Program-made: the position numbers and the translations under genes | Notes under the pieces: model-generated | The model's input: the letters and a program-made list of their open reading frames with translations, nothing else | Databases searched by the model: none | Told to the model about the DNA's origin: nothing | DNA from: Aureibaculum flavum | GTDB taxonomy: Bacteria > Bacteroidota > Bacteroidia > Flavobacteriales > Flavobacteriaceae | NCBI RefSeq assembly: GCF_016406085.1 | Contig: NZ_JAEHFJ010000006.1 | Coordinates: 1-64,000, forward strand | DNA length: 64,000 nucleotides | Direction of reading: 5' to 3' | Shown: positions 1-64,000 of the stretch, in pieces | How positions within the stretch are numbered: the first letter of the stretch is position 1 | How the letters are laid out: every line of letters begins with the position of its first letter

Positions 1-171
1 AATCGTATTTTGAGCCTAGAATAATAGTGTGTAAATTTAATGAAGAAATTGTTTGTTTTTTAGCTCAGTTCTTTGTTGTATGCAGGTGCTTATATGTAAC
101 AGTTAGTTTATTCCTCAACAAATCTAACCTTTTTGTTTTCTTATAAACCTTTAAAATATTAAGGTATGCGA

Positions 172-813
172 TTATATCACATAAGAGTTATACTTCTTTT
201 CATAAGCTATTGTGGTAGAAGGTCCATGACCGGTATAAACAATAGTAGCATCGGGCTTAATTAATAATTTCTTTTTAATACCATCTACTAAAATCTTTAA
301 GTTGCCATATGGTACTTCTGTATGACCAATATCCCCCTTGAAAAGAACATCTCCACCAATCATAAAATCTTGCTGTTCACAGTAAAGGACTATACTTCCT
401 GGTGAATGACCTGGTACATGAATAATCTCAAACCTAGACGTTCCTAAGGGTAGCGTATCTCCTTCTTTGACATAATTGGTTAATGGAGATACGGGTTCCA
501 TATGAAGATTAAACCAGCCAGCCATTTCTGGAACTCTTGGCATTAGTAAATTAGCTTCTTTATGACCTATTAAAGGAACTTTCCATTGCTTTAATACAAA
601 GTTAACGCCTGCTACGTGGTCAAAATGTGCATGTGTCAGCACGATTTTAGTAACCTTTAATTGCTCTTTTTCTATAAAAGAAACTAGTATTTGTTCTTCT
701 TCTGTATTCCAACAACCTGGATCTATAAGAATGCAATCTTTTGTTTCAGAGTCCCAAAGCACATATGTATTTACTTGAACGGGGTTGAATGGGAAAACTT
801 GAACATGAATCAT
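172..813 (-). CDS. MBL-fold metallo-hydrolase (glyoxalase II-like)
   Basis: A cytosolic metallo-beta-lactamase-fold hydrolase of 213 aa, the usual size for short glyoxalase II-like proteins. The metal-binding motif THAHFDH is at residues 60-66 (His61, His63, Asp65, His66); later metal ligands are seen in VPGHSPGS and in TGHGPST near the C-terminus. There is no signal peptide. The family hydrolyses thioesters such as S-lactoylglutathione, but also other substrates, so the exact reaction is not known. The start codon overlaps the stop of the upstream alpha/beta hydrolase by 4 bp (ATGA), so the two are translationally coupled. It is the last gene of a minus-strand cluster that also holds FrnE-like and CMD proteins. 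Confidence 0.88.
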   Translation of the reverse strand: MIHVQVFPFNPVQVNTYVLWDSETKDCILIDPGCWNTEEEQILVSFIEKEQLKVTKIVLTHAHFDHVAGVNFVLKQWKVPLIGHKEANLLMPRVPEMAGWFNLHMEPVSPLTNYVKEGDTLPLGTSRFEIIHVPGHSPGSIVLYCEQQDFMIGGDVLFKGDIGHTEVPYGNLKILVDGIKKKLLIKPDATIVYTGHGPSTTIAYEKKYNSYVI

Positions 814-1775
814 TGCTTTATATATTTATCATAGAATTCGCCAAACGAATCGTACGTAAATTTTACCGCATCTTTAGAAATTTGAGCATTAGGAACGTAA
901 GCATCAAAACCGTGATATGCACCTTTATATAATTTGAACTTCACATCAATATTCTCCTGTTTCAAAGCATCAATGTAAGCAATTGTTTCATCCTTAAATG
1001 GTTCCATATCACCCACAAATGAGATGGTTGGAGGGAAGTTGGTGTAATCTTTATTTCTTGCTGCCGCTGCGTAAGCAGGAACTTCTTCATTATTAGCTTT
1101 AATATTTTTCAAATAAGAATCCCAACCTTTTTTATTTGATTTTGTATTCCAAACAGGAACCGATGTCATCTCTTTAGCCGAATTAGTATTCTGAAGGTCA
1201 TCTATCATTGGATAAAAAGGCATTTGAAAAGCAATGTTAAAATCACCTGTATCTCTTGCTTTTATAGTAACAGCTGCTGTTAATCCACCACCACCACTAT
1301 GACCAGCTACCATAAAATTATCATCATAAATGCCGAGTTCTTCAGCATTTTCTTTTGCCCACAACAAGGTGTCATAACAATCATTAAAAGCAGCAGGATA
1401 AGGAGTGTCTAAAGCTTTTCTATAAGCGGGAGCGATAACTATACATGGTCTTTTTTCAATAAATTGTTTAATAATATCAAGATTCGGCATCATTTCTGGA
1501 CTTCCTAAAATATAACCTCCACCATGTATATATTGTAATAGAGGTAATCTCCCTTTAACATTTAGAGGTTTAAAAATGCGTACTCTAATATCAGGACCAC
1601 CATTCTTACTTGGAATAAAACGTTCTTCATTATGTAGTCCTTTTATTTTTTTTCCATTAAACATACGAGCTGAGAAATTCATCATCTTAATACCCCAATT
1701 TCTACTTGCCAAATAAGTAAAGGATTTTAATGGCGTGTACATAGACTGAAGTCCTTTGTCTATTTGGTTTTTCAT
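810..1775 (-). CDS. Alpha/beta hydrolase, HSL-like esterase
   Basis: A 321-aa esterase/lipase of the hormone-sensitive-lipase-like family. The oxyanion-hole motif HGGG is at residues 84-87 and the nucleophile elbow GHSGGG puts the catalytic Ser at 160; DMEPFKDE and YHGFDAY near the C-terminus supply the expected Asp and His. No signal peptide, so it acts in the cytosol. Substrates of such enzymes are short acyl esters; nothing here narrows that further. It lies 14 bp after the FrnE-like gene and overlaps the following MBL gene by 4 bp, consistent with one transcript. Confidence 0.87.
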   Translation of the reverse strand: MKNQIDKGLQSMYTPLKSFTYLASRNWGIKMMNFSARMFNGKKIKGLHNEERFIPSKNGGPDIRVRIFKPLNVKGRLPLLQYIHGGGYILGSPEMMPNLDIIKQFIEKRPCIVIAPAYRKALDTPYPAAFNDCYDTLLWAKENAEELGIYDDNFMVAGHSGGGGLTAAVTIKARDTGDFNIAFQMPFYPMIDDLQNTNSAKEMTSVPVWNTKSNKKGWDSYLKNIKANNEEVPAYAAAARNKDYTNFPPTISFVGDMEPFKDETIAYIDALKQENIDVKFKLYKGAYHGFDAYVPNAQISKDAVKFTYDSFGEFYDKYIKQ

Positions 1776-1789
1776 AATTTTTCTATATT

Positions 1790-2434
1790 TTAATTTGCTA
1801 AAACCTCGGCTAACACTTGCTTATAACTTGCAACAGATTGTGCTCCACCAACAGGTTCTGAGTCATTGAAAAACATGGTTGGTACACCTGATACTCCTTG
1901 GTTTTTCCAATATTGTAATTGTTGTTCAACGTGCTTACGAGCTTCTGTATCATCTAATTTTTTAATCCCTTCATCAGCGTTCAGTCCAACAGCCAGTAAT
2001 TCCTTATATAGAACATCTTTGTCAGATATATCCTTTCGTTCGCTAAAAAAAGATGCTACTAAACGCGAATTTAATTCGGTCTGTAAACCATAACCTTTGG
2101 CATAGTCTAGTAAAATATGTGCATTTTTTGTATTCACCACTTTCATGCCATCAAAAAGATCAAATTTAAAGCCTTCAGCCTCAGCCATAGCAGCTAAGCG
2201 TAATTTATGTACATCTGTTTCCTCATTGCTTGCTCCATATTTTTGCGACCTGTATAGATATTGATCTATGCCTTCTGCAGGCAAACCTGGGTTTAATTCA
2301 AAAGGTTCCCATATGATTTCTACTTTATCTTGTAATTCCATTTCGGTAATGGCTTGCTGAAGTCTTTTGTATCCAATAAGACACCAAGGACAAACCACAT
2401 CTGAAACGATGTTTATTTTTATCTTATCTGACAT
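1790..2434 (-). CDS. FrnE-like DsbA-family oxidoreductase
   Basis: A cytosolic DsbA-family thiol-disulfide oxidoreductase of 214 aa, with the CPWC active site at Cys15-Cys18 and the cis-Pro loop GVPTMFF near residue 186. The start was set at MSDKIK because the frame opens 15 codons further upstream inside the end of the preceding gene, and this start leaves a normal 16-bp gap. It is a close paralogue of the gene at 20197-20844 (both carry SDVVCPWC, IGYKRL, PFELNP and FFSERKD). FrnE proteins of this subfamily act as oxidoreductases or isomerases on small or unfolded substrates. It follows an AhpD-like CMD gene, the same pairing as in the second cluster. Confidence 0.88.
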   Translation of the reverse strand: MSDKIKINIVSDVVCPWCLIGYKRLQQAITEMELQDKVEIIWEPFELNPGLPAEGIDQYLYRSQKYGASNEETDVHKLRLAAMAEAEGFKFDLFDGMKVVNTKNAHILLDYAKGYGLQTELNSRLVASFFSERKDISDKDVLYKELLAVGLNADEGIKKLDDTEARKHVEQQLQYWKNQGVSGVPTMFFNDSEPVGGAQSVASYKQVLAEVLAN

Positions 2435-2450
2435 TTTTTCTAGTTTAAAA

Positions 2451-3023
2451 TTAGTTTTTAGTCCAAGCTCTGCTTTCAAATGCTTTGTCTACTGGGATAT
2501 CAAAGATGTGATTTGTGTAGTTACTCATTGTTTTAACAGCTGCCCCTGTAACAACACCAAGAATATGACTTTTTGTATAGCCTACATTCAAAAAGTTTTC
2601 AATATCTAATTCTGAAGGATAGCCTCGTTTCTCTATCATTATTTTAGAAAATAAACTTAATGCCTTCAATTTCTCATCAGGAATTTCTGTATTATTTCGT
2701 ATTGCATCAGTTACTTCTTTAGGGACTTTTGACATACGGTCTGCAATAACACTATGTGCAGCCATACAGTATTCACATCCATTTTCATAATTCATAGATA
2801 AAAATATAACTTCCTGTTCTTGTGGAGTAAAACCTGCATTTTTTCTAAACGAATCATAAGCGTAGGTGTAGGCATCAAGTAACGCATCGTTATTTGCCAT
2901 GGTGCCATACATATTGGCAATCATTCCAGCTCTTTTTTTAGAGGTTTCTAAAATGGAGCTTGATAACGTGTTTGCAGTTTCTATTGTTTTCGGTGCTAAG
3001 CTTACTTTCTTTATTGTATTCAT
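2451..3023 (-). CDS. Carboxymuconolactone decarboxylase (AhpD-like) protein
   Basis: A 190-aa CMD-family protein. The motif around CEYCMAAH places Cys83, Cys86 and His90 in the CxxCxxxH arrangement of AhpD-type peroxidase cores, where two redox cysteines handle hydroperoxides or disulfides. The start chosen is MNTIKK; the frame extends 20 codons upstream into the promoter area, where the -7-like element and an operator-like repeat lie. First gene of the 172-3023 cluster, divergent from the HxlR regulator at 3339. Peroxidase-type activity is inferred from the motif, not from a tested homologue. Confidence 0.85.
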   Translation of the reverse strand: MNTIKKVSLAPKTIETANTLSSSILETSKKRAGMIANMYGTMANNDALLDAYTYAYDSFRKNAGFTPQEQEVIFLSMNYENGCEYCMAAHSVIADRMSKVPKEVTDAIRNNTEIPDEKLKALSLFSKIMIEKRGYPSELDIENFLNVGYTKSHILGVVTGAAVKTMSNYTNHIFDIPVDKAFESRAWTKN

Positions 3024-3072
3024 AATTTCTATTTTTTTCTTCAGGGATGAAGTTTTAGTTTCTAATATGATG

Positions 3073-3140
3073 CAAGTATACAAAAGATACTACTGTTGTA
3101 CAATACGTTACGTTTAGGTTAGCAAGTATACAAAAGGATA
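3073..3140 (-). promoter_or_regulatory. Candidate promoter with two GTATAC direct repeats
   Basis: On the minus strand TTG (3103-3101), a 20-nt spacer and TATACTTG (3080-3073) match the Bacteroidota promoter TTG-N19/20-TAnnTTTG with one mismatch, about 50 bp from the CMD start. The -7 element is part of a repeat, gcaagtatacaaaagata at 3072-3088, which recurs at 3122-3140. Each copy contains the palindrome GTATAC. Two copies 50 bp apart between a regulator and its divergent target suggest operators for the HxlR protein (inference). Confidence 0.5.
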
Positions 3141-3338
3141 GTGTTGTTGATGTGAAGACTTTAGCGTTAAAAAAAAATAAACTTTTTTCAAGAAAAAATT
3201 AGTGACTTGTAAATTATAGCGATTAATGGATTTTAAGTTACCTTTGTAGTCTTAGTATATATTAGGTACTTATGTAAATCAGTTAGTTATGATTAGTAAA
3301 TCTTAGTTTTTATAAAAGTTAAATAGAAATTTAGTAGT

Positions 3339-3728
3339 ATGAATGACAAAAGAATGCAAGAGATGTTGGCTAATTTGGATGTAGAAAATCCATCAGAAGT
3401 ATGTCCTATTAAAGATGTATTAGCTGCAATGTTGGATAAATGGACAATGATGATAGTATTAGTTCTTGGAAAACACAAAGTGCTCCGTTTTGCTGATGTA
3501 AAAAGAAGTGTGGTAGGCATATCTCCTAAAATGCTGACTAAATCGTTGCGAACTCTAGAAAGAGATGGTCATGTATTAAGAACTGTTTATCCAGAAGTAC
3601 CTATTAGGGTAGAGTATAACTTAACTGATCAAGGCTATATATTTTTGAAAAAATTAGTCGATCTAGCTGATTGGATAGTACCTCACGTACCTACCATTGT
3701 AAAAAACAGAGAAGAATTTATTAAATAA
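3339..3728 (+). CDS. HxlR-family transcriptional regulator
   Basis: A 129-aa winged-helix regulator of the HxlR/YodB/HypR family: KDVLAAMLDKWTMMIVLVL, ADVKRSVVGISPKMLTKSLR (recognition helix) and the wing region ending RVEYNLTDQGY. Cys22 in EVCPIKDVL sits where HypR- and YodB-type regulators carry their conserved redox-sensing Cys, so thiol-based sensing of oxidants or electrophiles is likely but inferred. It is divergent from the CMD-FrnE-hydrolase-MBL cluster and probably controls it. TACCTTTG at 3239-3246 is a possible -7 element, without a well-spaced TTG. Confidence 0.9.
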   Translation: MNDKRMQEMLANLDVENPSEVCPIKDVLAAMLDKWTMMIVLVLGKHKVLRFADVKRSVVGISPKMLTKSLRTLERDGHVLRTVYPEVPIRVEYNLTDQGYIFLKKLVDLADWIVPHVPTIVKNREEFIK

Positions 3729-3905
3729 ACTGTAGAGGAATTAGAAATTCGGGAGAATTAAATAATGCTAATTTGTATTGGTCAAACCTGCTCTTTTACA
3801 AATTTTATTTCAAGTTGATAGTTCTATCATTTTAAAATTTGCTAGTGAAGGCTTTATTCATTTAACAATCCGATTATTTGACAGATGTTCCTCCACACTT
3901 GCATA

Positions 3906-4036
3906 CAACGTTGTTGTATATGGTTTGTTGCGTGTTTCAAGCAACTAATTTAGTAAATAATTACCGACCAAGAAAGTCCGCGAGGACTTTCGTAAGTAAG
4001 CGAGAAGCCAGCAATAAATTATATACGGTGTTAGCG
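3906..4036. repeat. Long attC-like hairpin, 3' side of WG-repeat gene
   Basis: About 130 nt that fold on themselves: GTATATGGTTTGTTGC (3916-3931) faces GCAATAAATTATATAC (4011-4026), pairing along its length with G-T wobbles. Inside lies a perfect 8-bp stem, GAAAGTCC (3972-3979), GCGA, GGACTTTC (3984-3991). The outer edge carries GTTAGCGGTA (4030-4039), repeated in inverse orientation beyond the gene start at 5082-5091. This architecture resembles integron attC sites, although the R-box sequence differs from GTTRRRY. The remainder of the 3729-4042 gap shows no gene. Confidence 0.5.
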
Positions 4037-4042
4037 GTAGTT

Positions 4043-4936
4043 TTAAATTCGTATTTGCTTTGTCTTTCCATTTTTGGTTACAATGGCAACTCCTTCTTCA
4101 AATTTCATAGTATCGTATTCACAAGGAATTATTGTTTTTCCATCTAGATTCATCAAACCACGTTTATTGCCTTTTAAGGTTAGTACGTAATTATTTTCAA
4201 CTTCAAACATATCGTATTCACAAGGAATTATTGTTTTTCCATCTAGATTCATCAAACCACGTTTATTACCTTTTAAGGTTAGTACGTAATTATTTTCAAC
4301 TTCAAACATATCATATTCACAAGGAATTATTGTTTTTCCATCTAGATTCATCAAACCACGTTTATTGCCTTTTAGGGTTAGTACGTAATTATTTTCAACT
4401 TCAAACATATCATATTCACAAGGAATTATTGTTTCTCCATCTAGATTCATCAAACCGTGTTTGTTATTTTTTGTAACAAATACAAAATTTCCTTCGACTT
4501 TAAATTCATCAAATTCCTTAGAAAAATTAATTTTTTTGTTTTGACTTTCTAATATTACTTCCTCTTGTTTATTAGGTGATTTAGATTGTGCTTCAGTACT
4601 AAATATGTTTATGCCTATAAAAGTTAAAATAAAAAGAGAAGCAGATAAAATTGAAATTTTTTTCATTGTGTTTGTTTTTAAATTAAAGATGTCTTTTAAA
4701 TACCATAGAACAGTATGGTTTTTAAAATCTGAATTTTGAATTGAGTTTTCAAAAAAATCAACTTCTAAGAATTCAGAAATAATTTTGATGGTAGAGCTTC
4801 TTGGTTTAACAGTACCAGATTCAATTCTTTGAATTGTACGTATTGTTATGTTGCATTTTTCTGCAACTTCAGCTTGCGTTAATCCTTTTGCTTTTCTTAT
4901 TCTAATTAATTTTTTTCCGAAATCTAGTCTATCCAT
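4043..4936 (-). CDS. XRE HTH-TM-WG-repeat protein
   Basis: A 297-aa protein with three parts. Residues 5-60 are an XRE/Cro helix-turn-helix (GLTQAEVAEKCNITIRTIQR). Residues 94-112 form one hydrophobic segment. From about 130 on there are WG-like repeats (GLMNLDGKTIIPCEYD), four of them nearly identical at protein and DNA level in 99-bp steps (4121, 4220, 4319, 4418). The topology suggests a cytosolic DNA-binding head and an extracytoplasmic repeat domain, i.e. a membrane-bound one-component regulator (inference). Met91 followed by KKISILSASLFIL looks like the start of an export signal, so the gene may be a fusion of a regulator and an exported repeat protein. It stands alone between two hairpin repeats and has no operon partner. 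Confidence 0.75.
   Translation of the reverse strand: MDRLDFGKKLIRIRKAKGLTQAEVAEKCNITIRTIQRIESGTVKPRSSTIKIISEFLEVDFFENSIQNSDFKNHTVLWYLKDIFNLKTNTMKKISILSASLFILTFIGINIFSTEAQSKSPNKQEEVILESQNKKINFSKEFDEFKVEGNFVFVTKNNKHGLMNLDGETIIPCEYDMFEVENNYVLTLKGNKRGLMNLDGKTIIPCEYDMFEVENNYVLTLKGNKRGLMNLDGKTIIPCEYDMFEVENNYVLTLKGNKRGLMNLDGKTIIPCEYDTMKFEEGVAIVTKNGKTKQIRI
4116..4515 (-). repeat. Four 99-bp in-frame tandem repeats
   Basis: Four consecutive 99-bp units (33 codons) within the WG-repeat gene differ at only a few positions; the marker acaaggaatt recurs at 4121, 4220, 4319 and 4418. The near identity at third codon positions indicates recent unequal duplication, and copy number may vary between strains without breaking the frame. 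Confidence 0.9.
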
Positions 4937-5082
4937 TCAAATTGAAATTTTAAGTAAAATTATCTCTAATCGTAAAACTTGCCAAAAATTTGAGGTGTTT
5001 TATATACGACATTTACGCGACATTTGGTTTTTTGTGTTATTTAATCATGACTTTTGATGTAAAAACGATGTTCATTCTAATT

Positions 5083-5239
5083 ACCGCTAACAATTGTATA
5101 AACGCAATTGCCCTTCTTTTTTATTTATCCTATAAATGTAATTATTTTTTTTAGCATAATGCTACAACCTATATTATTATTGAACTTCTTACATTGTTTA
5201 AATAGTATTAGCCGTTTTTAACGGTTAAGCAACGGCTAA
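5083..5239. repeat. Second attC-like hairpin and adjacent inverted repeat
   Basis: ACCGCTAAC (5083-5091) begins an arm whose partner, ending GTATTAGC at 5205-5212, can pair with it over about 20 nt with mismatches, giving a hairpin of about 130 nt like the one at 3906-4036. A second, perfect inverted repeat follows: TTAGCCGTT (5208-5216) and AACGGCTAA (5231-5239). Nothing else is visible between the WG-repeat gene start and the terminator at 5253. Confidence 0.4.
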
Positions 5240-5252
5240 ATTTTAGTAAATA

Positions 5253-5287
5253 AAAACCCAAATAAAGCCAAGCTTTATTTGGGTTTT
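5253..5287 (-). terminator. Perfect 16-bp stem terminator
   Basis: AAAACCCAAATAAAGC (5253-5268), loop CAA, GCTTTATTTGGGTTTT (5272-5287). The stem ends in T runs on both strands and lies 33 bp after the proline dehydrogenase stop, so it should end that transcript. Confidence 0.85.
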
Positions 5288-5320
5288 AAAAATTGTAAAT
5301 TTTTATAATATAATTGTCAC

Positions 5321-6496
5321 TTACAAACGTCCTTGTTTTTTACGTCGGGTACGTTCTTTTTTAAGTAAGCTTAGTTCTCTACTGGTTTGTCCGGCTACAG
5401 AAGTATTTTCTTCTGCCCTACGTATTAAATAAGGCATCACATCTCTAACGGCTCCATACGGCATGTATTTAGAAACATTATAGCCTTCTTTTGCTAAATT
5501 GTAAGTTATATGGTCACTCATACCATACAATTGACCAAACCAAATGGTATCGTTATCTTTTGTTAGCCCTTTTTTTACTGCCAGCTCCATTGCTTTTAAG
5601 GTGCTTAATTCATTATGCGTACCTGCATATAAAGACAAACCTTGACCGGTAAGCATATATTCAATGGCCGCATCATAGTTTTCGTCAGTGGTTGCTTTAT
5701 CTTTACAAATGGGCGAAGGATAGCCTTTTTCTTTTGCTCTTTCACGCTCTTTTTCCATATACGCTCCTCGCACCAATTTCATTCCTATTTTATAGCCTTT
5801 GGCTTCCGCTTTTTGATGTAAGTTCTTTAAATACTCTAAACGATCCCATCTGTACATTTGTAGCGTACTGAAAACAATCGCTTTCTCCGTATTATATTTC
5901 TCCATCATGCTTTCAATTAAATCGTCAGCTGCATCTTGCATCCAACTTTCTTCAGCATCAATTAATAAACATACATCTTTGTCATAAGCAGCTTTACATG
6001 CGGTATCAAAACGTTTTACTACTCTGCCCCAATCTCCTTGTTTTTCTTCAGTTAAGGTCTCTCCAGCGGTTACCTTTTCATACAAATTGAATCTTCCAAA
6101 TCCTGAGGGTTTAAATACAGCGAACGGAATACTCCCTTTTTCTTTTGCAAAATTTATATTTTGTAAGGTCTTCTCTAATGCCAAATCAAACTGGTTTTCT
6201 GCCTCCTTACCTTCAACGGAATAATCTAACACAGAATGTACATGGTATTCGTACATTTTTTCTATGTTGTCTAAACAATCCTTCTCATCTACACCGCCAC
6301 AAAAATGATCAAAAACAGAAGCTCTAATCAATTGTTCTACTGGTAAATGGGCTTTTAATGCAAAATTGGTGATGGCTGTGCCAATTCTAACCAACGGTTC
6401 ACTTTTTATCATCTTAAATAAAAAGTAAGCTCGTTCTAACTCGGCATCTGATTTTAAAGCAAATGCCGTTTTTGTATCTTCAAATATTGTACTCAT
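5321..6496 (-). CDS. Proline dehydrogenase (monofunctional)
   Basis: A 391-aa FAD-dependent proline dehydrogenase, which oxidises proline to pyrroline-5-carboxylate. It has the TIM-barrel core: FAVFKPSGFGR, DAEESWMQ, GMKLVRGAYMEKERERA and the signature YLIRRAEENTSVAGQ, whose Arg pair binds the substrate carboxylate. The length fits single-domain flavobacterial enzymes, with no P5C dehydrogenase domain attached; that second step must be encoded elsewhere. It stands alone, divergent from aroB, and ends at a strong terminator. Confidence 0.94.
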   Translation of the reverse strand: MSTIFEDTKTAFALKSDAELERAYFLFKMIKSEPLVRIGTAITNFALKAHLPVEQLIRASVFDHFCGGVDEKDCLDNIEKMYEYHVHSVLDYSVEGKEAENQFDLALEKTLQNINFAKEKGSIPFAVFKPSGFGRFNLYEKVTAGETLTEEKQGDWGRVVKRFDTACKAAYDKDVCLLIDAEESWMQDAADDLIESMMEKYNTEKAIVFSTLQMYRWDRLEYLKNLHQKAEAKGYKIGMKLVRGAYMEKERERAKEKGYPSPICKDKATTDENYDAAIEYMLTGQGLSLYAGTHNELSTLKAMELAVKKGLTKDNDTIWFGQLYGMSDHITYNLAKEGYNVSKYMPYGAVRDVMPYLIRRAEENTSVAGQTSRELSLLKKERTRRKKQGRL

Positions 6497-6856
6497 TCGG
6501 TTGATTTATGTATACAAATATAATAAGAAGATTGTTCTCTTCATTCACAGATTTCAATTTATCTCTCGCTTTAAAAAACGCCCATTTTTAGACTGTTTTT
6601 TTACATTTTTTTCTAGAAGTGATCCATTTTCCCATTCGAAAAAGTTACTAATGGGCTCCAAAAAAGACTTATTTTCGCATTAATACCAAAAGTTGAAACC
6701 AATTCACTTATTTTTCGATAAATTCGCAAATATTTTTTATTTCATATGACACAAGCATGTTAAAAATGATATGACGCAGTGGCATAATTATTTGCGAACA
6801 GTCCCAATTGCGAAACGTAGGGCTAGGATTCGTTAAAAACCAATACAAATCAACTC
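6497..6856. promoter_or_regulatory. Divergent intergenic region with 10-bp inverted repeat
   Basis: This 360-bp gap between proline dehydrogenase and aroB has no gene. It holds a perfect inverted repeat, TTCGCAAATA (6723-6732) and TATTTGCGAA (6789-6798), enclosing the direct repeat ATATGAC at 6744-6750 and 6769-6775. The spacing of about 56 bp is too wide for a simple terminator, so paired operator sites are possible. Confidence 0.4.
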
Positions 6857-7924
6857 ATGAAGCCAATTATTTCTGCCAGTTATTCTATTTATTTTAATGA
6901 CGATGCGTATCAAAATTTAAACGATTATATCTCTAAAAATGAGATTAGTAAAGTTTATATTCTTACAGATAATAACTCGCACAAGTTTTGTTTACCAAAG
7001 TTTAAAACGAAAATTCCGAATAGTGTTACTATCCAAACCATTACTATAAAAGATGGTGAAATCAATAAAAATATTAACACCTGTGTTCATGTTTGGAAAA
7101 AATTAACTGAACTAGAGGCAGACCGTAAAAGTTTAATTATAAACATTGGTGGCGGTATGGTTACTGACCTTGGCGGATTTGTAGCGTCTACCTTTAAACG
7201 TGGAATTAAATTTATAAACATACCTACTACCCTTCTCAGTATGGTTGATGCTTCTGTTGGAAGTAAAACGGGCGTAGATTTAGACAATTTAAAAAATTTA
7301 GTAGGGCTGTTTTCTAATCCGGAAATGGTTTTAATTGACAGTACGTTTTTAGAGACCTTACCTGAACGAGAATTAAAATCTGGTGTGGCTGAAGTTATCA
7401 AATATGGTTTAACTTTTGACGCCGATTTATTAGCCACCATAAAACAAGATAAATGGAAAGAGGTTGCTGCTTTAAACAACATCATCTATCAATCTATTGA
7501 AATAAAAAATAAGGTAGTTTTAGAAGATTTTAAAGAAACAGGATTACGTAAAGTGCTTAACTTCGGACATACCGTGGGCCATGCTATTGAATCTTATTAT
7601 TTAGACCATAAAGACTTAGACCGCTTATTACATGGAGAAGCCATTGCCATTGGAATGATTGTTGAAGCTTATATTTCTAAACAACAGTGTGGTTTTCCTG
7701 AAGCGGAACTAGATGCTCTTAAGCAATATGTACTTAAAACCTATGGAAAAACAACGATTTCAAAAGAACACATACCTGCTATTTTAGAATTGATGAAGCA
7801 TGATAAAAAAAATATAAAAGGAACGGTTCGTTATATTTTATTAAAAAATATTGGCGAATTTGTTATTGATGCTGAGTCAAGTAATGAAATGGTTGTGGAA
7901 GGTTTAGCGTATTATGAACGCTAG
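6857..7924 (+). CDS. aroB: 3-dehydroquinate synthase
   Basis: Second enzyme of the shikimate pathway, converting DAHP to 3-dehydroquinate with NAD+ and a divalent metal. At 355 aa it has the family's usual length. Visible signatures are GGGMVTDLGGFVASTFKRGI (NAD-binding), PTTLLSMVDASVGSKTGVD, NFGHTVGHAIE and LHGEAIAIGM, which supply the metal-binding Glu and His residues. Transcribed alone, divergent from proline dehydrogenase. Confidence 0.96.
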   Translation: MKPIISASYSIYFNDDAYQNLNDYISKNEISKVYILTDNNSHKFCLPKFKTKIPNSVTIQTITIKDGEINKNINTCVHVWKKLTELEADRKSLIINIGGGMVTDLGGFVASTFKRGIKFINIPTTLLSMVDASVGSKTGVDLDNLKNLVGLFSNPEMVLIDSTFLETLPERELKSGVAEVIKYGLTFDADLLATIKQDKWKEVAALNNIIYQSIEIKNKVVLEDFKETGLRKVLNFGHTVGHAIESYYLDHKDLDRLLHGEAIAIGMIVEAYISKQQCGFPEAELDALKQYVLKTYGKTTISKEHIPAILELMKHDKKNIKGTVRYILLKNIGEFVIDAESSNEMVVEGLAYYER

Positions 7925-7945
7925 AGGGTTTTAGAGTAGCTAGAA

Positions 7946-7994
7946 TAGAGAATAGAGAATAGAGAATAGAGAATAGAGAATAGAGAATAGAGAA
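7946..7994. repeat. Seven perfect TAGAGAA tandem repeats
   Basis: Seven exact copies of the heptamer TAGAGAA run from 7946 to 7994, starting 22 bp after aroB. Such heptamer arrays are prone to slippage. It lies outside any reading frame, so an effect could only be on spacing or transcript stability. Confidence 0.95.
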
Positions 7995-8017
7995 AATCGA
8001 TATTGTAATCGTATACA

Positions 8018-8085
8018 TGAGATTGCCACAGGTGTTTTAAGAAGTTATTTAAGAATAGACTTTATCGAATGCCTCGCAATGACAA
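8018..8085. repeat. Dispersed REP-like palindrome
   Basis: TGAGATTGCCAC (from 8019) and CTCGCAATGACA (8073-8084) form the ends of an interspersed palindrome type (GAGATTGCC...CTCGCAATGAC) that I recall from intergenic regions of many bacteria. The middle is longer and less symmetric than in the compact form. Confidence 0.5.
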
Positions 8086-8139
8086 TTACACCAATAACTT
8101 CAATACATAACTATTGATAAAAATTAAAATAACATAACG

Positions 8140-8520
8140 ATGAAAACAATAATTACAACTTCAAAAGCTCCAGCACCAATAGGTCCGTACAACCAAGCTG
8201 TTTTAGTCAATGGTATGCTTTTTACTTCTGGTCAAATTGCTTTTGATCCTGAAACAGGAAATTTGATTTTAGAAGATATTCAATCGGAAACCAAACAAGT
8301 AATGGAAAACTTAAAAGCGGTATTGGCTGAAGCGGATATGACTTTTGAAAATGTAGTAAAAACATCAATTTTTATAGCAGACATGAACGATTTTGCCAAA
8401 ATTAATGAAATTTATGGTGCTTATTTTAATGACGAAACAGCTCCGGCAAGAGAAACCGTTCAAGTAGCTTGCTTACCTAAAAATGTAAATGTAGAAATTT
8501 CTATGATTGCTGTTAAATAG
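8140..8520 (+). CDS. ridA: RidA family enamine/imine deaminase
   Basis: A 126-aa RidA (YjgF/YER057c/UK114) protein, which hydrolyses reactive enamines and imines made by PLP enzymes, protecting other enzymes from damage. Signatures: APAPIGPYNQAV near the N-terminus, SGQIAFDPETG, and APARETVQVACLPKNVNVEI, which includes the catalytic Arg and the terminal Glu. Cytosolic. Its 3' end overlaps the convergent mgsA by 8 bp. Confidence 0.94.
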   Translation: MKTIITTSKAPAPIGPYNQAVLVNGMLFTSGQIAFDPETGNLILEDIQSETKQVMENLKAVLAEADMTFENVVKTSIFIADMNDFAKINEIYGAYFNDETAPARETVQVACLPKNVNVEISMIAVK

Positions 8521-8875
8521 CTCCAATTAATAAATCGGCTGTTGCAGGATTGGTGGCCAAAGGCACATCATGTACATCACACAAACGCATGAGCATTAAT
8601 ACATCGGGTTCATGCGGGTGTTTTTCTAAGGGATCTCTAAAAAAGAGTACCATATTACATTTCCCTTCCGCTACTCTAGCTGCTATCTGAGCATCGCCTC
8701 CTAATGGCCCTGAAAGTAACTTTTGAACTTTAAATCCCGCTTTTTCCACTTTCTCTCCCGTAGTTCCGGTAGAAACAAATGTTATCTCTTTATTTAATAA
8801 TATATCTCTGTGTTCATTTAAAAACTGAACCATCTCAGCTTTTTTTCCATCGTGTGCTATTAAAGCAATTTCCAT
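8513..8875 (-). CDS. mgsA: Methylglyoxal synthase
   Basis: Converts dihydroxyacetone phosphate to methylglyoxal, a bypass of lower glycolysis under phosphate limitation or sugar stress. The start was set at MEIALIAHDGKK, giving 120 aa; the 14-residue extension in frame is not conserved in the family. HDGKK is at 8-12, the phosphate-binding GTTGEK at 37-42, catalytic Asp61 in GPLGGDAQ, FFRDPLEKHPHEPD at 78-91 and HDVPLATNPATAD at 102-114. The tail overlaps ridA by 8 bp on the opposite strand. Its toxic product gives context to the aldehyde-handling genes elsewhere in the window. Confidence 0.94.
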   Translation of the reverse strand: MEIALIAHDGKKAEMVQFLNEHRDILLNKEITFVSTGTTGEKVEKAGFKVQKLLSGPLGGDAQIAARVAEGKCNMVLFFRDPLEKHPHEPDVLMLMRLCDVHDVPLATNPATADLLIGAI

Positions 8876-8962
8876 ATGTTCTTTTCTATTTGTTTTTACG
8901 CTGGAAAAATTAGGCATTACATAAAAATAAGACGCCCTGATAACGTTAAGATACTATTAATT

Positions 8963-9823
8963 TTAATGGATGTTTTTAGCATGATAGTTAACCAATCCTT
9001 CAATAGGTCTTCTCACAAAATTACCAACTTTGAAGCCCATTTCTGCACCCACTTCATTTATTTCGTCTTGTGCATAATACGCAATAGAACCTGCAAAATG
9101 CACGGGTACAGTTTTTATCTCTTCTTTATATTGCATTATCATACTTTTTGTAAATACTCTAATGCCACTTTTAATTAAATCTGTGCTATATTTTAAATCT
9201 TTATTTAAGAATAAAAATTCTGCAAAATCTGCTAAATAGGCATTGGGGTTCGGTTGTTTGTATAGATTATATTTAATAAAATCTTCATCCATATTATACC
9301 GCTCGGCCATACCTACTCGTAAACTTTCTGGCATTACCTTAAAAAAGTAATCTCTTATCATTTGCTTTCCGTAATAATTACCACTGGCATCATCCATTAA
9401 CATATAGCCCAAAGATTTTACGCGTTGCTCAATACCTTCACCATTATAGTACGAACAATTAGAACCGGTACCTAATATACAAACCACAGCAGGCTCATTA
9501 TTGTCAATAGTAGAATATATGGCTGCTAACGTGTCTTCAGCAACAACAACTTCGGCATTAGGAAATAATTTTTCTAATACTTCAGTTAATGCTTTATTGG
9601 GTCCATCAGTACCACAACCTGCTCCGTAAAAATAGATATGTTCTACATCATTTTTGTGAAGTTTTAGTCTATCACTTTCTTGAATTCTCCCCATTAACTC
9701 ACCAGGAGTTAAAATAGCAGGGTTCAATCCTTTTGTTCTCACCTTTTCAAACAATTGGATGCCGTTGTCATCAATTGCTATCCAGTCACATTTTGTAGAT
9801 CCTCCGTCTGTAATTATTGTCAT
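8963..9823 (-). CDS. N-acetylglucosamine kinase-like BadF/BadG ATPase
   Basis: A 286-aa member of the BadF/BadG/BcrA/BcrD ATPase family within the actin/hsp70 sugar kinase fold. The N-terminal phosphate loop is TDGGSTKCDW and the second phosphate motif is ILGTGSNCSYYNG; CGTDGPNK is the linking segment. Relatives in this family phosphorylate N-acetylglucosamine, probably from peptidoglycan turnover. It lies upstream of mgsA on the same strand with an 87-bp gap. Substrate is inferred from the family. Confidence 0.82.
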   Translation of the reverse strand: MTIITDGGSTKCDWIAIDDNGIQLFEKVRTKGLNPAILTPGELMGRIQESDRLKLHKNDVEHIYFYGAGCGTDGPNKALTEVLEKLFPNAEVVVAEDTLAAIYSTIDNNEPAVVCILGTGSNCSYYNGEGIEQRVKSLGYMLMDDASGNYYGKQMIRDYFFKVMPESLRVGMAERYNMDEDFIKYNLYKQPNPNAYLADFAEFLFLNKDLKYSTDLIKSGIRVFTKSMIMQYKEEIKTVPVHFAGSIAYYAQDEINEVGAEMGFKVGNFVRRPIEGLVNYHAKNIH

Positions 9824-10086
9824 AACCTAATATTTTAAAAAATTGAACTGACTCAAACTCCTTATTGTTTATCAAATGAAAAGTTTAAATCAGTGCAGTA
9901 AAAGTAGTTAACGAATTTAACAAAAAAGATGATAAACATCATAATAATTAAAAAAAATCATCTTAGGTAAAAACTGTTAATAGTATAGTTCATAACTAAT
10001 TTCAAAAACGATTAGATAACCCCGTGAAAATCATAATTTTGATGTGTTATAATATTGATTATTACAACAACTCCTTTTTTCCCTAT

Positions 10087-10117
10087 AAAAGTCCTAGATG
10101 TCCAATTTGGGACTTTT
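10087..10117 (-). terminator. Terminator after recG
   Basis: AAAAGTCC (10087-10094) and GGACTTTT (10110-10117) form an 8-bp stem directly after the recG stop codon. The T run is stronger on the plus strand, where no gene ends, so it may work both ways. Confidence 0.6.
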
Positions 10118-10118
10118 T

Positions 10119-12296
10119 TCAACTTATATTAGCCCAAATCGCCTTATTCTTTGTTATTTCTTGATAGGTTCTCTTTAATTGTAAATTATTTGGATCTAAA
10201 AAATTCGGGTCATTTTTTAAGAGTTCAAAAGCCATTTCTCTTGCTCGTTTTAAAATAGCACCATCTTTAACAAGGTCTGCAATCTTTAAATTTAAAACCC
10301 CACTTTGTTGAGTGCCCATTAAATCTCCAGGTCCACGTAATTTTAAATCAACCTCAGCAATTTCAAATCCGTCATTGGTGGCCACCATCGTTTCTAGTCT
10401 CGTTTTGGCATCGCTAGTTAATTTAAAACTCGTCATTAAAATACAAAAACTCTGTTCGGCCCCACGCCCTACTCTACCTCTTAATTGATGTAATTGAGAA
10501 AGTCCGAAACGCTCTGCACTTTCTATGACCATGGCACTTGCATTGGGTATATTAACGCCAACTTCTATTACCGTTGTAGCCACCATAATTTGTGTTTCAT
10601 GGTTTATAAAACGATTCATTTCATAATCTTTATCGGCCGATTTCATTTGTCCGTGAACAATACTAATTTGATATTTTGGTTGCGGAAACTCTCTTGAAAT
10701 ACTTTCATAGCCATCCATTAAATCTTTAAAATCGAGTTTTTTTGATTCTTGTATTAATGGATATACCACATAAACCTGTCTGCCTTTCGCAATTTCTTCT
10801 TTCATAAATTTGAAAACACTCAACCTATTGCTGTCGTATCGATGAGCTGTAATGATTTGTTTTCTGCCTGGCGGTAACTCATCTATAATAGAAATATCTA
10901 AATCGCCATAGACACTCATTGCTAAAGTTCTAGGAATAGGTGTTGCCGTCATTACTAAAATGTGCGGAGGGATGGGAGCTGTTACCTTAGTTTGATTATT
11001 TGTCGCAGCTTTTTCTTCATTAGGTTCCGAAGTTTCCTGAGGGGATGGGCTTTTCATCCACATTTTTGCTCGTTGAGCTACCCCAAAGCGATGTTGCTCG
11101 TCAATAACCGCAATTCCTAACTTTTTGAATTGCACTTTATCTTCAAACAAGGCATGTGTACCTATTAATATATCTAAAGACCCATCTTCTAAGGCCGCAT
11201 GAATAATTCTTCGTTCTTTTGTTTTTGTTGACCCGGTAAGGATTTTTACATGAATATCCATTTCAGATAATAATTCTGTAATGGCAATAAAATGTTGATT
11301 TGCTAATATTTCTGTTGGGGCTATTAAGGCCGCTTGAAATCCGTTATCTAAAGCAATTAAAATAGTTAAAAGTGCTACTATCGTTTTACCAGAACCTACA
11401 TCTCCTTGTAAAAGCCTGTTCATTTGAGCACCCGTACTCATGTCTTTTCTAAATTCTTTAACCACTCGTTTTTGAGCATTGGTCAATTCAAAAGGTAAAT
11501 AGTTGTTATAAAACGTGTTAAAATAATCGCCAATGGTATCAAAAACATAGCCCTTAATTTGGGTTTTATGAATCATGTTTTTGCGAATCAGTTGCAACTG
11601 AATAAAAAATAACTCTTCAAACTTTAAACGTTGTTGGGCTTTCGTTAACAGTTGTGGACTCTTAGGGAAATGAATATTAAATAAGGCTTCCCCTTTAGAA
11701 ATTAAATGCAGCTTATCAATAATAGCTACGGGTAGGTTTTCTTGAAATCTATTTCCTAATTCGAGAAATAAGTTTTGAATCATTTTAGAGACAATCCTAT
11801 TGGTGACTCCTTTTTTAGATAATAATTCAGTAGATGGATACACCGGCTGCATCGCCGTTTGTAAACTCTTTTTATATTCCGTTACCAATTCCAATTCAGG
11901 ATGTGGCATACTGAAGGTACCGTTAAAATGATTTACTTTTCCAAAAGCTACATAGGCTGTATTTAGTTTTAAAGATTCTTTAATCCACTTTACACCTCTA
12001 AACCAAACCAATTCCATAGTGCCCGTGTCATCAATAAAAGTGGCCACAAGTCTACTTCCTCTTTTTTGTTGAACCGTTTTAATGTTTACTATTTTACCAA
12101 CGACTTGGACTTCTGCCGAATTTTGTAGCAAACCGTTTACTTTAAAAAATTGAGTACGGTCCAAGTATCTGTTCGGAAAAAAATGCAACAAATCAGACAA
12201 AGTTCTAATACCTAATTCCTTACGCAGCAAATCCGCACGAGCAGAGCCGACACCTTTTAGGTATTCTATAGATGTATGTAAATTAGTAAATGCCAA
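10119..12296 (-). CDS. recG: ATP-dependent DNA helicase RecG
   Basis: A branch-migration helicase that regresses stalled replication forks and processes Holliday junctions. The 725 aa comprise an N-terminal wedge/OB domain (to about 230), then SF2 motor domains: GDVGSGKT at 298-305 (Walker A), DEQHRFG at 399-405 (Walker B), TATPIPRT at 450-457 and QLRGRVGRG (motif VI). A hydrophilic insert rich in Glu, Thr and Asn at about 415-443, between motifs II and III, is not part of the usual core. Divergent from a lipoprotein gene. Confidence 0.96.
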   Translation of the reverse strand: MAFTNLHTSIEYLKGVGSARADLLRKELGIRTLSDLLHFFPNRYLDRTQFFKVNGLLQNSAEVQVVGKIVNIKTVQQKRGSRLVATFIDDTGTMELVWFRGVKWIKESLKLNTAYVAFGKVNHFNGTFSMPHPELELVTEYKKSLQTAMQPVYPSTELLSKKGVTNRIVSKMIQNLFLELGNRFQENLPVAIIDKLHLISKGEALFNIHFPKSPQLLTKAQQRLKFEELFFIQLQLIRKNMIHKTQIKGYVFDTIGDYFNTFYNNYLPFELTNAQKRVVKEFRKDMSTGAQMNRLLQGDVGSGKTIVALLTILIALDNGFQAALIAPTEILANQHFIAITELLSEMDIHVKILTGSTKTKERRIIHAALEDGSLDILIGTHALFEDKVQFKKLGIAVIDEQHRFGVAQRAKMWMKSPSPQETSEPNEEKAATNNQTKVTAPIPPHILVMTATPIPRTLAMSVYGDLDISIIDELPPGRKQIITAHRYDSNRLSVFKFMKEEIAKGRQVYVVYPLIQESKKLDFKDLMDGYESISREFPQPKYQISIVHGQMKSADKDYEMNRFINHETQIMVATTVIEVGVNIPNASAMVIESAERFGLSQLHQLRGRVGRGAEQSFCILMTSFKLTSDAKTRLETMVATNDGFEIAEVDLKLRGPGDLMGTQQSGVLNLKIADLVKDGAILKRAREMAFELLKNDPNFLDPNNLQLKRTYQEITKNKAIWANIS

Positions 12297-12384
12297 GAAT
12301 TAGTTTTGACAACGAAGATAGTAATTTGGATAGTTTTAACGAATAAGAATTTCTATATTTGAATCGAACTCTTTTTACAACGCA

Positions 12385-12894
12385 ATGCAGAAACTTATAG
12401 TCCTATTTTTATTATTTACAAGTATTGTAGCTTGTCAAAAACCTAAAGTAAACGATAGCAACGAAAATAATAACACTGATTTTTCTACTTTAGAACTAAA
12501 AGTAGAACGCGGTGCTTTTCACTATGATACGTTTGTTTTAAAAGACAGCACTATTACTTTCTATCCACAAAAGGAAATGGATTCTTTGGAGCTTAGTGAT
12601 TCCGTTGAATATCAAGATTACTATACAACATCTGAAAAGGCTATTTCTAAAGCAGATAGAGATACATTGGTTCAAAAAATAATAGCGGCTGATATTTGGG
12701 ACTTAAAAGAGGAATATACTCCTAATGAATCTTGTACCAGTATGCTAACGGTAACGTTCAGTTTAAATGGTAAAACGAAGAAAATTGTTAGCGAAGATTT
12801 TGATCGTGGCTGTCCTGAAATTATTAAATATATTGAAAGTGAACTGGTAAGGCTTCATGGTAAGAAGCTTAAACGAATCTTTTTACCAGGATAG
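12385..12894 (+). CDS. Putative lipoprotein, unknown function
   Basis: A 169-aa protein with a lipoprotein signal: a hydrophobic stretch after MQK and a lipobox ending in IVAC, with Cys17 as the lipidation site. The mature part is acidic, with a Cys pair in NESCTSML and DRGCPEII that could form a disulfide in the periplasm. No family was recognised. TATATTTG at 12354-12361 is a probable -7 promoter element. Confidence 0.75.
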   Translation: MQKLIVLFLLFTSIVACQKPKVNDSNENNNTDFSTLELKVERGAFHYDTFVLKDSTITFYPQKEMDSLELSDSVEYQDYYTTSEKAISKADRDTLVQKIIAADIWDLKEEYTPNESCTSMLTVTFSLNGKTKKIVSEDFDRGCPEIIKYIESELVRLHGKKLKRIFLPG

Positions 12895-12954
12895 TTTGAA
12901 ATTTCCAAATAGTTACTTCATAAAATATTAAATTATTCTTCTAAATAGATTTAA

Positions 12955-13404
12955 ATGAAACTTAAAATTCCACCAGCCATCCAATTTTTAATCTTTGCTG
13001 TGGCAATGTTTATAATTACAAAATTAACAGGTAAAAATTTCTCATTTGCATTACAAAATGTAGTTGTGCTACTCTTATTTATTCTTGGGACCATCATTGG
13101 CCTTTTTTCGGTATTATCTTTTAAAAAAGCTCATACCTCAATTGATCCTATGCATCCTTCAAAAGCCACAAAGCTGATAATATCAGGTCTCTATCAGTAT
13201 ACTAGAAACCCAATGTATTTAGGCTTGGTGATCATACAAACGGCATTGTTTTTCGGATTTGGTAATTACTATAATATCATTATTTTATTTATCTATGGTT
13301 GGTATCTCACTAATTATCAAATTAAACCAGAAGAAGAGGCGTTGAAAGAAATATTTGGTGATGTATATACCCAATATTGTGAAAAAGTACGAAGATGGGT
13401 ATGA
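12955..13404 (+). CDS. PEMT/ICMT-like membrane methyltransferase
   Basis: A 149-aa integral membrane protein with about four hydrophobic segments. The C-terminal motif GLYQYTRNPMYLG followed by KPEEEALKEIFGDVYTQYC is the SAM-binding region of the isoprenylcysteine carboxylmethyltransferase / phospholipid methyltransferase superfamily. Bacterial members methylate lipids or small membrane substrates; the substrate here is unknown. The stop overlaps the start of the TIGR02757 gene by 4 bp (ATGA). Confidence 0.85.
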   Translation: MKLKIPPAIQFLIFAVAMFIITKLTGKNFSFALQNVVVLLLFILGTIIGLFSVLSFKKAHTSIDPMHPSKATKLIISGLYQYTRNPMYLGLVIIQTALFFGFGNYYNIIILFIYGWYLTNYQIKPEEEALKEIFGDVYTQYCEKVRRWV

Positions 13405-14165
13405 AAAAAGCCGAACTAAAAGAGTTTTTAGATGTGAAGGTTGTTGAATACAACAACCCTAAATTTATTGAGTCTGACCCTATCCTTATTCCACATCGAT
13501 TTCAGCTAAAAGAAGATATTGAAATTTCAGCTTTTTTAACCGCAACCATCGCTTGGGGAAATCGAAAAATGATCATCAATAATGCCAATAAAATGATGGA
13601 ATTGTTGGATAATAGTCCACATGATTTTATTATCAATCATAAACCTAGTGAATTAAAATCATTAGAAAATTTTGTACATAGAACGTTTAACGGAAATGAT
13701 TTTGCTTATTTTATACAGGCATTACAGCATATTTATAAAAACCATGGTGGCTTAGAGGCTGTATTTTCGCAACATATTGAAAATAATTCGACCCAAAATG
13801 CCATTCATAATTTAAAAAAAGTGTTTTTTGAGTTAGATCATTTACCAAGAACCCAAAAACATATTTCAGACCCATTAAAAGGCTCTGCTGCCAAACGGAT
13901 CAATATGTTTTTACGATGGATGGCTAGAAAAGATACTGCTGGTGTAGATTTTGGAATCTGGGATTCCATTGCCCCATCAACATTGTCTTGTCCTTTAGAT
14001 GTACATTCTGGTAATGTAGCCAGAAAATTAGGATTGCTTACCCGAAAGCAAAATGACGCCAAGGCCTTGGCGGAATTAGACCATAATTTACGTGAATTAG
14101 ATCCAAAAGATCCAGTAAAATACGATTTTGCCTTATTCGGATTGGGAGTGTTTGAAAAGTTTTAG
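13401..14165 (+). CDS. TIGR02757 family protein (DUF2400)
   Basis: A 254-aa protein of the TIGR02757/DUF2400 family, common in Bacteroidota and resembling helix-hairpin-helix DNA glycosylase folds, without a settled function. Diagnostic stretches are FLTATIAWGNRKMI, NMFLRWMARKD and the LDVHSGNVARKLGL segment. The start at 13401 was preferred over the ATG two codons earlier because it makes the common 4-bp ATGA overlap with the upstream methyltransferase. Cytosolic. Confidence 0.88.
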   Translation: MKKAELKEFLDVKVVEYNNPKFIESDPILIPHRFQLKEDIEISAFLTATIAWGNRKMIINNANKMMELLDNSPHDFIINHKPSELKSLENFVHRTFNGNDFAYFIQALQHIYKNHGGLEAVFSQHIENNSTQNAIHNLKKVFFELDHLPRTQKHISDPLKGSAAKRINMFLRWMARKDTAGVDFGIWDSIAPSTLSCPLDVHSGNVARKLGLLTRKQNDAKALAELDHNLRELDPKDPVKYDFALFGLGVFEKF

Positions 14166-14288
14166 TGCCCTACTTCGCTTGCACTGACAGTATTATTAGT
14201 TACATTTGCACATTAATTCAAAAATAAAATTATTGTTTTTGAATTCATAGTTACACGAATAGAAAATTCAACGATTACACAATAGCAA

Positions 14289-15494
14289 ATGCGTTTACAT
14301 AGAAATTTAGTACTAGCCGTTATAGATTCACTTAATTATATTTATAATGACGGTTTATATGCCGATAAAGTTGTAGAAAAGACTTTAAAAAGAGATACCC
14401 GTTGGGGAGCCCGTGACAGAGCTTTTATTGCTGAAACAATTTATGATTGTGTCCGTTGGAAAAGACTCTACAACGAAATTGCAGGAACAAAAAATCATTT
14501 TTCACAAGAAAACTTATGGAAAATATTCACCGTTTGGGCTACATTAAAAGGAATTTCTTTACCAGATTGGAAACAATTTGAGGGTACACCTGTACGTCGT
14601 TTAAAAGGTAAATTTGATGAATTTCAAAGTAACCGTGCTATTCGCGAATCTATTCCAGATTGGTTAGACGAAATGGGGGTTAAAGAATTAGGCAAGCAAT
14701 GGGATAAGGAAATTGAAGCCTTAAACCAACCAGCGAGTGTAATATTGAGAACCAACACCTTAAAAACCACTAAAAAAATTCTACATAAAGCGTTACTTGA
14801 AGAAGAAATAGGTTCTGAATTTGTTGAAGGATATCCTGATGCCTTAAAACTGATGGAACGCAAAAATGTATTTAGAACAGATATCTTTAAGCAAGGATTT
14901 TTTGAAGTACAAGATGCTTCATCACAATTAGTAGCTGCCTATTTAGATGTAAAACCAGGAATGCGTGTCATTGATGCATGTGCTGGAGCTGGAGGAAAAG
15001 CATTGCATTTAGCAGCGTTAATGGAAAACAAAGGGCAAATAATTGCACTTGACATTTATGGAAATAAACTGAAAGAATTAAAACGTAGAGCGAAACGAGC
15101 AGGAGCTCATAATATTGAACCTCGTACTATCGATTCTACCAAAGTAATTAAAAAACTCTATAATCAAGCAGACCGTGTGCTTATAGATTCACCATGTAGC
15201 GGATTGGGTGTTTTAAGAAGAAACCCAGATGCCAAATGGAAACTACAGCCTGAATTCATAGAAAACATTAAAAAAACGCAAGCAGAAATCTTAGAAAGTT
15301 ACTCTAAATTTTTAAAGATTGGTGGAAAAATGGTGTATGCTACGTGTTCTATCTTACCGTCTGAAAATGAAAAGCAAGTACAGGCATTTCTAAAAACTCA
15401 TGATAATTTTCATTTAGTTAAAGAGAAGAAAGTTTCACCAGCAAAATCTGGTTTTGACGGATTCTATATGGCTCTTATGGAGAGAACAGCTTAA
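14289..15494 (+). CDS. RsmB/NOP family rRNA m5C methyltransferase
   Basis: A 401-aa class I methyltransferase of the RsmB/NOP2 family, which makes 5-methylcytosine in rRNA. It has an N-terminal NusB-like RNA-binding part, SAM motif I at DACAGAGGKALHLA, the motif IV catalytic region DSPCSGLGVLRRNPDAKW and the motif VI region YATCSILPSENE, both catalytic cysteines (PC and TC) being present. By family RsmB acts on C967 of 16S rRNA; the exact site here is inferred. Followed by a hairpin at 15505-15544. Confidence 0.9.
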   Translation: MRLHRNLVLAVIDSLNYIYNDGLYADKVVEKTLKRDTRWGARDRAFIAETIYDCVRWKRLYNEIAGTKNHFSQENLWKIFTVWATLKGISLPDWKQFEGTPVRRLKGKFDEFQSNRAIRESIPDWLDEMGVKELGKQWDKEIEALNQPASVILRTNTLKTTKKILHKALLEEEIGSEFVEGYPDALKLMERKNVFRTDIFKQGFFEVQDASSQLVAAYLDVKPGMRVIDACAGAGGKALHLAALMENKGQIIALDIYGNKLKELKRRAKRAGAHNIEPRTIDSTKVIKKLYNQADRVLIDSPCSGLGVLRRNPDAKWKLQPEFIENIKKTQAEILESYSKFLKIGGKMVYATCSILPSENEKQVQAFLKTHDNFHLVKEKKVSPAKSGFDGFYMALMERTA

Positions 15495-15504
15495 AAATAG
15501 TAAA

Positions 15505-15544
15505 TACCGTCTCCTTTCTGCACTTTAAGAACTCTGGGACGGTA
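15505..15544 (+). terminator. Probable terminator after RsmB-like gene
   Basis: TACCGTC (15505-15511) pairs with GACGGTA (15538-15544), followed by CTTTTATT. The loop is long (26 nt), so this is a weaker call. The remainder of the gap to 15743 shows no gene. Confidence 0.5.
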
Positions 15545-15742
15545 CTTTTATTCCTAAAAAAATAATATCTCTTTATTACTTCGTAGGCTATAAATACATA
15601 AAATGAATATTATACAGTCTTGGTTATGACGGTATTATTTTATTATATATGGGTATACATTTCCACCTCATGCATACAATTATCCACTAATTGGTACGTT
15701 TTATGATATAGCTATTGAAAAATCATATAAACATACCCTGTT

Positions 15743-16345
15743 ATGCTATTAAAGAAATCTATATTTACATTACTACTGTTAGTGGCTTTTACGCTACCAT
15801 TTAGTACTATTACTGCTCAACAAGACAGCATACCTAAAGAAAATTACAACGTTACTATTGGTAAATCTATCCTCAATAAAAAACTGTGGTCACAACCCTA
15901 TCGTTATGAGGAAAAAGTACTTCAAACATTTAGCCTTCAAGTTAATATTGAACGTTTAAACCGAAAAGCAGAAGAATTTGATTTCAATTTATTTTCAATG
16001 ACAGATGAGGAGAAAAAATGGAGAATTAGACCTGTAGCCATTTATTATTATAGAGCGGATAGAAAAATTTATTTAAAATCAAAAGCCGATAATCGTAATT
16101 ATGAAGATTTTGAGAAATACCCATTAGAAGGCTATGATAATTTTGAAGCCAAAACCTATAAAACAAATACCTTAGGTATAAAAAAGAAACGTAAAGAATC
16201 TCCGTCTATACAGTCTTTAGATAAAATGAAATTGAGTACTTCAAAAATTACTTATTATTTAGATTTTCCTGTAAGGCCAGAATTTGACTATGGTAAAGTA
16301 TATTTTAAAGATATCCCTGTTGGTTTTGCCGGTATAAAGCATTAA
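15743..16345 (+). CDS. Exported protein of unknown function
   Basis: A 200-aa protein with a clear Sec signal peptide (KK, then a hydrophobic run to about residue 22 and TITAQQD as a probable signal peptidase I site). No Cys at the cleavage point, so it is periplasmic or secreted rather than a lipoprotein. The mature region is rich in Lys, Tyr and Asp; no domain was recognised. Transcribed alone and ended by the terminator at 16378. Confidence 0.75.
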   Translation: MLLKKSIFTLLLLVAFTLPFSTITAQQDSIPKENYNVTIGKSILNKKLWSQPYRYEEKVLQTFSLQVNIERLNRKAEEFDFNLFSMTDEEKKWRIRPVAIYYYRADRKIYLKSKADNRNYEDFEKYPLEGYDNFEAKTYKTNTLGIKKKRKESPSIQSLDKMKLSTSKITYYLDFPVRPEFDYGKVYFKDIPVGFAGIKH

Positions 16346-16377
16346 CCAACCATACTACCTTCAATTAAAAAATGACA

Positions 16378-16412
16378 AAAAAAGAGCAGCTTTTACTAAG
16401 CTGCTCTTTTTT
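16378..16412. terminator. Bidirectional terminator, 15-bp perfect stem
   Basis: AAAAAAGAGCAGCTT (16378-16392), loop TTACT, AAGCTGCTCTTTTTT (16398-16412). It lies between two convergent genes and gives a T run in both directions, so it ends both the exported-protein gene and the B12 operon. Confidence 0.92.
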
Positions 16413-16439
16413 GTATTTAAGATGTGTTATGAACGCTAA

Positions 16440-17471
16440 TTAATCGTTATCATAGACACCGTTTGCACCAATACCTGCAGAAAAGCTAGATAAAAATGTT
16501 CCGTCAAGGTCATAAACAGATACTTCAGAATTTTCTGTAAATCCTTTTACATCCGTATAAAACAATTTATCATCAACAACATTAAAGCCATATCCAATAA
16601 ACCAAGAAGCGTCATCTACTTGAGTATCTACTAATTCTGTATTAACCAACGATGTTACATCAGTAGCATATTTAAAGATTTTAGATCCTGATATAAAATA
16701 GATATAATCATCTTCTACTTCTAATTTACTAACACTTGAAAGTCCATCTTCAAAAGTGATTTCACCTATAACATCATCCGTACTCGTATTTACTTTAGTA
16801 ATACCTGTGCTGTGTAATGCATATAATATACCATCTTCAATCTCCATTGAGTTTAAACCATCTCCAACAGTTACTGAATCTATTACAGCATTCGTGTTTG
16901 CATCAATTACTGTAATTTCATTACCGTAACCCCAAGCTGCATTCATAACATATATCTTGTCATTATCTTCTTTAATTTCTTCAACCGTTTTATTAAGAGC
17001 AATTTGAGTAATGTATTCAAAGCTATTGGCATCAAAAACCTCAACCGATTGTTTACCACTATTGGTTACAAACAATTTATCGTTTTCTACCACTGCATAT
17101 CTAGGTAATTCAATACTATCTGTAATAGTTTTAACACTATTAAAAGTATATCTGTTTACTACTTCAATTTTATTACTATTATTAACAACTAAAAAAGCAT
17201 AATCATCATCAAAAGTTATTGACTGTAATATATCTCCCAAGTTACCTCCATTGATGCTTGAAAATACGGTATTTGTTTCTTGTAAAAAGTCACTATCAAT
17301 AAATGTTATTGATGAATTTGGAGATCCGAAATTACCTTCGTTACTTACAATATAACCATTTTCAAAGTCACCTTTTGGTAATGGCTCTGGATCGTCAGAA
17401 TCATCACATGAAGTAAATCCTAATAAGACTGCTAAACTTAATGTACTGAATTTAATAAATTTTCTAATCAT
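16440..17471 (-). CDS. BtuG-like surface beta-propeller lipoprotein
   Basis: A 343-aa lipoprotein: hydrophobic leader, lipobox ending FTSC, then Asp-rich linker typical of surface-exported lipoproteins of Bacteroidota. The rest is a YncE/DUF5074-type propeller with repeated blades (FVTNSGKQSVEVFD, YVMNAAWGYGNEITVID, YALHSTGITKVN). In Bacteroides the DUF5074-type propeller BtuG binds cobalamin at the cell surface and hands it to BtuB. Here the gene lies 5 bp behind a BtuB-like receptor under a cobalamin riboswitch, so the same role is likely (inference from context and fold). Confidence 0.82.
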   Translation of the reverse strand: MIRKFIKFSTLSLAVLLGFTSCDDSDDPEPLPKGDFENGYIVSNEGNFGSPNSSITFIDSDFLQETNTVFSSINGGNLGDILQSITFDDDYAFLVVNNSNKIEVVNRYTFNSVKTITDSIELPRYAVVENDKLFVTNSGKQSVEVFDANSFEYITQIALNKTVEEIKEDNDKIYVMNAAWGYGNEITVIDANTNAVIDSVTVGDGLNSMEIEDGILYALHSTGITKVNTSTDDVIGEITFEDGLSSVSKLEVEDDYIYFISGSKIFKYATDVTSLVNTELVDTQVDDASWFIGYGFNVVDDKLFYTDVKGFTENSEVSVYDLDGTFLSSFSAGIGANGVYDND

Positions 17472-17476
17472 TGTTT

Positions 17477-19303
17477 TTATAGTTTTAAAGTTAAATTAAT
17501 ATGATAGTTTGCACCTGGCATAGGTCTATAGGCCTTGGTTTCATAATTGGTATTAAAAAGGTTATTAACGCCCCCTCCAACAATCCAATTTCTATTTTTT
17601 GCAAATGCATAATTCATTGATAAGTTGGTCAATAAAAAATCATTTAGTACAGTGTCTGGATTGTTGTTAGAATAAGTGAAAACCTCTCCTGTATATATAG
17701 TGTTTAGCTGTGCAGAAAAATCTGCTATTTTGTAGGATATCCCTAAGGTTGCTTTATGATAGGGTACATATATAAGTTGATAATCCGTTTCTTTATTTTT
17801 AGATACGGTATAACTATACAACGTATTAATTTTAAATTGATGGTTACCTAAGGAAATTCCATATTGCAAATTGGTCTCAATTCCATAAGACTGTACCTTA
17901 TTTGTATTTACCGGTCTCCATAATTCACCAGAATAAGGCAACCAACGTATTAAATCACTAATATCATTATAATAACCCGTTAGCGTAAATTTTAAATTCC
18001 GTAAATGAATTTCATTAGAAAGTTCATATTGTAAAGATGATTCTGCTTTTAAATCTGGGTTTTCAGCTCCGGGCCAGTACAAATCATTAAAAGTGGGAAT
18101 TCTATAATTTTTAGATATGGATGTCTTTAAAGTATACTCAACAAATGGTTGCCAACTCGTACCCAATGAAAATAATAACGGACTGTCATAATCTTCATTC
18201 AACTCAGCTCTTAGCGTTGCCTGATAGGTAAAGTTTTTAGCTAAGTTGTGTTTTAAATACACATTTGCACTCCCAGTACTTCGTTGTACATTATCATAGT
18301 TTGTGCCTGTTGCCGTTGCTAAATTATATTCTCCACCTACATTAAATAATAGCTTTTTTAATTGTAATTGATAATTGTAATTGGCAATATACGTCCACCC
18401 ATTACCATTATTTGAACCCTCACTTGTATTTATATCCGGATAAAACCGATACTTTTCATTAATTAATGCCAGCTTTACCGTTGATTGATTTTTGCCAGAT
18501 TTATATTGATATTTACCCAATATCCGAAGGTGTTCATCACTATATTTATTACGGGTTTGTGTTGTTTCTATAATTGATAGATGCCTTTCACCCGTAAACC
18601 AATTAGAATAAATTGAAAAGGAGTTTTTTGCATTCGGATTATACGCAGCATTTAGCGATGCATTGATGTTATAAAATTGGCCATTTTCATTCTTTTGGTC
18701 TGAATCTTTGTATTCATAATCATTATCAGAATCTAAATAACTAAGCCCGATTTGCAAATTTGTTTTTGCACCAGATATACTGTGATTTGTACTTAAATTC
18801 TTGGTATTAAAGCTACCGTACGAAGTATATATTTCATGCGTATTTTCGGTATCGATATCTAAATTATTATTCAGATAGACTACACCACCAATAGCTCCCG
18901 TACCAAATTGAGAACTACCACCGCCTGGACGTACCAACACTTCACTAATATTTTGAGTATTGATTAGATTAAAATCCGTTTGTCCTAAAAAAGGAGAATT
19001 TATATTAATACCATTCCACACTACAGCGGTTTGTTGAGCGGTTGTACCTCTAAAAGAGGCTGAAGAAACCATACCAAAACCGTTTTCTTTAAAATAAATA
19101 GGTGTTTCAAATTGTAACACTTCGGTTAGTTGTGGACGATAATTTTTTAAAAGTTCTTTACTAATTTTTATAATAGGTTGACCAACAGATTTGTCTTCTA
19201 ATTTATCAGCAGATAGAAAAACTGTATCCAAGACAGTACTGGTCACTTGCGAGAAGCAAGGAATACTAAATAAAAAAATAATGATTACGATGTTGTATCT
19301 CAT
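17477..19303 (-). CDS. btuB: TonB-dependent cobalamin receptor BtuB
   Basis: A 608-aa outer-membrane receptor with a signal peptide (to about residue 18, CFSQ), a plug domain (QTAVVWNGININ, VLVRPGGGSSQFGTGAIGGVVYLNN) and a 22-strand-type barrel rich in aromatic strands, ending in the C-terminal HINLTLKL. It has no N-terminal carboxypeptidase-like domain, matching BtuB rather than SusC types. Substrate assignment to B12 rests on the cobalamin riboswitch in its leader and on the BtuG-like partner downstream. Confidence 0.9.
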   Translation of the reverse strand: MRYNIVIIIFLFSIPCFSQVTSTVLDTVFLSADKLEDKSVGQPIIKISKELLKNYRPQLTEVLQFETPIYFKENGFGMVSSASFRGTTAQQTAVVWNGININSPFLGQTDFNLINTQNISEVLVRPGGGSSQFGTGAIGGVVYLNNNLDIDTENTHEIYTSYGSFNTKNLSTNHSISGAKTNLQIGLSYLDSDNDYEYKDSDQKNENGQFYNINASLNAAYNPNAKNSFSIYSNWFTGERHLSIIETTQTRNKYSDEHLRILGKYQYKSGKNQSTVKLALINEKYRFYPDINTSEGSNNGNGWTYIANYNYQLQLKKLLFNVGGEYNLATATGTNYDNVQRSTGSANVYLKHNLAKNFTYQATLRAELNEDYDSPLLFSLGTSWQPFVEYTLKTSISKNYRIPTFNDLYWPGAENPDLKAESSLQYELSNEIHLRNLKFTLTGYYNDISDLIRWLPYSGELWRPVNTNKVQSYGIETNLQYGISLGNHQFKINTLYSYTVSKNKETDYQLIYVPYHKATLGISYKIADFSAQLNTIYTGEVFTYSNNNPDTVLNDFLLTNLSMNYAFAKNRNWIVGGGVNNLFNTNYETKAYRPMPGANYHINLTLKL

Positions 19304-19344
19304 AATTTCTGCTTATCCCGAACAGGTAATTTGTTTTTAAATGT

Positions 19345-19500
19345 TTTCAATTGGCAGGTCTCCTGGCTTGCGTCTTATTGTGAACCTTCCCGCAAAAAAA
19401 AGCAGTGGTAAGTAGTATTACAATAAGCATCTTGAAATTCATCAAGACTAAGCGTACAGTTGCGGGAACAGCTTCTGATTTTAACAGAATTCCCTTTTAA
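19345..19500 (-). ncRNA. Cobalamin riboswitch
   Basis: Read on the minus strand the leader contains, in order, GGGAAT, GCTGTTCCCGCAACTGTA, ACCACTG, GCGGGAAGG and the B12 box AAGCCAGGAGACCTGCC at about 19369-19353. This order and these sequences are the conserved core of the cobalamin aptamer. It ends about 45 nt before the btuB start, so it should switch off btuB-btuG expression when adenosyl- or other cobalamin is plentiful. A short 8-bp hairpin (CACTATTT 19505-19512, AAATAGTG 19522-19529) precedes it, and TATATTTG at 19553-19546 is a candidate -7 element. Confidence 0.95.
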
Positions 19501-19529
19501 TTTTCACTATTTTAACTTTTCAAATAGTG

Positions 19530-19818
19530 TAAAACCAATAAGCGGCAAATATAAGTTTTTTTTAGATTTTGGAGTAGCGATTACTATTAAAGTCACATTA
19601 ATGGTGTACTATTTCTGAATTAGATAATTTTGATAAATAATAATTACACTATCCTTAAAATTAAGGCAGTAATTTATATGATTAGCATTAGTTTACCCCC
19701 TTTTTATTAGGATCCGTAAATTGATAGGATATTAAATTCTTAAAACAGACTGAGAACGGTTTCTTAAATTGGTCCCCAGTCCTATAACGATTTGTAAAAC
19801 TGGTAAAAGGTAGCTATC
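19530..19818. other. Intergenic region without recognised gene
   Basis: Beyond the riboswitch promoter this stretch up to the DoxX stop is AT-rich and shows no reading frame, terminator or repeat that could be supported. Confidence 0.6.
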
Positions 19819-20187
19819 CTATTCCTTTGTTACCTTATTTATTCTTTTTCTAAAAACATATGATGTTACTAAAGAAACGAATGCAATTACGGACAATAGC
19901 TCACCACCATCTTTGATCATAATATGAGCAAAAAATGCCAATATAACCGCAAAGAAAAAAGCGGAATAAGCCCATTCTTTTATACTATTGAATTTTGGGT
20001 TCCAAATAGCAAACAAACCTAAAAGTTTAGCCGTAGCATAAGGATAGATGATATATGTAGGATACCCTAGTTTTACAAATTCTGTTTTTATAAATTCATG
20101 ATTAAAGAAATACATGCCTGCAGATAGTAAGATAACCATCGAAAAAACAACAGTTGCTATGTAATATATTATTTTATATTTTTTCAT
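19819..20187 (-). CDS. DoxX-family membrane protein
   Basis: A 122-aa membrane protein with four hydrophobic segments in the DoxX/DoxD-like pattern (VLSAGMYFFNHE after TM1, YPYATAKLLGLFAIW in TM2, AFFFAVILAFFAHI in TM3). Family members are linked to thiosulfate/quinone redox or membrane-associated oxidant defence, without a firm biochemical role for this subtype. Last gene of the TetR-controlled cluster, 9 bp after the FrnE-like gene. Confidence 0.8.
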   Translation of the reverse strand: MKKYKIIYYIATVVFSMVILLSAGMYFFNHEFIKTEFVKLGYPTYIIYPYATAKLLGLFAIWNPKFNSIKEWAYSAFFFAVILAFFAHIMIKDGGELLSVIAFVSLVTSYVFRKRINKVTKE

Positions 20188-20196
20188 AATAACCCC

Positions 20197-20844
20197 CTAT
20201 TGTTTACTTATTAATTCTGAAAGTACTTGTTTAAAAGTATCGACTGGCTGTGCTCCAGTTACGGCACTTTTTCTATCAAATACAATTGTTGGAACAGAGT
20301 TTATTCCTAAATTTTTCCAATACCCTTCTTCACTTTTCACATTGTAACGAGCTTCGTCGTTATCTAATTTAGCTAATCCTTCTGCTGCATTTAAGCCAAC
20401 ATCTAATAACGCTTGCTTTAAAATATCTCTTCTAGATACATCTTTCCGCTCACTAAAAAAGGCAGTAGTTAAACGCATTTTTAATTCCGTTTGCTTATTA
20501 AATTCTTTTGCATAATCTAATAAAACATGGGCATCAAAAGTATTGACTATTCGCATATCATCAAAATAATCGAATTTAAAACCAAGTGCCGCACCAACGT
20601 CAGTCATATTTTGTTTCGATGCTATTTGTTGCTCTTTAGTAGAACCATATTTCTCTGTAATATGTTCATCTACATTCTGACCTTCAGCAGGCATATCCGG
20701 ATTCAATTCAAAAGGGTGCCATTCAATGTCTACTTGATCTTCAACACCTAGTTCAGCAATGGCTTTTTCTAAACGTTTGTAGCCAATGGTACACCAAGGA
20801 CAAACAACATCAGAAACAATATCTATTTTTAATTTTTCTTTCAT
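20197..20844 (-). CDS. FrnE-like DsbA-family oxidoreductase
   Basis: A 215-aa cytosolic DsbA-family protein, CPWC active site at Cys15-Cys18, cis-Pro loop SVPTIVF. Close paralogue of the protein at 1790-2434. In both places it follows a CMD protein with a CxxC core, suggesting that the two exchange thiol-disulfide electrons (inference). Only 3 bp separate it from the EthD-like gene. Confidence 0.89.
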   Translation of the reverse strand: MKEKLKIDIVSDVVCPWCTIGYKRLEKAIAELGVEDQVDIEWHPFELNPDMPAEGQNVDEHITEKYGSTKEQQIASKQNMTDVGAALGFKFDYFDDMRIVNTFDAHVLLDYAKEFNKQTELKMRLTTAFFSERKDVSRRDILKQALLDVGLNAAEGLAKLDNDEARYNVKSEEGYWKNLGINSVPTIVFDRKSAVTGAQPVDTFKQVLSELISKQ

Positions 20845-20847
20845 TTT

Positions 20848-21162
20848 TTAAAATGTTATCAATTCACTAATTTGTAATACTCCTTTTACATTACTGTAAT
20901 TTTTTAAGTCAGCCGCAAAAAATTCCGCATGTGGACCAAATGACCCCTGAAAAGAGGCTACATCATCAAATAATAATTGTGCAATAGCAATATAAGGAGC
21001 AGCCTCACCAGGAACTCTACTTGCTACCCCTAAGTCTAACTCCAACCCTTTTAAGGCATCGCCAACTTTATTTGAAACCATTGGTAAATGATCATTTTTG
21101 TAATAGTCTATATCAAACTTTACATCTTTACCGTTTGGATACATAACAGATACTTTTATCAT
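20848..21162 (-). CDS. EthD-family small protein
   Basis: A 104-aa protein of the EthD family, a dimeric alpha-beta barrel related to ABM monooxygenases. The start MIKVSVMYPNGKDVKFDIDYY with the downstream DHLPMV is the EthD signature. Functions in the family are poorly defined (named for ethyl tert-butyl ether degradation). It sits between the CMD and FrnE-like genes of the TetR-controlled cluster, 87 bp after the CMD gene. Confidence 0.85.
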   Translation of the reverse strand: MIKVSVMYPNGKDVKFDIDYYKNDHLPMVSNKVGDALKGLELDLGVASRVPGEAAPYIAIAQLLFDDVASFQGSFGPHAEFFAADLKNYSNVKGVLQISELITF

Positions 21163-21249
21163 ACTCTTTTATTTTTAAATTTCAAACCAGTAATCCTTCC
21201 GAATAAAAATACGAAAGGATTATTGATTAATTATTTTTTTTTTTAAACC

Positions 21250-21813
21250 CTAAGATTTCACATTCTCTTTAGACCAAGCAAACTTTTTAAAAGGAGCATC
21301 TACTGGAGTATTAGCAATATGATTTGTATAATTACTAATTACTTTTTGAGATAAACCTAATATAATTTCTAACACTTGTTGTTCTCCATAACCTGCTGCA
21401 TAAAAAGCAGCTAACTCCTCTTGATTTACATGCCCACGATTACGTACAATACTTAAGGTCATGTTACGTAGAGCTTCCAACTTTGGATTTTCTAATGGTG
21501 TTTCATCACGTAACGCATTATTTATAGCATCATCTACCTTCATCATGCTGGCAATAGCAGTGTGTGCAGGTACACAATAATGACATTCGTGTTCTACGTT
21601 TATGGTTTGCCAAACTACAGTTAATTCTTCATTATTAAATGATGAGTCAACAAAAAGTTTATGAATTGTTTGATATGCTTCTAAGATACCTGGAGCTCCA
21701 GCTAAAACACCGTGCAACCCAGGAATCATTCCGTTTGATTTCAAAGATTGTTCTAAAAAAGTTTTGCTTCCTTCTGGAGCAGATTCAATGTCGTGAATTT
21801 TTAATGTTGTCAT
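21250..21813 (-). CDS. Carboxymuconolactone decarboxylase (AhpD-like) protein
   Basis: A 187-aa CMD-family protein with HECHYCVPAH, giving Cys77, Cys80 and His84 in the AhpD-type CxxCxxxH arrangement, preceded by an acidic residue. This predicts peroxidase or disulfide-reductase chemistry. It is the second AhpD-like protein of the window and is only distantly similar to the one at 2451. First gene behind the TetR gene; a TetR operator copy lies in the 79-bp gap upstream. Confidence 0.86.
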   Translation of the reverse strand: MTTLKIHDIESAPEGSKTFLEQSLKSNGMIPGLHGVLAGAPGILEAYQTIHKLFVDSSFNNEELTVVWQTINVEHECHYCVPAHTAIASMMKVDDAINNALRDETPLENPKLEALRNMTLSIVRNRGHVNQEELAAFYAAGYGEQQVLEIILGLSQKVISNYTNHIANTPVDAPFKKFAWSKENVKS

Positions 21814-21855
21814 AATTTCTGTTTTATTTTGTTATTATTATTATTACTATTTTTT

Positions 21856-21871
21856 CTAAACAATCGTTTAG
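21856..21871. promoter_or_regulatory. TetR operator copy 1
   Basis: CTAAACAATCGTTTAG, a 6-bp palindrome around AATC, 43 bp before the CMD start. Identical to the copy at 22479-22494 in front of the TetR gene, so the regulator probably also controls the downstream cluster directly. Confidence 0.75.
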
Positions 21872-21892
21872 TTATTGTGCAAAAAAAAAGGC

Positions 21893-22456
21893 TTATATAT
21901 TTTTAAACGTCATTTCAATATAGTCTTCAATTTCTTTTTGCGAATTTACTCTTGCTGCTGCTGCTAAACCATGTTTTGCTAGCAGTAAAAAATTGGCTTC
22001 TTTAAGAACCGTCTCTTCACTTTTCTTATGATCCATTCTTAATTTTTCAATAAACAATGCTTTCAAATTATCCATAAAGGCAACCATTTCCTCTTTAATC
22101 AATTGATCTTGGTTTTCTGAAAACTCATTATACGTATTGGTTACTAAACAGCCTTTTTGGTTTCCTTCTTTATAATTTGAACTTACAGAGTCATAGAAAA
22201 ATTGTTTTATATCTTCTACACCATTCGTTGCTTTTTTTAATTTATCTAGTGTAGCACTCACTTTTGTTTTGTAACACTTTAAACTTTCAAGAAAGAGACC
22301 GTGTTTATTACCAAAACTAGAATAGATAGAAAATTTATTAATGCCCATTTCTTTTTCAAGCATTTGCATTGATGTTGTTTCGTAGCCTTTTTTCCAAAAA
22401 AGTTGCATTGCTTTTTCAACAACTTCATCTTCTCTATATTCTTTTTTCCTTGCCAT
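21893..22456 (-). CDS. TetR/AcrR-family regulator
   Basis: A 187-aa repressor. The N-terminal helix-turn-helix is visible in AMQLFWKKGYETTSMQML and GINKFSIYSSFGNKHGLF; the C-terminal part is the ligand-binding helical bundle, containing a Cys in QKGCLVTN as in some TetR proteins sensing electrophiles. Identical palindromes in front of this gene and of the next one indicate autoregulation and control of the CMD-EthD-FrnE-DoxX cluster. The ligand is unknown. Confidence 0.92.
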   Translation of the reverse strand: MARKKEYREDEVVEKAMQLFWKKGYETTSMQMLEKEMGINKFSIYSSFGNKHGLFLESLKCYKTKVSATLDKLKKATNGVEDIKQFFYDSVSSNYKEGNQKGCLVTNTYNEFSENQDQLIKEEMVAFMDNLKALFIEKLRMDHKKSEETVLKEANFLLLAKHGLAAAARVNSQKEIEDYIEMTFKNI

Positions 22457-22473
22457 TATTTCTAATTACTTTG

Positions 22474-22504
22474 CAAAACTAAACAATCGTTTAGTAATAA
22501 CCAA
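22474..22504 (-). promoter_or_regulatory. TetR gene promoter with operator copy 2
   Basis: On the minus strand TTG (22504-22502), 20-nt spacer, TAGTTTTG (22481-22474): an exact Bacteroidota promoter 18 bp upstream of the TetR start. The 16-bp palindrome CTAAACAATCGTTTAG (22479-22494) covers the spacer and overlaps the -7 element, so repressor binding would block transcription. Confidence 0.8.
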
Positions 22505-22577
22505 TTATTTTATCATTTATTTATAAATCTAATGCCAATTACTTCTTAAATAACAGCTATACAAACAAAATAAATAT

Positions 22578-23423
22578 TTATCCCTTAAAATTTTTGATCA
22601 TTTCTAAAGGCGATTTATGAGGTCTATCTGCTGCTTTTTCAAAATCTGAAGACACATTATAGGCACCTTCTTTTATACCTTCATAAATACCAGCAATTAT
22701 GGTACCCATAAAATCGCCTAACGCTGCTTTTCGTTCAGTTGCATATTCTTCAAATGAAATACTATTAAAAACGAGTTGAGTATCATATATTTGGTTAATA
22801 TATGTAACAAGCTCACTCTGTGTGATAGCATTACCAGCTAAATTATAGGTTTTGCCGTTGTGCTTTTCTTCTAAAAGCATTTTTGCATAAGCATACCCCA
22901 ATTCCTCTCTACTAGTATAGGTACATTTTCCTTCTCCCGCACAATTTCTAATTTCACCTTCCTTAACATAAGTTTCTAAATACTCTAAATCAGGTTCTAT
23001 ATAAATTCCATTTCTTCCAATAACCCATTCCAATCCAGAACTTATAATGTCTTTTTCAGTTTGTCTGTTGGATTGTACAATAGGACTAAAAGCATTATTT
23101 TCTTCAGCTCCAACAATACTGGTGTATACTATTTTTTTTACACCATTACTCTTTGCCGCCTCAATCACATTTCTATGTTGAATAATTCTTTTTTGTGGTT
23201 CATCCATACCTGAGACCAACAGTACTATATCTATACCCTTTAATGCTAAATTAAAATCTTCACGATTATTATAATCACCTTTTCTAATTTCAACTCCTAA
23301 ATGTTTTGCTTTTTCGGGTGTACGTGCAATCGCAATTACATGCTCTTTCCCTACTTCTTTAATTAAATGTTTTACAATTGAGCCTCCTAGTTTTCCGCTG
23401 GCTGATGTTACTGCTATTTTCAT
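22578..23423 (-). CDS. NmrA-like SDR, NAD(P)H-binding
   Basis: A 281-aa atypical short-chain dehydrogenase of the NmrA/quinone oxidoreductase 2 type. The Rossmann start is TSASGKLGGSIVKHL and KIVYTSIVGAEEN follows in the central strand. Members either reduce quinones with NADPH or sense NADP(H) without catalysis. It lies downstream of the egt-type cluster (106-bp gap), and is separated from the TetR gene by 121 bp; membership in either transcript is unclear. Confidence 0.85.
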   Translation of the reverse strand: MKIAVTSASGKLGGSIVKHLIKEVGKEHVIAIARTPEKAKHLGVEIRKGDYNNREDFNLALKGIDIVLLVSGMDEPQKRIIQHRNVIEAAKSNGVKKIVYTSIVGAEENNAFSPIVQSNRQTEKDIISSGLEWVIGRNGIYIEPDLEYLETYVKEGEIRNCAGEGKCTYTSREELGYAYAKMLLEEKHNGKTYNLAGNAITQSELVTYINQIYDTQLVFNSISFEEYATERKAALGDFMGTIIAGIYEGIKEGAYNVSSDFEKAADRPHKSPLEMIKNFKG

Positions 23424-23529
23424 TGTATTGTTATTAAATTGTTATGTTGTATTTAAAATACAAAGTTGGGTATTAATCACAATTATTCAAAGGTAAATGT
23501 CGGTCTAAAAATGGTAAATTTATGATTAC

Positions 23530-24195
23530 TTAAAGTACTAATTTTACAGCCTCTTCCATTTGTACTTGTGCCATATCTATAAGTTTTTCATTTCCAATAG
23601 GCCGTAAAACAGAAAGCTCTGTACAACCTAAAACAACAGGATTATTCTCTGAATACTTTTTAATAATTAAGTGGAACTTTTTAATTAAATTATCCGTTTC
23701 TTTTTCAGAATACACTTCTTTTCTTACTTCATCTATAAAGAGCATATCCTTTTCGGAAGGCTGCAGCACCTCAATACCATTGGCTTTAAAATGATCCTTA
23801 ATATAGCTTGCTTTCATGCTAAAAATAGAACCAAATAAAACAATGCTATCCCATTTGTTTTTCTTAAGTTTTGATATTGTCAAATGAATTGGATGAAGTA
23901 TGTTTTTTGTTATTTTTAACCTATCTATTGTTTCATGAAGTGTGATGTTAGGAATTAACAAATGTTCAACATTAAGCTGTTCTAATTGCGTTATATATTG
24001 TTTTACTGAAGTATCTAAAGCGTCAGAAGTATAAGGTAAAAGCGTATTGATAGTATTAAAATCAGTATTTAACAATACGAATGGACACGTACTATAACCT
24101 CCTTTTTTTAAGTTGTAAAATATATTTAATTGGCTTATATAAAAAGACGTGCTACGGCTACCAAGACCTAATATGCCAAGTGTTGTTTCTGTCAT
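23530..24195 (-). CDS. Asp/Glu racemase-family protein, one catalytic Cys lost
   Basis: A 221-aa protein of the PLP-independent aspartate/glutamate racemase superfamily: N-terminal LGILGLGSRST, C-terminal VVLGCTELSVL with Cys at about residue 191. The first catalytic Cys, normally in a CNT-type motif, is replaced: the segment reads LIPNITLHE (80-88). True two-base racemisation is therefore doubtful; a one-base lyase, decarboxylase-like or binding function is possible. Last gene of the egtD/egtB cluster, 3 bp after egtD, so it probably serves the same pathway (inference). Confidence 0.8.
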   Translation of the reverse strand: MTETTLGILGLGSRSTSFYISQLNIFYNLKKGGYSTCPFVLLNTDFNTINTLLPYTSDALDTSVKQYITQLEQLNVEHLLIPNITLHETIDRLKITKNILHPIHLTISKLKKNKWDSIVLFGSIFSMKASYIKDHFKANGIEVLQPSEKDMLFIDEVRKEVYSEKETDNLIKKFHLIIKKYSENNPVVLGCTELSVLRPIGNEKLIDMAQVQMEEAVKLVL

Positions 24196-24198
24196 TTT

Positions 24199-25146
24199 TT
24201 AATTTCTAATTAAAACATAATCTGCAAAATACCCTTTGCTATCCATTATTTTATTTTCAATAGAAAAATCAGTATTTTCAATGATCTTCTCTATAAGTTC
24301 ATCATTATATTTTCTTGAAATTTCTGTGTGTATTTTTTCTCCTTTTGCAAAATGATATGTTTTGCCTATAGTTTTTACCTCTACAGATTGTTCAACAGTA
24401 CTTATTATAAAACTTTTGGCAACACCATCTTTCTCATCGTATTCAGGTTGATGTTTAAAGTTATTTAAGTTAAAATCACTCTTTAATTCCCTATTAATTC
24501 TATCTAGTAAATTAATATTAAAAGCTGCTGTAATTCCTTTACTGTCGTTATATGCTGGTAATACTATTTCTTCAGATTTAATTAAATCTACCCCTAACAA
24601 AAGTTTATCACCAGCTAAAAGGTTAGCCCCTAACTTATAGATAAATTCTGAAGCTAAATCGTCAGTCATATTTCCAATATTGGAACCCAAAAACAAGATG
24701 ACTTTTGGCTTTTTACTTTCTTTTAAAGAATCTAACACTTCAAAATAATCACCTTGTTGCGTTTTAACCGACAGATTGGGAATAGCGGTATTCAAATCTT
24801 CCTTTAAAAGGTGTAATGCATTAGCAGAAATATCAATAGGAAAGTAATCAAATTTAAAGTTTTGACTGTCTAATTTTTTCAATAACTCTTTGGTCTTTAA
24901 GCCATCACCTGCACCTAATTCTATCAATTCAAAATAAGTATCCTTCTTTAAATCAAAAGTTTGAATTAATTGCTGCGTTTTATTTTTAAAAATATCTAAC
25001 TCACTACGAGTTAAATAGTATTCTGGTAAATTCATTATTTCAACAAAAAGAGCATCTCCTTTTTTGTCGTAAAAATATTTTGAAGGGAGAGTTTTGGGGT
25101 TTGCTTCAAGTCCTTTTTTTACTTCATTTTTGAATGTTTCTATCAT
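24199..25146 (-). CDS. egtD: L-histidine N-alpha-methyltransferase
   Basis: A 315-aa EgtD, which trimethylates histidine with SAM to give hercynine, the first step of ergothioneine synthesis. The length matches mycobacterial EgtD. Signatures are TLPSKYFYDKKGDALFVEI, LPEYYLTRSE, the SAM motif ELGAGDGLKTKELL, FLGSNIGNM and the histidine-binding YNDSKGITAAFN region. It directly abuts egtB with no gap. Confidence 0.93.
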   Translation of the reverse strand: MIETFKNEVKKGLEANPKTLPSKYFYDKKGDALFVEIMNLPEYYLTRSELDIFKNKTQQLIQTFDLKKDTYFELIELGAGDGLKTKELLKKLDSQNFKFDYFPIDISANALHLLKEDLNTAIPNLSVKTQQGDYFEVLDSLKESKKPKVILFLGSNIGNMTDDLASEFIYKLGANLLAGDKLLLGVDLIKSEEIVLPAYNDSKGITAAFNINLLDRINRELKSDFNLNNFKHQPEYDEKDGVAKSFIISTVEQSVEVKTIGKTYHFAKGEKIHTEISRKYNDELIEKIIENTDFSIENKIMDSKGYFADYVLIRN

Positions 25147-26295
25147 CTATTTAGCGAGTCTTATTCCTGTAAATTGCCATCTTTCAGTAGGGTTAAAAAA
25201 GTTTCGATATGTTGGTCGGCTATGATTTTTCGAGGTTGCCACTGAAGCACCTCTTAATACCATTTTATTACTCATAAATTTTCCATTATATTCACCAACG
25301 GCACCATTTTCTTTTGTGAAACCAGGGTAAGGTAGGTAAGCACTATTTGTCCATTCCCAACGTGGCCCCCAATTCAATTGACCAGCTGCAATTTCCCATT
25401 CAAATTCGGTAAGTAATCGCATACCTTTCCATTCGGCATAAGCGTTTGCTTCGTAATAATTTATGTGACATAAAATTGCGTTTCTATCTACTTTTTGCAA
25501 TCCAGAAAGCGTGTAATGGTACCATTCTACATCCATTTTATGCCAATACATAGGTGCATTGATTGTGTTATTATTCACCCAAGACCAACCTTCGTCTAAC
25601 CACAGATTAAAATCAGTGTACGCTCCAGATTCCATAAACTCCATGTATTCTCCATTAGTAACCAAATGGTTGTTTACAATAAAGTCGTTAACAAAAACCT
25701 TATGAACACCCAATTCATTATCATAACAAAAATCGGCTCCTTGATGTCCAATTTCATAGATACCAGCAGCAACACTTACTCTTTCTACACTTGTGTTTTT
25801 ACCATGCACTAAAGCATAGTTATCATTAAAAACTGGAAAAATAGGATTGTGGCCTAACATGTACTTTACATCTGTAATCAACAATTCTTGATGTTGTTGT
25901 TCATGATTTAAACCAAGAGTAATCAAATTGATAATCTCTTTATCTGAAATAGTTTTTAAAAAAACTTGCATCTGAGTATCTACATACGTACGGTATTCAT
26001 AAATTGAATCGGTACTTGGTCTAGACATATTACCTCTATTGGTTTGTAAAATACGACTACCCACATTATTATAATAGCTATTAAAAAGAAAATTAAAATT
26101 GGGATTAAATTCTTTATAATTATCTAAATAATTTTTAAGGATAAAAGTTTCAAAAAACCATGTTGTGTGAGCTAAATGCCATTTAGCAGGACTTGCAAAT
26201 TGCACTACTTGAATTGAATAATCTTCCAGTTCTAAATGACTGCAAAAATCAATTGTAGCTTGTCGTATTTCTTTATATTTTTCACTAATATTCAT
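25147..26295 (-). CDS. egtB: Ergothioneine-type sulfoxide synthase EgtB
   Basis: A 382-aa non-haem iron enzyme that couples hercynine to a cysteine-containing thiol using O2, forming a sulfoxide. The DinB-like N-terminal half holds the iron ligands: WHLAHTTWFFET (His43) and HEQQHQE (His131, His135). The C-terminal half is a formylglycine-generating-enzyme-like fold (KVFVNDFIVNNHLVTNGEYMEFM, WKGMRLLTEFEWE, VLRGAS). Lacking the C-terminal methyltransferase of OvoA, it is of EgtB type. Whether it uses cysteine or gamma-glutamylcysteine cannot be read from the sequence. No EgtC or EgtE homologue is present in the window. Confidence 0.93.
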   Translation of the reverse strand: MNISEKYKEIRQATIDFCSHLELEDYSIQVVQFASPAKWHLAHTTWFFETFILKNYLDNYKEFNPNFNFLFNSYYNNVGSRILQTNRGNMSRPSTDSIYEYRTYVDTQMQVFLKTISDKEIINLITLGLNHEQQHQELLITDVKYMLGHNPIFPVFNDNYALVHGKNTSVERVSVAAGIYEIGHQGADFCYDNELGVHKVFVNDFIVNNHLVTNGEYMEFMESGAYTDFNLWLDEGWSWVNNNTINAPMYWHKMDVEWYHYTLSGLQKVDRNAILCHINYYEANAYAEWKGMRLLTEFEWEIAAGQLNWGPRWEWTNSAYLPYPGFTKENGAVGEYNGKFMSNKMVLRGASVATSKNHSRPTYRNFFNPTERWQFTGIRLAK

Positions 26296-26296
26296 T

Positions 26297-27025
26297 TTAT
26301 TCTAATCCTTTTTTATCTGGGTTCCAAAATGGTTTTGTCTTAATTTGTTTTATATTCCATTTTAATTCATGTCTAAAATATTGATTTAATGCAATACATA
26401 CTCTACTATCACCAGCAATATAAACTATTTTTTCTTTTTTTAATTTACCTGCCAATTGTTTTACAATTTTTAAAATTTCATCAATTGCGTTTTGTTCTAA
26501 ACTATAAAAGTTAAAAGGAATAGAACCATCTACATCTTGAAAAAAATCATCACTGTTTTTTGTGTAAACTAGACTTTCTACATGCTTGGTGTTTGACAAG
26601 TTTCTATGTATAATATATAAATGTGAAAGTGCTGATAAATCACCAATCATTAAATAACTATCTGCGGTAGTATCCAATAAAAAATTCCCTTTTTTCCATT
26701 TAAAATAAACCGTATCTCCGATGTTACAATTTTGACCCCATTCTGCTCCAATGCCCTTACTTTCTGTCGCAATAGCTAAGTCTAAATAGCCTTCAGTGTG
26801 GTTAATATTCCATACACTATAGCTTCTCACTTTATCCTTAAAAGAAATATTATCATTGCCAATACCGATACCCAAACGTATAAAATAACCGGGCTCAAAT
26901 TCTGCTTTCTTAATACTCTCACTTTTCAATCTAATTTGATAAACAGATGGTGAAAGTTGAACCTTATTTTCAATTATTGCATCTTGCAATACTACCTTTT
27001 TTAATATATTTTCTAGTAATCCCAT
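26297..27025 (-). CDS. SIP-like FAD/NAD(P)H-binding reductase
   Basis: A 242-aa protein of the siderophore-interacting/ferredoxin-reductase fold. FAD is bound by the RSYSVWN motif (RxYS) near residue 64, preceded by FEPGYFIRLGIG; the C-terminal NAD(P)H part includes IAGDSRVC and ends KPFWNPDKKG, typical of SIP proteins. It is soluble and should carry electrons from NAD(P)H through FAD to an acceptor. The neighbouring MsrQ-like haem membrane protein (6-bp gap) is the obvious candidate, as flavin reductase Fre serves MsrQ in E. coli (inference). Confidence 0.82.
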   Translation of the reverse strand: MGLLENILKKVVLQDAIIENKVQLSPSVYQIRLKSESIKKAEFEPGYFIRLGIGIGNDNISFKDKVRSYSVWNINHTEGYLDLAIATESKGIGAEWGQNCNIGDTVYFKWKKGNFLLDTTADSYLMIGDLSALSHLYIIHRNLSNTKHVESLVYTKNSDDFFQDVDGSIPFNFYSLEQNAIDEILKIVKQLAGKLKKEKIVYIAGDSRVCIALNQYFRHELKWNIKQIKTKPFWNPDKKGLE

Positions 27026-27031
27026 TTTATT

Positions 27032-27661
27032 CTAAAGTGTTGACACTTTTCTCTTTTTACGTATTTTAATAAATTTACTTTTTACTGAAGGCATTCGTAT
27101 AATAAAGCCTAAGCCAACAATAATGGCATAAATTAACCATGTTTTTTCTAATAGTACAATATGTAACAAACTTAAAAAGATGGCTATGTAAGCTAGGCTT
27201 TGAAGTTTTTTCCAATTCTTTTTTAGAAGCCTCATAGATTTTTTATTAGAGGTAAAAAACAAAGGAACTAAAATTAAAATCGCAATAAATCCGGCAATAT
27301 AATTAAATTGAGAAAAGGTTTCTAAAAAGCCCTCTGCTATTAAAAAAATGATAAAATGAAGGAAGCTCCATACAGCAGTTGAAATACCCATGGCTTGCCT
27401 TACATAAAGATTGGTAACTCCAAAAATGATAAAGACCGGTGTTAAGGTTAACACGGCAGTCATCCATCTTATAGCAAATTCACCAGAGATATGATATAAC
27501 ATTTCTAAAGTGGTCATACCTTCACTACCAGCACCTTCAACTAAAGTAATTGAAAAACCATTTGTAAAATCAACGTTAATCATGTTTAAAATAATAAACA
27601 TGGGGAATAAGGCTAATAGTGCAACTATCATCCAGCCATAATTCCTTTTTAAAAATACCAT
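27032..27661 (-). CDS. MsrQ-like (YedZ) haem-binding membrane protein
   Basis: A 209-aa integral membrane protein with about six transmembrane segments, of the ferric-reductase-like transmembrane / MsrQ family. Matching stretches are AVLTLTPVFIIFG, FLHFIIFLI, PLFFTSNKKSMRLLKKNWKKLQSLAYI and SLLHIVLLEK; the conserved His residues in these segments ligate b-type haem in MsrQ. MsrQ normally passes electrons to the periplasmic methionine sulfoxide reductase MsrP, but no MsrP gene is nearby. Embedded 1 bp from its neighbour in the egt-type cluster, suggesting a different electron acceptor (inference). Confidence 0.85.
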   Translation of the reverse strand: MVFLKRNYGWMIVALLALFPMFIILNMINVDFTNGFSITLVEGAGSEGMTTLEMLYHISGEFAIRWMTAVLTLTPVFIIFGVTNLYVRQAMGISTAVWSFLHFIIFLIAEGFLETFSQFNYIAGFIAILILVPLFFTSNKKSMRLLKKNWKKLQSLAYIAIFLSLLHIVLLEKTWLIYAIIVGLGFIIRMPSVKSKFIKIRKKRKVSTL

Positions 27662-27662
27662 A

Positions 27663-27860
27663 TTATTTGGTTGATTTCATTTCTGCTAATTCCTTTTCTA
27701 AAGCTTCTGCTTTTTCCTTGAATTTTTGCATAGCATTTTTTAGTTGACCTACTTTTTTGATCAGTTCATCATCTTGAACGGCTTTAAAAGTTGTTTCTCC
27801 GTTCGTTACTTTTATTTTTGATTTACCACCACAAGTTGGGCAGTTTGCTACATCACTCAT
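27663..27860 (-). CDS. Small CPTC/coiled-coil protein
   Basis: A 65-aa cytosolic protein: CPTCGG at residues 7-12 offers one half of a zinc ribbon or a redox Cys pair, followed from about residue 30 by a charged helix with heptad pattern (KKVGQLKNAMQKFKEKAEA), a likely coiled coil that would dimerise and bring two CxxC pairs together. No family was recognised. It has 1-bp gaps to both neighbours, so it is clearly part of the cluster. Confidence 0.75.
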   Translation of the reverse strand: MSDVANCPTCGGKSKIKVTNGETTFKAVQDDELIKKVGQLKNAMQKFKEKAEALEKELAEMKSTK

Positions 27861-27861
27861 A

Positions 27862-28515
27862 TTATTTATTATTTATTGTTATTAATACCACTTTACCATT
27901 AAATTCAGTTTGAAATTTATATTTTTTATTTTGACTAACTGTCTTTAAAAATGCTAATGACTCTTCCATATTTGCATTGTCTACATAAACAATAGTATTG
28001 TTATTAAAATTTGGTTCTAACATTTGAAATATGGGCAAATACAAATCTTTCCAACCATCTAAAAACAACAAATCTATTGACGCTCTATGGTTTTTTAAAG
28101 TTTCCATGGCATCACCAATTCTAACTTCTATTATAGTGTTAACTCTCGCTTTTTTAAAATTTTCAATAGCTTTATGAGCTTTAGACTCTATTAATTCTGT
28201 TGTAATTATATGACCTTGAGTTTCAATTACTCCTTTTGCTAAATACAAGGTCGATATTCCGAATGAAGTGCCAAACTCAACAATATTTTTAAAATTATTG
28301 GACTTAATTAATTGCACTAAGCCTTCTCCTTGCTTTTTGGAGATGGAGAGATAGGCATCTTTAAAATCTGAAGGTTGCATAGGTGTAAACATACTTTTTG
28401 CAAGTCCTTTAATGATTTTATATTTATCTTTTTTTGAGTCGCTTAATAAGTAGTTTAAGGTATTCTCAATGTTGTTGTTCTTTACCAAATCCATAAATTT
28501 ATAATTTAAATACAC
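27862..28515 (-). CDS. O-methyltransferase-like class I SAM enzyme
   Basis: A 217-aa SAM-dependent methyltransferase resembling the catechol/caffeoyl-CoA O-methyltransferase group (type 3): SAM motif IVEFGTSFGISTLYLA, the acidic strand TTELIESK, and the DLLFLDGWKDLYLP active-site region. First gene of the seven-gene egtB/egtD cluster. An internal Met at residue 8 (28494) is an equally good start. Possible targets include the thiohistidine product or a precursor; this is inference from position only. Confidence 0.82.
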   Translation of the reverse strand: MYLNYKFMDLVKNNNIENTLNYLLSDSKKDKYKIIKGLAKSMFTPMQPSDFKDAYLSISKKQGEGLVQLIKSNNFKNIVEFGTSFGISTLYLAKGVIETQGHIITTELIESKAHKAIENFKKARVNTIIEVRIGDAMETLKNHRASIDLLFLDGWKDLYLPIFQMLEPNFNNNTIVYVDNANMEESLAFLKTVSQNKKYKFQTEFNGKVVLITINNK

Positions 28516-28687
28516 TGCAACGTTGACATAAACAATGCCTTAAATTTTTATCAAATTGAGTTTTAAATATACATGTGAAACCTACTCGCTTAGTAAGAAT
28601 ACATTTAAAATACAAAAATCGAATAGATTTGAAAAAACCTTTAACGCATATCACTTTTTTCCTAATTGAATCGCTACAATTATAAAA

Positions 28688-29191
28688 CTATTCAGTTTTG
28701 TTTAAATGATCAATAATTCCACTGCTAAATACTGTTTTTAAGGTTCTTGCAGGTTTGTTTTCGTAACCGATGATAATCGAACTATGCACTATCATTTTTT
28801 CGAAATCAAAAACTATAGTTAAATAATCTTTTTTTCCTGTTTCGTGCCAATTGACTAAATACAAGTTATCACCAATTTTACGAGAACGATAAGAGATGTC
28901 TGAATTCCCATTACCTTTTGCTGGACCTGCAACCCATTCATATTCAGCTTTACCATTGCTAAACTCCATATGGATTGCAGTTCCGTTTTGATACTGAAAG
29001 TTCAGTGAGTAACCATCTAAAAAATGTTCTGGCTCACCAAATTGAAATTTACTTTCTTCGATGGTTTTGCTTTGAGCGAAACTATGTCCTACACTAAATA
29101 ACGTAAGACAAACAAAAACGATTAATTTTGTTTTACCGACGAAGCTTTTATTATTTATCTTGTGTAAGTGATTTTTCTCTGAATAATTCAT
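28688..29191 (-). CDS. Exported MoaF/calycin-like protein
   Basis: A 167-aa exported protein: a hydrophobic segment (residues 22-38, ending SFAQ) acts as a signal peptide, with a long polar N-region, so the true start may be the Met before a shorter leader that is not present here. The mature part is beta-rich (YSLNFQYQNGT, IHMEFSNGKAEYEWVAGP, NLYLVNWHE), like the small lipocalin-type barrels of the MoaF/phenolic-acid-decarboxylase group. Family placement is tentative. Follows an AraC regulator on the same strand, 98 bp apart. Confidence 0.55.
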   Translation of the reverse strand: MNYSEKNHLHKINNKSFVGKTKLIVFVCLTLFSVGHSFAQSKTIEESKFQFGEPEHFLDGYSLNFQYQNGTAIHMEFSNGKAEYEWVAGPAKGNGNSDISYRSRKIGDNLYLVNWHETGKKDYLTIVFDFEKMIVHSSIIIGYENKPARTLKTVFSSGIIDHLNKTE

Positions 29192-29289
29192 TTTCTATCA
29201 ATTTAAAGTTTGATACAAAATTGGCACTTTACTCAATAGTCATAAAGGTAAATCTTCGTAAAAAAATGGTTAATATGAGAAACGAGATA

Positions 29290-30150
29290 CTATAATTCGT
29301 TTTTAAACTGTTTGGGTGTAGTTCCAGTATGCTTTTTGAAGAATTTTGTAAAATTTGTGACCTCATCGAAACCTACAGCATATCCGATTTCCTTTAAACT
29401 ATTATTAGTGCTTGCAATGGCTCTTTTTATTTCAAGAATCACAAAATCATCAATAAATTTTTTGGCAGTATTCAACGTAAATTCTTTAACTATTTGATTT
29501 AAATGTTTTGTAGATACCATCAAAACATTCGCATAGTCCTTTACATTCCGAGTGGAAACATACTTTTCTTCAACTAAATTTTTAAATTTAAAAAATAATG
29601 GATAATACTTGTTTTGATTGGGCTCTTTACCATCTTGAGATAAGCGTTCTAGTCTCAGTAAGTATAATTCAAGCATAGCAGCCACAATGTTTTTTTGGGC
29701 GAAAGTATTTTCCATTTCAAGTTCATCCTTTAATTGCTCAATAAACGTTTCGTTAAAATTACTTCCATCAACAGTTGTTTTGGAAATATGATAATTATAG
29801 AGATGTGAAATAAACTCAATGGACGATTTAGAAAAATAATTCAAAACAAATTCTTCGGTGAACAAAACAAGAAATCCATCATATTTAGGGTTTTCCTCAA
29901 ATGCATGTACTTGTCCCTTTGCTATTTTTAATATTGAACCTACCTTTAATGGATATTCTTTTAAATCGACCTGATGACTCCCCTCACCTTTGGTAACAAT
30001 TAACAAGGCAAAAAAACTAACTCTGTGAGGTAAATTGGGATTATGATCTAAACCTGTTTTTATTTTAGCAAATAACTTGGATAAATAAAGAAACTCGAAC
30101 TCTGTTTCTTTTTTCTCGCTTTGAAATGATATGTTGGGAATGTTATTCAA
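29290..30150 (-). CDS. AraC-family transcriptional regulator
   Basis: A 286-aa regulator with an N-terminal cupin-like sensor (GEGSHQVDLKEYPLKVGS) and a C-terminal pair of helix-turn-helix motifs (VSTKHLNQIVKEF; SLKEIGYAVGFDEVTNFTKFFKKHTGTTPKQF). The codon at the predicted start is TTG; no in-frame ATG exists before the upstream stop, so the initiator is TTG or another non-ATG codon. Likely targets are itself and the exported protein gene downstream. Confidence 0.88.
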   Translation of the reverse strand: MNNIPNISFQSEKKETEFEFLYLSKLFAKIKTGLDHNPNLPHRVSFFALLIVTKGEGSHQVDLKEYPLKVGSILKIAKGQVHAFEENPKYDGFLVLFTEEFVLNYFSKSSIEFISHLYNYHISKTTVDGSNFNETFIEQLKDELEMENTFAQKNIVAAMLELYLLRLERLSQDGKEPNQNKYYPLFFKFKNLVEEKYVSTRNVKDYANVLMVSTKHLNQIVKEFTLNTAKKFIDDFVILEIKRAIASTNNSLKEIGYAVGFDEVTNFTKFFKKHTGTTPKQFKNEL

Positions 30151-30310
30151 ATCGTTGTTATGTTTTCTTATTTTTAAATATAATGATTTCGATTTAAAAA
30201 ATTATACTTCGTGATTTTTAAGCTCACTCTATTACATATTTCCTACATAGAGCAACACTTGGATGTTTTTCTAAGTTCTAATTACGCTAATTACAGATAG
30301 CTGTATAGAT

Positions 30311-32200
30311 CTAAGACTCTTTTGTGTTTTTCAAAATCGCTCTTATATATTCACTATCCCAATGGTTATCATATTCAACAATACCTCTTTTAAAATCTTC
30401 ATTTAAAAATTTTTCTTGTTGCTCTAACTCTTTTTTAACTTTAAAAATATAGTCATCATCATGGTTTGGTTCTGTTGCTAGCCTTCTTAAACTATCTTCG
30501 TCATATTTTATAAAATTTCTAACCTGTCTATTAATTGTATATTTTCTAAATCCTAATTTACTCAATACATCTTTAGCTAAGGTTAATGAAGTTTCTAGTG
30601 ATTCGCGATAAATATTTTCGTTACCAAGATTTAATAACTCATAAGCATCAAACCTATCTTTTGTTCGGATCAATAATTCTACATGCGGATATTTATCTTT
30701 AATTAAACTACTAATTGCTTTAGAAACTGAAATTTTATTGGTTGCACATATAACAATTTTAGCTTCTGCAATACCTGCCGATTCTAATAAGTCAATACGT
30801 GTTGCATCTCCATAGTATACCTCAAAGCCCATTTTCCTTAGAAAATCTACACGACTAGAATCATGATCAAGTATGGTTGTTTCAACACCATGAGATCGCA
30901 AAAACCTTCCTATAGTGCTTCCGAAATTACCAAAACCAACTAATATAATTTTTTGAGATTTTGCAATATGATCCATAGGCCGTTTTACAGACTCTTTAGT
31001 ACCAATTCTCGGCAATATTAAACGTTCGTTAATTATTCCAAGTATGGGTGTTAAAGACATACTAAGTGCAGTTATCACCAACATCATATCCATTTGATCT
31101 TGCTGTAAAATATTGAGTCCTGAAGCGAACGCCAGCAGTACAAATGCAAATTCTCCTATTTGTGCTAAGCTAAATGTCAATAACAACTTTTGATCTAATT
31201 TTAGTTTAAACAGATGACCAGTTATAAATAAAACTATCGCTTTTAAAACAATAATTGCAACTAAAATTCCGCCAATGGTAAGTGGACTGTTCGCTATAAC
31301 GATAAAATTTATGGAAGCTCCAACCGCCATGAAGAAGAGGCCTAAAAGTAAATTTTTAAACGGTTCTAGCGTACTTTCTAATTCATGTTTAAACTCACTA
31401 TTTGACAAAACTACTCCACCCAAAAAGGCACCTAAAGCAGGACTAATTCCAACATATTCCATTAAGAATGAAATAGAAAAAACGATTAAAAAAGCTGCTG
31501 CTATTAGTAACTCACGCACACCTGTCTTAGCTACTTTACGCATCATAGGAACTATTAAATATTTACCTGCAACTATTATTAATACCACTGATAAAATAAT
31601 AGCCAATGTTTGTAAACCTATGGGTAGACTATTTAATAAATTAGAATGCCCATCTTGGTTTTCGGCAGAAACATTACCGTCTGAATTTGACAATAGTGGA
31701 ATAAAACCCAACATAAAAATCACAATAATATCTTGAAAAAGTAATATGGAAAAGGAAGCAGTACCAAATGTGGAATCCATTAATCCTTTTTCCTTTATCG
31801 TTTGCATTGCAATTGCTGTGGATGATAATGCGACAGCCATAGAAATCACCAACGCTACTTTCCACTCTAAACCTAATAGTGTAAACAAAATATAAGAAAG
31901 TAACATGGTCCCTCCTACTTGTAGACCTCCCATGCCTACAATAGTTTTTCTCATTTTCCAGAAATTTTTTGGTTCAATCTCTAGCCCTATGAGAAACAAC
32001 ATCATTACGACACCAAACTCTGCAAAATGTAATATGTCATCACCTTCATTTCCAATAAAACCTAGTACATAAGGTCCGATTAATACACCTGCTAATAGAT
32101 ATCCAATGACAGAACTTAACCCAAATCGTTTGGCAATAGAAACACATAATATGGCTCCAGCTAAAAAGACAATGGCTTCAAACAGTAAACTTCCAGTCAT
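30311..32200 (-). CDS. KefB/KefC-type CPA2 cation:proton antiporter
   Basis: A 629-aa protein with 12-13 transmembrane helices (residues 1-390) of the CPA2 family, including GYLLAGVLIGPYVLG and ISPALGAFLGGVVLSNSEF, then a cytosolic Rossmann-type TrkA-N/KTN domain (IILVGFGNFGSTIGRFL) and a C-terminal tail. Kef systems release K+ and acidify the cytosol in response to electrophile-thiol adducts. The KefF-like ancillary gene is 3 bp upstream. Which thiol adduct gates it in this organism is unknown. Confidence 0.92.
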   Translation of the reverse strand: MTGSLLFEAIVFLAGAILCVSIAKRFGLSSVIGYLLAGVLIGPYVLGFIGNEGDDILHFAEFGVVMMLFLIGLEIEPKNFWKMRKTIVGMGGLQVGGTMLLSYILFTLLGLEWKVALVISMAVALSSTAIAMQTIKEKGLMDSTFGTASFSILLFQDIIVIFMLGFIPLLSNSDGNVSAENQDGHSNLLNSLPIGLQTLAIILSVVLIIVAGKYLIVPMMRKVAKTGVRELLIAAAFLIVFSISFLMEYVGISPALGAFLGGVVLSNSEFKHELESTLEPFKNLLLGLFFMAVGASINFIVIANSPLTIGGILVAIIVLKAIVLFITGHLFKLKLDQKLLLTFSLAQIGEFAFVLLAFASGLNILQQDQMDMMLVITALSMSLTPILGIINERLILPRIGTKESVKRPMDHIAKSQKIILVGFGNFGSTIGRFLRSHGVETTILDHDSSRVDFLRKMGFEVYYGDATRIDLLESAGIAEAKIVICATNKISVSKAISSLIKDKYPHVELLIRTKDRFDAYELLNLGNENIYRESLETSLTLAKDVLSKLGFRKYTINRQVRNFIKYDEDSLRRLATEPNHDDDYIFKVKKELEQQEKFLNEDFKRGIVEYDNHWDSEYIRAILKNTKES

Positions 32201-32203
32201 ATC

Positions 32204-32800
32204 TTATGAGATTTTTAATTTTTCTATATCATTTAAAAATAAAGTATCCTTAATATCAGATCGTTCCACAGTATTTTGAAGTAAGCCTATTAATTTCGAA
32301 TATTGATTTGCATAAATTTGTAAATCTTCATCATTTAATTTGTGTGTTCCCATAACAGCAAATGGAGGCAAATACTTCATACCACATAATTTTGCAGTTT
32401 GTTCAAACGGTCTTAGAAATTGATTCACAGAAAAGCTATTTACACCCTCTGAACAATACATATCTTTTGACCCTCCAGTGGTTATTACATTAAGGCAGAT
32501 TTTATCTTGTAGTGCTACCCCTTTAGGTCCATAGGCCCAATTAAACTCTAAAACCATGTCTATCCACTGTTTCATTAATGGTGGACAACTATACCAATAT
32601 AATGGGTGATGCCAAATAATAACATCATGTTCATTTAGCAGTTCTTTTTCTTTATCTACATCAATATGAAAATCAGGATAACGTTCGTACAAATCGTGCA
32701 GCGTTACTCCTTCCTTATCCTTTATCCTTTCAATAAGTGCTGAATTTGCTCTTGACTTTTCAAATTTAGGATGCGAAAACAGAATTAGTATTTTTTTCAT
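32204..32800 (-). CDS. KefF/KefG-like NAD(P)H oxidoreductase
   Basis: A 198-aa flavodoxin-like NAD(P)H:quinone oxidoreductase, the ancillary subunit of Kef channels. It begins KILILFSHPKFEKSRANSAL (FMN-binding loop) and carries HPLYWYSCPPLMKQWIDMVL with FNWAYGPKG, typical of KefF. Binding of this subunit is needed for full activity of KefC-type transporters and may itself reduce quinone electrophiles. Translated with the antiporter gene, 3-bp gap. Confidence 0.9.
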   Translation of the reverse strand: MKKILILFSHPKFEKSRANSALIERIKDKEGVTLHDLYERYPDFHIDVDKEKELLNEHDVIIWHHPLYWYSCPPLMKQWIDMVLEFNWAYGPKGVALQDKICLNVITTGGSKDMYCSEGVNSFSVNQFLRPFEQTAKLCGMKYLPPFAVMGTHKLNDEDLQIYANQYSKLIGLLQNTVERSDIKDTLFLNDIEKLKIS

Positions 32801-32821
32801 ACGGCAAATTTAAATGAAAAA

Positions 32822-32859
32822 AAATAAGCGATTAGTATTTAACTTCTAATCGCTTATTT
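32822..32859 (-). terminator. 14-bp perfect stem terminator of ten-gene cluster
   Basis: AAATAAGCGATTAG (32822-32835), 10-nt loop, CTAATCGCTTATTT (32846-32859), with T runs on both sides. It lies between the aldehyde dehydrogenase stop and the KefF-like start, marking the end of the cluster. Confidence 0.88.
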
Positions 32860-32879
32860 AAAATGTTTTAGGCCAGCCT

Positions 32880-34370
32880 TTATTTAAAATCAGATGCTTT
32901 GAACGGATATTTTCTTGGTGTTTTCTGAATAGTTATCCAATGTGCAACGGTAAACGATTTTACGCCCCATTGTCCATTAAAACGACCTAATCCTGAGTTT
33001 TTAACACCTCCAAAGGGTGCATAAGCACTATCATTTACGGGTTGGTCATTAATATGCGTCATACCAGCTTCAATACCTTGTGCAAATGCCATTCCTTTAG
33101 CTTCGTCTTGTGTAAATACAGCACTAGACAAACCAAAATCTGTAGCATTAGCTAAACGCAATGCGTCTTCCATATCTTTAGCACGCGTAATAGAAACTGC
33201 AGGTCCAAAAATCTCGTGTTTAAACAACGGACAATTTTCATCTGTATCTACAAAAACGTGCGGTGGCATATGCAAACCATCTGCTTCACCACCTAAAGCC
33301 ATTTTATAACCTTGTGCTTTAGCTTCGTCTATTAAATTTTTAACGGTGTCAAATTGTGCTTGATCTATGATTGGTCCTACAAACGTGTCAGGATCATTCA
33401 TATCTAAACGTTTTAAGGTTTTAACTTTTGCAATGAATTTTTCTGTGAATTCGTCATAGACTTTATCTTCTACAATAATTCTGTTAATAGCCATACAAAT
33501 TTGACCTTGGTTCATAAATTTACCCCAAGCAGCAGCCTCAACAGCTTGATCAATATCAGCATCTTCAAGCACTACGAACGGACTGTTACCACCCAATTCT
33601 AATTCGATATTTTTAATGATATCAGCACTCAACGCATTTATTCCTACTTGACGACCAACCGGAGTTGAACCTGTAAAAGAAATTAATTTTGAAATTGGAT
33701 GTTTGGTAATTGCAGTACCAATAGTACTTCCGCCACCTGGCAATACACTTAATAACCCCTTTGGAAAACCTGCTTCCTCTAAAAATGAAGCAAAAATTAA
33801 TCCTCCAGTCACTATAGAAGTCGATGCTGGTTTTAAAACCACTGCATTACCAACTGCTAAGGCAGGACCTAAAGTACGTGCTGTTAACTGTCCTGGGAAA
33901 TTCCAAGGAGAAATTAATCCTATAACCCCTAATGGTTTTCTAACTGCAATGGATTCTTTTCCTTCAATATCTCGCGGTAAAATTTTACCTTCTACTAATA
34001 ATGGTAAATGCACAGCACTTTCAAAAACACTAGCTACCAATTCGGCTTCAAAATAACCTTTAGCTAAGGTTGCTCCTACTTCTTTTCGTGCCCATTCTGC
34101 AAATTCTTGTTTACGATTTCTAACAACCGTAGCTAGTTTTTGCATCATTCTGCTCTTTTCTGGAGGTAATACTGCAGCCCATTTTTTTTGTGCAATTGCA
34201 GCTGTTTCAAAAGCTTCATTTACATCATCTACAGTTGCACTACTTAAAGAAAATAATTCCTCTTGATTCCAAGGGTTAATATCTTTTATGGCTGGCCCTT
34301 TTCCGTCTTTCCATTCGCCACCCACAAATATTTTTTTGGTGTAATTAGGTAATTCTTCTTGTGTTTTCAT
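32880..34370 (-). CDS. Aldehyde dehydrogenase family protein
   Basis: A 496-aa NAD(P)+-dependent aldehyde dehydrogenase. GLISPWNFPGQL, the cofactor loop FTGSTPVGRQVG, the general base region ELGGNSPFVVLEDADI and the catalytic Cys in MNQGQICMAINR are all intact; the C-terminal GGVKNSGLGRFNG completes the oligomer interface. It resembles benzaldehyde/vanillin-type dehydrogenases more than betaine-type ones, but the substrate is not certain. Last gene of the ten-gene cluster, 44 bp after an ABM gene. Confidence 0.92.
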   Translation of the reverse strand: MKTQEELPNYTKKIFVGGEWKDGKGPAIKDINPWNQEELFSLSSATVDDVNEAFETAAIAQKKWAAVLPPEKSRMMQKLATVVRNRKQEFAEWARKEVGATLAKGYFEAELVASVFESAVHLPLLVEGKILPRDIEGKESIAVRKPLGVIGLISPWNFPGQLTARTLGPALAVGNAVVLKPASTSIVTGGLIFASFLEEAGFPKGLLSVLPGGGSTIGTAITKHPISKLISFTGSTPVGRQVGINALSADIIKNIELELGGNSPFVVLEDADIDQAVEAAAWGKFMNQGQICMAINRIIVEDKVYDEFTEKFIAKVKTLKRLDMNDPDTFVGPIIDQAQFDTVKNLIDEAKAQGYKMALGGEADGLHMPPHVFVDTDENCPLFKHEIFGPAVSITRAKDMEDALRLANATDFGLSSAVFTQDEAKGMAFAQGIEAGMTHINDQPVNDSAYAPFGGVKNSGLGRFNGQWGVKSFTVAHWITIQKTPRKYPFKASDFK

Positions 34371-34414
34371 TTTTAGTGTTTTTTTTGATTACTATCTTTA
34401 ATAACCAATAATTA

Positions 34415-35041
34415 TTATATCTCGTTTACTTGATGTAAATATTCTGGGATAGGACGTTCTAATGTTTCTGATAACACTTTACCAGTTTCCATAGAAAGTG
34501 CGTCTGTTGTAGAAAATTTCAGTGCAAATTCTTGTGTTTTCCATTCCTCAATAACTACCAACTGATTTGGATTTTCTAAAACCGTATATGCATTGAAAGA
34601 AACACAATCATCTTGTGCTCGCACATTCGGTATTTGCTTCTCGTATTGTGCTATCAGTTTTTTGTTTTCATCAGCTTTAATATCAAACAAAGCAATAACA
34701 CGTAGTTCTGCTGAATTTGCAGTACTGCTAAACTCTTCAACTCCTTTTTCTTCGGAAACTTCACCAACCAAAACATAAGCTTTAGGTGGGTTTACAAGTG
34801 CTTCATTTGCTAATTCTGCTAGTTTTAGTTCGTAGGGTTGAGAACGATGAAATGCCACAGCCTCTTCTCCTGTAAACAATTCATATCCAAAAAACATATT
34901 AGGGTTTTGCTTGTCTTCAAACAAGCGAATACCCAAACATCCTGGTTCTTCAACACTTCCCTTTTTAACAGCAATTAAAGCCTCTTTAAATTGAGAACGG
35001 AATGCTGGTTTTACTTCAAACTGACCTATAACTTTTATCAT
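34415..35041 (-). CDS. Tandem ABM-domain protein 1
   Basis: A 208-aa protein with two antibiotic-biosynthesis-monooxygenase (ABM) ferredoxin-like domains: IKVIGQFEVKPAFRSQFKEAL at the start of the first and VIALFDIKADENKKLIAQYE at the second, with FGYELFTGEEA and VIEEWKTQEFA as the typical third strands. Single ABM domains normally dimerise; here two are fused. They act as cofactor-free oxygenases or bind quinone-like molecules. One of three such proteins in the cluster, and the most diverged. Confidence 0.83.
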   Translation of the reverse strand: MIKVIGQFEVKPAFRSQFKEALIAVKKGSVEEPGCLGIRLFEDKQNPNMFFGYELFTGEEAVAFHRSQPYELKLAELANEALVNPPKAYVLVGEVSEEKGVEEFSSTANSAELRVIALFDIKADENKKLIAQYEKQIPNVRAQDDCVSFNAYTVLENPNQLVVIEEWKTQEFALKFSTTDALSMETGKVLSETLERPIPEYLHQVNEI

Positions 35042-35070
35042 CTTACTTGATTTTAAATTATTGATTAATT

Positions 35071-36012
35071 CTAAAGAGTAACAATCACTTTGCCAACCGT
35101 TCTTCCTTTTTCTACTTCTCTATGTGCGTCTGCCATATCTTCAAAAGCAAACGTTTTATAGATGTTTGGTTTAATAGCACCACTTTCTAACATTCCTTTT
35201 AAAGTGTTCATGTCTTTAGCGCTTGAATGCACTAAAATATTAGAAACCGTTTTGTTTCCTTTCTCTGCTATAGCTTTAGCTTCTTCGGGCATATCCATAC
35301 CAAAAGTGGTAATTACTGTTCCTCCATCTTTTAAAACCTTAGTGGAGTTCACTAATACTTGACCACCTTGAGTATCTAATACAAAGTCGATATCAGATAA
35401 GATTTCTTCAAATTTTTGTGTGTGATAATCTATAGCTTCAGCTGCACCAATAGATAGTACAAAATCTTTGTTTTTAGCTGAAGCAGTAGTAATTACATAC
35501 GCTCCGAAGCTTTTTGCTATTTGAATTGCAAAATGACCAACTCCACCAGAACCAGCTTGAATTAAAACTTTATCTCCTTTATTAATTTTTCCTTCTAAAA
35601 TTTGTAATGCCGTTAAAGCAGCCAAAGTAGTCGCAGCAGCTTCTTCAAAAGAAACGTTGCTTGGCATAAGTGCTAAATGAGCTTCTGGAGCTGCAACAAA
35701 TTCCGCGTATGCTTTACCTGCTCCTGGAAAGTTTACCATCCCAAAAACAGTATCACCTACTTTAAAATCGGTAACGGCTGTACCAGCCTCAGTTACTGTT
35801 CCTGCAATATCCCATCCTAAAATAACTGGACGATTTTTACCGTACATTGAATCCAACATTTTGTCAGTGTACTTTGGTTTTACATCTGCAGGGTTTAATG
35901 AAATTGCTTTAACAGCAACTAACACTTCGTTTTCTTTTATGCTTGGCTTTTCTACTTCTGCTAAATGAAGGTTTTCTGGTCCTCCTGCTTTTGTTAATAC
36001 TATAGCTTTCAT
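35071..36012 (-). CDS. NADP-dependent quinone-reductase-like MDR
   Basis: A 313-aa zinc-less medium-chain dehydrogenase of the quinone oxidoreductase group. N-terminal GroES-like domain (GWDIAGTVTEAGTAV), then a Rossmann domain with the NADPH motif AGSGGVGHFAIQIAKSFGA and C-terminal GRTVGKVIVTL. Such enzymes reduce quinones or activated alkenes by one- or two-electron transfer. Lies 39 bp downstream of the NTF2-like lipoprotein gene. A paralogue is at 47780-48793 in the second nitroreductase operon. Confidence 0.88.
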   Translation of the reverse strand: MKAIVLTKAGGPENLHLAEVEKPSIKENEVLVAVKAISLNPADVKPKYTDKMLDSMYGKNRPVILGWDIAGTVTEAGTAVTDFKVGDTVFGMVNFPGAGKAYAEFVAAPEAHLALMPSNVSFEEAAATTLAALTALQILEGKINKGDKVLIQAGSGGVGHFAIQIAKSFGAYVITTASAKNKDFVLSIGAAEAIDYHTQKFEEILSDIDFVLDTQGGQVLVNSTKVLKDGGTVITTFGMDMPEEAKAIAEKGNKTVSNILVHSSAKDMNTLKGMLESGAIKPNIYKTFAFEDMADAHREVEKGRTVGKVIVTL

Positions 36013-36051
36013 ATTGTGTGTTTTTTAAAAAATTATATTTGATGAATTTGA

Positions 36052-36570
36052 TTAAAATAAAGGATTATCGTTCGCAGATTTATCTCCTTTATTGAAGGTG
36101 TTAAACGCATCCCAATGTTCAGAAATTTTACCGTCTGTAATTCTAAAAACATCCATTGTAGAGGTTCTATCACCTTCTTTATTTGTAATTACTTGTACAA
36201 AAACTAGGTCTTTTTCTGCAACAATAAGATTGAAGTTGAGTTTAAATTTAGGAGCATCTTTTAACCAAATAGGTAACATTTCTTTAAGCGCTTCTCTACC
36301 GTCTGCAACATTAGGGTTGTGCTGAATGTAAACTGGACCAACATATTTATCTATGTTTTGATAATTCTGGTTTCCGAAGAGGTCTTGATAAAAATCTGTT
36401 ACTACTTTTTTGTTTGCCTCTAAAGTCGCTTGCTCCTGATTTTGAACTTCTATTTTAGATTCCAAATTTGTAATGTTTTCATTTAATTTTTTTAATTCCG
36501 CAGAATTGTCTGTACAAGATGCAAATAAGATAGCACCAATTAATACTACTGTTAGTTGTACTTTTTTCAT
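36052..36570 (-). CDS. NTF2/SnoaL-like lipoprotein
   Basis: A 172-aa lipoprotein: lipobox LFASC near residue 19, then a charged coiled-coil (ELKKLNENITNLESKIE) and a SnoaL/NTF2-like cone fold from about 55 to the C-terminus (VVTDFYQDLFGNQNYQNIDKYVGPVY, WDAFNTFN). SnoaL-like proteins are polyketide-cyclase or isomerase-like enzymes or small-molecule binding proteins. Membrane-anchored, facing the periplasm or surface. Confidence 0.8.
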   Translation of the reverse strand: MKKVQLTVVLIGAILFASCTDNSAELKKLNENITNLESKIEVQNQEQATLEANKKVVTDFYQDLFGNQNYQNIDKYVGPVYIQHNPNVADGREALKEMLPIWLKDAPKFKLNFNLIVAEKDLVFVQVITNKEGDRTSTMDVFRITDGKISEHWDAFNTFNKGDKSANDNPLF

Positions 36571-36714
36571 AATTTTAATTTTAGTTATTTGTTAATTTTA
36601 ATGACACTATAAATCTATAAATGTCTTATAATTTAGTAATGGTAAAAATGCTCCCTTGGACTGTACTTTTGTGCCCTTCTTGATGTTTACTGATTTTATT
36701 AAGAAAGAGGCTCC
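36571..36714. other. 144-bp gap within the cluster
   Basis: The largest gap between the ten genes. No clear terminator or promoter was found, so an internal promoter or processing site is possible. It separates the CMD-propeller gene from the downstream half. Confidence 0.5.
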
Positions 36715-38286
36715 CTACTTTTTATCGTAGACTACAGTCGCCCCTTTACCTTGTTTTAAGGTCAATCGCATCTGTGTAGCATTTACTTCGATTACAATTT
36801 CGTCATAACCCAAATCCAAATCCCCAATTTTACTTGTACGCGTAAAGAAAGTATCTTTCCAATCCCAAGTTCCCGTTAGTATTTTCCCGCCAAAGACTCC
36901 AAATATTTGTCCGTCGTGAGAAGCTACAGATGTACCTTCTTTATCACCGTAAAAATTATCGGCAGTTAATTTTAAATACTCCTCTTTTGTTTTAATTCGA
37001 TGCCAGTTATCATCAATAGACTCGCTAGAAACCAAATTATTTGGAAGTGAAAAAGATTCAATTTTATTACTAAAGAGAATTGGTGCATATAGGGTATTGC
37101 CTAGAATACTTATATCTGCTAAACCTTTTGAAAAAGTTCCAACTAATTGTTTAGCATTATCGTTAATAAAAAACAAATCGCTAACCGTACCACCAGTCAC
37201 TAAATATCCATCTTTAACTGCTGCTAAACCATCTAAAGCACCTAATTGATAGCCACTTTTAATCATCGTAGCTGTTTTGTCTTTTAGGTTGACTTTATAC
37301 AAACTACCATACTTATCTGGAGTTAACTCTAATGATAATTCTGCACCAAAATCAGCTATAATTAAATTATCATCTTGGATGAAAATTCCGTTTGGATGCT
37401 TAATTTCTGGTGTTTGAAACCAAACCACTAGTTTGTTATTTTCTAAAGTGAAAATTTTTCCGCCTGCAATATCAGAGATAAAAACCTGTCCAGTTTTAGA
37501 AACTACAACATCATTTAATGAAACCACATCTGTTGATGTAAAGCTATTTATGAGCTTACCTTTTTTTACATCAATTATATGAAGTTCCTTACCATCACCT
37601 ACATACAATTTGTCTTGGTATAAAGCTAAACCAGCAGGGTTGTTTAACCCTGTTACCCATTTATAATTATCTACTTTACCAGCTTTTGTAATTCGGCTTA
37701 TATATCCTTTTTCATTCTGATTTACGTTAGAAACATACAACCAATCTTCAGTTGGAGAAGCTACTATAGATTCTGGCATAGCAAAACCCTCTAATTCCCA
37801 ATTTTTAATTAATTCATTAGAAGAATTAACTTTTGTAGTCGCCAAATAATTGGTTTCATCTAAAACTTCTTTCAAAGCAAAAATCCCATTGTTTGATGCT
37901 GGGAAGCCTGTGTATAGGCTTAATAAAATCATCGTTTCAGAAATCTCATTTGGAGTTACACCAAGGTTTAGTGCTGCTTTCATATGAGATTTTAATTGTG
38001 ATTTTGCATTGGCTTGTGTAGTAAGGCTGGCTATTATTAATAATTCTTTTGTCTTAAAATCTAAACCTGTTCTGTTGTAAATTTCTCCAAAACCATAACG
38101 AATAATATAATCTGCCATATCTGGAGACACGCTTTCAAAAGCGGCTTCCAGACCTTTTGAAGCGCCATCGCCATTTACCTCATTTACAATTTTTACGCCT
38201 GTTTTATAGTTATCTTCCTTTGTGTTTTGTGCAATACTCGCAAAAGAGAAAGACAATGCTAAAACTAAAATTATATACTTTTTCAT
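36715..38286 (-). CDS. Exported CMD-SMP-30 propeller fusion protein
   Basis: A 523-aa exported protein built of three parts. After a signal peptide (KKYIILVLALSFSFASIAQN) comes a CMD-like helical domain (about 35-160; FKTKELLIIASL, LKSHMKAALNLGVTP) with a conserved Glu and His but no CxxC. Then an SMP-30/gluconolactonase-like propeller (about 180-410; YVSNVNQNEKGYISRI, GLALYQDKLYVGDG). The last 100 or so residues are a separate domain with no match. The start at 38286 was chosen because the frame opens upstream inside the preceding gene. I know no named family with this architecture. Confidence 0.75.
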   Translation of the reverse strand: MKKYIILVLALSFSFASIAQNTKEDNYKTGVKIVNEVNGDGASKGLEAAFESVSPDMADYIIRYGFGEIYNRTGLDFKTKELLIIASLTTQANAKSQLKSHMKAALNLGVTPNEISETMILLSLYTGFPASNNGIFALKEVLDETNYLATTKVNSSNELIKNWELEGFAMPESIVASPTEDWLYVSNVNQNEKGYISRITKAGKVDNYKWVTGLNNPAGLALYQDKLYVGDGKELHIIDVKKGKLINSFTSTDVVSLNDVVVSKTGQVFISDIAGGKIFTLENNKLVVWFQTPEIKHPNGIFIQDDNLIIADFGAELSLELTPDKYGSLYKVNLKDKTATMIKSGYQLGALDGLAAVKDGYLVTGGTVSDLFFINDNAKQLVGTFSKGLADISILGNTLYAPILFSNKIESFSLPNNLVSSESIDDNWHRIKTKEEYLKLTADNFYGDKEGTSVASHDGQIFGVFGGKILTGTWDWKDTFFTRTSKIGDLDLGYDEIVIEVNATQMRLTLKQGKGATVVYDKK

Positions 38287-38293
38287 TCTATTA

Positions 38294-39148
38294 TTATTTT
38301 CCATTTTGCTTAGCGGTAGCCTTTGGAGCTGCACCTTGTTTTAAATCTTTATTTCTGAATTTTTCAGTTTCTGGAAGTTGTAAATTCACTTGATTTACTT
38401 CTTGAATTTCAATAGAAAGCTTATCAAATTTGATATCCTCTAAATGTCCACCCAATTTTATATCGTCTGATAAAAAGTGAAAATGCATTCCCGGAATTAC
38501 AATATTTCCTAGATAATCTGGTGTAAATAAACCTACCAAAGTGCCCTTAATGTTGTCTCTAGTATACATTACACGAGTGTCTAAATATTCAAATAAAGAC
38601 ACATCTTCATTCTCTACTTTATGTGCAGAAGCCATCTTTAGATACTTAAATTCACCTTTAATTCTATACGCGTAAAAGCTATTTTTAGAGGTTGAATATT
38701 TCTGAAGTTCTCTAGTTAAGTCTTCATAAGACTCAATATTTTCAACAGTTACGGTTTGTTTCGGCTGAAAATTTATCATCGTCATATTTGGCGATTCTAA
38801 ATCGTCTGGTGCTTCTGCGATTTCACCTTCGGCATCAATCGTATAGACCACTCCGTCTACAGCAACCAGCTCTCCAGCCAAATGATTTACGGTTCCAATA
38901 CCAATGTTACCCTGTTGCACCATTTGTTGCGGGGTAATATCACCTTCGTAAATACTATTTAACAAGGCAACCGTTGGTGCATATTGGTGAATGGTGTTTT
39001 CGGTATGAGGCGCCAAACCGTGTTCGTCCACACCTTGAGAATGTGAATGTCCGTGTGCTTCTTCCGAAGTTGACATTGCTTCTTTTTTAGTCTCATTTCC
39101 GCAGCTTGCTAAAAGGGCCAACGAAAATAATAGCATTAGTTTTTTCAT
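38294..39148 (-). CDS. Acetolactate decarboxylase-like lipoprotein
   Basis: A 284-aa lipoprotein (lipobox ALLASC, Cys17) related to acetolactate decarboxylase, which turns 2-acetolactate into acetoin. Core motifs are present: GTVNHLAGELVAVDGVVYTID, GLFTPDYLGNIVIPGMHFHFLS and the metal-binding HFH with DDIKLGGH. A His-rich segment (GHSHSQ) follows the lipid anchor. Substrate is uncertain because the enzyme faces the periplasm, while acetolactate is made inside the cell. The start at 39148 places the signal peptide correctly. Gap to the fusion gene: 7 bp. Confidence 0.82.
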   Translation of the reverse strand: MKKLMLLFSLALLASCGNETKKEAMSTSEEAHGHSHSQGVDEHGLAPHTENTIHQYAPTVALLNSIYEGDITPQQMVQQGNIGIGTVNHLAGELVAVDGVVYTIDAEGEIAEAPDDLESPNMTMINFQPKQTVTVENIESYEDLTRELQKYSTSKNSFYAYRIKGEFKYLKMASAHKVENEDVSLFEYLDTRVMYTRDNIKGTLVGLFTPDYLGNIVIPGMHFHFLSDDIKLGGHLEDIKFDKLSIEIQEVNQVNLQLPETEKFRNKDLKQGAAPKATAKQNGK

Positions 39149-39176
39149 AATGATTGATTTTTTTTGTTCAACTGAA

Positions 39177-40079
39177 TTAGTTTTCAGTAAACAACATATT
39201 TGCACTTCCTAATAAGTAATTTCTCCATCCAAAATTAGGATACGCTTTATCCATTTTCTGAATGAATTCTTCGCTATTTTTAGAAGCAGCAAGTAGTACT
39301 TTCATTTCTTCAAGATAATTAATTTTAATGGTCACATCTCCCGAAGTTTCGGGTGCACTGTGTGAAGAAAAATAGGTGGTATACCCTTTTTCCTGAAAAT
39401 CAGAAAGCTCGTTAATTACGGTGTCTATAAATTCAGAATTAAAAATCATAGTATGGTTATCGTGCCCAACCATATGCAAATGGACAGCCTTTATTTCTGG
39501 CATTTCTACATCAAAACCAAAACCAGTTGGCGTAATAATAAAAGGAATTCCTGAAATTTCTTGTGCTCCTGCTTCTAGCAAATCGGTTGGCACTATTGTA
39601 GTTTCGTCTAGATCTTCACCTGAGACTTCTGCTAATTTTGAGAGCGATTCATTACCAGAATTCGTCATATAATCTAAAGATTCTTGATTAGAATATATAT
39701 GGTTAAATTTTAGTTTATCCGTATCAAAAAAGTGCTTTCCTATTAAATGATAAGAAACCATCACATCAATATTTGTGTAACCTAAACCAACAATATAATC
39801 CACTAGTTCATTGTAATTATCTTTCATTGGTGGTGTTTCAATCAATACTCCTTTTCCGTTTTTTTCAATAAAAAAAGCGTGTGTATTAAAAAAACCTTTG
39901 GTTTCGTAAACGTGAACTTTAGTTTGACCGTAATCAAAAATTTGCATCGTACCCTTATCTAATTGTACTGCTTTTGTGTTTTCATTAAATGTTCTCATAC
40001 TTGGTTCTTGAGCAGAAATTTCCTGAATGCCAACTGCAACTATAACTCCGAAAACTAATGCTGTAAATCTATTTTTCAT
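39177..40079 (-). CDS. Exported degenerate MBL-fold protein
   Basis: A 300-aa protein with a signal peptide (TALVFGVIVAVGIQEISAQ). Its layout suggests a metallo-beta-lactamase fold (THAFFIEKNGKGVLIETPP, DVMVSYHLIGKHFFDTDKL, GHDNHTMIF, YFSSHSAPE), but the HxHxDH motif is altered to YHLIGKH. It may bind fewer metals or have lost hydrolysis. Family assignment is from pattern only. Upstream neighbour: ABM gene, 12 bp. Confidence 0.6.
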   Translation of the reverse strand: MKNRFTALVFGVIVAVGIQEISAQEPSMRTFNENTKAVQLDKGTMQIFDYGQTKVHVYETKGFFNTHAFFIEKNGKGVLIETPPMKDNYNELVDYIVGLGYTNIDVMVSYHLIGKHFFDTDKLKFNHIYSNQESLDYMTNSGNESLSKLAEVSGEDLDETTIVPTDLLEAGAQEISGIPFIITPTGFGFDVEMPEIKAVHLHMVGHDNHTMIFNSEFIDTVINELSDFQEKGYTTYFSSHSAPETSGDVTIKINYLEEMKVLLAASKNSEEFIQKMDKAYPNFGWRNYLLGSANMLFTEN

Positions 40080-40091
40080 TTTAAATATTTT

Positions 40092-40715
40092 TTAAATTTC
40101 AGTTACAAAATTCATGTATTGTTCTAAATCTCCAACAACAGCCTCATTCATTAATTTACCTGTTTTTTCTGCGTAAGGTTGGTGAAAATGAATATCCCAA
40201 ACATCAGATTCTTTTCTCCAATGCTCATAAACAGCCAATGTATCGTCTTGGTCATCTACTGTGTATAAATCAAAAAGAATGTTTCCTTTTTCCTCTTTTC
40301 TGGTATGAGTAATATGGTCTTCAAACTGATTTAAAAGTTGTGCTCTAAATTCTGTTTTCAACTTAAATATGAAGAATATGATAAATACTTCATCTTCCGG
40401 ATTTGCAGATTTAGAATGGTCTGGTAACGGATTAGTATCACCTAAGAAATAAAAATCTGGAGCACCTGCTAATGCAGTTTGTCCAACTTTCATTAACTTC
40501 TTTGTGTGTGGCTCGTTATCGTGAGATGTTATTGCTGCTTTGTCTGCCCAACGTTCGTAAACAAAAAATACATTGGCATCTGTATTCGATACAAATACCT
40601 TAATTTCTTTATTACCAGCTTCTTTTTGTGTTGCTGCTTGTGCTTCTTTTAAGGTTGTTGCAAAAGTAGTTGCGTGTTCTGGTTTTGCTGTAAATTTTAC
40701 TATTGTACTTTTCAT
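40092..40715 (-). CDS. Tandem ABM-domain protein 2
   Basis: A 207-aa cytosolic protein with two ABM domains (TIVKFTAKPEHATTFATTLKEAQ and IIFFIFKLKTEFRAQLLNQFED) and the typical FVYERWADKAAI and VYEHWRKESDVWDIH strands. Close paralogue of the next gene upstream (40777-41397), as shown by the shared GETNP/GDTNP linker and the ending VVGDLEQYMNFVTEI. Probably arose by gene duplication. Confidence 0.87.
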   Translation of the reverse strand: MKSTIVKFTAKPEHATTFATTLKEAQAATQKEAGNKEIKVFVSNTDANVFFVYERWADKAAITSHDNEPHTKKLMKVGQTALAGAPDFYFLGDTNPLPDHSKSANPEDEVFIIFFIFKLKTEFRAQLLNQFEDHITHTRKEEKGNILFDLYTVDDQDDTLAVYEHWRKESDVWDIHFHQPYAEKTGKLMNEAVVGDLEQYMNFVTEI

Positions 40716-40776
40716 ATCATTAAATTTTAAGAATTATTTTATTATGTCTGTGAAAGATTGCTTAGAAACTGCAACC

Positions 40777-41397
40777 CTAAATTTGTGTAACGAAATTCAT
40801 ATACTGTTCTAAACCTCCAACAACAGCTTCATTCATTAAAGCTCCTGTAATTTCAGAATATGGCTGTTTCATATGAATTTCCCATACGTCGGCTTCTTTT
40901 CTCCAATGTTCATAAACAACTAAAGTATCATTCTGACCTTCAACAGTGTATAAATCAAATAATAAATTCCCTTTTTCCTTACGAGTATTTTCAATATGAA
41001 TTCCAAAACGTTCAATTAAACGTTCTCTATATCCATCTTTAATTTTAAAAATAAAGAAAATAATAAATAATTTGTCTTCTGAATTTGGTGTTTTAGCAGG
41101 AACTGGAGCTGGATTTGTTTCTCCTAGAATTAGAATATCTGGAGCACAAGCCAATGTACTTTCAGCAACTTTCATCATATTTGATGCGTGTGCTGTTTTT
41201 TTATGACTTTCTGATGCTGCTTCATTTTCCCAACTATCATAAGCAAAAATTATATTTGGGTTTTTAGTATCCACAAACAAATTCATTCCTTTAAAACCTT
41301 CTTCTTGTTGAGCTCCTTTTCTATTTTCTAACAACGCTTCCATAAAAGTTGCTCTACCTTCTAGTGTTGTTGTGAATTTTACTATTAAATTTATCAT
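40777..41397 (-). CDS. Tandem ABM-domain protein 3
   Basis: A 206-aa cytosolic protein with two ABM domains (INLIVKFTTTLEGRATF and IIFFIFKIKDGYRERLIERF; VYEHWRKEADVWEIHMKQPY). Paired with the adjacent paralogue, which suggests dosage or hetero-oligomer formation. Lies 26 bp behind the nitroreductase gene. Confidence 0.87.
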   Translation of the reverse strand: MINLIVKFTTTLEGRATFMEALLENRKGAQQEEGFKGMNLFVDTKNPNIIFAYDSWENEAASESHKKTAHASNMMKVAESTLACAPDILILGETNPAPVPAKTPNSEDKLFIIFFIFKIKDGYRERLIERFGIHIENTRKEKGNLLFDLYTVEGQNDTLVVYEHWRKEADVWEIHMKQPYSEITGALMNEAVVGGLEQYMNFVTQI

Positions 41398-41423
41398 TTT
41401 CTTAAATTTTGTCTATTTGTTAA

Positions 41424-42077
41424 TTATAACACTGTAATTATTTCTTCTTCTGGTAAACGAGATTTTGGCAATGCTGCGTTAAAATCTGAATCTTTTCTAT
41501 ATCCTAAAGACACAACAGCTAATGCTGTATACCCTTTTTCACGTAAGCCGAATTCTTCATCTAAAGCTTTAACATCTACACCTTCCATTGGGCAAGCGTC
41601 TATACCTAAAGCAGCAACTCCTAATAAAAGAGACCCCATATTTAAATAGACTTGTTTTTCCATCCAATGTGGTAAATCTTTAAGGTCGTATTTATGAATA
41701 TCTGCAAACAACATACGTCCACCGTGCATTTGGTCTTTAAATTCTTGTGCAGCAAAACGACCGTCTTTATCTTCTTGCTCTAAAATGCTAGTCATATATG
41801 CATAGTCTGCATTTGTGCGAGCAGCAATAACAATTACGTGAGAGGCATCTAAAACCTTAGGTGTATTAAAATGAAAAAATCCTTGTGTTCCTTTAGCAAT
41901 ACGAGCTTTCCCTTCTGGAGTATCTGCAATTAAAAAATGCCAAGGTTGTAAGTTTACACTAGATGGACTTAAACGCAATAAATCTTTTACTTGTTTAAAA
42001 TCTGCATCTGAGATCTTTTTAGTAGCATCAAATTCTTTTACGGAATAGCGGTTGTTTAAAATTTCAGTTAAATTCAT
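41424..42077 (-). CDS. Nitroreductase family protein
   Basis: A 217-aa FMN-dependent nitroreductase (NfsB/YodC/HypO-like). RYSVKEFDATKKISDADF, the FMN contacts SPSSVNLQPWHF, and ACPMEGVDVKALDEEFGL are typical. It reduces nitro groups and quinones with NAD(P)H. First gene of the ten-gene cluster, with an exact promoter upstream; paralogue of the gene at 49211. Nitroreductases are classical targets of HxlR-type YodB/HypR repressors. Confidence 0.92.
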   Translation of the reverse strand: MNLTEILNNRYSVKEFDATKKISDADFKQVKDLLRLSPSSVNLQPWHFLIADTPEGKARIAKGTQGFFHFNTPKVLDASHVIVIAARTNADYAYMTSILEQEDKDGRFAAQEFKDQMHGGRMLFADIHKYDLKDLPHWMEKQVYLNMGSLLLGVAALGIDACPMEGVDVKALDEEFGLREKGYTALAVVSLGYRKDSDFNAALPKSRLPEEEIITVL

Positions 42078-42107
42078 TTTTGTTTTATTTATATGTTGAT
42101 TCGTTAT

Positions 42108-42182
42108 ACTATCATTTTTATAGTGACAAAAGTATGTATAGTATTATTGTCTTGCAATAACGGTCGTAAAGTATAGTATGAT
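42108..42182 (-). promoter_or_regulatory. HxlR-controlled promoter/operator A
   Basis: Minus strand TTG (42157-42155), 20-nt spacer, TACTTTTG (42134-42127): exact Bacteroidota promoter about 50 bp upstream of the nitroreductase. GTATAGTAT occurs at 42136-42144 in the spacer and at 42171-42179 beyond the -33 box. The whole block is nearly repeated at 49898-49970. Confidence 0.82.
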
Positions 42183-42246
42183 ATAAATTATTAACTAACT
42201 GATTTAAAGTTTTTTAAAAATAAAAAAATAACTATAAAAAATATAG

Positions 42247-42277
42247 TTGCATACTAAATTAAAGTATACTACCTTTG
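42247..42277 (+). promoter_or_regulatory. HxlR gene promoter with palindrome
   Basis: TTG (42247-42249), 20-nt spacer, TACCTTTG (42270-42277), exact match. The spacer contains CATACT...AGTATA, an imperfect inverted repeat related to the GTATAGTAT boxes of the divergent promoter, suggesting autoregulation. Confidence 0.8.
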
Positions 42278-42341
42278 TGTTTTAAATTCAGGAAAAATTG
42301 CATAACTTAATTGGTAGTTATGTATTAAATAATATATAGAA

Positions 42342-42725
42342 ATGGACCGAAAAGAACTATTTGAAAAAAAACCGAAAATCAAAATCAATGGTAAAATTTC
42401 ATTTTGCCCTACAAGTGCTGCTATGGAACTTATTGGTGGTAAATGGAAAAGTGTTATCCTAACTCATTTAATTGGCGATAAAAAACGTTACAATGAATTA
42501 CGAAAAGAGATTCCAGGTATTACGGAGCGTACCTTGAGTTTACAATTAAAACAATTAGAGGCCGATGGCATAGTAAACAGAAAAGTGTTTACAAAAAAAC
42601 CGCCTTTAAAAGTAGAATATACGCTTACAGCGTTTGGACAAACGTTGGTTCCTATTTTAGAACTGATTACAGAATGGGGTTTACGAGCAGCAGAAACTAA
42701 AGGTGAATTTTTATTTGATGAATAA
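42342..42725 (+). CDS. HxlR-family redox-sensing regulator
   Basis: A 127-aa winged-helix regulator: CPTSAAMELIGGKWKSVILTHL, helix-turn-helix KEIPGITERTLSLQLKQLEADG and wing KPPLKVEYTLTAFGQ. Cys22 in the ISFCP motif is at the position of the redox-active Cys of YodB/HypR (established for those proteins). Divergent from the nitroreductase-led cluster, with matching operator sequences in both promoters and in the second nitroreductase operon. Confidence 0.93.
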   Translation: MDRKELFEKKPKIKINGKISFCPTSAAMELIGGKWKSVILTHLIGDKKRYNELRKEIPGITERTLSLQLKQLEADGIVNRKVFTKKPPLKVEYTLTAFGQTLVPILELITEWGLRAAETKGEFLFDE

Positions 42726-42742
42726 AAAAACTTTAAAAGCAT

Positions 42743-42767
42743 AAAAGGCAGCCAATGGCTGCCTTTT
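42743..42767. terminator. Terminator between HxlR and CBU_0592-like genes
   Basis: AAAAGGCAGCC (42743-42753), loop AAT, GGCTGCCTTTTT (from 42757): 11-bp stem with T tract, bidirectional, after the HxlR gene. Confidence 0.9.
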
Positions 42768-42816
42768 TACTACATCATAAATTACAATTTTGTAACTTTT
42801 AAATACTTAAAAACCT

Positions 42817-43146
42817 TTAATAATTCCTTGATTTTAATCGCAAAATTCGCAATTGCAAACGTTGATAAAAATAAAGGTTTCCGTGTACGCTTTCTTTATG
42901 AATAGCATGATCTTTTCTCTTTGTTTTGTATAATGTAAAAGTTGCCATTATACTCCATATTAAATTTGACACAAACGAAGGGATCGCATTATAATAATAA
43001 CAATTAATTGCAATTAAAAGTGCTCCAAAAAGATTTAAGTACTTCGCATAATCAAAATACTTTTTATTTTCTATAAGTGTTAGTCCGTAAGCAAGAATTA
43101 AAAAGCCAGAACCTGACCATCCTAATATATCAATTACTAATTTCAT
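42817..43146 (-). CDS. CBU_0592-like small membrane protein
   Basis: A 109-aa membrane protein with three hydrophobic segments (DILGWSGSGFLILAYGLTL; LNLFGALLIAINCYYYNAI; SNLIWSIMATFTLY), matching the short CBU_0592/YgjV-like group of unknown function. A basic C-terminus follows. Stands alone between terminators. Confidence 0.75.
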   Translation of the reverse strand: MKLVIDILGWSGSGFLILAYGLTLIENKKYFDYAKYLNLFGALLIAINCYYYNAIPSFVSNLIWSIMATFTLYKTKRKDHAIHKESVHGNLYFYQRLQLRILRLKSRNY

Positions 43147-43264
43147 TTCTATTAATTTGTTTCATTTGTTGTTGTTAAACTATGAAGCAAATTTGCTGTA
43201 AGACCATTAATATATTATGATAAAAAAGCACCTATAAATGGTAATTTTTAGCCATTACAACATA

Positions 43265-44128
43265 TTAAAATCGATTCCTAAATTCTATGGGTGTAATATG
43301 TTGATGTTTTTTAAAAAACTTTACAAAATTTGTAGGTTCATCAAAACCGAGTGTATATCCAATTTCTTTTACACTATCTGTAGTATGGACTAGCAAGCGT
43401 TTAGCTTCTAATATTATTCTAGCATCTATCATTTGCTTTGGTGTAATATCCATTATTTTTAAAGTGGCATTACTTAAACGCTTTTGAGTAACATTAAGCT
43501 GAATTGCGTATTTACTAACCGATTTTTGTGTTTGATACTGTTTGTCTAAAAAGTCTCTAAACTTAATTACACATTCTAAATCTGACCCTTTATTAATTTG
43601 TGTACTATTTTGATTTTGTCTTTCTCTCTCAGATAACAGCAATAAATTCTGAAGATAATTTCTAAGAATATCTGACTGATAATTGTCTTCATCTGAAGTT
43701 AATTCCGTTTTAATAAGTTTCATAAAACTATCAAATACAGAACTTAAACCTTTTACCTCAATACTAGAAATAGTATATAAATCATTAAAAAGCATACTAC
43801 TTCTTAAAAACTTTGTGTCATATTCTGTTTTACAAAAAAAGTTGTCTGTAAATAAAAGTATTTCGCCATGTATAGGCTCTTTACTATCATAACATTGAAC
43901 ACTGTTTTTATCGACAAATAAGATAGAATTTGGTTGTATTTCAATAGGATGAAAATCTACCATATGCTTTGGCTTCCCACTTTTAAACCAAATAATCTGA
44001 TAGAAATCAGTTCTATGTGGTATAATTAAATCATCAAAAAGATTCGCATAATGCGTGCCCAAGTCTAAAAGCTCAAACTCATGAGCTACTCCTTCTTTAA
44101 ACCCATACTTTTTAATATTTGATGTCAC
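43265..44128 (-). CDS. AraC-family transcriptional regulator
   Basis: A 287-aa regulator with a cupin-like sensor (HMVDFHPIEIQPNSILFVDK) and C-terminal AraC helices (NVTQKRLSNATLKIMDI; SVKEIGYTLGFDEPTNFVKFFKKHQHITPIEF). The start codon is GTG, directly after an in-frame stop, so no longer version exists. Similar in layout to the AraC protein at 29290. The likely target is the neighbouring SDR gene at 44336 (inference). Confidence 0.88.
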   Translation of the reverse strand: MTSNIKKYGFKEGVAHEFELLDLGTHYANLFDDLIIPHRTDFYQIIWFKSGKPKHMVDFHPIEIQPNSILFVDKNSVQCYDSKEPIHGEILLFTDNFFCKTEYDTKFLRSSMLFNDLYTISSIEVKGLSSVFDSFMKLIKTELTSDEDNYQSDILRNYLQNLLLLSERERQNQNSTQINKGSDLECVIKFRDFLDKQYQTQKSVSKYAIQLNVTQKRLSNATLKIMDITPKQMIDARIILEAKRLLVHTTDSVKEIGYTLGFDEPTNFVKFFKKHQHITPIEFRNRF

Positions 44129-44244
44129 TTATAGTGGTGTTTAATTATAAAACAAAAGTATCCATTTTTTGATTGTAAATTTCAGCATTTTTGCAATGAA
44201 TTATAAATGCAAAATATAAAAAATAAGAATCTCTAACAATAAAA

Positions 44245-44272
44245 AACTCCGAGAGCTATTTCTGTCGGAGTT
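44245..44272 (-). terminator. Terminator of the SDR gene
   Basis: AACTCCGA (44245-44252) pairs with TCGGAGTT (44265-44272), with a T run on the minus strand. It lies 64 bp after the SDR stop. Confidence 0.8.
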
Positions 44273-44335
44273 ATAACCTAAATTTATTTAAACCTAAATT
44301 GCCCAATAAAGATTGGTAAAAAATTAAAGAACTAT

Positions 44336-45142
44336 TTATAGTAAACCTTTGGTAATACTTAATAACTTTTCAATTTTACCTTCGTCATACGCATCTGGAT
44401 GTGCAGGAGAAAAATATCCTTTAACTTCACCTTTATCATTGTCAAAATATTTACCTGAATCATTTTTATAGTCTTCAGACAATGCTAGATCAACCAAAAT
44501 ATCGCTCCCTTTTTCTACTGGTGACCAATGTTGACCAAACGCCTCTTTAACCATTTTTGTATTTAACAACGACCCTGGATTTACGGCAATAACTGTTATA
44601 TTTGGCTCTTGTTGTGCTAAATTAAAACTCCACATCGTTAATGCTAATTTACTTTGTGCGTAGGTTGAATTTTCAGACTGTTGTTCTTTTCCTGTCAAAA
44701 CAGCTTCAGAAACTGGTGCTTGTGCTGCAGAACTTAAATTGATAATTCTTGGTGCTTCCGATTTTTTTATGTTCGGAAGAATAGCATTCGTTAATACATA
44801 AGGAGCTAAATAATTAACTACCATTCTAATATCTAAACCATCCTTATTCTCTAAAGTTTTACTTTTAAAAACCCCCGCATTATTGATTAAAATATCAATT
44901 TTAGGAATTTCATTTTTAATTTTATCAGCCATTTTTATAACGGATTCTAAATCTGAAAAATCAGCTACAAAACCTACTATATTTTGATTATTTGAAGCCT
45001 CTTTAATTTCAGATATTACTTGAAACACTTTTGCTTCATTTCTTCCGTGCACATAAATGTTGTGACCTTTTTTAGCTAAATTTAAAGCAGTAATTTTACC
45101 TATTCCGTCTGTACTTCCTGTAATTAATATAGTTTTACTCAT
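44336..45142 (-). CDS. SDR-family dehydrogenase, retinol-dehydrogenase-like
   Basis: A 268-aa classical short-chain dehydrogenase. Cofactor motif TGSTDGIGK, NNAG in DILINNAGVFKS, and the active site Ser in INLSSAAQA with YAQSKLALT (Tyr-x-x-x-Lys). It resembles retinol dehydrogenase/WW-domain oxidoreductase-like proteins; the substrate is unknown. A hairpin (ACACCTT 45170-45176, AAGGTGT 45189-45195) lies in the leader. Confidence 0.88.
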   Translation of the reverse strand: MSKTILITGSTDGIGKITALNLAKKGHNIYVHGRNEAKVFQVISEIKEASNNQNIVGFVADFSDLESVIKMADKIKNEIPKIDILINNAGVFKSKTLENKDGLDIRMVVNYLAPYVLTNAILPNIKKSEAPRIINLSSAAQAPVSEAVLTGKEQQSENSTYAQSKLALTMWSFNLAQQEPNITVIAVNPGSLLNTKMVKEAFGQHWSPVEKGSDILVDLALSEDYKNDSGKYFDNDKGEVKGYFSPAHPDAYDEGKIEKLLSITKGLL

Positions 45143-45631
45143 GATATTTTTATTTGTTTTATTCTAATGACACCTTGTGCGTGGCCGAAAGGTGTTTTTA
45201 GTTGTCAACTATGAAAACTTACATTTTCTAATTTTTTTCGAACCTTGGTATGAATTTCTCGCAATATCTTTTTTGCAATTCACTCTAAAGTAGCATCCTT
45301 AGTTATCATATTGCACCTTAAGTTTAAAGCTAAATGATTAACACAAATACTTCTTCATTTTTCAATATTATCGATCAAACAATTAACACCTAACCTAATG
45401 GATTGGTCGCTACACTTTTGCTGTCATCAAAAGTGGTACCCCTATATCCTTACCCTACAAATACATAAATATGACTATCTGAGTGGTATAGCTTACTCCG
45501 TTGGATAAATCAAATGATTATCTTGTGAATACTACGTTCTTTTTTCAAAACCGCGGCTACACATTTATCCTATTTTAAGTAGCATTAGATAAACCAAAAA
45601 AACAATCTAATCTCTGGATTATAAGACTCCG
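45143..45631. other. 489-bp gap without gene
   Basis: No reading frame is supported. It holds the leader hairpin at 45170-45195 and a perfect inverted repeat CACTTTTG (45413-45420), loop of 7, CAAAAGTG (45428-45435). Base composition is somewhat higher in GC than the neighbours, continuing into the helicase gene, which hints at acquired DNA. Confidence 0.5.
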
Positions 45632-47185
45632 TTAATCTTCCGGTGGATAACCATGAATTTGTTCAAAAACGGCATCAAAATTTTTAAGAAGATAGGTGTT
45701 CAATTTCTTTTGATAATCCAGTTTTAGCCAACTTATAAAATTATTGGTGCTTTTACTTATACACTTGCTATAAACTTTTATCCTATTATCAATGTCTTCT
45801 TTAAGTAATTTTGCCAGTGTAAGGGCATCATAAACATCTTCACTGTTTTCTATACAGATATAGGCATGTTGTTCTATGGATTTTTCCAATACCACTTTAG
45901 AGGTTTCTCCGGAAAAGGTGGTATCCTTATATAAGGCACTAATATCCAAGTAAGTGTCCTTCGATTTTGAAAATTCTGACCGAATGTCATCGGCCAACTC
46001 ATGTTTAAAGGTACTTTCAATAGCTTCATCGTCCTTAATACGGTCTATGTAGTAATTCGGAGATTTAAAAATGGCCTCCCAGTTTAGATCTGCACCCCAA
46101 GGACCAAAACGATAGATATTATTACCAAGATCTATAACAGTAAATTTAGATTTGTTGTTCAATACCCGAGACCCCCTACCAATCATTTGGTAGTACAAAG
46201 TCAAGGATTTCGTGGCCCTGTTTAAAATAATGGTATCTATAGTGGGTTCATCAAAACCAGTCGTCAGAATACTTACAGATGTTAGTATGGCATCGGGAGT
46301 TTCATGAAACCACTTTAAAATTTGTTTTCGTTGTTTTTTGGTAGCGGTATTGTCCAGATGCATAATGGGTAACCCTGCATTGTTAAAGGTATGGTATACC
46401 TGGACTGAGGTATCTATACCATTGTTGAATATCAATGTTTTTTTACCCTTGGAATGTATCAAATAAGCTTCTAGTAATTTATTTAACATCGACGGACTCG
46501 TATATAGGTCCGAAGAAGATTTAACTGTATAATCCCCATTGGAACCTATCTCCAAAGAAGTCAGTCCCATGTCATACTGGTGTGTTTCCGCTCTAGCCAG
46601 AAAGTCGTTTTCAATTAAATTTTCTATGGATTCGCCAGGAATCAGCTCATCGTAGTTGCTATTCATGGGCAACTCCTTATTGGAACTTAAGGGCGTAGCT
46701 GTAACCCCAAGAATAAATGAGTTTTCGAAAAATTTGAACAGTTTTGTAAAGGAATTATAATGAGCCTCATCTACAATGACCAAACCAACGTCCGAGATAT
46801 TCAATATACCGTCGTTAAGCCTATTATTTAGCGTTTCCACCATGGCAACATAACAGTTGTAGCGTTCATGGTCATCTAAATTGGCTTTGCTATTGACTAC
46901 TTTATTGACCACTCCAAAACTGGTAAGCATTTTAGAAGTCTGGTTACAGAGCTCTACGCGATGTGTCATGACCAAAACCTTTTTTGAGTGATTTTTAAGG
47001 TATTGTCTGACCATTTCAGAGAAAATTACGGTCTTTCCGCCACCAGTGGGTAATTGATATAAGAGGTGGTAATCATCTCTTTCATTATCGAACTTTTCAA
47101 ATATCTGATTGATAGCACCTTGCTGGTAGCTGTAAAGTTCTTTGTCCGTCTTCTTTTCCTGTATTTCAAATAAGGGCTGTTGCAT
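45632..47185 (-). CDS. DEAD/DEAH-box (SSL2-like) helicase
   Basis: A 517-aa SF2 helicase: Walker A QLPTGGGKT, DEAH box VIVDEAHYN, motif III GVTATPLSS, and the C-terminal YYQMIGRGSR (motif VI). It is like the type III restriction/SSL2-type helicases, but no nuclease or methylase domain is fused. After about residue 400 the sequence is unique. The start at 47185 (MQQPLFEIQ) follows the usual domain edge; a longer frame to 47263 is open. No partner gene lies next to it. The GC content is higher than in most neighbours. Confidence 0.85.
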   Translation of the reverse strand: MQQPLFEIQEKKTDKELYSYQQGAINQIFEKFDNERDDYHLLYQLPTGGGKTVIFSEMVRQYLKNHSKKVLVMTHRVELCNQTSKMLTSFGVVNKVVNSKANLDDHERYNCYVAMVETLNNRLNDGILNISDVGLVIVDEAHYNSFTKLFKFFENSFILGVTATPLSSNKELPMNSNYDELIPGESIENLIENDFLARAETHQYDMGLTSLEIGSNGDYTVKSSSDLYTSPSMLNKLLEAYLIHSKGKKTLIFNNGIDTSVQVYHTFNNAGLPIMHLDNTATKKQRKQILKWFHETPDAILTSVSILTTGFDEPTIDTIILNRATKSLTLYYQMIGRGSRVLNNKSKFTVIDLGNNIYRFGPWGADLNWEAIFKSPNYYIDRIKDDEAIESTFKHELADDIRSEFSKSKDTYLDISALYKDTTFSGETSKVVLEKSIEQHAYICIENSEDVYDALTLAKLLKEDIDNRIKVYSKCISKSTNNFISWLKLDYQKKLNTYLLKNFDAVFEQIHGYPPED

Positions 47186-47436
47186 AATATCTTTTTCTTG
47201 AGTGTGCAAATGTAAAACCTTCGACAAGTTATTACTAATATTTTGAAAAGCTTTCCGAAACAATTCCTTATTATTTCCTTAAATGATATCCCATGGTAGA
47301 TATTCATCGAAGGAATTTCACCAAATTAATCCCTAAAACAGGCGTCCATCAGAAAGTTGATCACTTGCAACCGATGATGCAAAGTCATTCAGTATTTAAC
47401 TCGATTTTATCAAAAAGAAACGCCTCCTACTATAGG

Positions 47437-47757
47437 TTAAAACCTGAAAATATAAAAAGGTTTTGTTGATAAACCTTTGCCCTCATTATATACAGCTCCT
47501 CTGCTTACTTGTGCTGCAGACACATACATATAATCATCTACATGATTATAACTTACACCATGTGACCATAACATATTAGGGTTCTTTATCATCGTTTTCA
47601 CACTTTTATCTTTTGCTAAAACTACAGCTACACTATTCGTTTCTAAAGCCGTGAGGTAAATATCCCCCCTATATCGATACGCATTCCCCCATTTTTTTGG
47701 TTTCTCTGAATAGGTTTCAATTTTACGATCCAATTCTCGATACTCATTTCTCGTACC
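47437..47757 (-). pseudogene. Truncated SMP-30/royal-jelly-protein-like propeller
   Basis: An open frame of about 105 codons bounded upstream by a stop. The protein ends in GDIYLTALETNSVAVV, NPNMLWSHGVSYNHVDDYMYVSAAQ and KPFYIFRF, which resembles the last blades of the major-royal-jelly/yellow or gluconolactonase-like propellers (usually above 350 aa). The N-terminal two thirds are missing and no ATG starts the frame, so it is a remnant. It lies next to the helicase, at the likely edge of an insertion. Confidence 0.65.
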
Positions 47758-47779
47758 TCAAAATTCAATCGTAGTGACA

Positions 47780-48793
47780 TCACATTAAAAAACCTTCTAA
47801 AACTATTTTACCTTTTGCGTTTCCGGTTTCTAAGAAAGCGTGTGCTTTTCTAAGATTTTCCGCATTAATAGTTCCGAAATTTTCACCTAAAGTGGTTCTT
47901 ATCGTTCCGTTATCTATTAATTGAGAAACTTTGTTTAAAATGTTATGTTGCTCTATCATATCTTCCGTTTGAAACATAGCACGCGTAAACATTAATTCTA
48001 TATGTGTTGAAACTGCTTTCCCTTTAAAAGGCATAACATTTAAGACCTTTGGGTCATCAATAAATCCGAATTTACCTTGTGGTTTAATCAGCTTTACAAT
48101 TTCATCAATGTGTTGTTCTGTACCATTTAAACTCACTACATATTCTGGAGCAGGAAGGCTATATTTTTCAAACTCTTCGCTCAATTTATTTCTGTGGTTG
48201 ATTACCGTATCTGCACCTAATTCTTTTAACCAATCTGTAGTTTCTTCGCGAGAAGCGGTAGCAATAATGTTCAGTTTTGTTAACTTCTTGGCTAATTGCA
48301 CCATAATAGAACCAACGCCTCCAGCTGCTCCTATTATTAAAATAGATTTATTGGCATCGTCTTTAGACACCTGTAATCTATCAAATAACATTTCGTAAGC
48401 AGTAAGTGTTGTTAATGGTAACGCAGCAGCTTCAGCATACGATAAACTTGATGGCTTTTTACCAACAATACGTTCATCTACCACTTGATATTGAGCGTAA
48501 CTTCCTTGACGTGTAAAATCGCCAGCATACCAAACTTCATCACCAACATTAAAAAGGGTAACGTTTTCTCCAATTGCTGTTACAATTCCGGTAGCATCCC
48601 AACCTATAACTTTCCATTCGTCACCTTGTACAGGCATATTTGCACGAACTTTATAATCTGCAGGATTTACAGAAATGGCTTTTATTTCTACTAAAATGTC
48701 TTTTCCTGTTGCTTTTGGTTTGTTTAATTCTATATCTTGTAATGCGTTTTCATCTTCAATTGGAAGATTCTCTTTGTATCCTACTGCTTTCAT
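47780..48793 (-). CDS. Zinc-type MDR (quinone-reductase-like)
   Basis: A 337-aa medium-chain dehydrogenase of the zinc-binding alcohol dehydrogenase/quinone reductase group: GWDATGIVTAIGENV, cofactor motif IGAAGGVGSIMVQLAKKL, C-terminal GKIVLEGFL. Reduces quinones or enones with NADPH. Third gene of the nitroreductase operon B; overlaps the membrane protein gene by 4 bp. Confidence 0.88.
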   Translation of the reverse strand: MKAVGYKENLPIEDENALQDIELNKPKATGKDILVEIKAISVNPADYKVRANMPVQGDEWKVIGWDATGIVTAIGENVTLFNVGDEVWYAGDFTRQGSYAQYQVVDERIVGKKPSSLSYAEAAALPLTTLTAYEMLFDRLQVSKDDANKSILIIGAAGGVGSIMVQLAKKLTKLNIIATASREETTDWLKELGADTVINHRNKLSEEFEKYSLPAPEYVVSLNGTEQHIDEIVKLIKPQGKFGFIDDPKVLNVMPFKGKAVSTHIELMFTRAMFQTEDMIEQHNILNKVSQLIDNGTIRTTLGENFGTINAENLRKAHAFLETGNAKGKIVLEGFLM

Positions 48794-49206
48794 ATTTTAT
48801 TATTTTTTCTTGTAACTTTTAATACCGTTATAAATGCCCATATTTCAATAGCGACAATGACTACATGTATCCAAAAATCTACCATTGGTGAAGTAGGAGC
48901 GTTTAATAACGGAAATAATGGGTCAATTATCATTTCTTGTCCTTCGCGAAAAATATTCATAAACAAAACCACCAAAAATTGCTTCGGATTCTGAGTGATT
49001 AGAACATAAATTGAGGCGAGTGCCATAACCAATGTTCTTGCTCCCATCTCATAAATAAGATTTAGAGTAGGCACACCGTCTACAGCAATGCCAGAATCTA
49101 CCATCATCTGATGATTGAAAAAATACATATAGACTTGTCCTAGCATTATTAGGGTCAACAGAATCTGAACTATATTGACCCACAAGGGTATTTTTAAATT
49201 ATTCAT
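48790..49206 (-). CDS. Four-TM membrane protein, unknown
   Basis: A 138-aa integral membrane protein with four hydrophobic helices (VNIVQILLTLIMLGQVYMYFF; YEMGARTLVMALASIYVLI; FLVVLFMNIFREGQEMI; DFWIHVVIVAIEIWAFI). Not recognised, though it resembles small DoxX-like redox membrane proteins in length and topology. Located 4 bp after the nitroreductase, so part of that operon. Confidence 0.75.
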   Translation of the reverse strand: MNNLKIPLWVNIVQILLTLIMLGQVYMYFFNHQMMVDSGIAVDGVPTLNLIYEMGARTLVMALASIYVLITQNPKQFLVVLFMNIFREGQEMIIDPLFPLLNAPTSPMVDFWIHVVIVAIEIWAFITVLKVTRKNNKI

Positions 49207-49210
49207 ATTG

Positions 49211-49876
49211 CTATATTACAGTGATAATTTCACTTTGTGGTAATCTAGATTTTGGTGTTTTTTCTGTTGAATTAAAATCAGATGCTGCTCTATAACCTAA
49301 AGAAACAACTACTAGAGACGTAAATCCTTTTGCTCTTAATCCGAATTCTTCATCTAAAGCTTTTACATCAACACCTTCCATTGGCGTTGCATCGATACCT
49401 AAACTAGCTACACCTAATAAAAAGTTACCAATGTTAAGGTATACTTGTTTTTCCATCCAATGTTGATAATCCTTTAAATCATATTTATGAATATCGGCAA
49501 AAGCGTTCATTCCTCCGTACATTCCGTTCTTTATGTCTTCATTAGGAAATCTTCCGTCTTTATCCTGTACTTCTAAAAGGTGTTTAAAAAAAGTATCATC
49601 TGCACCTTCACTTGTTTTTGAACAAAACAGTACAACTGCTGACGCATTCGTTATTTTTGGTTCATTAAAATGAAAAAAGCCTTGTGTTCCTTTTGTCATA
49701 CGTGCTTTTCCTTCTGCAGTTTCAGCAACTATAAAATGCCAAGGTTGAAGGTTTACACTTGAAGGACTCATCCTTAATAAGTTTTTAACCTGTGCCATAT
49801 CTTCTTCAGATATTTTCTTGGTTGTGTCGTATTCCTTTGTTGAATATCTCCAGTTTAATGTTTCTTGTAAATTCAT
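49211..49876 (-). CDS. Nitroreductase family protein
   Basis: A 221-aa FMN nitroreductase, paralogue of the 41424-42077 protein (shared RYS.KE, SPSSVNLQPWHF, MEGVDVKALDEEFGLR and SRLP ending). Leads operon B (nitroreductase, membrane protein, MDR). Its promoter is almost the same as that of the first copy, so both should answer to the same HxlR regulator. Confidence 0.92.
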   Translation of the reverse strand: MNLQETLNWRYSTKEYDTTKKISEEDMAQVKNLLRMSPSSVNLQPWHFIVAETAEGKARMTKGTQGFFHFNEPKITNASAVVLFCSKTSEGADDTFFKHLLEVQDKDGRFPNEDIKNGMYGGMNAFADIHKYDLKDYQHWMEKQVYLNIGNFLLGVASLGIDATPMEGVDVKALDEEFGLRAKGFTSLVVVSLGYRAASDFNSTEKTPKSRLPQSEIITVI

Positions 49877-49897
49877 TTTTATATATTTTTTTATTTA

Positions 49898-49970
49898 ACT
49901 ATCATTTTTATAGTGACAAAAGTAAGTATAGTATTAAAACCTCACAATAACGGTCATAAATGATAGTACT
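49898..49970 (-). promoter_or_regulatory. HxlR-controlled promoter/operator B
   Basis: Minus strand TTG (49947-49945), 20-nt spacer, TACTTTTG (49924-49917). The block from ACTATCATTTTTATAGTGAC (49898) through GTATAGTAT (49926-49934) and CAATAACGGTC to GATAGTACT is a near copy of 42108-42180. No regulator gene lies next to this operon, so control in trans is expected. Confidence 0.82.
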
Positions 49971-50147
49971 AAAATAAATAGAAAATCAACCCAAATTGAT
50001 GTATTGAAAAAGGGATTACTTGCATAATTAAAGGTGAATTAGACGCTAATTCTTAAAACTTTCACAAAAAAGATAATAAACATGTTTTTAAAACTACAAA
50101 ACGTACATTACGTTTAAGTTACTCCTTTATTAATACCATTTTTGGTT

Positions 50148-50777
50148 TTATCCAACCCATCTAAAGGTCAAGTTTATTCGTGGTCTAATTTTTTTTGTGG
50201 TCTTCGGAATTTTATGCTTCCAATTGTCTTGAGTGGCACCTTGCATTAGCAATAAACTTCCGTGTTTTAAAGGAATGTCTAAGCGTTTTAAATCTTTTCG
50301 AGTTACGTGCTTTAATTGAAAAGGTCTCGTTTCCCCAAAAGTTACAGAGCCAATAACCGTGTTTTTACGTTGAGCAGCATCATAATCCTGATGCCAATCT
50401 ACGCTATCTTTTCCGTCGCGATAATAATTAAGTAAACAACGTGTAAATTTGATGTCAACTTCTTTTTCAATTCGTTTTTTTATGAATAACAAATCGTCAT
50501 TCCATAAATGCATTTTACTTTTGGTATTAGTATATTGAATGTCTTTACTAATATCGCCATACCAAGCGATAAGCCTTGGATAATCTACCAATTTACCGTG
50601 AATCGTAATCTGTTCTTGTTGCCAAGGTGTATTTTCTAATAAACTTTTATATAACTTATTGCTTTCTTCTATGCTAAAGAAATTTTCAAATAAAATAACA
50701 TCTGCCCCAGGCACATCAAATTCCGTTTTACGAACTTCGTCAGTCGAAAACAAGTCGATTTGATTGAATGATTCCAT
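50148..50777 (-). CDS. alkB: AlkB-like Fe(II)/2-oxoglutarate dioxygenase
   Basis: A 209-aa AlkB-family dioxygenase that repairs alkylated bases by oxidative demethylation. The iron motif HxD is at His129-Asp131 in VDWHQDYD, preceded by the substrate loop NYYRDGKDS; the second His and the 2-oxoglutarate-binding Arg are in the C-terminal NWKHKIPKTTKKIRPRINLTFRW. Compact size matches ABH2/3-like bacterial members. Lies 7 bp after the BCCT transporter. Confidence 0.92.
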   Translation of the reverse strand: MESFNQIDLFSTDEVRKTEFDVPGADVILFENFFSIEESNKLYKSLLENTPWQQEQITIHGKLVDYPRLIAWYGDISKDIQYTNTKSKMHLWNDDLLFIKKRIEKEVDIKFTRCLLNYYRDGKDSVDWHQDYDAAQRKNTVIGSVTFGETRPFQLKHVTRKDLKRLDIPLKHGSLLLMQGATQDNWKHKIPKTTKKIRPRINLTFRWVG

Positions 50778-50784
50778 AATAATC

Positions 50785-52311
50785 CTATTCTAAATTATTG
50801 GCTTTTAGTCGGTTTTTTCTAAGATCTTTTACAAAAAAACCAAACATAATGATGATAAAAAACGAAAACGGCAACGAGGTTATAATTAACAAGCGTTGCA
50901 CAGCCTCTAAAACATTGACATTTGCCTTAATATTTCCTAAAAGAATTAAAGCAATGGTTGCTAATAAGATAAAAACAGACCAAATGACACGATGGGTTTT
51001 ATTTGGATTTTTAGACCCTTTATCTGTAAACATACTTAACACGAATACAGCAGAATCCACTGATGTAATTAAAAAACTGATTAATAAAAATATAGACGTT
51101 ATATTTAGAAATGTAGCGAGCGGATAATGCTCAAAAAACACAAAAATCGATGAGAACACATTACCAAATTGGTTATCGTAAGCTCCCCAAGCTTCAATTA
51201 AATTAAATGCTGAAGATCCAAAAACCGAAAACCAAAAAAATGTACCCAAAGAAGGAATAATTAATACCCCTAATAACAACTGCCGTATGGTTCGACCTTT
51301 AGAAATACGAGCAATAAAAATACCTGTAAAAGGTGCCCAAGCTAACCAAAATGCCCAATAATAGAAGGTCCAACCCGTTAAAAACTCTAAACCAGGATTA
51401 TAATCTCCAATAGCCAAACTCATAGGTATAAAGTCGATGATATACTGATATAAAGCAGTAAAAAAAGAAGCGACAATGCCTTGTACATCGCTTGTAATAA
51501 AGACGAATAACAAGATGACCAACGTTACAATTATGTTTAATTTTGAAAATATTTTAATCCCTTTATTAACACCTTGCCAAGCAGAATAACATGCTATTGT
51601 TGAGATAAAAACACATAGAATTATAGTTGTTGCTAATCCTAAATCTGCACTAAAAACATGATTTAGTCCCCCATTAATTTGAGTCGTACCCAAACCAATT
51701 GCAGCTATTAAGCCAAAAATAGTGGTGATAATAGTAATTATATCCACACTACCTCTTATCGGTTTGCTTTTAATACGATCTTCAATGGTGGCACTAATTC
51801 TGACTTTCTTTTTATTGACGTGTAATGCATAGCCAACAATAACTGCAAATAGTCCATAAAATGCCCAAGCAGTAATTCCCCATTGATAAAACGTGAATTC
51901 TAATGCAATAGTTTCATTAGTTACACCAGATGCAAAAGGCGGATTTTGTTGCATAAAAACAGGTTCTTGTACTGCTCGTAATAAAATACCAGACCCCATT
52001 CCTGCACTATATAACATAGCAGTCCATGCCCATAGTGAATGTTCTGGTTTAGAGCTTGGTGTGCCTAATTTTATGTTTCCGTATTTGGAAAATGCTACCA
52101 ATAACAATGCTACAACACAACCAAACCCTAAGTACAAATAAAAGTATCCAAAATAATTCCGAACCCATAACGAGGTACTTTCAATAGCGTTATAACTTGC
52201 TTCAGTTGCAAAAAATACAACTAAAGTGCATATAAAAATGATACCTACCGAAATAGATAATATCGAATGTTTTTGAATGTGTTTTAAAATCAAAACTATT
52301 GGTTTATGCAA
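50785..52311 (-). CDS. BCCT-family transporter
   Basis: A 508-aa transporter with 12 transmembrane helices, of the betaine/carnitine/choline family, which imports compatible solutes. Family markers are GMGSGILLRAVQEP, TFYYWAFWLAWAPFTGIFIARISKGRT and FITSVDSAVFVLSMF. The start codon is TTG and no in-frame ATG lies before the upstream stop. Replacement of the usual aromatic residues makes betaine specificity uncertain. A terminator-like hairpin lies immediately before the start. Confidence 0.9.
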   Translation of the reverse strand: MHKPIVLILKHIQKHSILSISVGIIFICTLVVFFATEASYNAIESTSLWVRNYFGYFYLYLGFGCVVALLLVAFSKYGNIKLGTPSSKPEHSLWAWTAMLYSAGMGSGILLRAVQEPVFMQQNPPFASGVTNETIALEFTFYQWGITAWAFYGLFAVIVGYALHVNKKKVRISATIEDRIKSKPIRGSVDIITIITTIFGLIAAIGLGTTQINGGLNHVFSADLGLATTIILCVFISTIACYSAWQGVNKGIKIFSKLNIIVTLVILLFVFITSDVQGIVASFFTALYQYIIDFIPMSLAIGDYNPGLEFLTGWTFYYWAFWLAWAPFTGIFIARISKGRTIRQLLLGVLIIPSLGTFFWFSVFGSSAFNLIEAWGAYDNQFGNVFSSIFVFFEHYPLATFLNITSIFLLISFLITSVDSAVFVLSMFTDKGSKNPNKTHRVIWSVFILLATIALILLGNIKANVNVLEAVQRLLIITSLPFSFFIIIMFGFFVKDLRKNRLKANNLE

Positions 52312-52314
52312 AAA

Positions 52315-52344
52315 TAGGGATTAGAATATAAATCCTAATCCCTA
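52315..52344 (-). terminator. Terminator-like hairpin in the BCCT leader
   Basis: TAGGGATTAG (52315-52324), 10-nt loop, CTAATCCCTA (52335-52344), followed on the minus strand by TTTTT and the TTG start 3 nt later. It could end transcription or block ribosome binding. The remaining gap to 52715 shows no gene. Confidence 0.6.
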
Positions 52345-52715
52345 AGCATTATTTACTCAGTTGTTATTTACTGCTTCACAACTATTTGCTGAGCTTCATT
52401 TTTCTGTTTATGGTTTAAATAAAAATTATTAATCAAAACTATTATGATCATAAAAGCGGCTGAATAACCGTATTTTCTTCCTAATTAATGATAAAAATAA
52501 AATTAACCTCTTACTAAATCATAGACTGTAAATAATCAAAAAGCCATTTATTTTTCACTTGTCATTAGTAAATTAATGCCATTCGTTAAACCATGTAACA
52601 TGGAAACTCTAGAGATACTAACAAAACCATGTTAAAAACATTTGTCATTTTTGTTTCTTTTGACACATCCTTAACCATCTAAATATGTATTTTTACTGCT
52701 CACAAAAGCAAAGCA

Positions 52716-55700
52716 ATGATCTATTTTTTTGGAGAACCCCACACCAAAGTGTTTGCCGTTCAAACCGCAAGTAATTTAACAACAGAGACCATTAATAAAC
52801 TTACTTGGTTATTTGGTAATAAAACCATGCTGCAACAAGCAACTATTGATGCTTATTTTGTTGGACCACGTGCTGCAATGATAACACCTTGGAGCACCAA
52901 TGCTGTTGAAATAACTCAAAACATGGGTATTGAGGGGATATTAAGAATAGAAGAATTCATCGCTTCAACTGAAATATTTGCAGATTTTGACCCTATGCTT
53001 TTTCAAAAATATATAATATTAAATCAAGAGATTTTTGATGTTCATGTGCAACCAGAAGCGGTTTTAGAAATTGAAAATATCGCATATTATAATCAACAAG
53101 AAGGACTTTCATTAAGTGATGATGAAGTAGAATACCTCGAAAATTTATCTGCAAAATTATTTAAAGAATCCGGGAGAAAACTAACAGATTCTGAGGTCTT
53201 CGGATTCTCACAAGTAAATAGTGAACATTGTCGTCATAAAATATTCAATGGCTCTTTTGTCATTGACGGTAAGGAAAAACCATCTTCTTTATTCAAATTG
53301 ATTAAAAATACTTCTGAAATACATCCTAATGATATAGTTTCAGCATATAAAGATAATGTGGCTTTTATTAAGGGTCCAAAAGTGGAACAATTTGCTCCAA
53401 AAACTGCTGACAAGCCTGATTTTTACGAAGTTAAAGATTATAATTCTGTAATATCCTTAAAAGCAGAAACACATAATTTTCCAACAACTGTTGAACCTTT
53501 CAACGGTGCAGCAACCGGTTCCGGTGGTGAAATTCGCGATAGACTCGCTGGTGGAAAAGGCTCTTTACCTTTAGCTGGAACCGCCGTATATATGACTTCG
53601 TATTCTCGATTAGAGCAAGAAAGACCGTGGGAGGAAGCGATGCCAGCACGTCCTTGGTTGTACCAAACACCAATAGATATTTTAATTAAAGCATCTAATG
53701 GAGCTTCTGATTTTGGTAATAAATTCGGTCAACCCTTAATATGCGGATCTGTTTTAACCTTTGAACATGGAGAACACTCTAGAAAATTAGGTTACGACAA
53801 AGTGATTATGCAAGCTGGAGGTATCGGATATGGAAAAGCAGAGCAAGCATTAAAAGACACACCAAAAATAGGTGATAAAATTGTACTATTAGGTGGTGAT
53901 AATTATAGAATTGGAATGGGTGGTGCCGCAGTATCGTCTGCTGATACAGGTGCCTTTGAAAGTGGTATTGAATTAAATGCCGTACAACGTTCAAATCCTG
54001 AAATGCAAAAAAGAGCGGCAAACGCCATTCGTGGTATGGTAGAAAGCGATATAAATCATATTGTTTCTATTCACGATCATGGAGCGGGTGGTCATCTGAA
54101 TTGCCTTTCTGAATTGGTAGAAGATACGGGTGGAAAAATTGATATGGACAAACTTCCTGTTGGAGATCCGACACTATCCGCTAAAGAAATTATCGGTAAT
54201 GAGTCTCAAGAAAGAATGGGATTGGTTATTGGTGAAAAACATTTAGAAAATTTACAACGAATTGCAGAAAGGGAGCGTTCTCCTATTTATACTGTTGGTG
54301 ATGTTACAGGTGATAATCGTTTTACCTTTGAGTCAAAAACGACTGGTGAAAAGCCAATGGACTTAGCGTTGGAAGATATGTTTGGTAGCTCTCCAAAAAC
54401 GATAATGAATGATGTAACCATTCAACGAAATTATGAGGAGTTGGTATATGATAATGATAAATTTACAGACTACCTTAAACAGGTATTACAGTTAGAAGCT
54501 GTTGCCTGTAAAGACTGGTTGACAAATAAAGTAGACCGATGTGTGGGTGGTAAAGTTGCCAAACAACAATGTGTTGGCCCATTACAATTACCACTTAACA
54601 ATTGTGCGGTAATGGCGTTGGACTATAAAGGTAAAGAAGGAATTGCAACGAGTATAGGACACTCTCCTATTTCAGGTTTAATTGATCCTGTTGCTGGTAG
54701 TAGAAATTCAATTGCAGAAGCATTGACAAATATTATCTGGGCACCACTTGAAGAGGGACTCAAGAGTATTTCACTTTCAGCAAACTGGATGTGGCCTTGT
54801 AGAAATGAAGGTGAAGATGCTCGTTTATACAAAGCTGTTGAAGCTATTTCAGAGTTTGCCATTGAACTAGGTATAAATGTACCTACAGGGAAAGATTCTT
54901 TGTCAATGAAACAAAAATATCCTAATGAAGAGGTAATCGCTCCAGGAACTGTAATTATTTCGGCCGCAGGTCATTGTAATGATATTACTAAAGTTGTTGA
55001 ACCTGTATTGCAGTCAAATAAAGGTGAAATTTATTATATAAATATGTCATCAGATTTCCACTCATTAGGAGGAAGTTCTTTTGCTCAAATTTTAAATAAA
55101 GTGGGTTATGATGCTCCTACAGCTAATCACTCAGAGATGTTCGCAACTACTTTCAATACAATTCAAGACTTAATAAAGAGTGACAAAATTGTAGCGGGGC
55201 ATGATGTTGGCTCTGGTGGTTTAATTACCACATTGTTAGAAATGTGTTTTGCAGACAATAACTTAGGTGCTGAAATTGATTTATCTTCTGTCTCTGAAAA
55301 AGACACTATTAAGCTTTTATTTTCTGAAAATGCTGGTATTGTATTTCAAGCTAACAATGCTATTGAAAAAATATTAGATGAGGCTAATATAGATTTTTTC
55401 AACATAGGAAAAGTAACTACTACAGGATCATTAAATATTATTAATTATGACGAAAAATTAGCATTAGACATTTCTGAGTATAGAGATATTTGGTATAAAA
55501 CATCTTATTTATTAGATGAACATCAAACCGCAAATAATTTAGCTCAAGATAGATTTGAAAATTATAAAAACCAACCGTTAGCCTACGTGTTTCCAAAACA
55601 TTTTACGGGTAAGCTGAAAGATATAACAGAATTGTCAGGTCACGCGTCCCGAGATATTCGGGAGAGACCTAAAGCCGCTATTCTCCGTGAAAAAGGTAGT

Positions 55701-56420
55701 AATTCGGAACGCGAAATGGCAAATGCAATGTATTTGGCAGGATTTGATGTAAAAGATGTTCACATGACCGATCTAATTTCTGGTCGTGAAAATTTAGAAG
55801 ATATTCAATTTTTAGGAGCTGTTGGCGGATTTAGTAATTCGGATGTGTTGGGTTCTGCTAAAGGTTGGGCAGGTGCCATTAAATATAACGAAAAAGCGAA
55901 TAAGGTAATCAACGATTTCTTTGCTAGAGAAGATACCTTATCTGTTGGAATTTGCAATGGTTGTCAGTTATTTATGGAATTGGAAGTTGTCAATCCCGAT
56001 CATACGATCCATGGAAAAATGGAACATAACGACTCTCATAAACATGAAAGTTCTTTTACTTCTGTACATATTCAAGAAAACAATTCAATAATGCTATCTT
56101 CTTTAGTCGGTAGTACTTTAGGTGTTTGGATTAGTCATGGTGAAGGTAAATTTAACTTACCCATGTCCGAAGACAATTATGATATTGTCGCCAAATATGG
56201 TTATGCTGAATATCCTCACAACCCTAATGGTTCTGATTATAACACTGCCATGTTATGTGATAACAGTGGGCGTCACTTAGTAACAATGCCACATATAGAA
56301 CGCTCTACATTCCAATGGAATTGGGCAAACTATCCTGCAGGAAGAAAAGATGAAGTTTCTCCTTGGCTAGAAGCATTTGTAAATGCTAGAAAATGGATTG
56401 AAAAGAAAAACCCATCCTAA
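52716..56420 (+). CDS. purL: Phosphoribosylformylglycinamidine synthase
   Basis: A 1234-aa large PurL (fused synthetase and glutaminase) of purine synthesis. The N-terminal part has GFSQVNSEHCRHKIFNG; the FGAM synthetase core carries FPTTVEPFNGAATGSGGEIRDR and SIHDHGAGGH. The C-terminal class I glutaminase domain has GICNGCQLFMEL with the catalytic Cys, and the His/Glu partner in the last 100 residues. Full length; divergent from BCCT. Confidence 0.97.
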   Translation: MIYFFGEPHTKVFAVQTASNLTTETINKLTWLFGNKTMLQQATIDAYFVGPRAAMITPWSTNAVEITQNMGIEGILRIEEFIASTEIFADFDPMLFQKYIILNQEIFDVHVQPEAVLEIENIAYYNQQEGLSLSDDEVEYLENLSAKLFKESGRKLTDSEVFGFSQVNSEHCRHKIFNGSFVIDGKEKPSSLFKLIKNTSEIHPNDIVSAYKDNVAFIKGPKVEQFAPKTADKPDFYEVKDYNSVISLKAETHNFPTTVEPFNGAATGSGGEIRDRLAGGKGSLPLAGTAVYMTSYSRLEQERPWEEAMPARPWLYQTPIDILIKASNGASDFGNKFGQPLICGSVLTFEHGEHSRKLGYDKVIMQAGGIGYGKAEQALKDTPKIGDKIVLLGGDNYRIGMGGAAVSSADTGAFESGIELNAVQRSNPEMQKRAANAIRGMVESDINHIVSIHDHGAGGHLNCLSELVEDTGGKIDMDKLPVGDPTLSAKEIIGNESQERMGLVIGEKHLENLQRIAERERSPIYTVGDVTGDNRFTFESKTTGEKPMDLALEDMFGSSPKTIMNDVTIQRNYEELVYDNDKFTDYLKQVLQLEAVACKDWLTNKVDRCVGGKVAKQQCVGPLQLPLNNCAVMALDYKGKEGIATSIGHSPISGLIDPVAGSRNSIAEALTNIIWAPLEEGLKSISLSANWMWPCRNEGEDARLYKAVEAISEFAIELGINVPTGKDSLSMKQKYPNEEVIAPGTVIISAAGHCNDITKVVEPVLQSNKGEIYYINMSSDFHSLGGSSFAQILNKVGYDAPTANHSEMFATTFNTIQDLIKSDKIVAGHDVGSGGLITTLLEMCFADNNLGAEIDLSSVSEKDTIKLLFSENAGIVFQANNAIEKILDEANIDFFNIGKVTTTGSLNIINYDEKLALDISEYRDIWYKTSYLLDEHQTANNLAQDRFENYKNQPLAYVFPKHFTGKLKDITELSGHASRDIRERPKAAILREKGSNSEREMANAMYLAGFDVKDVHMTDLISGRENLEDIQFLGAVGGFSNSDVLGSAKGWAGAIKYNEKANKVINDFFAREDTLSVGICNGCQLFMELEVVNPDHTIHGKMEHNDSHKHESSFTSVHIQENNSIMLSSLVGSTLGVWISHGEGKFNLPMSEDNYDIVAKYGYAEYPHNPNGSDYNTAMLCDNSGRHLVTMPHIERSTFQWNWANYPAGRKDEVSPWLEAFVNARKWIEKKNPS

Positions 56421-56421
56421 A

Positions 56422-56440
56422 TCCTTCCCGTAAGGAAGGA
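56422..56440 (+). terminator. purL terminator
   Basis: TCCTTCC (56422-56428), loop CGTAA, GGAAGGA (56434-56440), followed by CTTT. Short stem placed directly after purL. Confidence 0.7.
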
Positions 56441-56497
56441 CTTTAACTATTACATTATTACTACTTATCAAATTATAATAAATATCAATGAGAACGG

Positions 56498-56662
56498 CTC
56501 CTCCCTTTAGCCAAAGGGAGGTGGCATCAGACAAAGGAGGATGGCGGAGGGTTTGAAGGCCCAAACCACAAGATTTTAGCACGGGTTTGCTATAAAACCC
56601 AAAGGTCCGAGCTTTCAAACTCCGTTTTCTCCCGCGAAAAGCGGGATTCATCCTCCTTTATA
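56498..56662. repeat. Large imperfect inverted-repeat element
   Basis: CCTCCCTTT (56500-56508) and AAAGGGAGG (56513-56521) form one hairpin; a larger one links GGAGGATGGCGGAGGGTTTG (56537-56556) with TTCAAACTCCG and ATCCTCC near 56618-56656, with an inner CCCGC-GAAAA-GCGGG loop (56632-56646). This is a dispersed repeat of REP type, more GC-rich than its surroundings. Confidence 0.7.
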
Positions 56663-56691
56663 TCCAAAAGATAGAGCTAAAAAAAGTGAAT

Positions 56692-57708
56692 TTATGCTTT
56701 TGCTAACAACTTATTTATCCGCTTTACCAACGCAGGACCTTCATAGATAAAACCTGTATAGACTTGTACTAAATCTGCACCTGCCTCCATTTTTTCAAGG
56801 GCGTCTTCCGCAGAATGAATTCCACCAACACCAATTATAGGAAATGCTTTATTAGATTTATCAGCTAAAAATCGAATCACTTCTGTAGAACGATTGGTTA
56901 AAGGTTTACCACTTAAACCTCCTGTTTCATTTTTATTTTCAGATTGTAAACCTTCTCTAGAAATTGTAGTATTTGTAGCTATTACACCATCAATTTTTGT
57001 GGTTTCAATTATATCAATAATATCAAGTAATTGTGTATCCGTTAAATCGGGAGCAATTTTTAATAAAATTGGTTTTCTAGTGGCTTTTTTATTATTTTCT
57101 TCTTGTAAGGTGTTTAACAATTTTGTTAAAGGTTCTTTCTCTTGCAAGTCTCTTAAATTAGGAGTATTGGGTGAGCTCACATTGACCACGAAATAATCAA
57201 CTACATCAAAAAGTTTATTAAAACAGATTATATAATCGTCAATAGCATTTTCATTAGGCGTAATCTTATTTTTACCAATATTACCACCTATAATAATTTC
57301 TGTTTTTTTATTCCTTAATCGTTCAACTGCAGCATCTACACCTTCATTATTAAACCCCATTCTGTTAATAATACCACCATCTTCTTTAAGCCGAAAAAGG
57401 CGTTTTTTAGGATTTCCTGGTTGTGGCTTTGGTGTTACCGTTCCAATTTCAATAAATCCGAATCCATAATAGGAAAGTTCATCAAATAAAAAGGCATTTT
57501 TATCCATTCCCGCTGCTAAACCCACCGGATTTTTAAACGTTAGTCCAAATAAATTACGTTCTAACTTTTTATCTTCAACAGTAAATTTACCTTTAACTAT
57601 GGCTTTTATAAAAGGAATTTTAAAACCATTTTTTATACTAGAAAATGTAAAATGGTGGACTTTTTCAGGATCAAATAAAAACAGTACTTTTCTAATGAGT
57701 TTATACAT
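56692..57708 (-). CDS. pyrD: Dihydroorotate dehydrogenase (quinone), class 2
   Basis: A 338-aa membrane-associated FMN enzyme of pyrimidine synthesis, oxidising dihydroorotate with quinone. Class 2 is shown by the N-terminal helix extension ([20 protein letters not shown]), [24 protein letters not shown] and the active-site region [14 protein letters not shown] with the catalytic Ser. Lies 3 bp behind pheT. Confidence 0.95.
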
Positions 57709-57711
57709 TGC

Positions 57712-60144
57712 TTACGCTCTTAATTCTGCTTTTAATTTGGTTTCAAATGTTTGTTGTAGCTTATTCATTACACCGTCAATTTGATTGTCTGTTAACGTCT
57801 GTTTATCATCTTGTAATATAAAACTAACGGCATAAGACTTTTTACCTTCTGGCAATTTATCACCTTCATACACATCAAATAAATCGACAGATTTTAATAT
57901 TTTTCTATCGGTTTGAATTGCCAATTGAAACACTTCATTAAAAGTCACTTTCTTATCCAATAATAAAGAGAAATCTCTTTTAACCGATGGAAACTTAGTT
58001 AAACCACTTACTTTAAGTGTTTTGTTTTTAATGAATTGAAGCATCACATCCCAATTAAAGTCTGCATAAAGAACTTCTTGTTTAATTCCAAATTGTTTGG
58101 TTATAGTAGCCTTTACCACACCAAAATCTACAAGCGTTTCTTTTCCAACCTGTAATGATATACCTTCTGAAAAGAAATCATTTTCAAGTGGTCGCGATTT
58201 ATATGAGCTAAGACCAACTCTTTCTAAAACATTTTGAACGATCCCCTTTCCGTAAAAGAAATCAGATTTTTTTGTTTTAAGCAACCAATTATTATCATTT
58301 CTATTCCCTGATATTAAAAGGGAAAAATGTTTTTGTTCTTCATACTTACCATCAAATTTATGATAGGTATTTCCAAATTCAAACAATTTAATATCACTAC
58401 TTTTTCTATTGATATTATAGGCTACTGCTTCTAAACCACTAAAAAGTAAGGTCTGTCTTAACACAGATAAATCAGCACTTAACGGATTAAGCATGGTTAC
58501 ATTATGCTTCGTGTCTATTTGTTCTGAAAATTCAACATAATCAGGACTTGTTAATGAATTGGCCATCATTTCATAAAACCCTTGACTTGCCAGTTGATTG
58601 CTAATTAAATTCTGTAATTTATTAGCATCTGGTTTAGGAGCATATGAAATTGAAGTATTCAACTTCGGTGAAGTTTTGACATTATTATAGCCATAAACTC
58701 TTAAAATTTCTTCAATAATATCTGCCTCTCTCGTAACATCAACTCGGTATGCCGGTATGGTTAATCCTAAACCGGAATCAGTTTGATTGTTAATTTTTAT
58801 ATCTAATGAAGCTAAGATATTTTTAATGGTATCTGGTTTTAACCTTTCACCAATTAGTTTTTCTGCATTATCGAATGAAAAGCGTACTTGATGATCTTCT
58901 ATTTTATTCGGGTAAATATCAATTAAGTCAGAAGAAATTTCTCCTCCCGATATTTCTTCAATTAACAAAGCTGCTCTTTTTAGAGCATAATCCGTAATAT
59001 TTGGATCAATCCCTCTTTCAAAACGGAAAGAAGCATCCGTATTTAAACCAAATCTTTTTGCTGTTTTACGAATAGAAACAGCATCAAAATAAGCACTTTC
59101 TAAAAAGATAGCGGTTGTATTTTTACTTACACCAGAATCTAAACCACCATAAACACCTGCAATACATAAAGGATTTGAATCGCCATCGCAAATCATAATA
59201 TCATCCTTATGTAACTTACGAGTTTCTCCATCTAAGGTTACAAACTCAGTATCTTTTGGTAAATTCTTTACAATAATTTTATTTCCATTGATTTTTGCAG
59301 CATCAAAAGCATGTAAAGGTTGCCCCAACTCATGTAACACATAATTGGTAATATCAACGATATTATTAATTGGATTTACGCCTATAGCCTTTAATTTATC
59401 TTGCATCCATTTAGGAGAGTCTTCAACTTTAATCCCCGTAATTGTTACACCCGCATAACGTGGTACTTGCTTTTTATTAGCAACGTCAACCTGTATTTTT
59501 AAGGAACGGATGTCAACATCAAAATTACTTACGGAAGGAGTTATTAATTCTTCATCAATATTTAGTTGTAGTAAACCCGCTTTTAAATCGCGTGCTACAC
59601 CAAAATGACTCATAGCATCTGATCTATTGGGAGTTAATCCAATTTCAAAAACATAATCTGTCGTTATTTCAAACAATTCAGCAGCAGGCGTACCTGCTTT
59701 TACTTTTTTATCTAAGACTAAAATACCATCATGACCTTCACCCAGTCCTAACTCATCCTCAGCACAAATCATTCCGTGACTCGCTTCACCTCTTATATTT
59801 CCTTTTTTAATTTTAAATCCGTTACCTTCTTTATCATATAATGTGGTACCGACAGTTGCTACTGGAACTTTTTGACCAGCATCTACATTAGGAGCTCCAC
59901 ATACAATTTGTACAGGCTCTCCATTGCCCAAGTCTACAGTAGTCACTTTTAATCGATCTGCATTAGGATGCTTTTCGCAAGTCAATACCTCTCCTACTAC
60001 AATCCCATCTAAACTTCCTTTTATTGATTCTACCTTATCAATACCTTCTACTTCCAAGCCTAAATCGGTTAAAATTTCACCAACCTTTTCTACCTCTAAA
60101 TCAATCTTTAAGAATTGTTGTAACCAATTATAAGAAATCTTCAT
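57712..60144 (-). CDS. pheT: Phenylalanine-tRNA ligase beta subunit
   Basis: An 810-aa PheT, the beta subunit of phenylalanyl-tRNA synthetase. It has the N-terminal tRNA-binding OB-fold (about 40-150; EVLTCEKHPNADRLKVTTVD), B3/B4 editing region, B5 domain and the C-terminal anticodon-binding ferredoxin-like domain (KFPSVKRDFSLLLDKKVTF). pheS is not in this window. pyrD follows with a 3-bp gap. Confidence 0.96.
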   Translation of the reverse strand: MKISYNWLQQFLKIDLEVEKVGEILTDLGLEVEGIDKVESIKGSLDGIVVGEVLTCEKHPNADRLKVTTVDLGNGEPVQIVCGAPNVDAGQKVPVATVGTTLYDKEGNGFKIKKGNIRGEASHGMICAEDELGLGEGHDGILVLDKKVKAGTPAAELFEITTDYVFEIGLTPNRSDAMSHFGVARDLKAGLLQLNIDEELITPSVSNFDVDIRSLKIQVDVANKKQVPRYAGVTITGIKVEDSPKWMQDKLKAIGVNPINNIVDITNYVLHELGQPLHAFDAAKINGNKIIVKNLPKDTEFVTLDGETRKLHKDDIMICDGDSNPLCIAGVYGGLDSGVSKNTTAIFLESAYFDAVSIRKTAKRFGLNTDASFRFERGIDPNITDYALKRAALLIEEISGGEISSDLIDIYPNKIEDHQVRFSFDNAEKLIGERLKPDTIKNILASLDIKINNQTDSGLGLTIPAYRVDVTREADIIEEILRVYGYNNVKTSPKLNTSISYAPKPDANKLQNLISNQLASQGFYEMMANSLTSPDYVEFSEQIDTKHNVTMLNPLSADLSVLRQTLLFSGLEAVAYNINRKSSDIKLFEFGNTYHKFDGKYEEQKHFSLLISGNRNDNNWLLKTKKSDFFYGKGIVQNVLERVGLSSYKSRPLENDFFSEGISLQVGKETLVDFGVVKATITKQFGIKQEVLYADFNWDVMLQFIKNKTLKVSGLTKFPSVKRDFSLLLDKKVTFNEVFQLAIQTDRKILKSVDLFDVYEGDKLPEGKKSYAVSFILQDDKQTLTDNQIDGVMNKLQQTFETKLKAELRA

Positions 60145-60321
60145 TTATTCTATTTTTTTTAATATCGGCACAAAGATAATCAATACATTTTACTAGTTGC
60201 AATAGGGAATGTATAAATTTCATCAACAAAAAATTAATATAATTACAATCATATTAAACACTGTTTTTCGCTTGTTTATTACTTTTAATTTTTATACTTT
60301 GCATTACCAAATTACAAAAAT

Positions 60322-62097
60322 ATGCCCATAGAAATTACGAGATTATTTGATTTCCCCTACTATCAATTGGAGAAATACAATTTAGACGCCGCATTGGTAA
60401 CTAAATATAATGGAGAATGGGTAAAAACATCCACTAAAGAATATTTAGATAAAGCGAATGCATTAAGTAGAGCTTTACTCAAAATGGGAGTAAAAAAGAA
60501 TGATAAAATTGCAATTATATCTTCTACGAACCGAACGGATTGGAATATTACAGATATAGGTGTTTTGCAAACAGGTGCTCAAAACGTTCCTATATACCCC
60601 ACTATATCAGCGGAAGATTATGAATATGTATTAAACCATAGTGAATCTATATATTGTTTTGTTTCTGATAGTGAAGTATTAGCTAAAGTTAATGCTATCA
60701 AAAGTAAAACCAGTTTAAAAGAAGTTTTTTGTTTCGATCATATTGAAGGATGTAAACATTATTCTGAACTGTTTGAGTTAGGTAAAGACTTAGATAACCA
60801 ACCCGAATTAGATCAACGAAAAAGTGAGGTTTTATATACTGATTTGGCTACTATTATTTATACATCAGGTACAACTGGAAAACCCAAAGGAGTTATGCTT
60901 TCGCATAAAAACATTGTTAGCAATGCCTTAGATAGCGACCCTAGATTGCCTTTAATTGACGGTCAGACCAGAATTTTAAGCTTTTTACCAATATGTCATA
61001 TTTTTGAAAGATTATTAATTTATTTATATCAATATGCAGGATGTACCGTCTATTATGCAGAAGGTTTAGATAAAATTGGTGATAACATTAAGGAAGTTCA
61101 ACCCCATATGATGAGTGTTGTACCTCGTTTATTGGAAAAATTATATGATAAAATATATGCCAAAGGAGGAGAATTAACAGGTATCAAAAAAGCCTTGTTT
61201 TATTGGGCCGTTGAAATTGGTGAAAAATTTGAGCCATACGAGGCTAATGGTTGGTGGTATGAATTTAAACTTAAAATTGCCAGAAAATTAATTTTCAGTA
61301 AATGGCAAGAAGCCCTAGGAGGCAACTTAGGCACCATGGTTTCTGGTAGTGCCGCTTTAAACCCCAGATTGGCAAGGATATTTTGTGCGGCAGGTATGTA
61401 CGTTATGGAAGGTTATGGCCTGACAGAAACTTCTCCTGTAGTTGCTGTTAATATGTATAAAGACAAAATGTTTAAAATAGGTGCGGTTGGAAAACCTATT
61501 AGAAATGTTGAAGTAACTATTGCCGAAGATGGCGAAATATTAGTTAAAGGCCCCAATGTGATGATGGGTTATTATAAAGATCCTGAAAAAACAGCAAGTG
61601 TAATGACTGGAGATTATTTCCATACGGGAGATAAAGGAGAGATAGATAGTGAAGGTTTCCTGAAAATTACAGGACGTAAAAAAGAAATGTTTAAAACCTC
61701 TGGAGGTAAATATGTTATACCTACACTTTTAGAAAATATTTTAAAAGAATCTCAATTTATAGAACAAATAATGGTGATTGGTGAAGGCGAAAAAATGCCA
61801 GCAGCATTAATCCAACCTAATTTTGATTTTATAAAGGAATGGGCAAAAAGAAAAAATGCAACCATCGGTAATAATGATCAAGAAATTATTAAGAATCCTG
61901 AAGTAATTCAACGTATTCAAAAAGATGTAGATAAATGCAATAAAAACTTTGGTAAATGGGAACAAATTAAGCGTTTTGAACTCACTCCCGATGTTTGGAG
62001 CATAGATGGCGGGCACTTAACACCTACCATGAAAATGAAACGAGCCATTATAAAAGAAATATATAAAGATTTATACGATAAGATATATAGTAATTAA
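60322..62097 (+). CDS. Long-chain acyl-CoA synthetase
   Basis: A 591-aa AMP-forming acyl-CoA ligase. Motif A10 region YTSGTTGKPKGVMLSHKN (ATP loop), GYGLTETSPVV, and the hinge TGRKKEMFKTSGGKYV with the catalytic Lys near the C-terminus. It activates fatty acids to acyl-CoA for lipid synthesis or oxidation; chain length cannot be read. Divergent from pheT. Confidence 0.93.
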   Translation: MPIEITRLFDFPYYQLEKYNLDAALVTKYNGEWVKTSTKEYLDKANALSRALLKMGVKKNDKIAIISSTNRTDWNITDIGVLQTGAQNVPIYPTISAEDYEYVLNHSESIYCFVSDSEVLAKVNAIKSKTSLKEVFCFDHIEGCKHYSELFELGKDLDNQPELDQRKSEVLYTDLATIIYTSGTTGKPKGVMLSHKNIVSNALDSDPRLPLIDGQTRILSFLPICHIFERLLIYLYQYAGCTVYYAEGLDKIGDNIKEVQPHMMSVVPRLLEKLYDKIYAKGGELTGIKKALFYWAVEIGEKFEPYEANGWWYEFKLKIARKLIFSKWQEALGGNLGTMVSGSAALNPRLARIFCAAGMYVMEGYGLTETSPVVAVNMYKDKMFKIGAVGKPIRNVEVTIAEDGEILVKGPNVMMGYYKDPEKTASVMTGDYFHTGDKGEIDSEGFLKITGRKKEMFKTSGGKYVIPTLLENILKESQFIEQIMVIGEGEKMPAALIQPNFDFIKEWAKRKNATIGNNDQEIIKNPEVIQRIQKDVDKCNKNFGKWEQIKRFELTPDVWSIDGGHLTPTMKMKRAIIKEIYKDLYDKIYSN

Positions 62098-62106
62098 TAC
62101 CTTTGT

Positions 62107-62157
62107 CCTCACCCAAGATTATAGAAAACAATAATCTTGACCTCTCCGAAGGTGAGG
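62107..62157. repeat. Nested hairpin, CCTCACC/GGTGAGG
   Basis: CCTCACC (62107-62113) and GGTGAGG (62151-62157) enclose AAGATTAT (62115-62122) and ATAATCTT (62131-62138). Between the acyl-CoA synthetase and dnaX; may end the first transcript although no T run follows. Confidence 0.6.
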
Positions 62158-62208
62158 TAAAAAATTTGTTGGAATTTGAATTTTAAATTTTGATTTTTTA
62201 AATTTTCT

Positions 62209-63921
62209 ATGGAACATTTTATAGTATCGGCACGTAAATATAGACCTCAGGTTTTTGATGATGTTGTGGGGCAAAAAGCCATTACAAATACGCTAGAAAA
62301 TGCTATAAAAAACAACCATTTAGCACAAGCTTTGTTGTTTACAGGCCCCAGAGGAGTTGGAAAAACTACATGTGCAAGAATTCTAGCAAAAAGAATTAAT
62401 CAAGCCAATGCAGAAACGATTGACCCTAATGAAGATTTTGCTTTTAACATCTTTGAATTAGATGCAGCTTCTAATAATTCGGTTGATGATATAAGGAATC
62501 TTACAGATCAGGTTCGTATACCTCCACAAACAGGAAAATATAAAGTTTATATAATTGATGAGGTACACATGTTATCTCAAGCTGCGTTTAATGCATTTTT
62601 AAAAACTTTAGAAGAGCCTCCTGCTCACGCTATATTTATTTTAGCAACCACAGAAAAACATAAAATTATTCCTACCATTTTATCAAGATGTCAAATATTT
62701 GATTTTAAACGGATTGGTGTTGTTGATATCAAAGAATACCTACATAAAATAACCAAGGAAGAAAAAATTGAGGCAGATGATGATGCCCTGCATATTATCG
62801 CTCAAAAAGCGGATGGAGCTTTACGTGATGCTCTTTCTATTTTTGACAGAGTCGTTAGTTTTTCTAATGATACTATTACAAGGCAGGCCGTTGCAGAAAA
62901 CTTAAATGTATTAGATTATGATTCTTATTTTAAGATTACTGATTTAATTCTTGAAAATAATATACCTCAGGTATTAATTGCTTTTAATGAAATTTTAGCT
63001 CAAGGTTTTGAAGGTCATCATTTTATTGCTGGTTTAGCATCACATTATAGAGACCTACTTGTTGCAAAAGACAGTATAACTATTCCATTATTGGAAGTTG
63101 GTGAGTCTACAAAAAAACAATACGACGAACAAAGTAAGAAATGTGAAATATCCTTTTTACTTAAAGGGATTGATTTAGCCAATGACTGCGATTTAAAGTA
63201 CAAAAGCAGTAAAAATCAACGGCTGTTAGTGGAATTAACTTTAATGCAATTGGCATCCATCACTTTTCCGAATACGGACGAAAAAAAAAAGCATAAAAAC
63301 TACATAATTCCCGCCATACACTTTATAAGTACTTCTGTTGCTAAAAAAAATAAAGTGGCTCCAGTACTTTCTAAAAAGCCAACGGCTGTAGTTGAAAAAA
63401 CTAAAATTAAGGAAGCACAAAAGACACCTATAGAGAAACCAACGCTATCCACAAGAACAACAAGGCGTTCTTCTGCCCTATCTCTTAAAAGTATTCATAA
63501 AAAGAAAGAAACCGTTAAAAAAACGGATGATGAATTAGAAGATAATTCTAATAAACCAAGGGACGAATTTTCAGAAGCTGAATTCTTAGAATTTTGGAAG
63601 CAATATATTGAAGGATTAGAGAAAAAAGGCGTTCGTAACCTGGTCGCTATTTTAAAAGCGGATATTCCTAAAGTTAAAAAAAACAGCATTCAATTAGATA
63701 TGCCTAGTGCAATGATGAAAACCGAACTTTTAAAGGTAAAACCTAAATTAGTACGCTATTTTCGTGAAAAACTAAATAATTACGGCATTGATTTGGTGAT
63801 TAATATTAATGAAGATAATCAAAAAAAATTCGCCTATACGCCACAGGAGAAGTATAATAAATTATTGGAAAAGAACCAGGCTTTGGCATTACTAAAAAGT
63901 AAATTTAAACTCGATTTATAA
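62209..63921 (+). CDS. dnaX: DNA polymerase III subunit gamma/tau
   Basis: A 570-aa clamp-loader ATPase subunit. Walker A GPRGVGKT at 46-53, Walker B region IIDEVHMLS, sensor TTEKHKIIPTILSRCQ. The Cys-rich zinc module of E. coli DnaX is absent between Walker A and FELDAASNNSVDD, as is usual for Bacteroidota. Beyond about residue 370 a basic linker and a short tau-like C-terminal domain follow; no clear slippery frameshift site was looked for beyond the A-rich stretch at 63280-63292. Confidence 0.94.
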   Translation: MEHFIVSARKYRPQVFDDVVGQKAITNTLENAIKNNHLAQALLFTGPRGVGKTTCARILAKRINQANAETIDPNEDFAFNIFELDAASNNSVDDIRNLTDQVRIPPQTGKYKVYIIDEVHMLSQAAFNAFLKTLEEPPAHAIFILATTEKHKIIPTILSRCQIFDFKRIGVVDIKEYLHKITKEEKIEADDDALHIIAQKADGALRDALSIFDRVVSFSNDTITRQAVAENLNVLDYDSYFKITDLILENNIPQVLIAFNEILAQGFEGHHFIAGLASHYRDLLVAKDSITIPLLEVGESTKKQYDEQSKKCEISFLLKGIDLANDCDLKYKSSKNQRLLVELTLMQLASITFPNTDEKKKHKNYIIPAIHFISTSVAKKNKVAPVLSKKPTAVVEKTKIKEAQKTPIEKPTLSTRTTRRSSALSLKSIHKKKETVKKTDDELEDNSNKPRDEFSEAEFLEFWKQYIEGLEKKGVRNLVAILKADIPKVKKNSIQLDMPSAMMKTELLKVKPKLVRYFREKLNNYGIDLVININEDNQKKFAYTPQEKYNKLLEKNQALALLKSKFKLDL

Positions 63922-63928
63922 CAAAACT

Positions 63929-64000
63929 ATGTTAGGACTTAAATTTGAAACAGAAACTTCATGGGCAGAAATTGCCAAAAATGATTTACAGCAAATATTA
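63929..64000 (+). CDS. Probable tRNA-(ms2io6A)-hydroxylase, 5' end only
   Basis: The window ends after 24 codons (MLGLKFETETSWAEIAKNDL then QQIL). The opening resembles the N-terminus of MiaE-like tRNA hydroxylases of Bacteroidota (MLGLKLPTDPRW-type, then a helix), which hydroxylate a modified adenosine in tRNA with a diiron centre. Only the first segment is visible, so the call is tentative. It begins 7 bp after dnaX. Confidence 0.5.
   Translation, partial: MLGLKFETETSWAEIAKNDLQQIL

Follow-up and report, generated by a model that had tools for sequence, protein, structure and literature searches.

The question raised by this locus is what a run of ten genes encoding an unusual mixture of enzyme families does, and whether the genes are controlled together. 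We analyzed 64,000 nucleotides of Aureibaculum flavum DNA (positions 1 to 64,000 of contig NZ_JAEHFJ010000006.1; the window), in which an initial annotation had described ten genes on one strand opposite a gene for an HxlR-type regulator. On balance, we consider the cluster to be probably an inducible, horizontally mobile detoxification island. The odd list of enzymes becomes a probable regulon of two operons, in which a promoter-operator can be defined and a core told apart from exchangeable modules.

Gene content of the ten-gene operon

We found the ten open reading frames as annotated, all on the minus strand, from 42077 down to 32880. With ATG starts at 39148 and 38286 for the acetolactate-decarboxylase-like (ALDC-like) and CMD-propeller proteins, the intergenic gaps are 7 to 144 bp. 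The strong terminator reported after the last gene was recovered as an intrinsic terminator on the same strand at 32822-32859 (-15.4 kcal/mol, z = -5.9). It had been suggested that the 144-bp gap (36571-36714) may split the transcript. This was not supported: the coding strand of the gap lacks a TAnnTTTG box, the terminator scan reports none there, and the genes flanking it are ~15 bp apart in loci L020 and L021.

The gene families assigned initially (Aldedh, ABM pairs, MDR, SnoaL, CMD, AAL_decarboxy and nitroreductase) hold in Pfam and NCBIfam. The nitroreductase (41424-42077) exceeds the NfsB equivalog cut-off (NF008275, PRK11053; 324.5 bits, cut-off 227), and its best PDB matches are NfsB-type enzymes. 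Three proteins (40777-41397, 40092-40715 and 34415-35041) each contain two ABM stretches in Pfam. The best NCBIfam match for all three is LsrG (E 1e-7 to 2.5e-13), at 32-50 bits compared to a cut-off of 135. The second is a core member of the cluster; the first was found in the window but in none of the other 14 loci compared below, whose ABM proteins it matches at 48-54%. The medium-chain reductase (35071-36012) has ADH_N and ADH_zinc_N matches, with PIG3 as the nearest NCBIfam model, below cut-off. The aldehyde dehydrogenase (32880-34370) matches PF00171 (Aldedh) with an E value of 1.6e-148.

The mixture of cytosolic reductases with exported-looking proteins is borne out by the sequence. Four of the ten proteins are apparently exported or lipidated, as read by eye: Sec-type signals are present in the MBL-like and CMD-propeller proteins, and lipoboxes in the ALDC-like (LLASC) and SnoaL-like (LFASC) proteins. 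For the MBL-like protein (39177-40079), the metallo-beta-lactamase fold is plausible only. Four NCBIfam models of that fold match weakly (E 2.5e-4 to 4.8e-3), Pfam gave no match at E 0.1, the PDB search gave a single unrelated match at chance level (E 0.14), and the AlphaFold model is poor (pLDDT 47.9). In a four-row alignment inspected by eye, HLIGKH at 111-116 stands in place of HxHxDH, the motif of the fold. The CMD-propeller protein (36715-38286) has a CMD match, weak propeller matches and a C-terminal beta domain; the SnoaL/NTF2-like lipoprotein (36052-36570) matches Pfam SnoaL.

The ALDC-like lipoprotein (38294-39148) was assigned the ATG start at 39148 rather than the mechanical GTG start at 39205. 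It resembles acetolactate decarboxylase in passing the family score (TIGR01252, 195.7 bits, cut-off 180.65) and in keeping the three metal histidines His194, His196 and His207 as well as Glu65, as seen when it is aligned with 4BT2 and with the other members of a set of 17. It differs at Arg145, the active-site arginine: this position is Ala in all 17 aligned members, whereas it is Arg in all five PDB sequences displayed (of seven found). The Flavobacteriaceae members differ also in their lipoprotein-type start. The arginine is likewise missing from the five generic Bacteroidota relatives aligned, out of 12 loci with such relatives. The enzyme set is unusual in its tandem ABM proteins, its exported ALDC-like lipoprotein lacking the active-site arginine, and its CMD- or ABM-propeller fusions. 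This altered active site, a second operon with the same promoter-operator, horizontal spread, and modular accessory genes are observations that go beyond the initial annotation.

The regulator, its predicted operators and a second operon

The divergent gene (42342-42725, plus strand) encodes an HxlR/DUF24 repressor with the winged-helix domain of this family (PF01638, E 8.7e-30, 102.9 bits). As annotated, it contains Cys22, and this is the sole cysteine in 15 of 15 orthologues. None of these has the second cysteine of a YodB-type intersubunit disulfide, so the protein cannot form a disulfide to a different cysteine as YodB does. The Cys-x-Lys motif in helix 1 of the HxlR sensor is also absent, with Cys-Pro-Thr replacing Cys-Glu-Lys.

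The spacer between the divergent genes contains two promoters of the form TTG-N20-TAnnTTTG, one for hxlR (42247-42277, plus strand) and one for the operon (42127-42157, minus strand), in which the TTG is the end of the conserved ACCGTTATTG. TAnnTTTG is given as the flavobacterial sigma-A -7 box in excerpts of PMC9723704. In the hxlR promoter, the -33 TTG shares one base with predicted operator 1, ACTATAAAAAATATAGT (42231-42247). Predicted operator 2, ACTATAAAAATGATAGT (42108-42124), follows the -7 box of the operon promoter at a distance of 2 bp. By footprinting, there were 26 copies of the palindrome ACTAT-N7-ATAGT across 15 hxlR-operon spacers, compared to a mean of 0.025 and a maximum of 1 in shuffled spacers. 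Divergent Bacteroidota-type promoter pairs were present in 15 of 15 spacers (shuffle mean 0.005). The matching operators noticed initially are therefore strongly conserved, and would be the sites of repression.

The composite of promoter and operator occurs exactly twice in the genome (control, 0), once for each nitroreductase operon. By itself, the palindrome was not above chance: a loose pattern gave 14 places compared to 18 in the control, and a stricter one gave 5 strand matches at 4 places compared to 3. Eleven of the loose matches lie outside the window, and one of these was inspected. The second composite comprises a promoter at 49917-49947 (minus strand) and a third predicted operator, identical in letters to operator 2, at 49898-49914. 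It precedes an operon (47780-49876, minus strand) that is a probable second member of the regulon. This operon encodes a second NfsB-type nitroreductase, NTR2 (49211-49876; NF008275, 299.1 bits, also above the cut-off), a 138-aa protein that is hydrophobic by eye and has no family match (48790-49206), and a zinc-binding-ADH family reductase, MDR2 (47780-48793; TIGR02817, 541.8 bits). The composite also precedes NTR2 in L017, L027 and L038. Judged from sequence only, nitroreductase and quinone-reductase-type genes thus sit behind common predicted operators in both operons.

Distribution among marine bacteria

A synteny search across the Flavobacteriaceae found the same arrangement, with varying accessories, in 14 loci besides the window, and the single HxlR-linked unit proposed initially is thus kept in relatives. 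Order and strand are conserved in these 15 loci, with genes for HxlR, ABM, ALDC and MDR in all 15, nitroreductase in 14 and aldehyde dehydrogenase in 13. Reduced forms that lack HxlR and the operator were found in three gammaproteobacterial loci (nitroreductase-ABM-ALDC in two Pseudoalteromonas, ABM-ALDC in one Psychromonas). Zobellia uliginosa DSM 2061 and Maribacter sp. MMG018 carry ALDC genes with 3 differences in 861 bases. From these sequence comparisons, it is clear that the cluster has moved between genera of marine bacteria, repeatedly and in recent times.

Because the nitroreductase, tandem ABM and ALDC-like set is common to two phyla, the chemical core most likely consists of these three, and the remaining genes would be exchangeable modules for particular substrates. 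In one relative, G198, genes for a haloalkane-dehalogenase-like protein and a DsbA-family protein sit between those for the medium-chain reductase and the aldehyde dehydrogenase.

Possible functions and comparison with known systems

If the cluster is a detoxification island, the conserved sites suggest that HxlR would shut off its own promoter and that of the operon through the palindromes. A thiol-reactive electrophile (quinone-like, enone or halogenated) entering the cell could modify Cys22, by analogy with YodB and QsrR, and free the repressor. Given the shared promoter-operator, the ten-gene operon and NTR2-MDR2 would then be switched on together. From their families, the NfsB-type and medium-chain reductases would use NAD(P)H to reduce the electrophile, the phenol or ketol product could be converted by the tandem ABM proteins, and the cytosolic aldehyde dehydrogenase may oxidize released aldehydes. 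Outside the inner membrane, the same class of compound might be treated by the ALDC-like, CMD-propeller and SnoaL-like proteins, which look exported. The electrophile theme is supported indirectly, by the protein families (NfsB- and PIG3-like reductases), the one cysteine of the DUF24-type repressor, and, in 5 of 15 loci, a KefF/KefC-like pair as downstream neighbor.

It is unlikely, in our estimate, that the genes form a catabolic operon drawing carbon from a natural aromatic compound, a lactone or a polyketide, with the first steps (propeller, CMD, ALDC, SnoaL) beyond the inner membrane and aldehyde dehydrogenase as the last. Enzymes of the CMD/PcaC, SnoaL and ALDC types, families with roles in the metabolism of aromatics or polyketides, are present here, as is an alpha/beta hydrolase distantly like PcaD. 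However, transporters, TonB receptors, ring-opening oxygenases and CoA enzymes are all missing from the annotated conserved cluster genes, a repressor of the single-Cys DUF24 type serves as the regulator, and a closed pathway cannot be drawn. Resistance to an antibiotic of competing surface bacteria, which we also regard as unlikely, would fit the sporadic distribution and near-identical copies across genera, as with resistance genes, and the position of the Pseudoalteromonas triad next to an outer-membrane efflux protein and an AcrB-type pump. Against this, a search of PLSDB gave no plasmid ALDC-like gene at 60% identity or more (170 records, all below). Processing of AI-2-type or sugar-derived diketones by LsrG-like ABM and ALDC-like enzymes is very unlikely: LsrG is the top match of the ABM proteins and the ALDC substrate is a ketol acid, but the ABM scores are far under the LsrG cut-off, the ALDC active-site arginine is missing, and a nitroreductase fits poorly.

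Defense specifically against algal hypohalous acids or organohalogens would be a special case of the detoxification island, and a doubtful one. In excerpts of PMC6798810, HypR is grouped with YodB and CatR as sensors of ROS, HOCl or quinones, and stress to Zobellia from algal halogenated emissions is discussed in parts of PMC9296495. The G198 protein has HGNP and DWGG motifs. However, the halogen link would depend on this gene in 1 of 15 loci, and the protein scores under three dehalogenase cut-offs (203.1 compared to 466, 174.7 to 241, and 139.9 to 265). For the preferred detoxification island, a bolder version is possible and is offered tentatively: two-compartment detoxification of a quinonoid or halogenated seaweed defense compound by an exchangeable cassette that passes among surface-living marine bacteria of two phyla. 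Its core would be a new chain of enzymes (nitroreductase, then tandem ABM, then an exported ALDC-like enzyme), and its add-on modules would be substrate-specific. The defined promoter-operator makes the substrate findable by screening algal metabolites with a reporter. Should an algal defense compound prove to be the inducer, the cassette would mark bacteria able to live on, or be the first to attack, living seaweed. In the ALDC-like and tandem-ABM families, one would have enzymes of uncharacterized chemistry.

Several known systems share parts of this arrangement. HypR-HypO of Bacillus subtilis is similar in that a DUF24 repressor controls a nitroreductase, and differs in that the window has two operons and 13 genes; the cysteine arrangement of HypR also differs. 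With regard to KefF-KefC systems, the window has a KefF-like oxidoreductase (32204-32800, minus strand; NF002044, 213.1 bits, cut-off 210) and a KefC-like K+ efflux antiporter (30311-32200, minus strand), although the pair is behind the terminator and outside the operon, and the best NCBIfam match of the latter, KefC, is below cut-off (597.7 bits compared to 752). The formaldehyde sensor HxlR of B. subtilis belongs to the same family, and in a published peptide of it the cysteine and the Lys of the IGGK motif are equally far apart (12 residues). However, Lys13 of its Cys-Lys crosslink is Thr24 in the window protein, and it acts as an activator when formaldehyde is present, whereas the sites in the window are placed as for a repressor. 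In other family members, the equivalent of its Cys11 is said to react with electrophiles or oxidants (excerpts of PMC7835342).

The cluster resembles the quinone-electrophile regulons of the MarR/DUF24 repressors YodB, CatR and QsrR in B. subtilis and Staphylococcus aureus. According to excerpts of PMC6798810, the N-terminal cysteine of these repressors senses quinones, their targets include nitroreductase and quinone-reductase genes, QsrR and single-Cys YodB mutants also sense by alkylation in vitro, and an alpha/beta hydrolase occurs in the related MhqR regulon. The YodB and QsrR regulons include a ring-cleavage dioxygenase, whereas the two operons here, with 13 genes in all, encode none. 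In contrast to those regulons, the cluster includes proteins of the tandem-ABM, ALDC-like and propeller types, four of its ten products are apparently exported, and it is organized as one divergent ten-gene operon together with a second small operon.

Gene content of the operon and its relatives

The ten genes that the initial annotation placed on the minus strand at 32880-42077 (NTR, ABM1, ABM2, MBL-like, ALDC-like, CMD-propeller, SnoaL, MDR, ABM3 and ALDH) are located where it had put them, and their family assignments hold except for the MBL-like protein. The strong terminator at the end of the operon was also borne out, and KefF-like and KefC-like genes lie beyond it. Looking for glutathione synthesis as an indication of KefC gating gave two ATP-grasp matches (frames of 296 and 305 aa), which could be RimK-like. 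For the ALDC-like and CMD-propeller genes, the preferable start codons are the ATGs at 39148 and 38286, at which the signal sequences begin. The label "MBL-like" has weak fold-level support, and the HxHxDH motif appears broken by eye. A structure model of this protein (from an alignment of four near-identical rows; pLDDT 47.9) was not used. The model of the CMD-propeller protein has a mean pLDDT of 53.8; its confident blocks (71-92) fall mainly within one section of the propeller, at residues ~211-320. Foldseek matched it to many beta-propellers, Cj1041c being the best match and 2p4o, a putative SMP-30-type lactonase, ranking 50th. The model thus shows a beta-propeller fold, and the matches do not settle the reaction. 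MoaF-like proteins are encoded in or close to clusters, at 28688-29191 in the window and at L025:12462-13307 in a relative (match below the Pfam cut-off). A cobalamin riboswitch (19336-19554; Rfam RF00174, 94.1 bits) lies upstream of the ORF at 17477-19303.

We scanned a collection of 84,980 species for the ALDC-like protein, requiring exact conserved peptides, a search that distant copies can escape. The scan recovered 16 loci: 13 from Flavobacteriaceae (four Zobellia, two each of Cellulophaga, Lacinutrix and Maribacter, and one each of Olleya, Dokdonia and Flavobacterium gillisiae) and three from gammaproteobacteria (two Pseudoalteromonas, one Psychromonas). Genome searches added one flavobacterial locus, G198; three others (G017, G378, G432) repeat scan loci L019, L024 and L021 and were left out of the counts. 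The window, the 13 scan loci and G198 make up the 15 flavobacterial loci counted below. Cluster-type ALDC is rare: it was found in five of 397 genomes of the family, including that of A. flavum, and in one of 395 in a sample of the class, again A. flavum. We also examined 16 further genomes of the genus and found it in none; two of them have nothing better than matches of 30-32%. Nine of the 12 ALDC matches in one genome search were generic relatives (31-35% identical) and were not counted; no relatives of NTR, ABM, MDR or HxlR were seen in their 3.6-3.8-kb stretches. A literature search by title and start of abstract, with subscription journals mostly outside its coverage, found no description of the cluster.

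HxlR, ABM, ALDC and MDR are each present in all 15 flavobacterial loci, NTR in 14 (L027 has none in this operon), and ALDH in 13 (absent from L017 and L018). In Cellulophaga sp. 20_2_10 (L016:14504-15993) ALDH reads as two ORFs of 373 and 115 aa, possibly because of a frameshift. The propeller protein occurs in 13 of the 15 loci, ten times with the CMD domain. The SnoaL lipoprotein, a second SnoaL_2-like protein and an alpha/beta hydrolase whose start resembles a membrane anchor each occur in six, the MBL-like protein in five, and ABM3 in three; KefF-KefC lies downstream in five, within the stretches examined. Four loci (L019, L024, L025 and, with two, L027) encode five fusions of a propeller to tandem ABM domains, all with lipobox-type starts. 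The two types of domain have therefore been shuffled, and export of ABM domains is possible.

The C-terminal half of the tandem-ABM proteins is strikingly alike between two phyla (21 sequences aligned, 8 displayed). Two of the gammaproteobacterial loci have NTR-ABM-ALDC and one has ABM-ALDC. Neither an HxlR relative nor the operator was found in these three loci, and in L028 there was no small regulator ORF of at least 60 aa between the triad and its upstream neighbor. In both Pseudoalteromonas loci (L028, L029), an outer-membrane efflux protein and a pump of the AcrB type are encoded after the triad, on the same strand.

Predicted operators, promoters and a second operon

The spacers between the operon and the divergent hxlR gene (42342-42725, plus strand) align between the window and 13 relatives and contain two conserved palindromes, ACTAT-N7-ATAGT. 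In 18 sequences totalling 417,635 bases, 15 from flavobacteria and 3 from gammaproteobacteria, we found 31 copies of this palindrome, compared to none for the reversed control. Twenty-six are in the 15 spacers (mean 0.025, maximum 1, in 200 dinucleotide shuffles), four precede NTR2 genes (in the window, L017, L027 and L038), and one is elsewhere, in L022. Scans for sigma-70-type promoters and for terminators did no better than shuffles (70 found versus 84.0, and 7 versus 7.2), so we searched instead for promoters of the Bacteroidota type, with TAnnTTTG as the -7 box reported for flavobacteria (PMC9723704). TTG-N19/20-TAnnTTTG was present on both strands in all 15 spacers (shuffle mean 0.005, maximum 1); the background of TTG-N17/21-TAnnTTTG was 11 matches in 64 kb, both strands. 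These counts measure conservation and not 15 independent events, since descent or transfer connects the spacers. Operator 2 begins 2 bp past the -7 box of the operon promoter, and operator 1 shares one base with the -33 TTG of hxlR; the predicted operators are thus placed where a repressor should sit. All 14 aligned spacers keep the sequence ACCGTTATTG (~42155-42164, minus strand) unchanged at the operon's -33 region, and it is perhaps an activator site in addition to the -33 box.

Across the A. flavum genome, the palindrome alone is not enriched, and only the combination of promoter and operator is specific. A loose palindrome pattern occurred at 14 places, at chance level (control, 18), and a stricter one at four (five strand matches; control, 3). 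Of the 11 loose matches outside the window, one, at G000:C12:533576, was rejected as an operator, being inside a gene that is SusC-like by eye; the other ten could mark further regulon members or be chance. The composite TTG-N20-TAnnTTTG-N1/4-ACTAT-N7-ATAGT occurred exactly twice (control, 0), once ahead of the ten-gene operon and once ahead of NTR2-P0001-MDR2 (47780-49876, minus strand), whose promoter region is a near repeat of the main operon's, including the invariant -33-region sequence. The initial annotation was right about the cluster and understated it, and it did not connect this second operon; judged by its promoter and operator, NTR2-P0001-MDR2 is a probable member of the regulon. 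The operon and its operator are present in four of the 15 loci. In L018, the neighbor of an MDR2-like gene is a different nitroreductase, and this pair, which has no operator, was set aside. Directly upstream of the NTR2 operon, at 50148-50777, is a gene for an AlkB-like 2OG-Fe(II) oxygenase, also adjacent in L017, L027 and L038; the position of DNA-alkylation repair beside an electrophile regulon may be meaningful.

Relatedness of the loci and their hosts

A core stretch of RpoB (514 aa) from A. flavum shares 81-84% identity with its counterparts in the 13 named flavobacterial hosts and in G198; for the ALDC-like protein, identity to the same 14 is 86-98%. Between Zobellia uliginosa DSM 2061 and Maribacter sp. 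MMG018, three of the 861 bases of the ALDC gene differ. Further pairs close in DNA over the gene core are Dokdonia with Maribacter vaceletii (98% identity), Cellulophaga fucicola with Z. uliginosa C3R17 (97%) and Olleya with Z. amurskyensis (96%), and two strains filed as Z. uliginosa have versions just 80% alike. Such near-identity across genera points to horizontal transfer of the cluster. From ABM2 to ALDH the window is 94-95% identical in DNA to the Cellulophaga locus L016 (36733-37042 unmatched). NTR is only 79% identical in DNA to that of L016 and is closest to that of Olleya (89%), and parts of the cluster therefore differ in history. There is no GC anomaly at the cluster (33.4% versus 32.1%). 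The gammaproteobacterial ALDC proteins are 55-58% identical to the window's (three loci), and for RpoB the figures are 48-49% over the larger piece and, in the final 83-84 residues, 58-60% (two hosts). Transfer involving gammaproteobacteria is less clear from these identities than transfer among flavobacteria.

Substrate, repressor chemistry and the electrophile reading

The ALDC-like protein scores above the NCBI acetolactate-decarboxylase cut-off and keeps the three metal histidines and Glu65, which, like Arg145, have catalytic roles in ALDC. All 17 members carry Ala where Arg145 would be, whereas the five PDB sequences displayed have Arg; this replacement makes acetolactate a doubtful substrate. 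Arg145 is also absent from five aligned generic Bacteroidota relatives, so its loss is wider than the cluster.

Other features give only hints about the substrate. Between MDR and ALDH of G198, and on their strand, are genes for a haloalkane-dehalogenase-like protein and for one of the DsbA family. The former carries HGNP and DWGG motifs; in the PDB its top two matches bear the name alpha/beta fold hydrolase, followed mostly by haloalkane dehalogenases, and its NCBIfam dehalogenase scores fall below each of the three cut-offs. In three metagenomes from macroalgae, none of the target genes was as abundant as the haloalkane dehalogenases (PMC10919026). On fresh brown algae, Z. galactanivorans, a species outside the loci analyzed, induced genes of oxidative stress as well as a CMD-family protein and a haloacid dehalogenase, according to passages (PMC9296495) that do not describe the cluster.

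Cys22 is the sole cysteine of HxlR in all 15 loci. The matching Cys in the HxlR family reacts with electrophiles or oxidants (PMC7835342). Known modes of action include a disulfide to a second Cys in YodB and alkylation of Cys5 in QsrR (PMC6798810). Because the cluster's HxlR has no second Cys, it should act by alkylation or a mixed disulfide. Formaldehyde sensing was rejected: the HxlR formaldehyde sensor has a Cys-x-Lys pair that is absent here, the Lys being missing.

A thiol-switched repressor of electrophile detoxification genes is the best reading of the cluster, and we consider it moderately probable. The suggestion that one molecule is processed on both sides of the inner membrane is unproven. 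The cluster would work like an electrophile regulon of the YodB/QsrR type, with which it shares the Cys and the nitroreductase; the second Cys of that type and, within the two operons, its dioxygenase have no counterpart.
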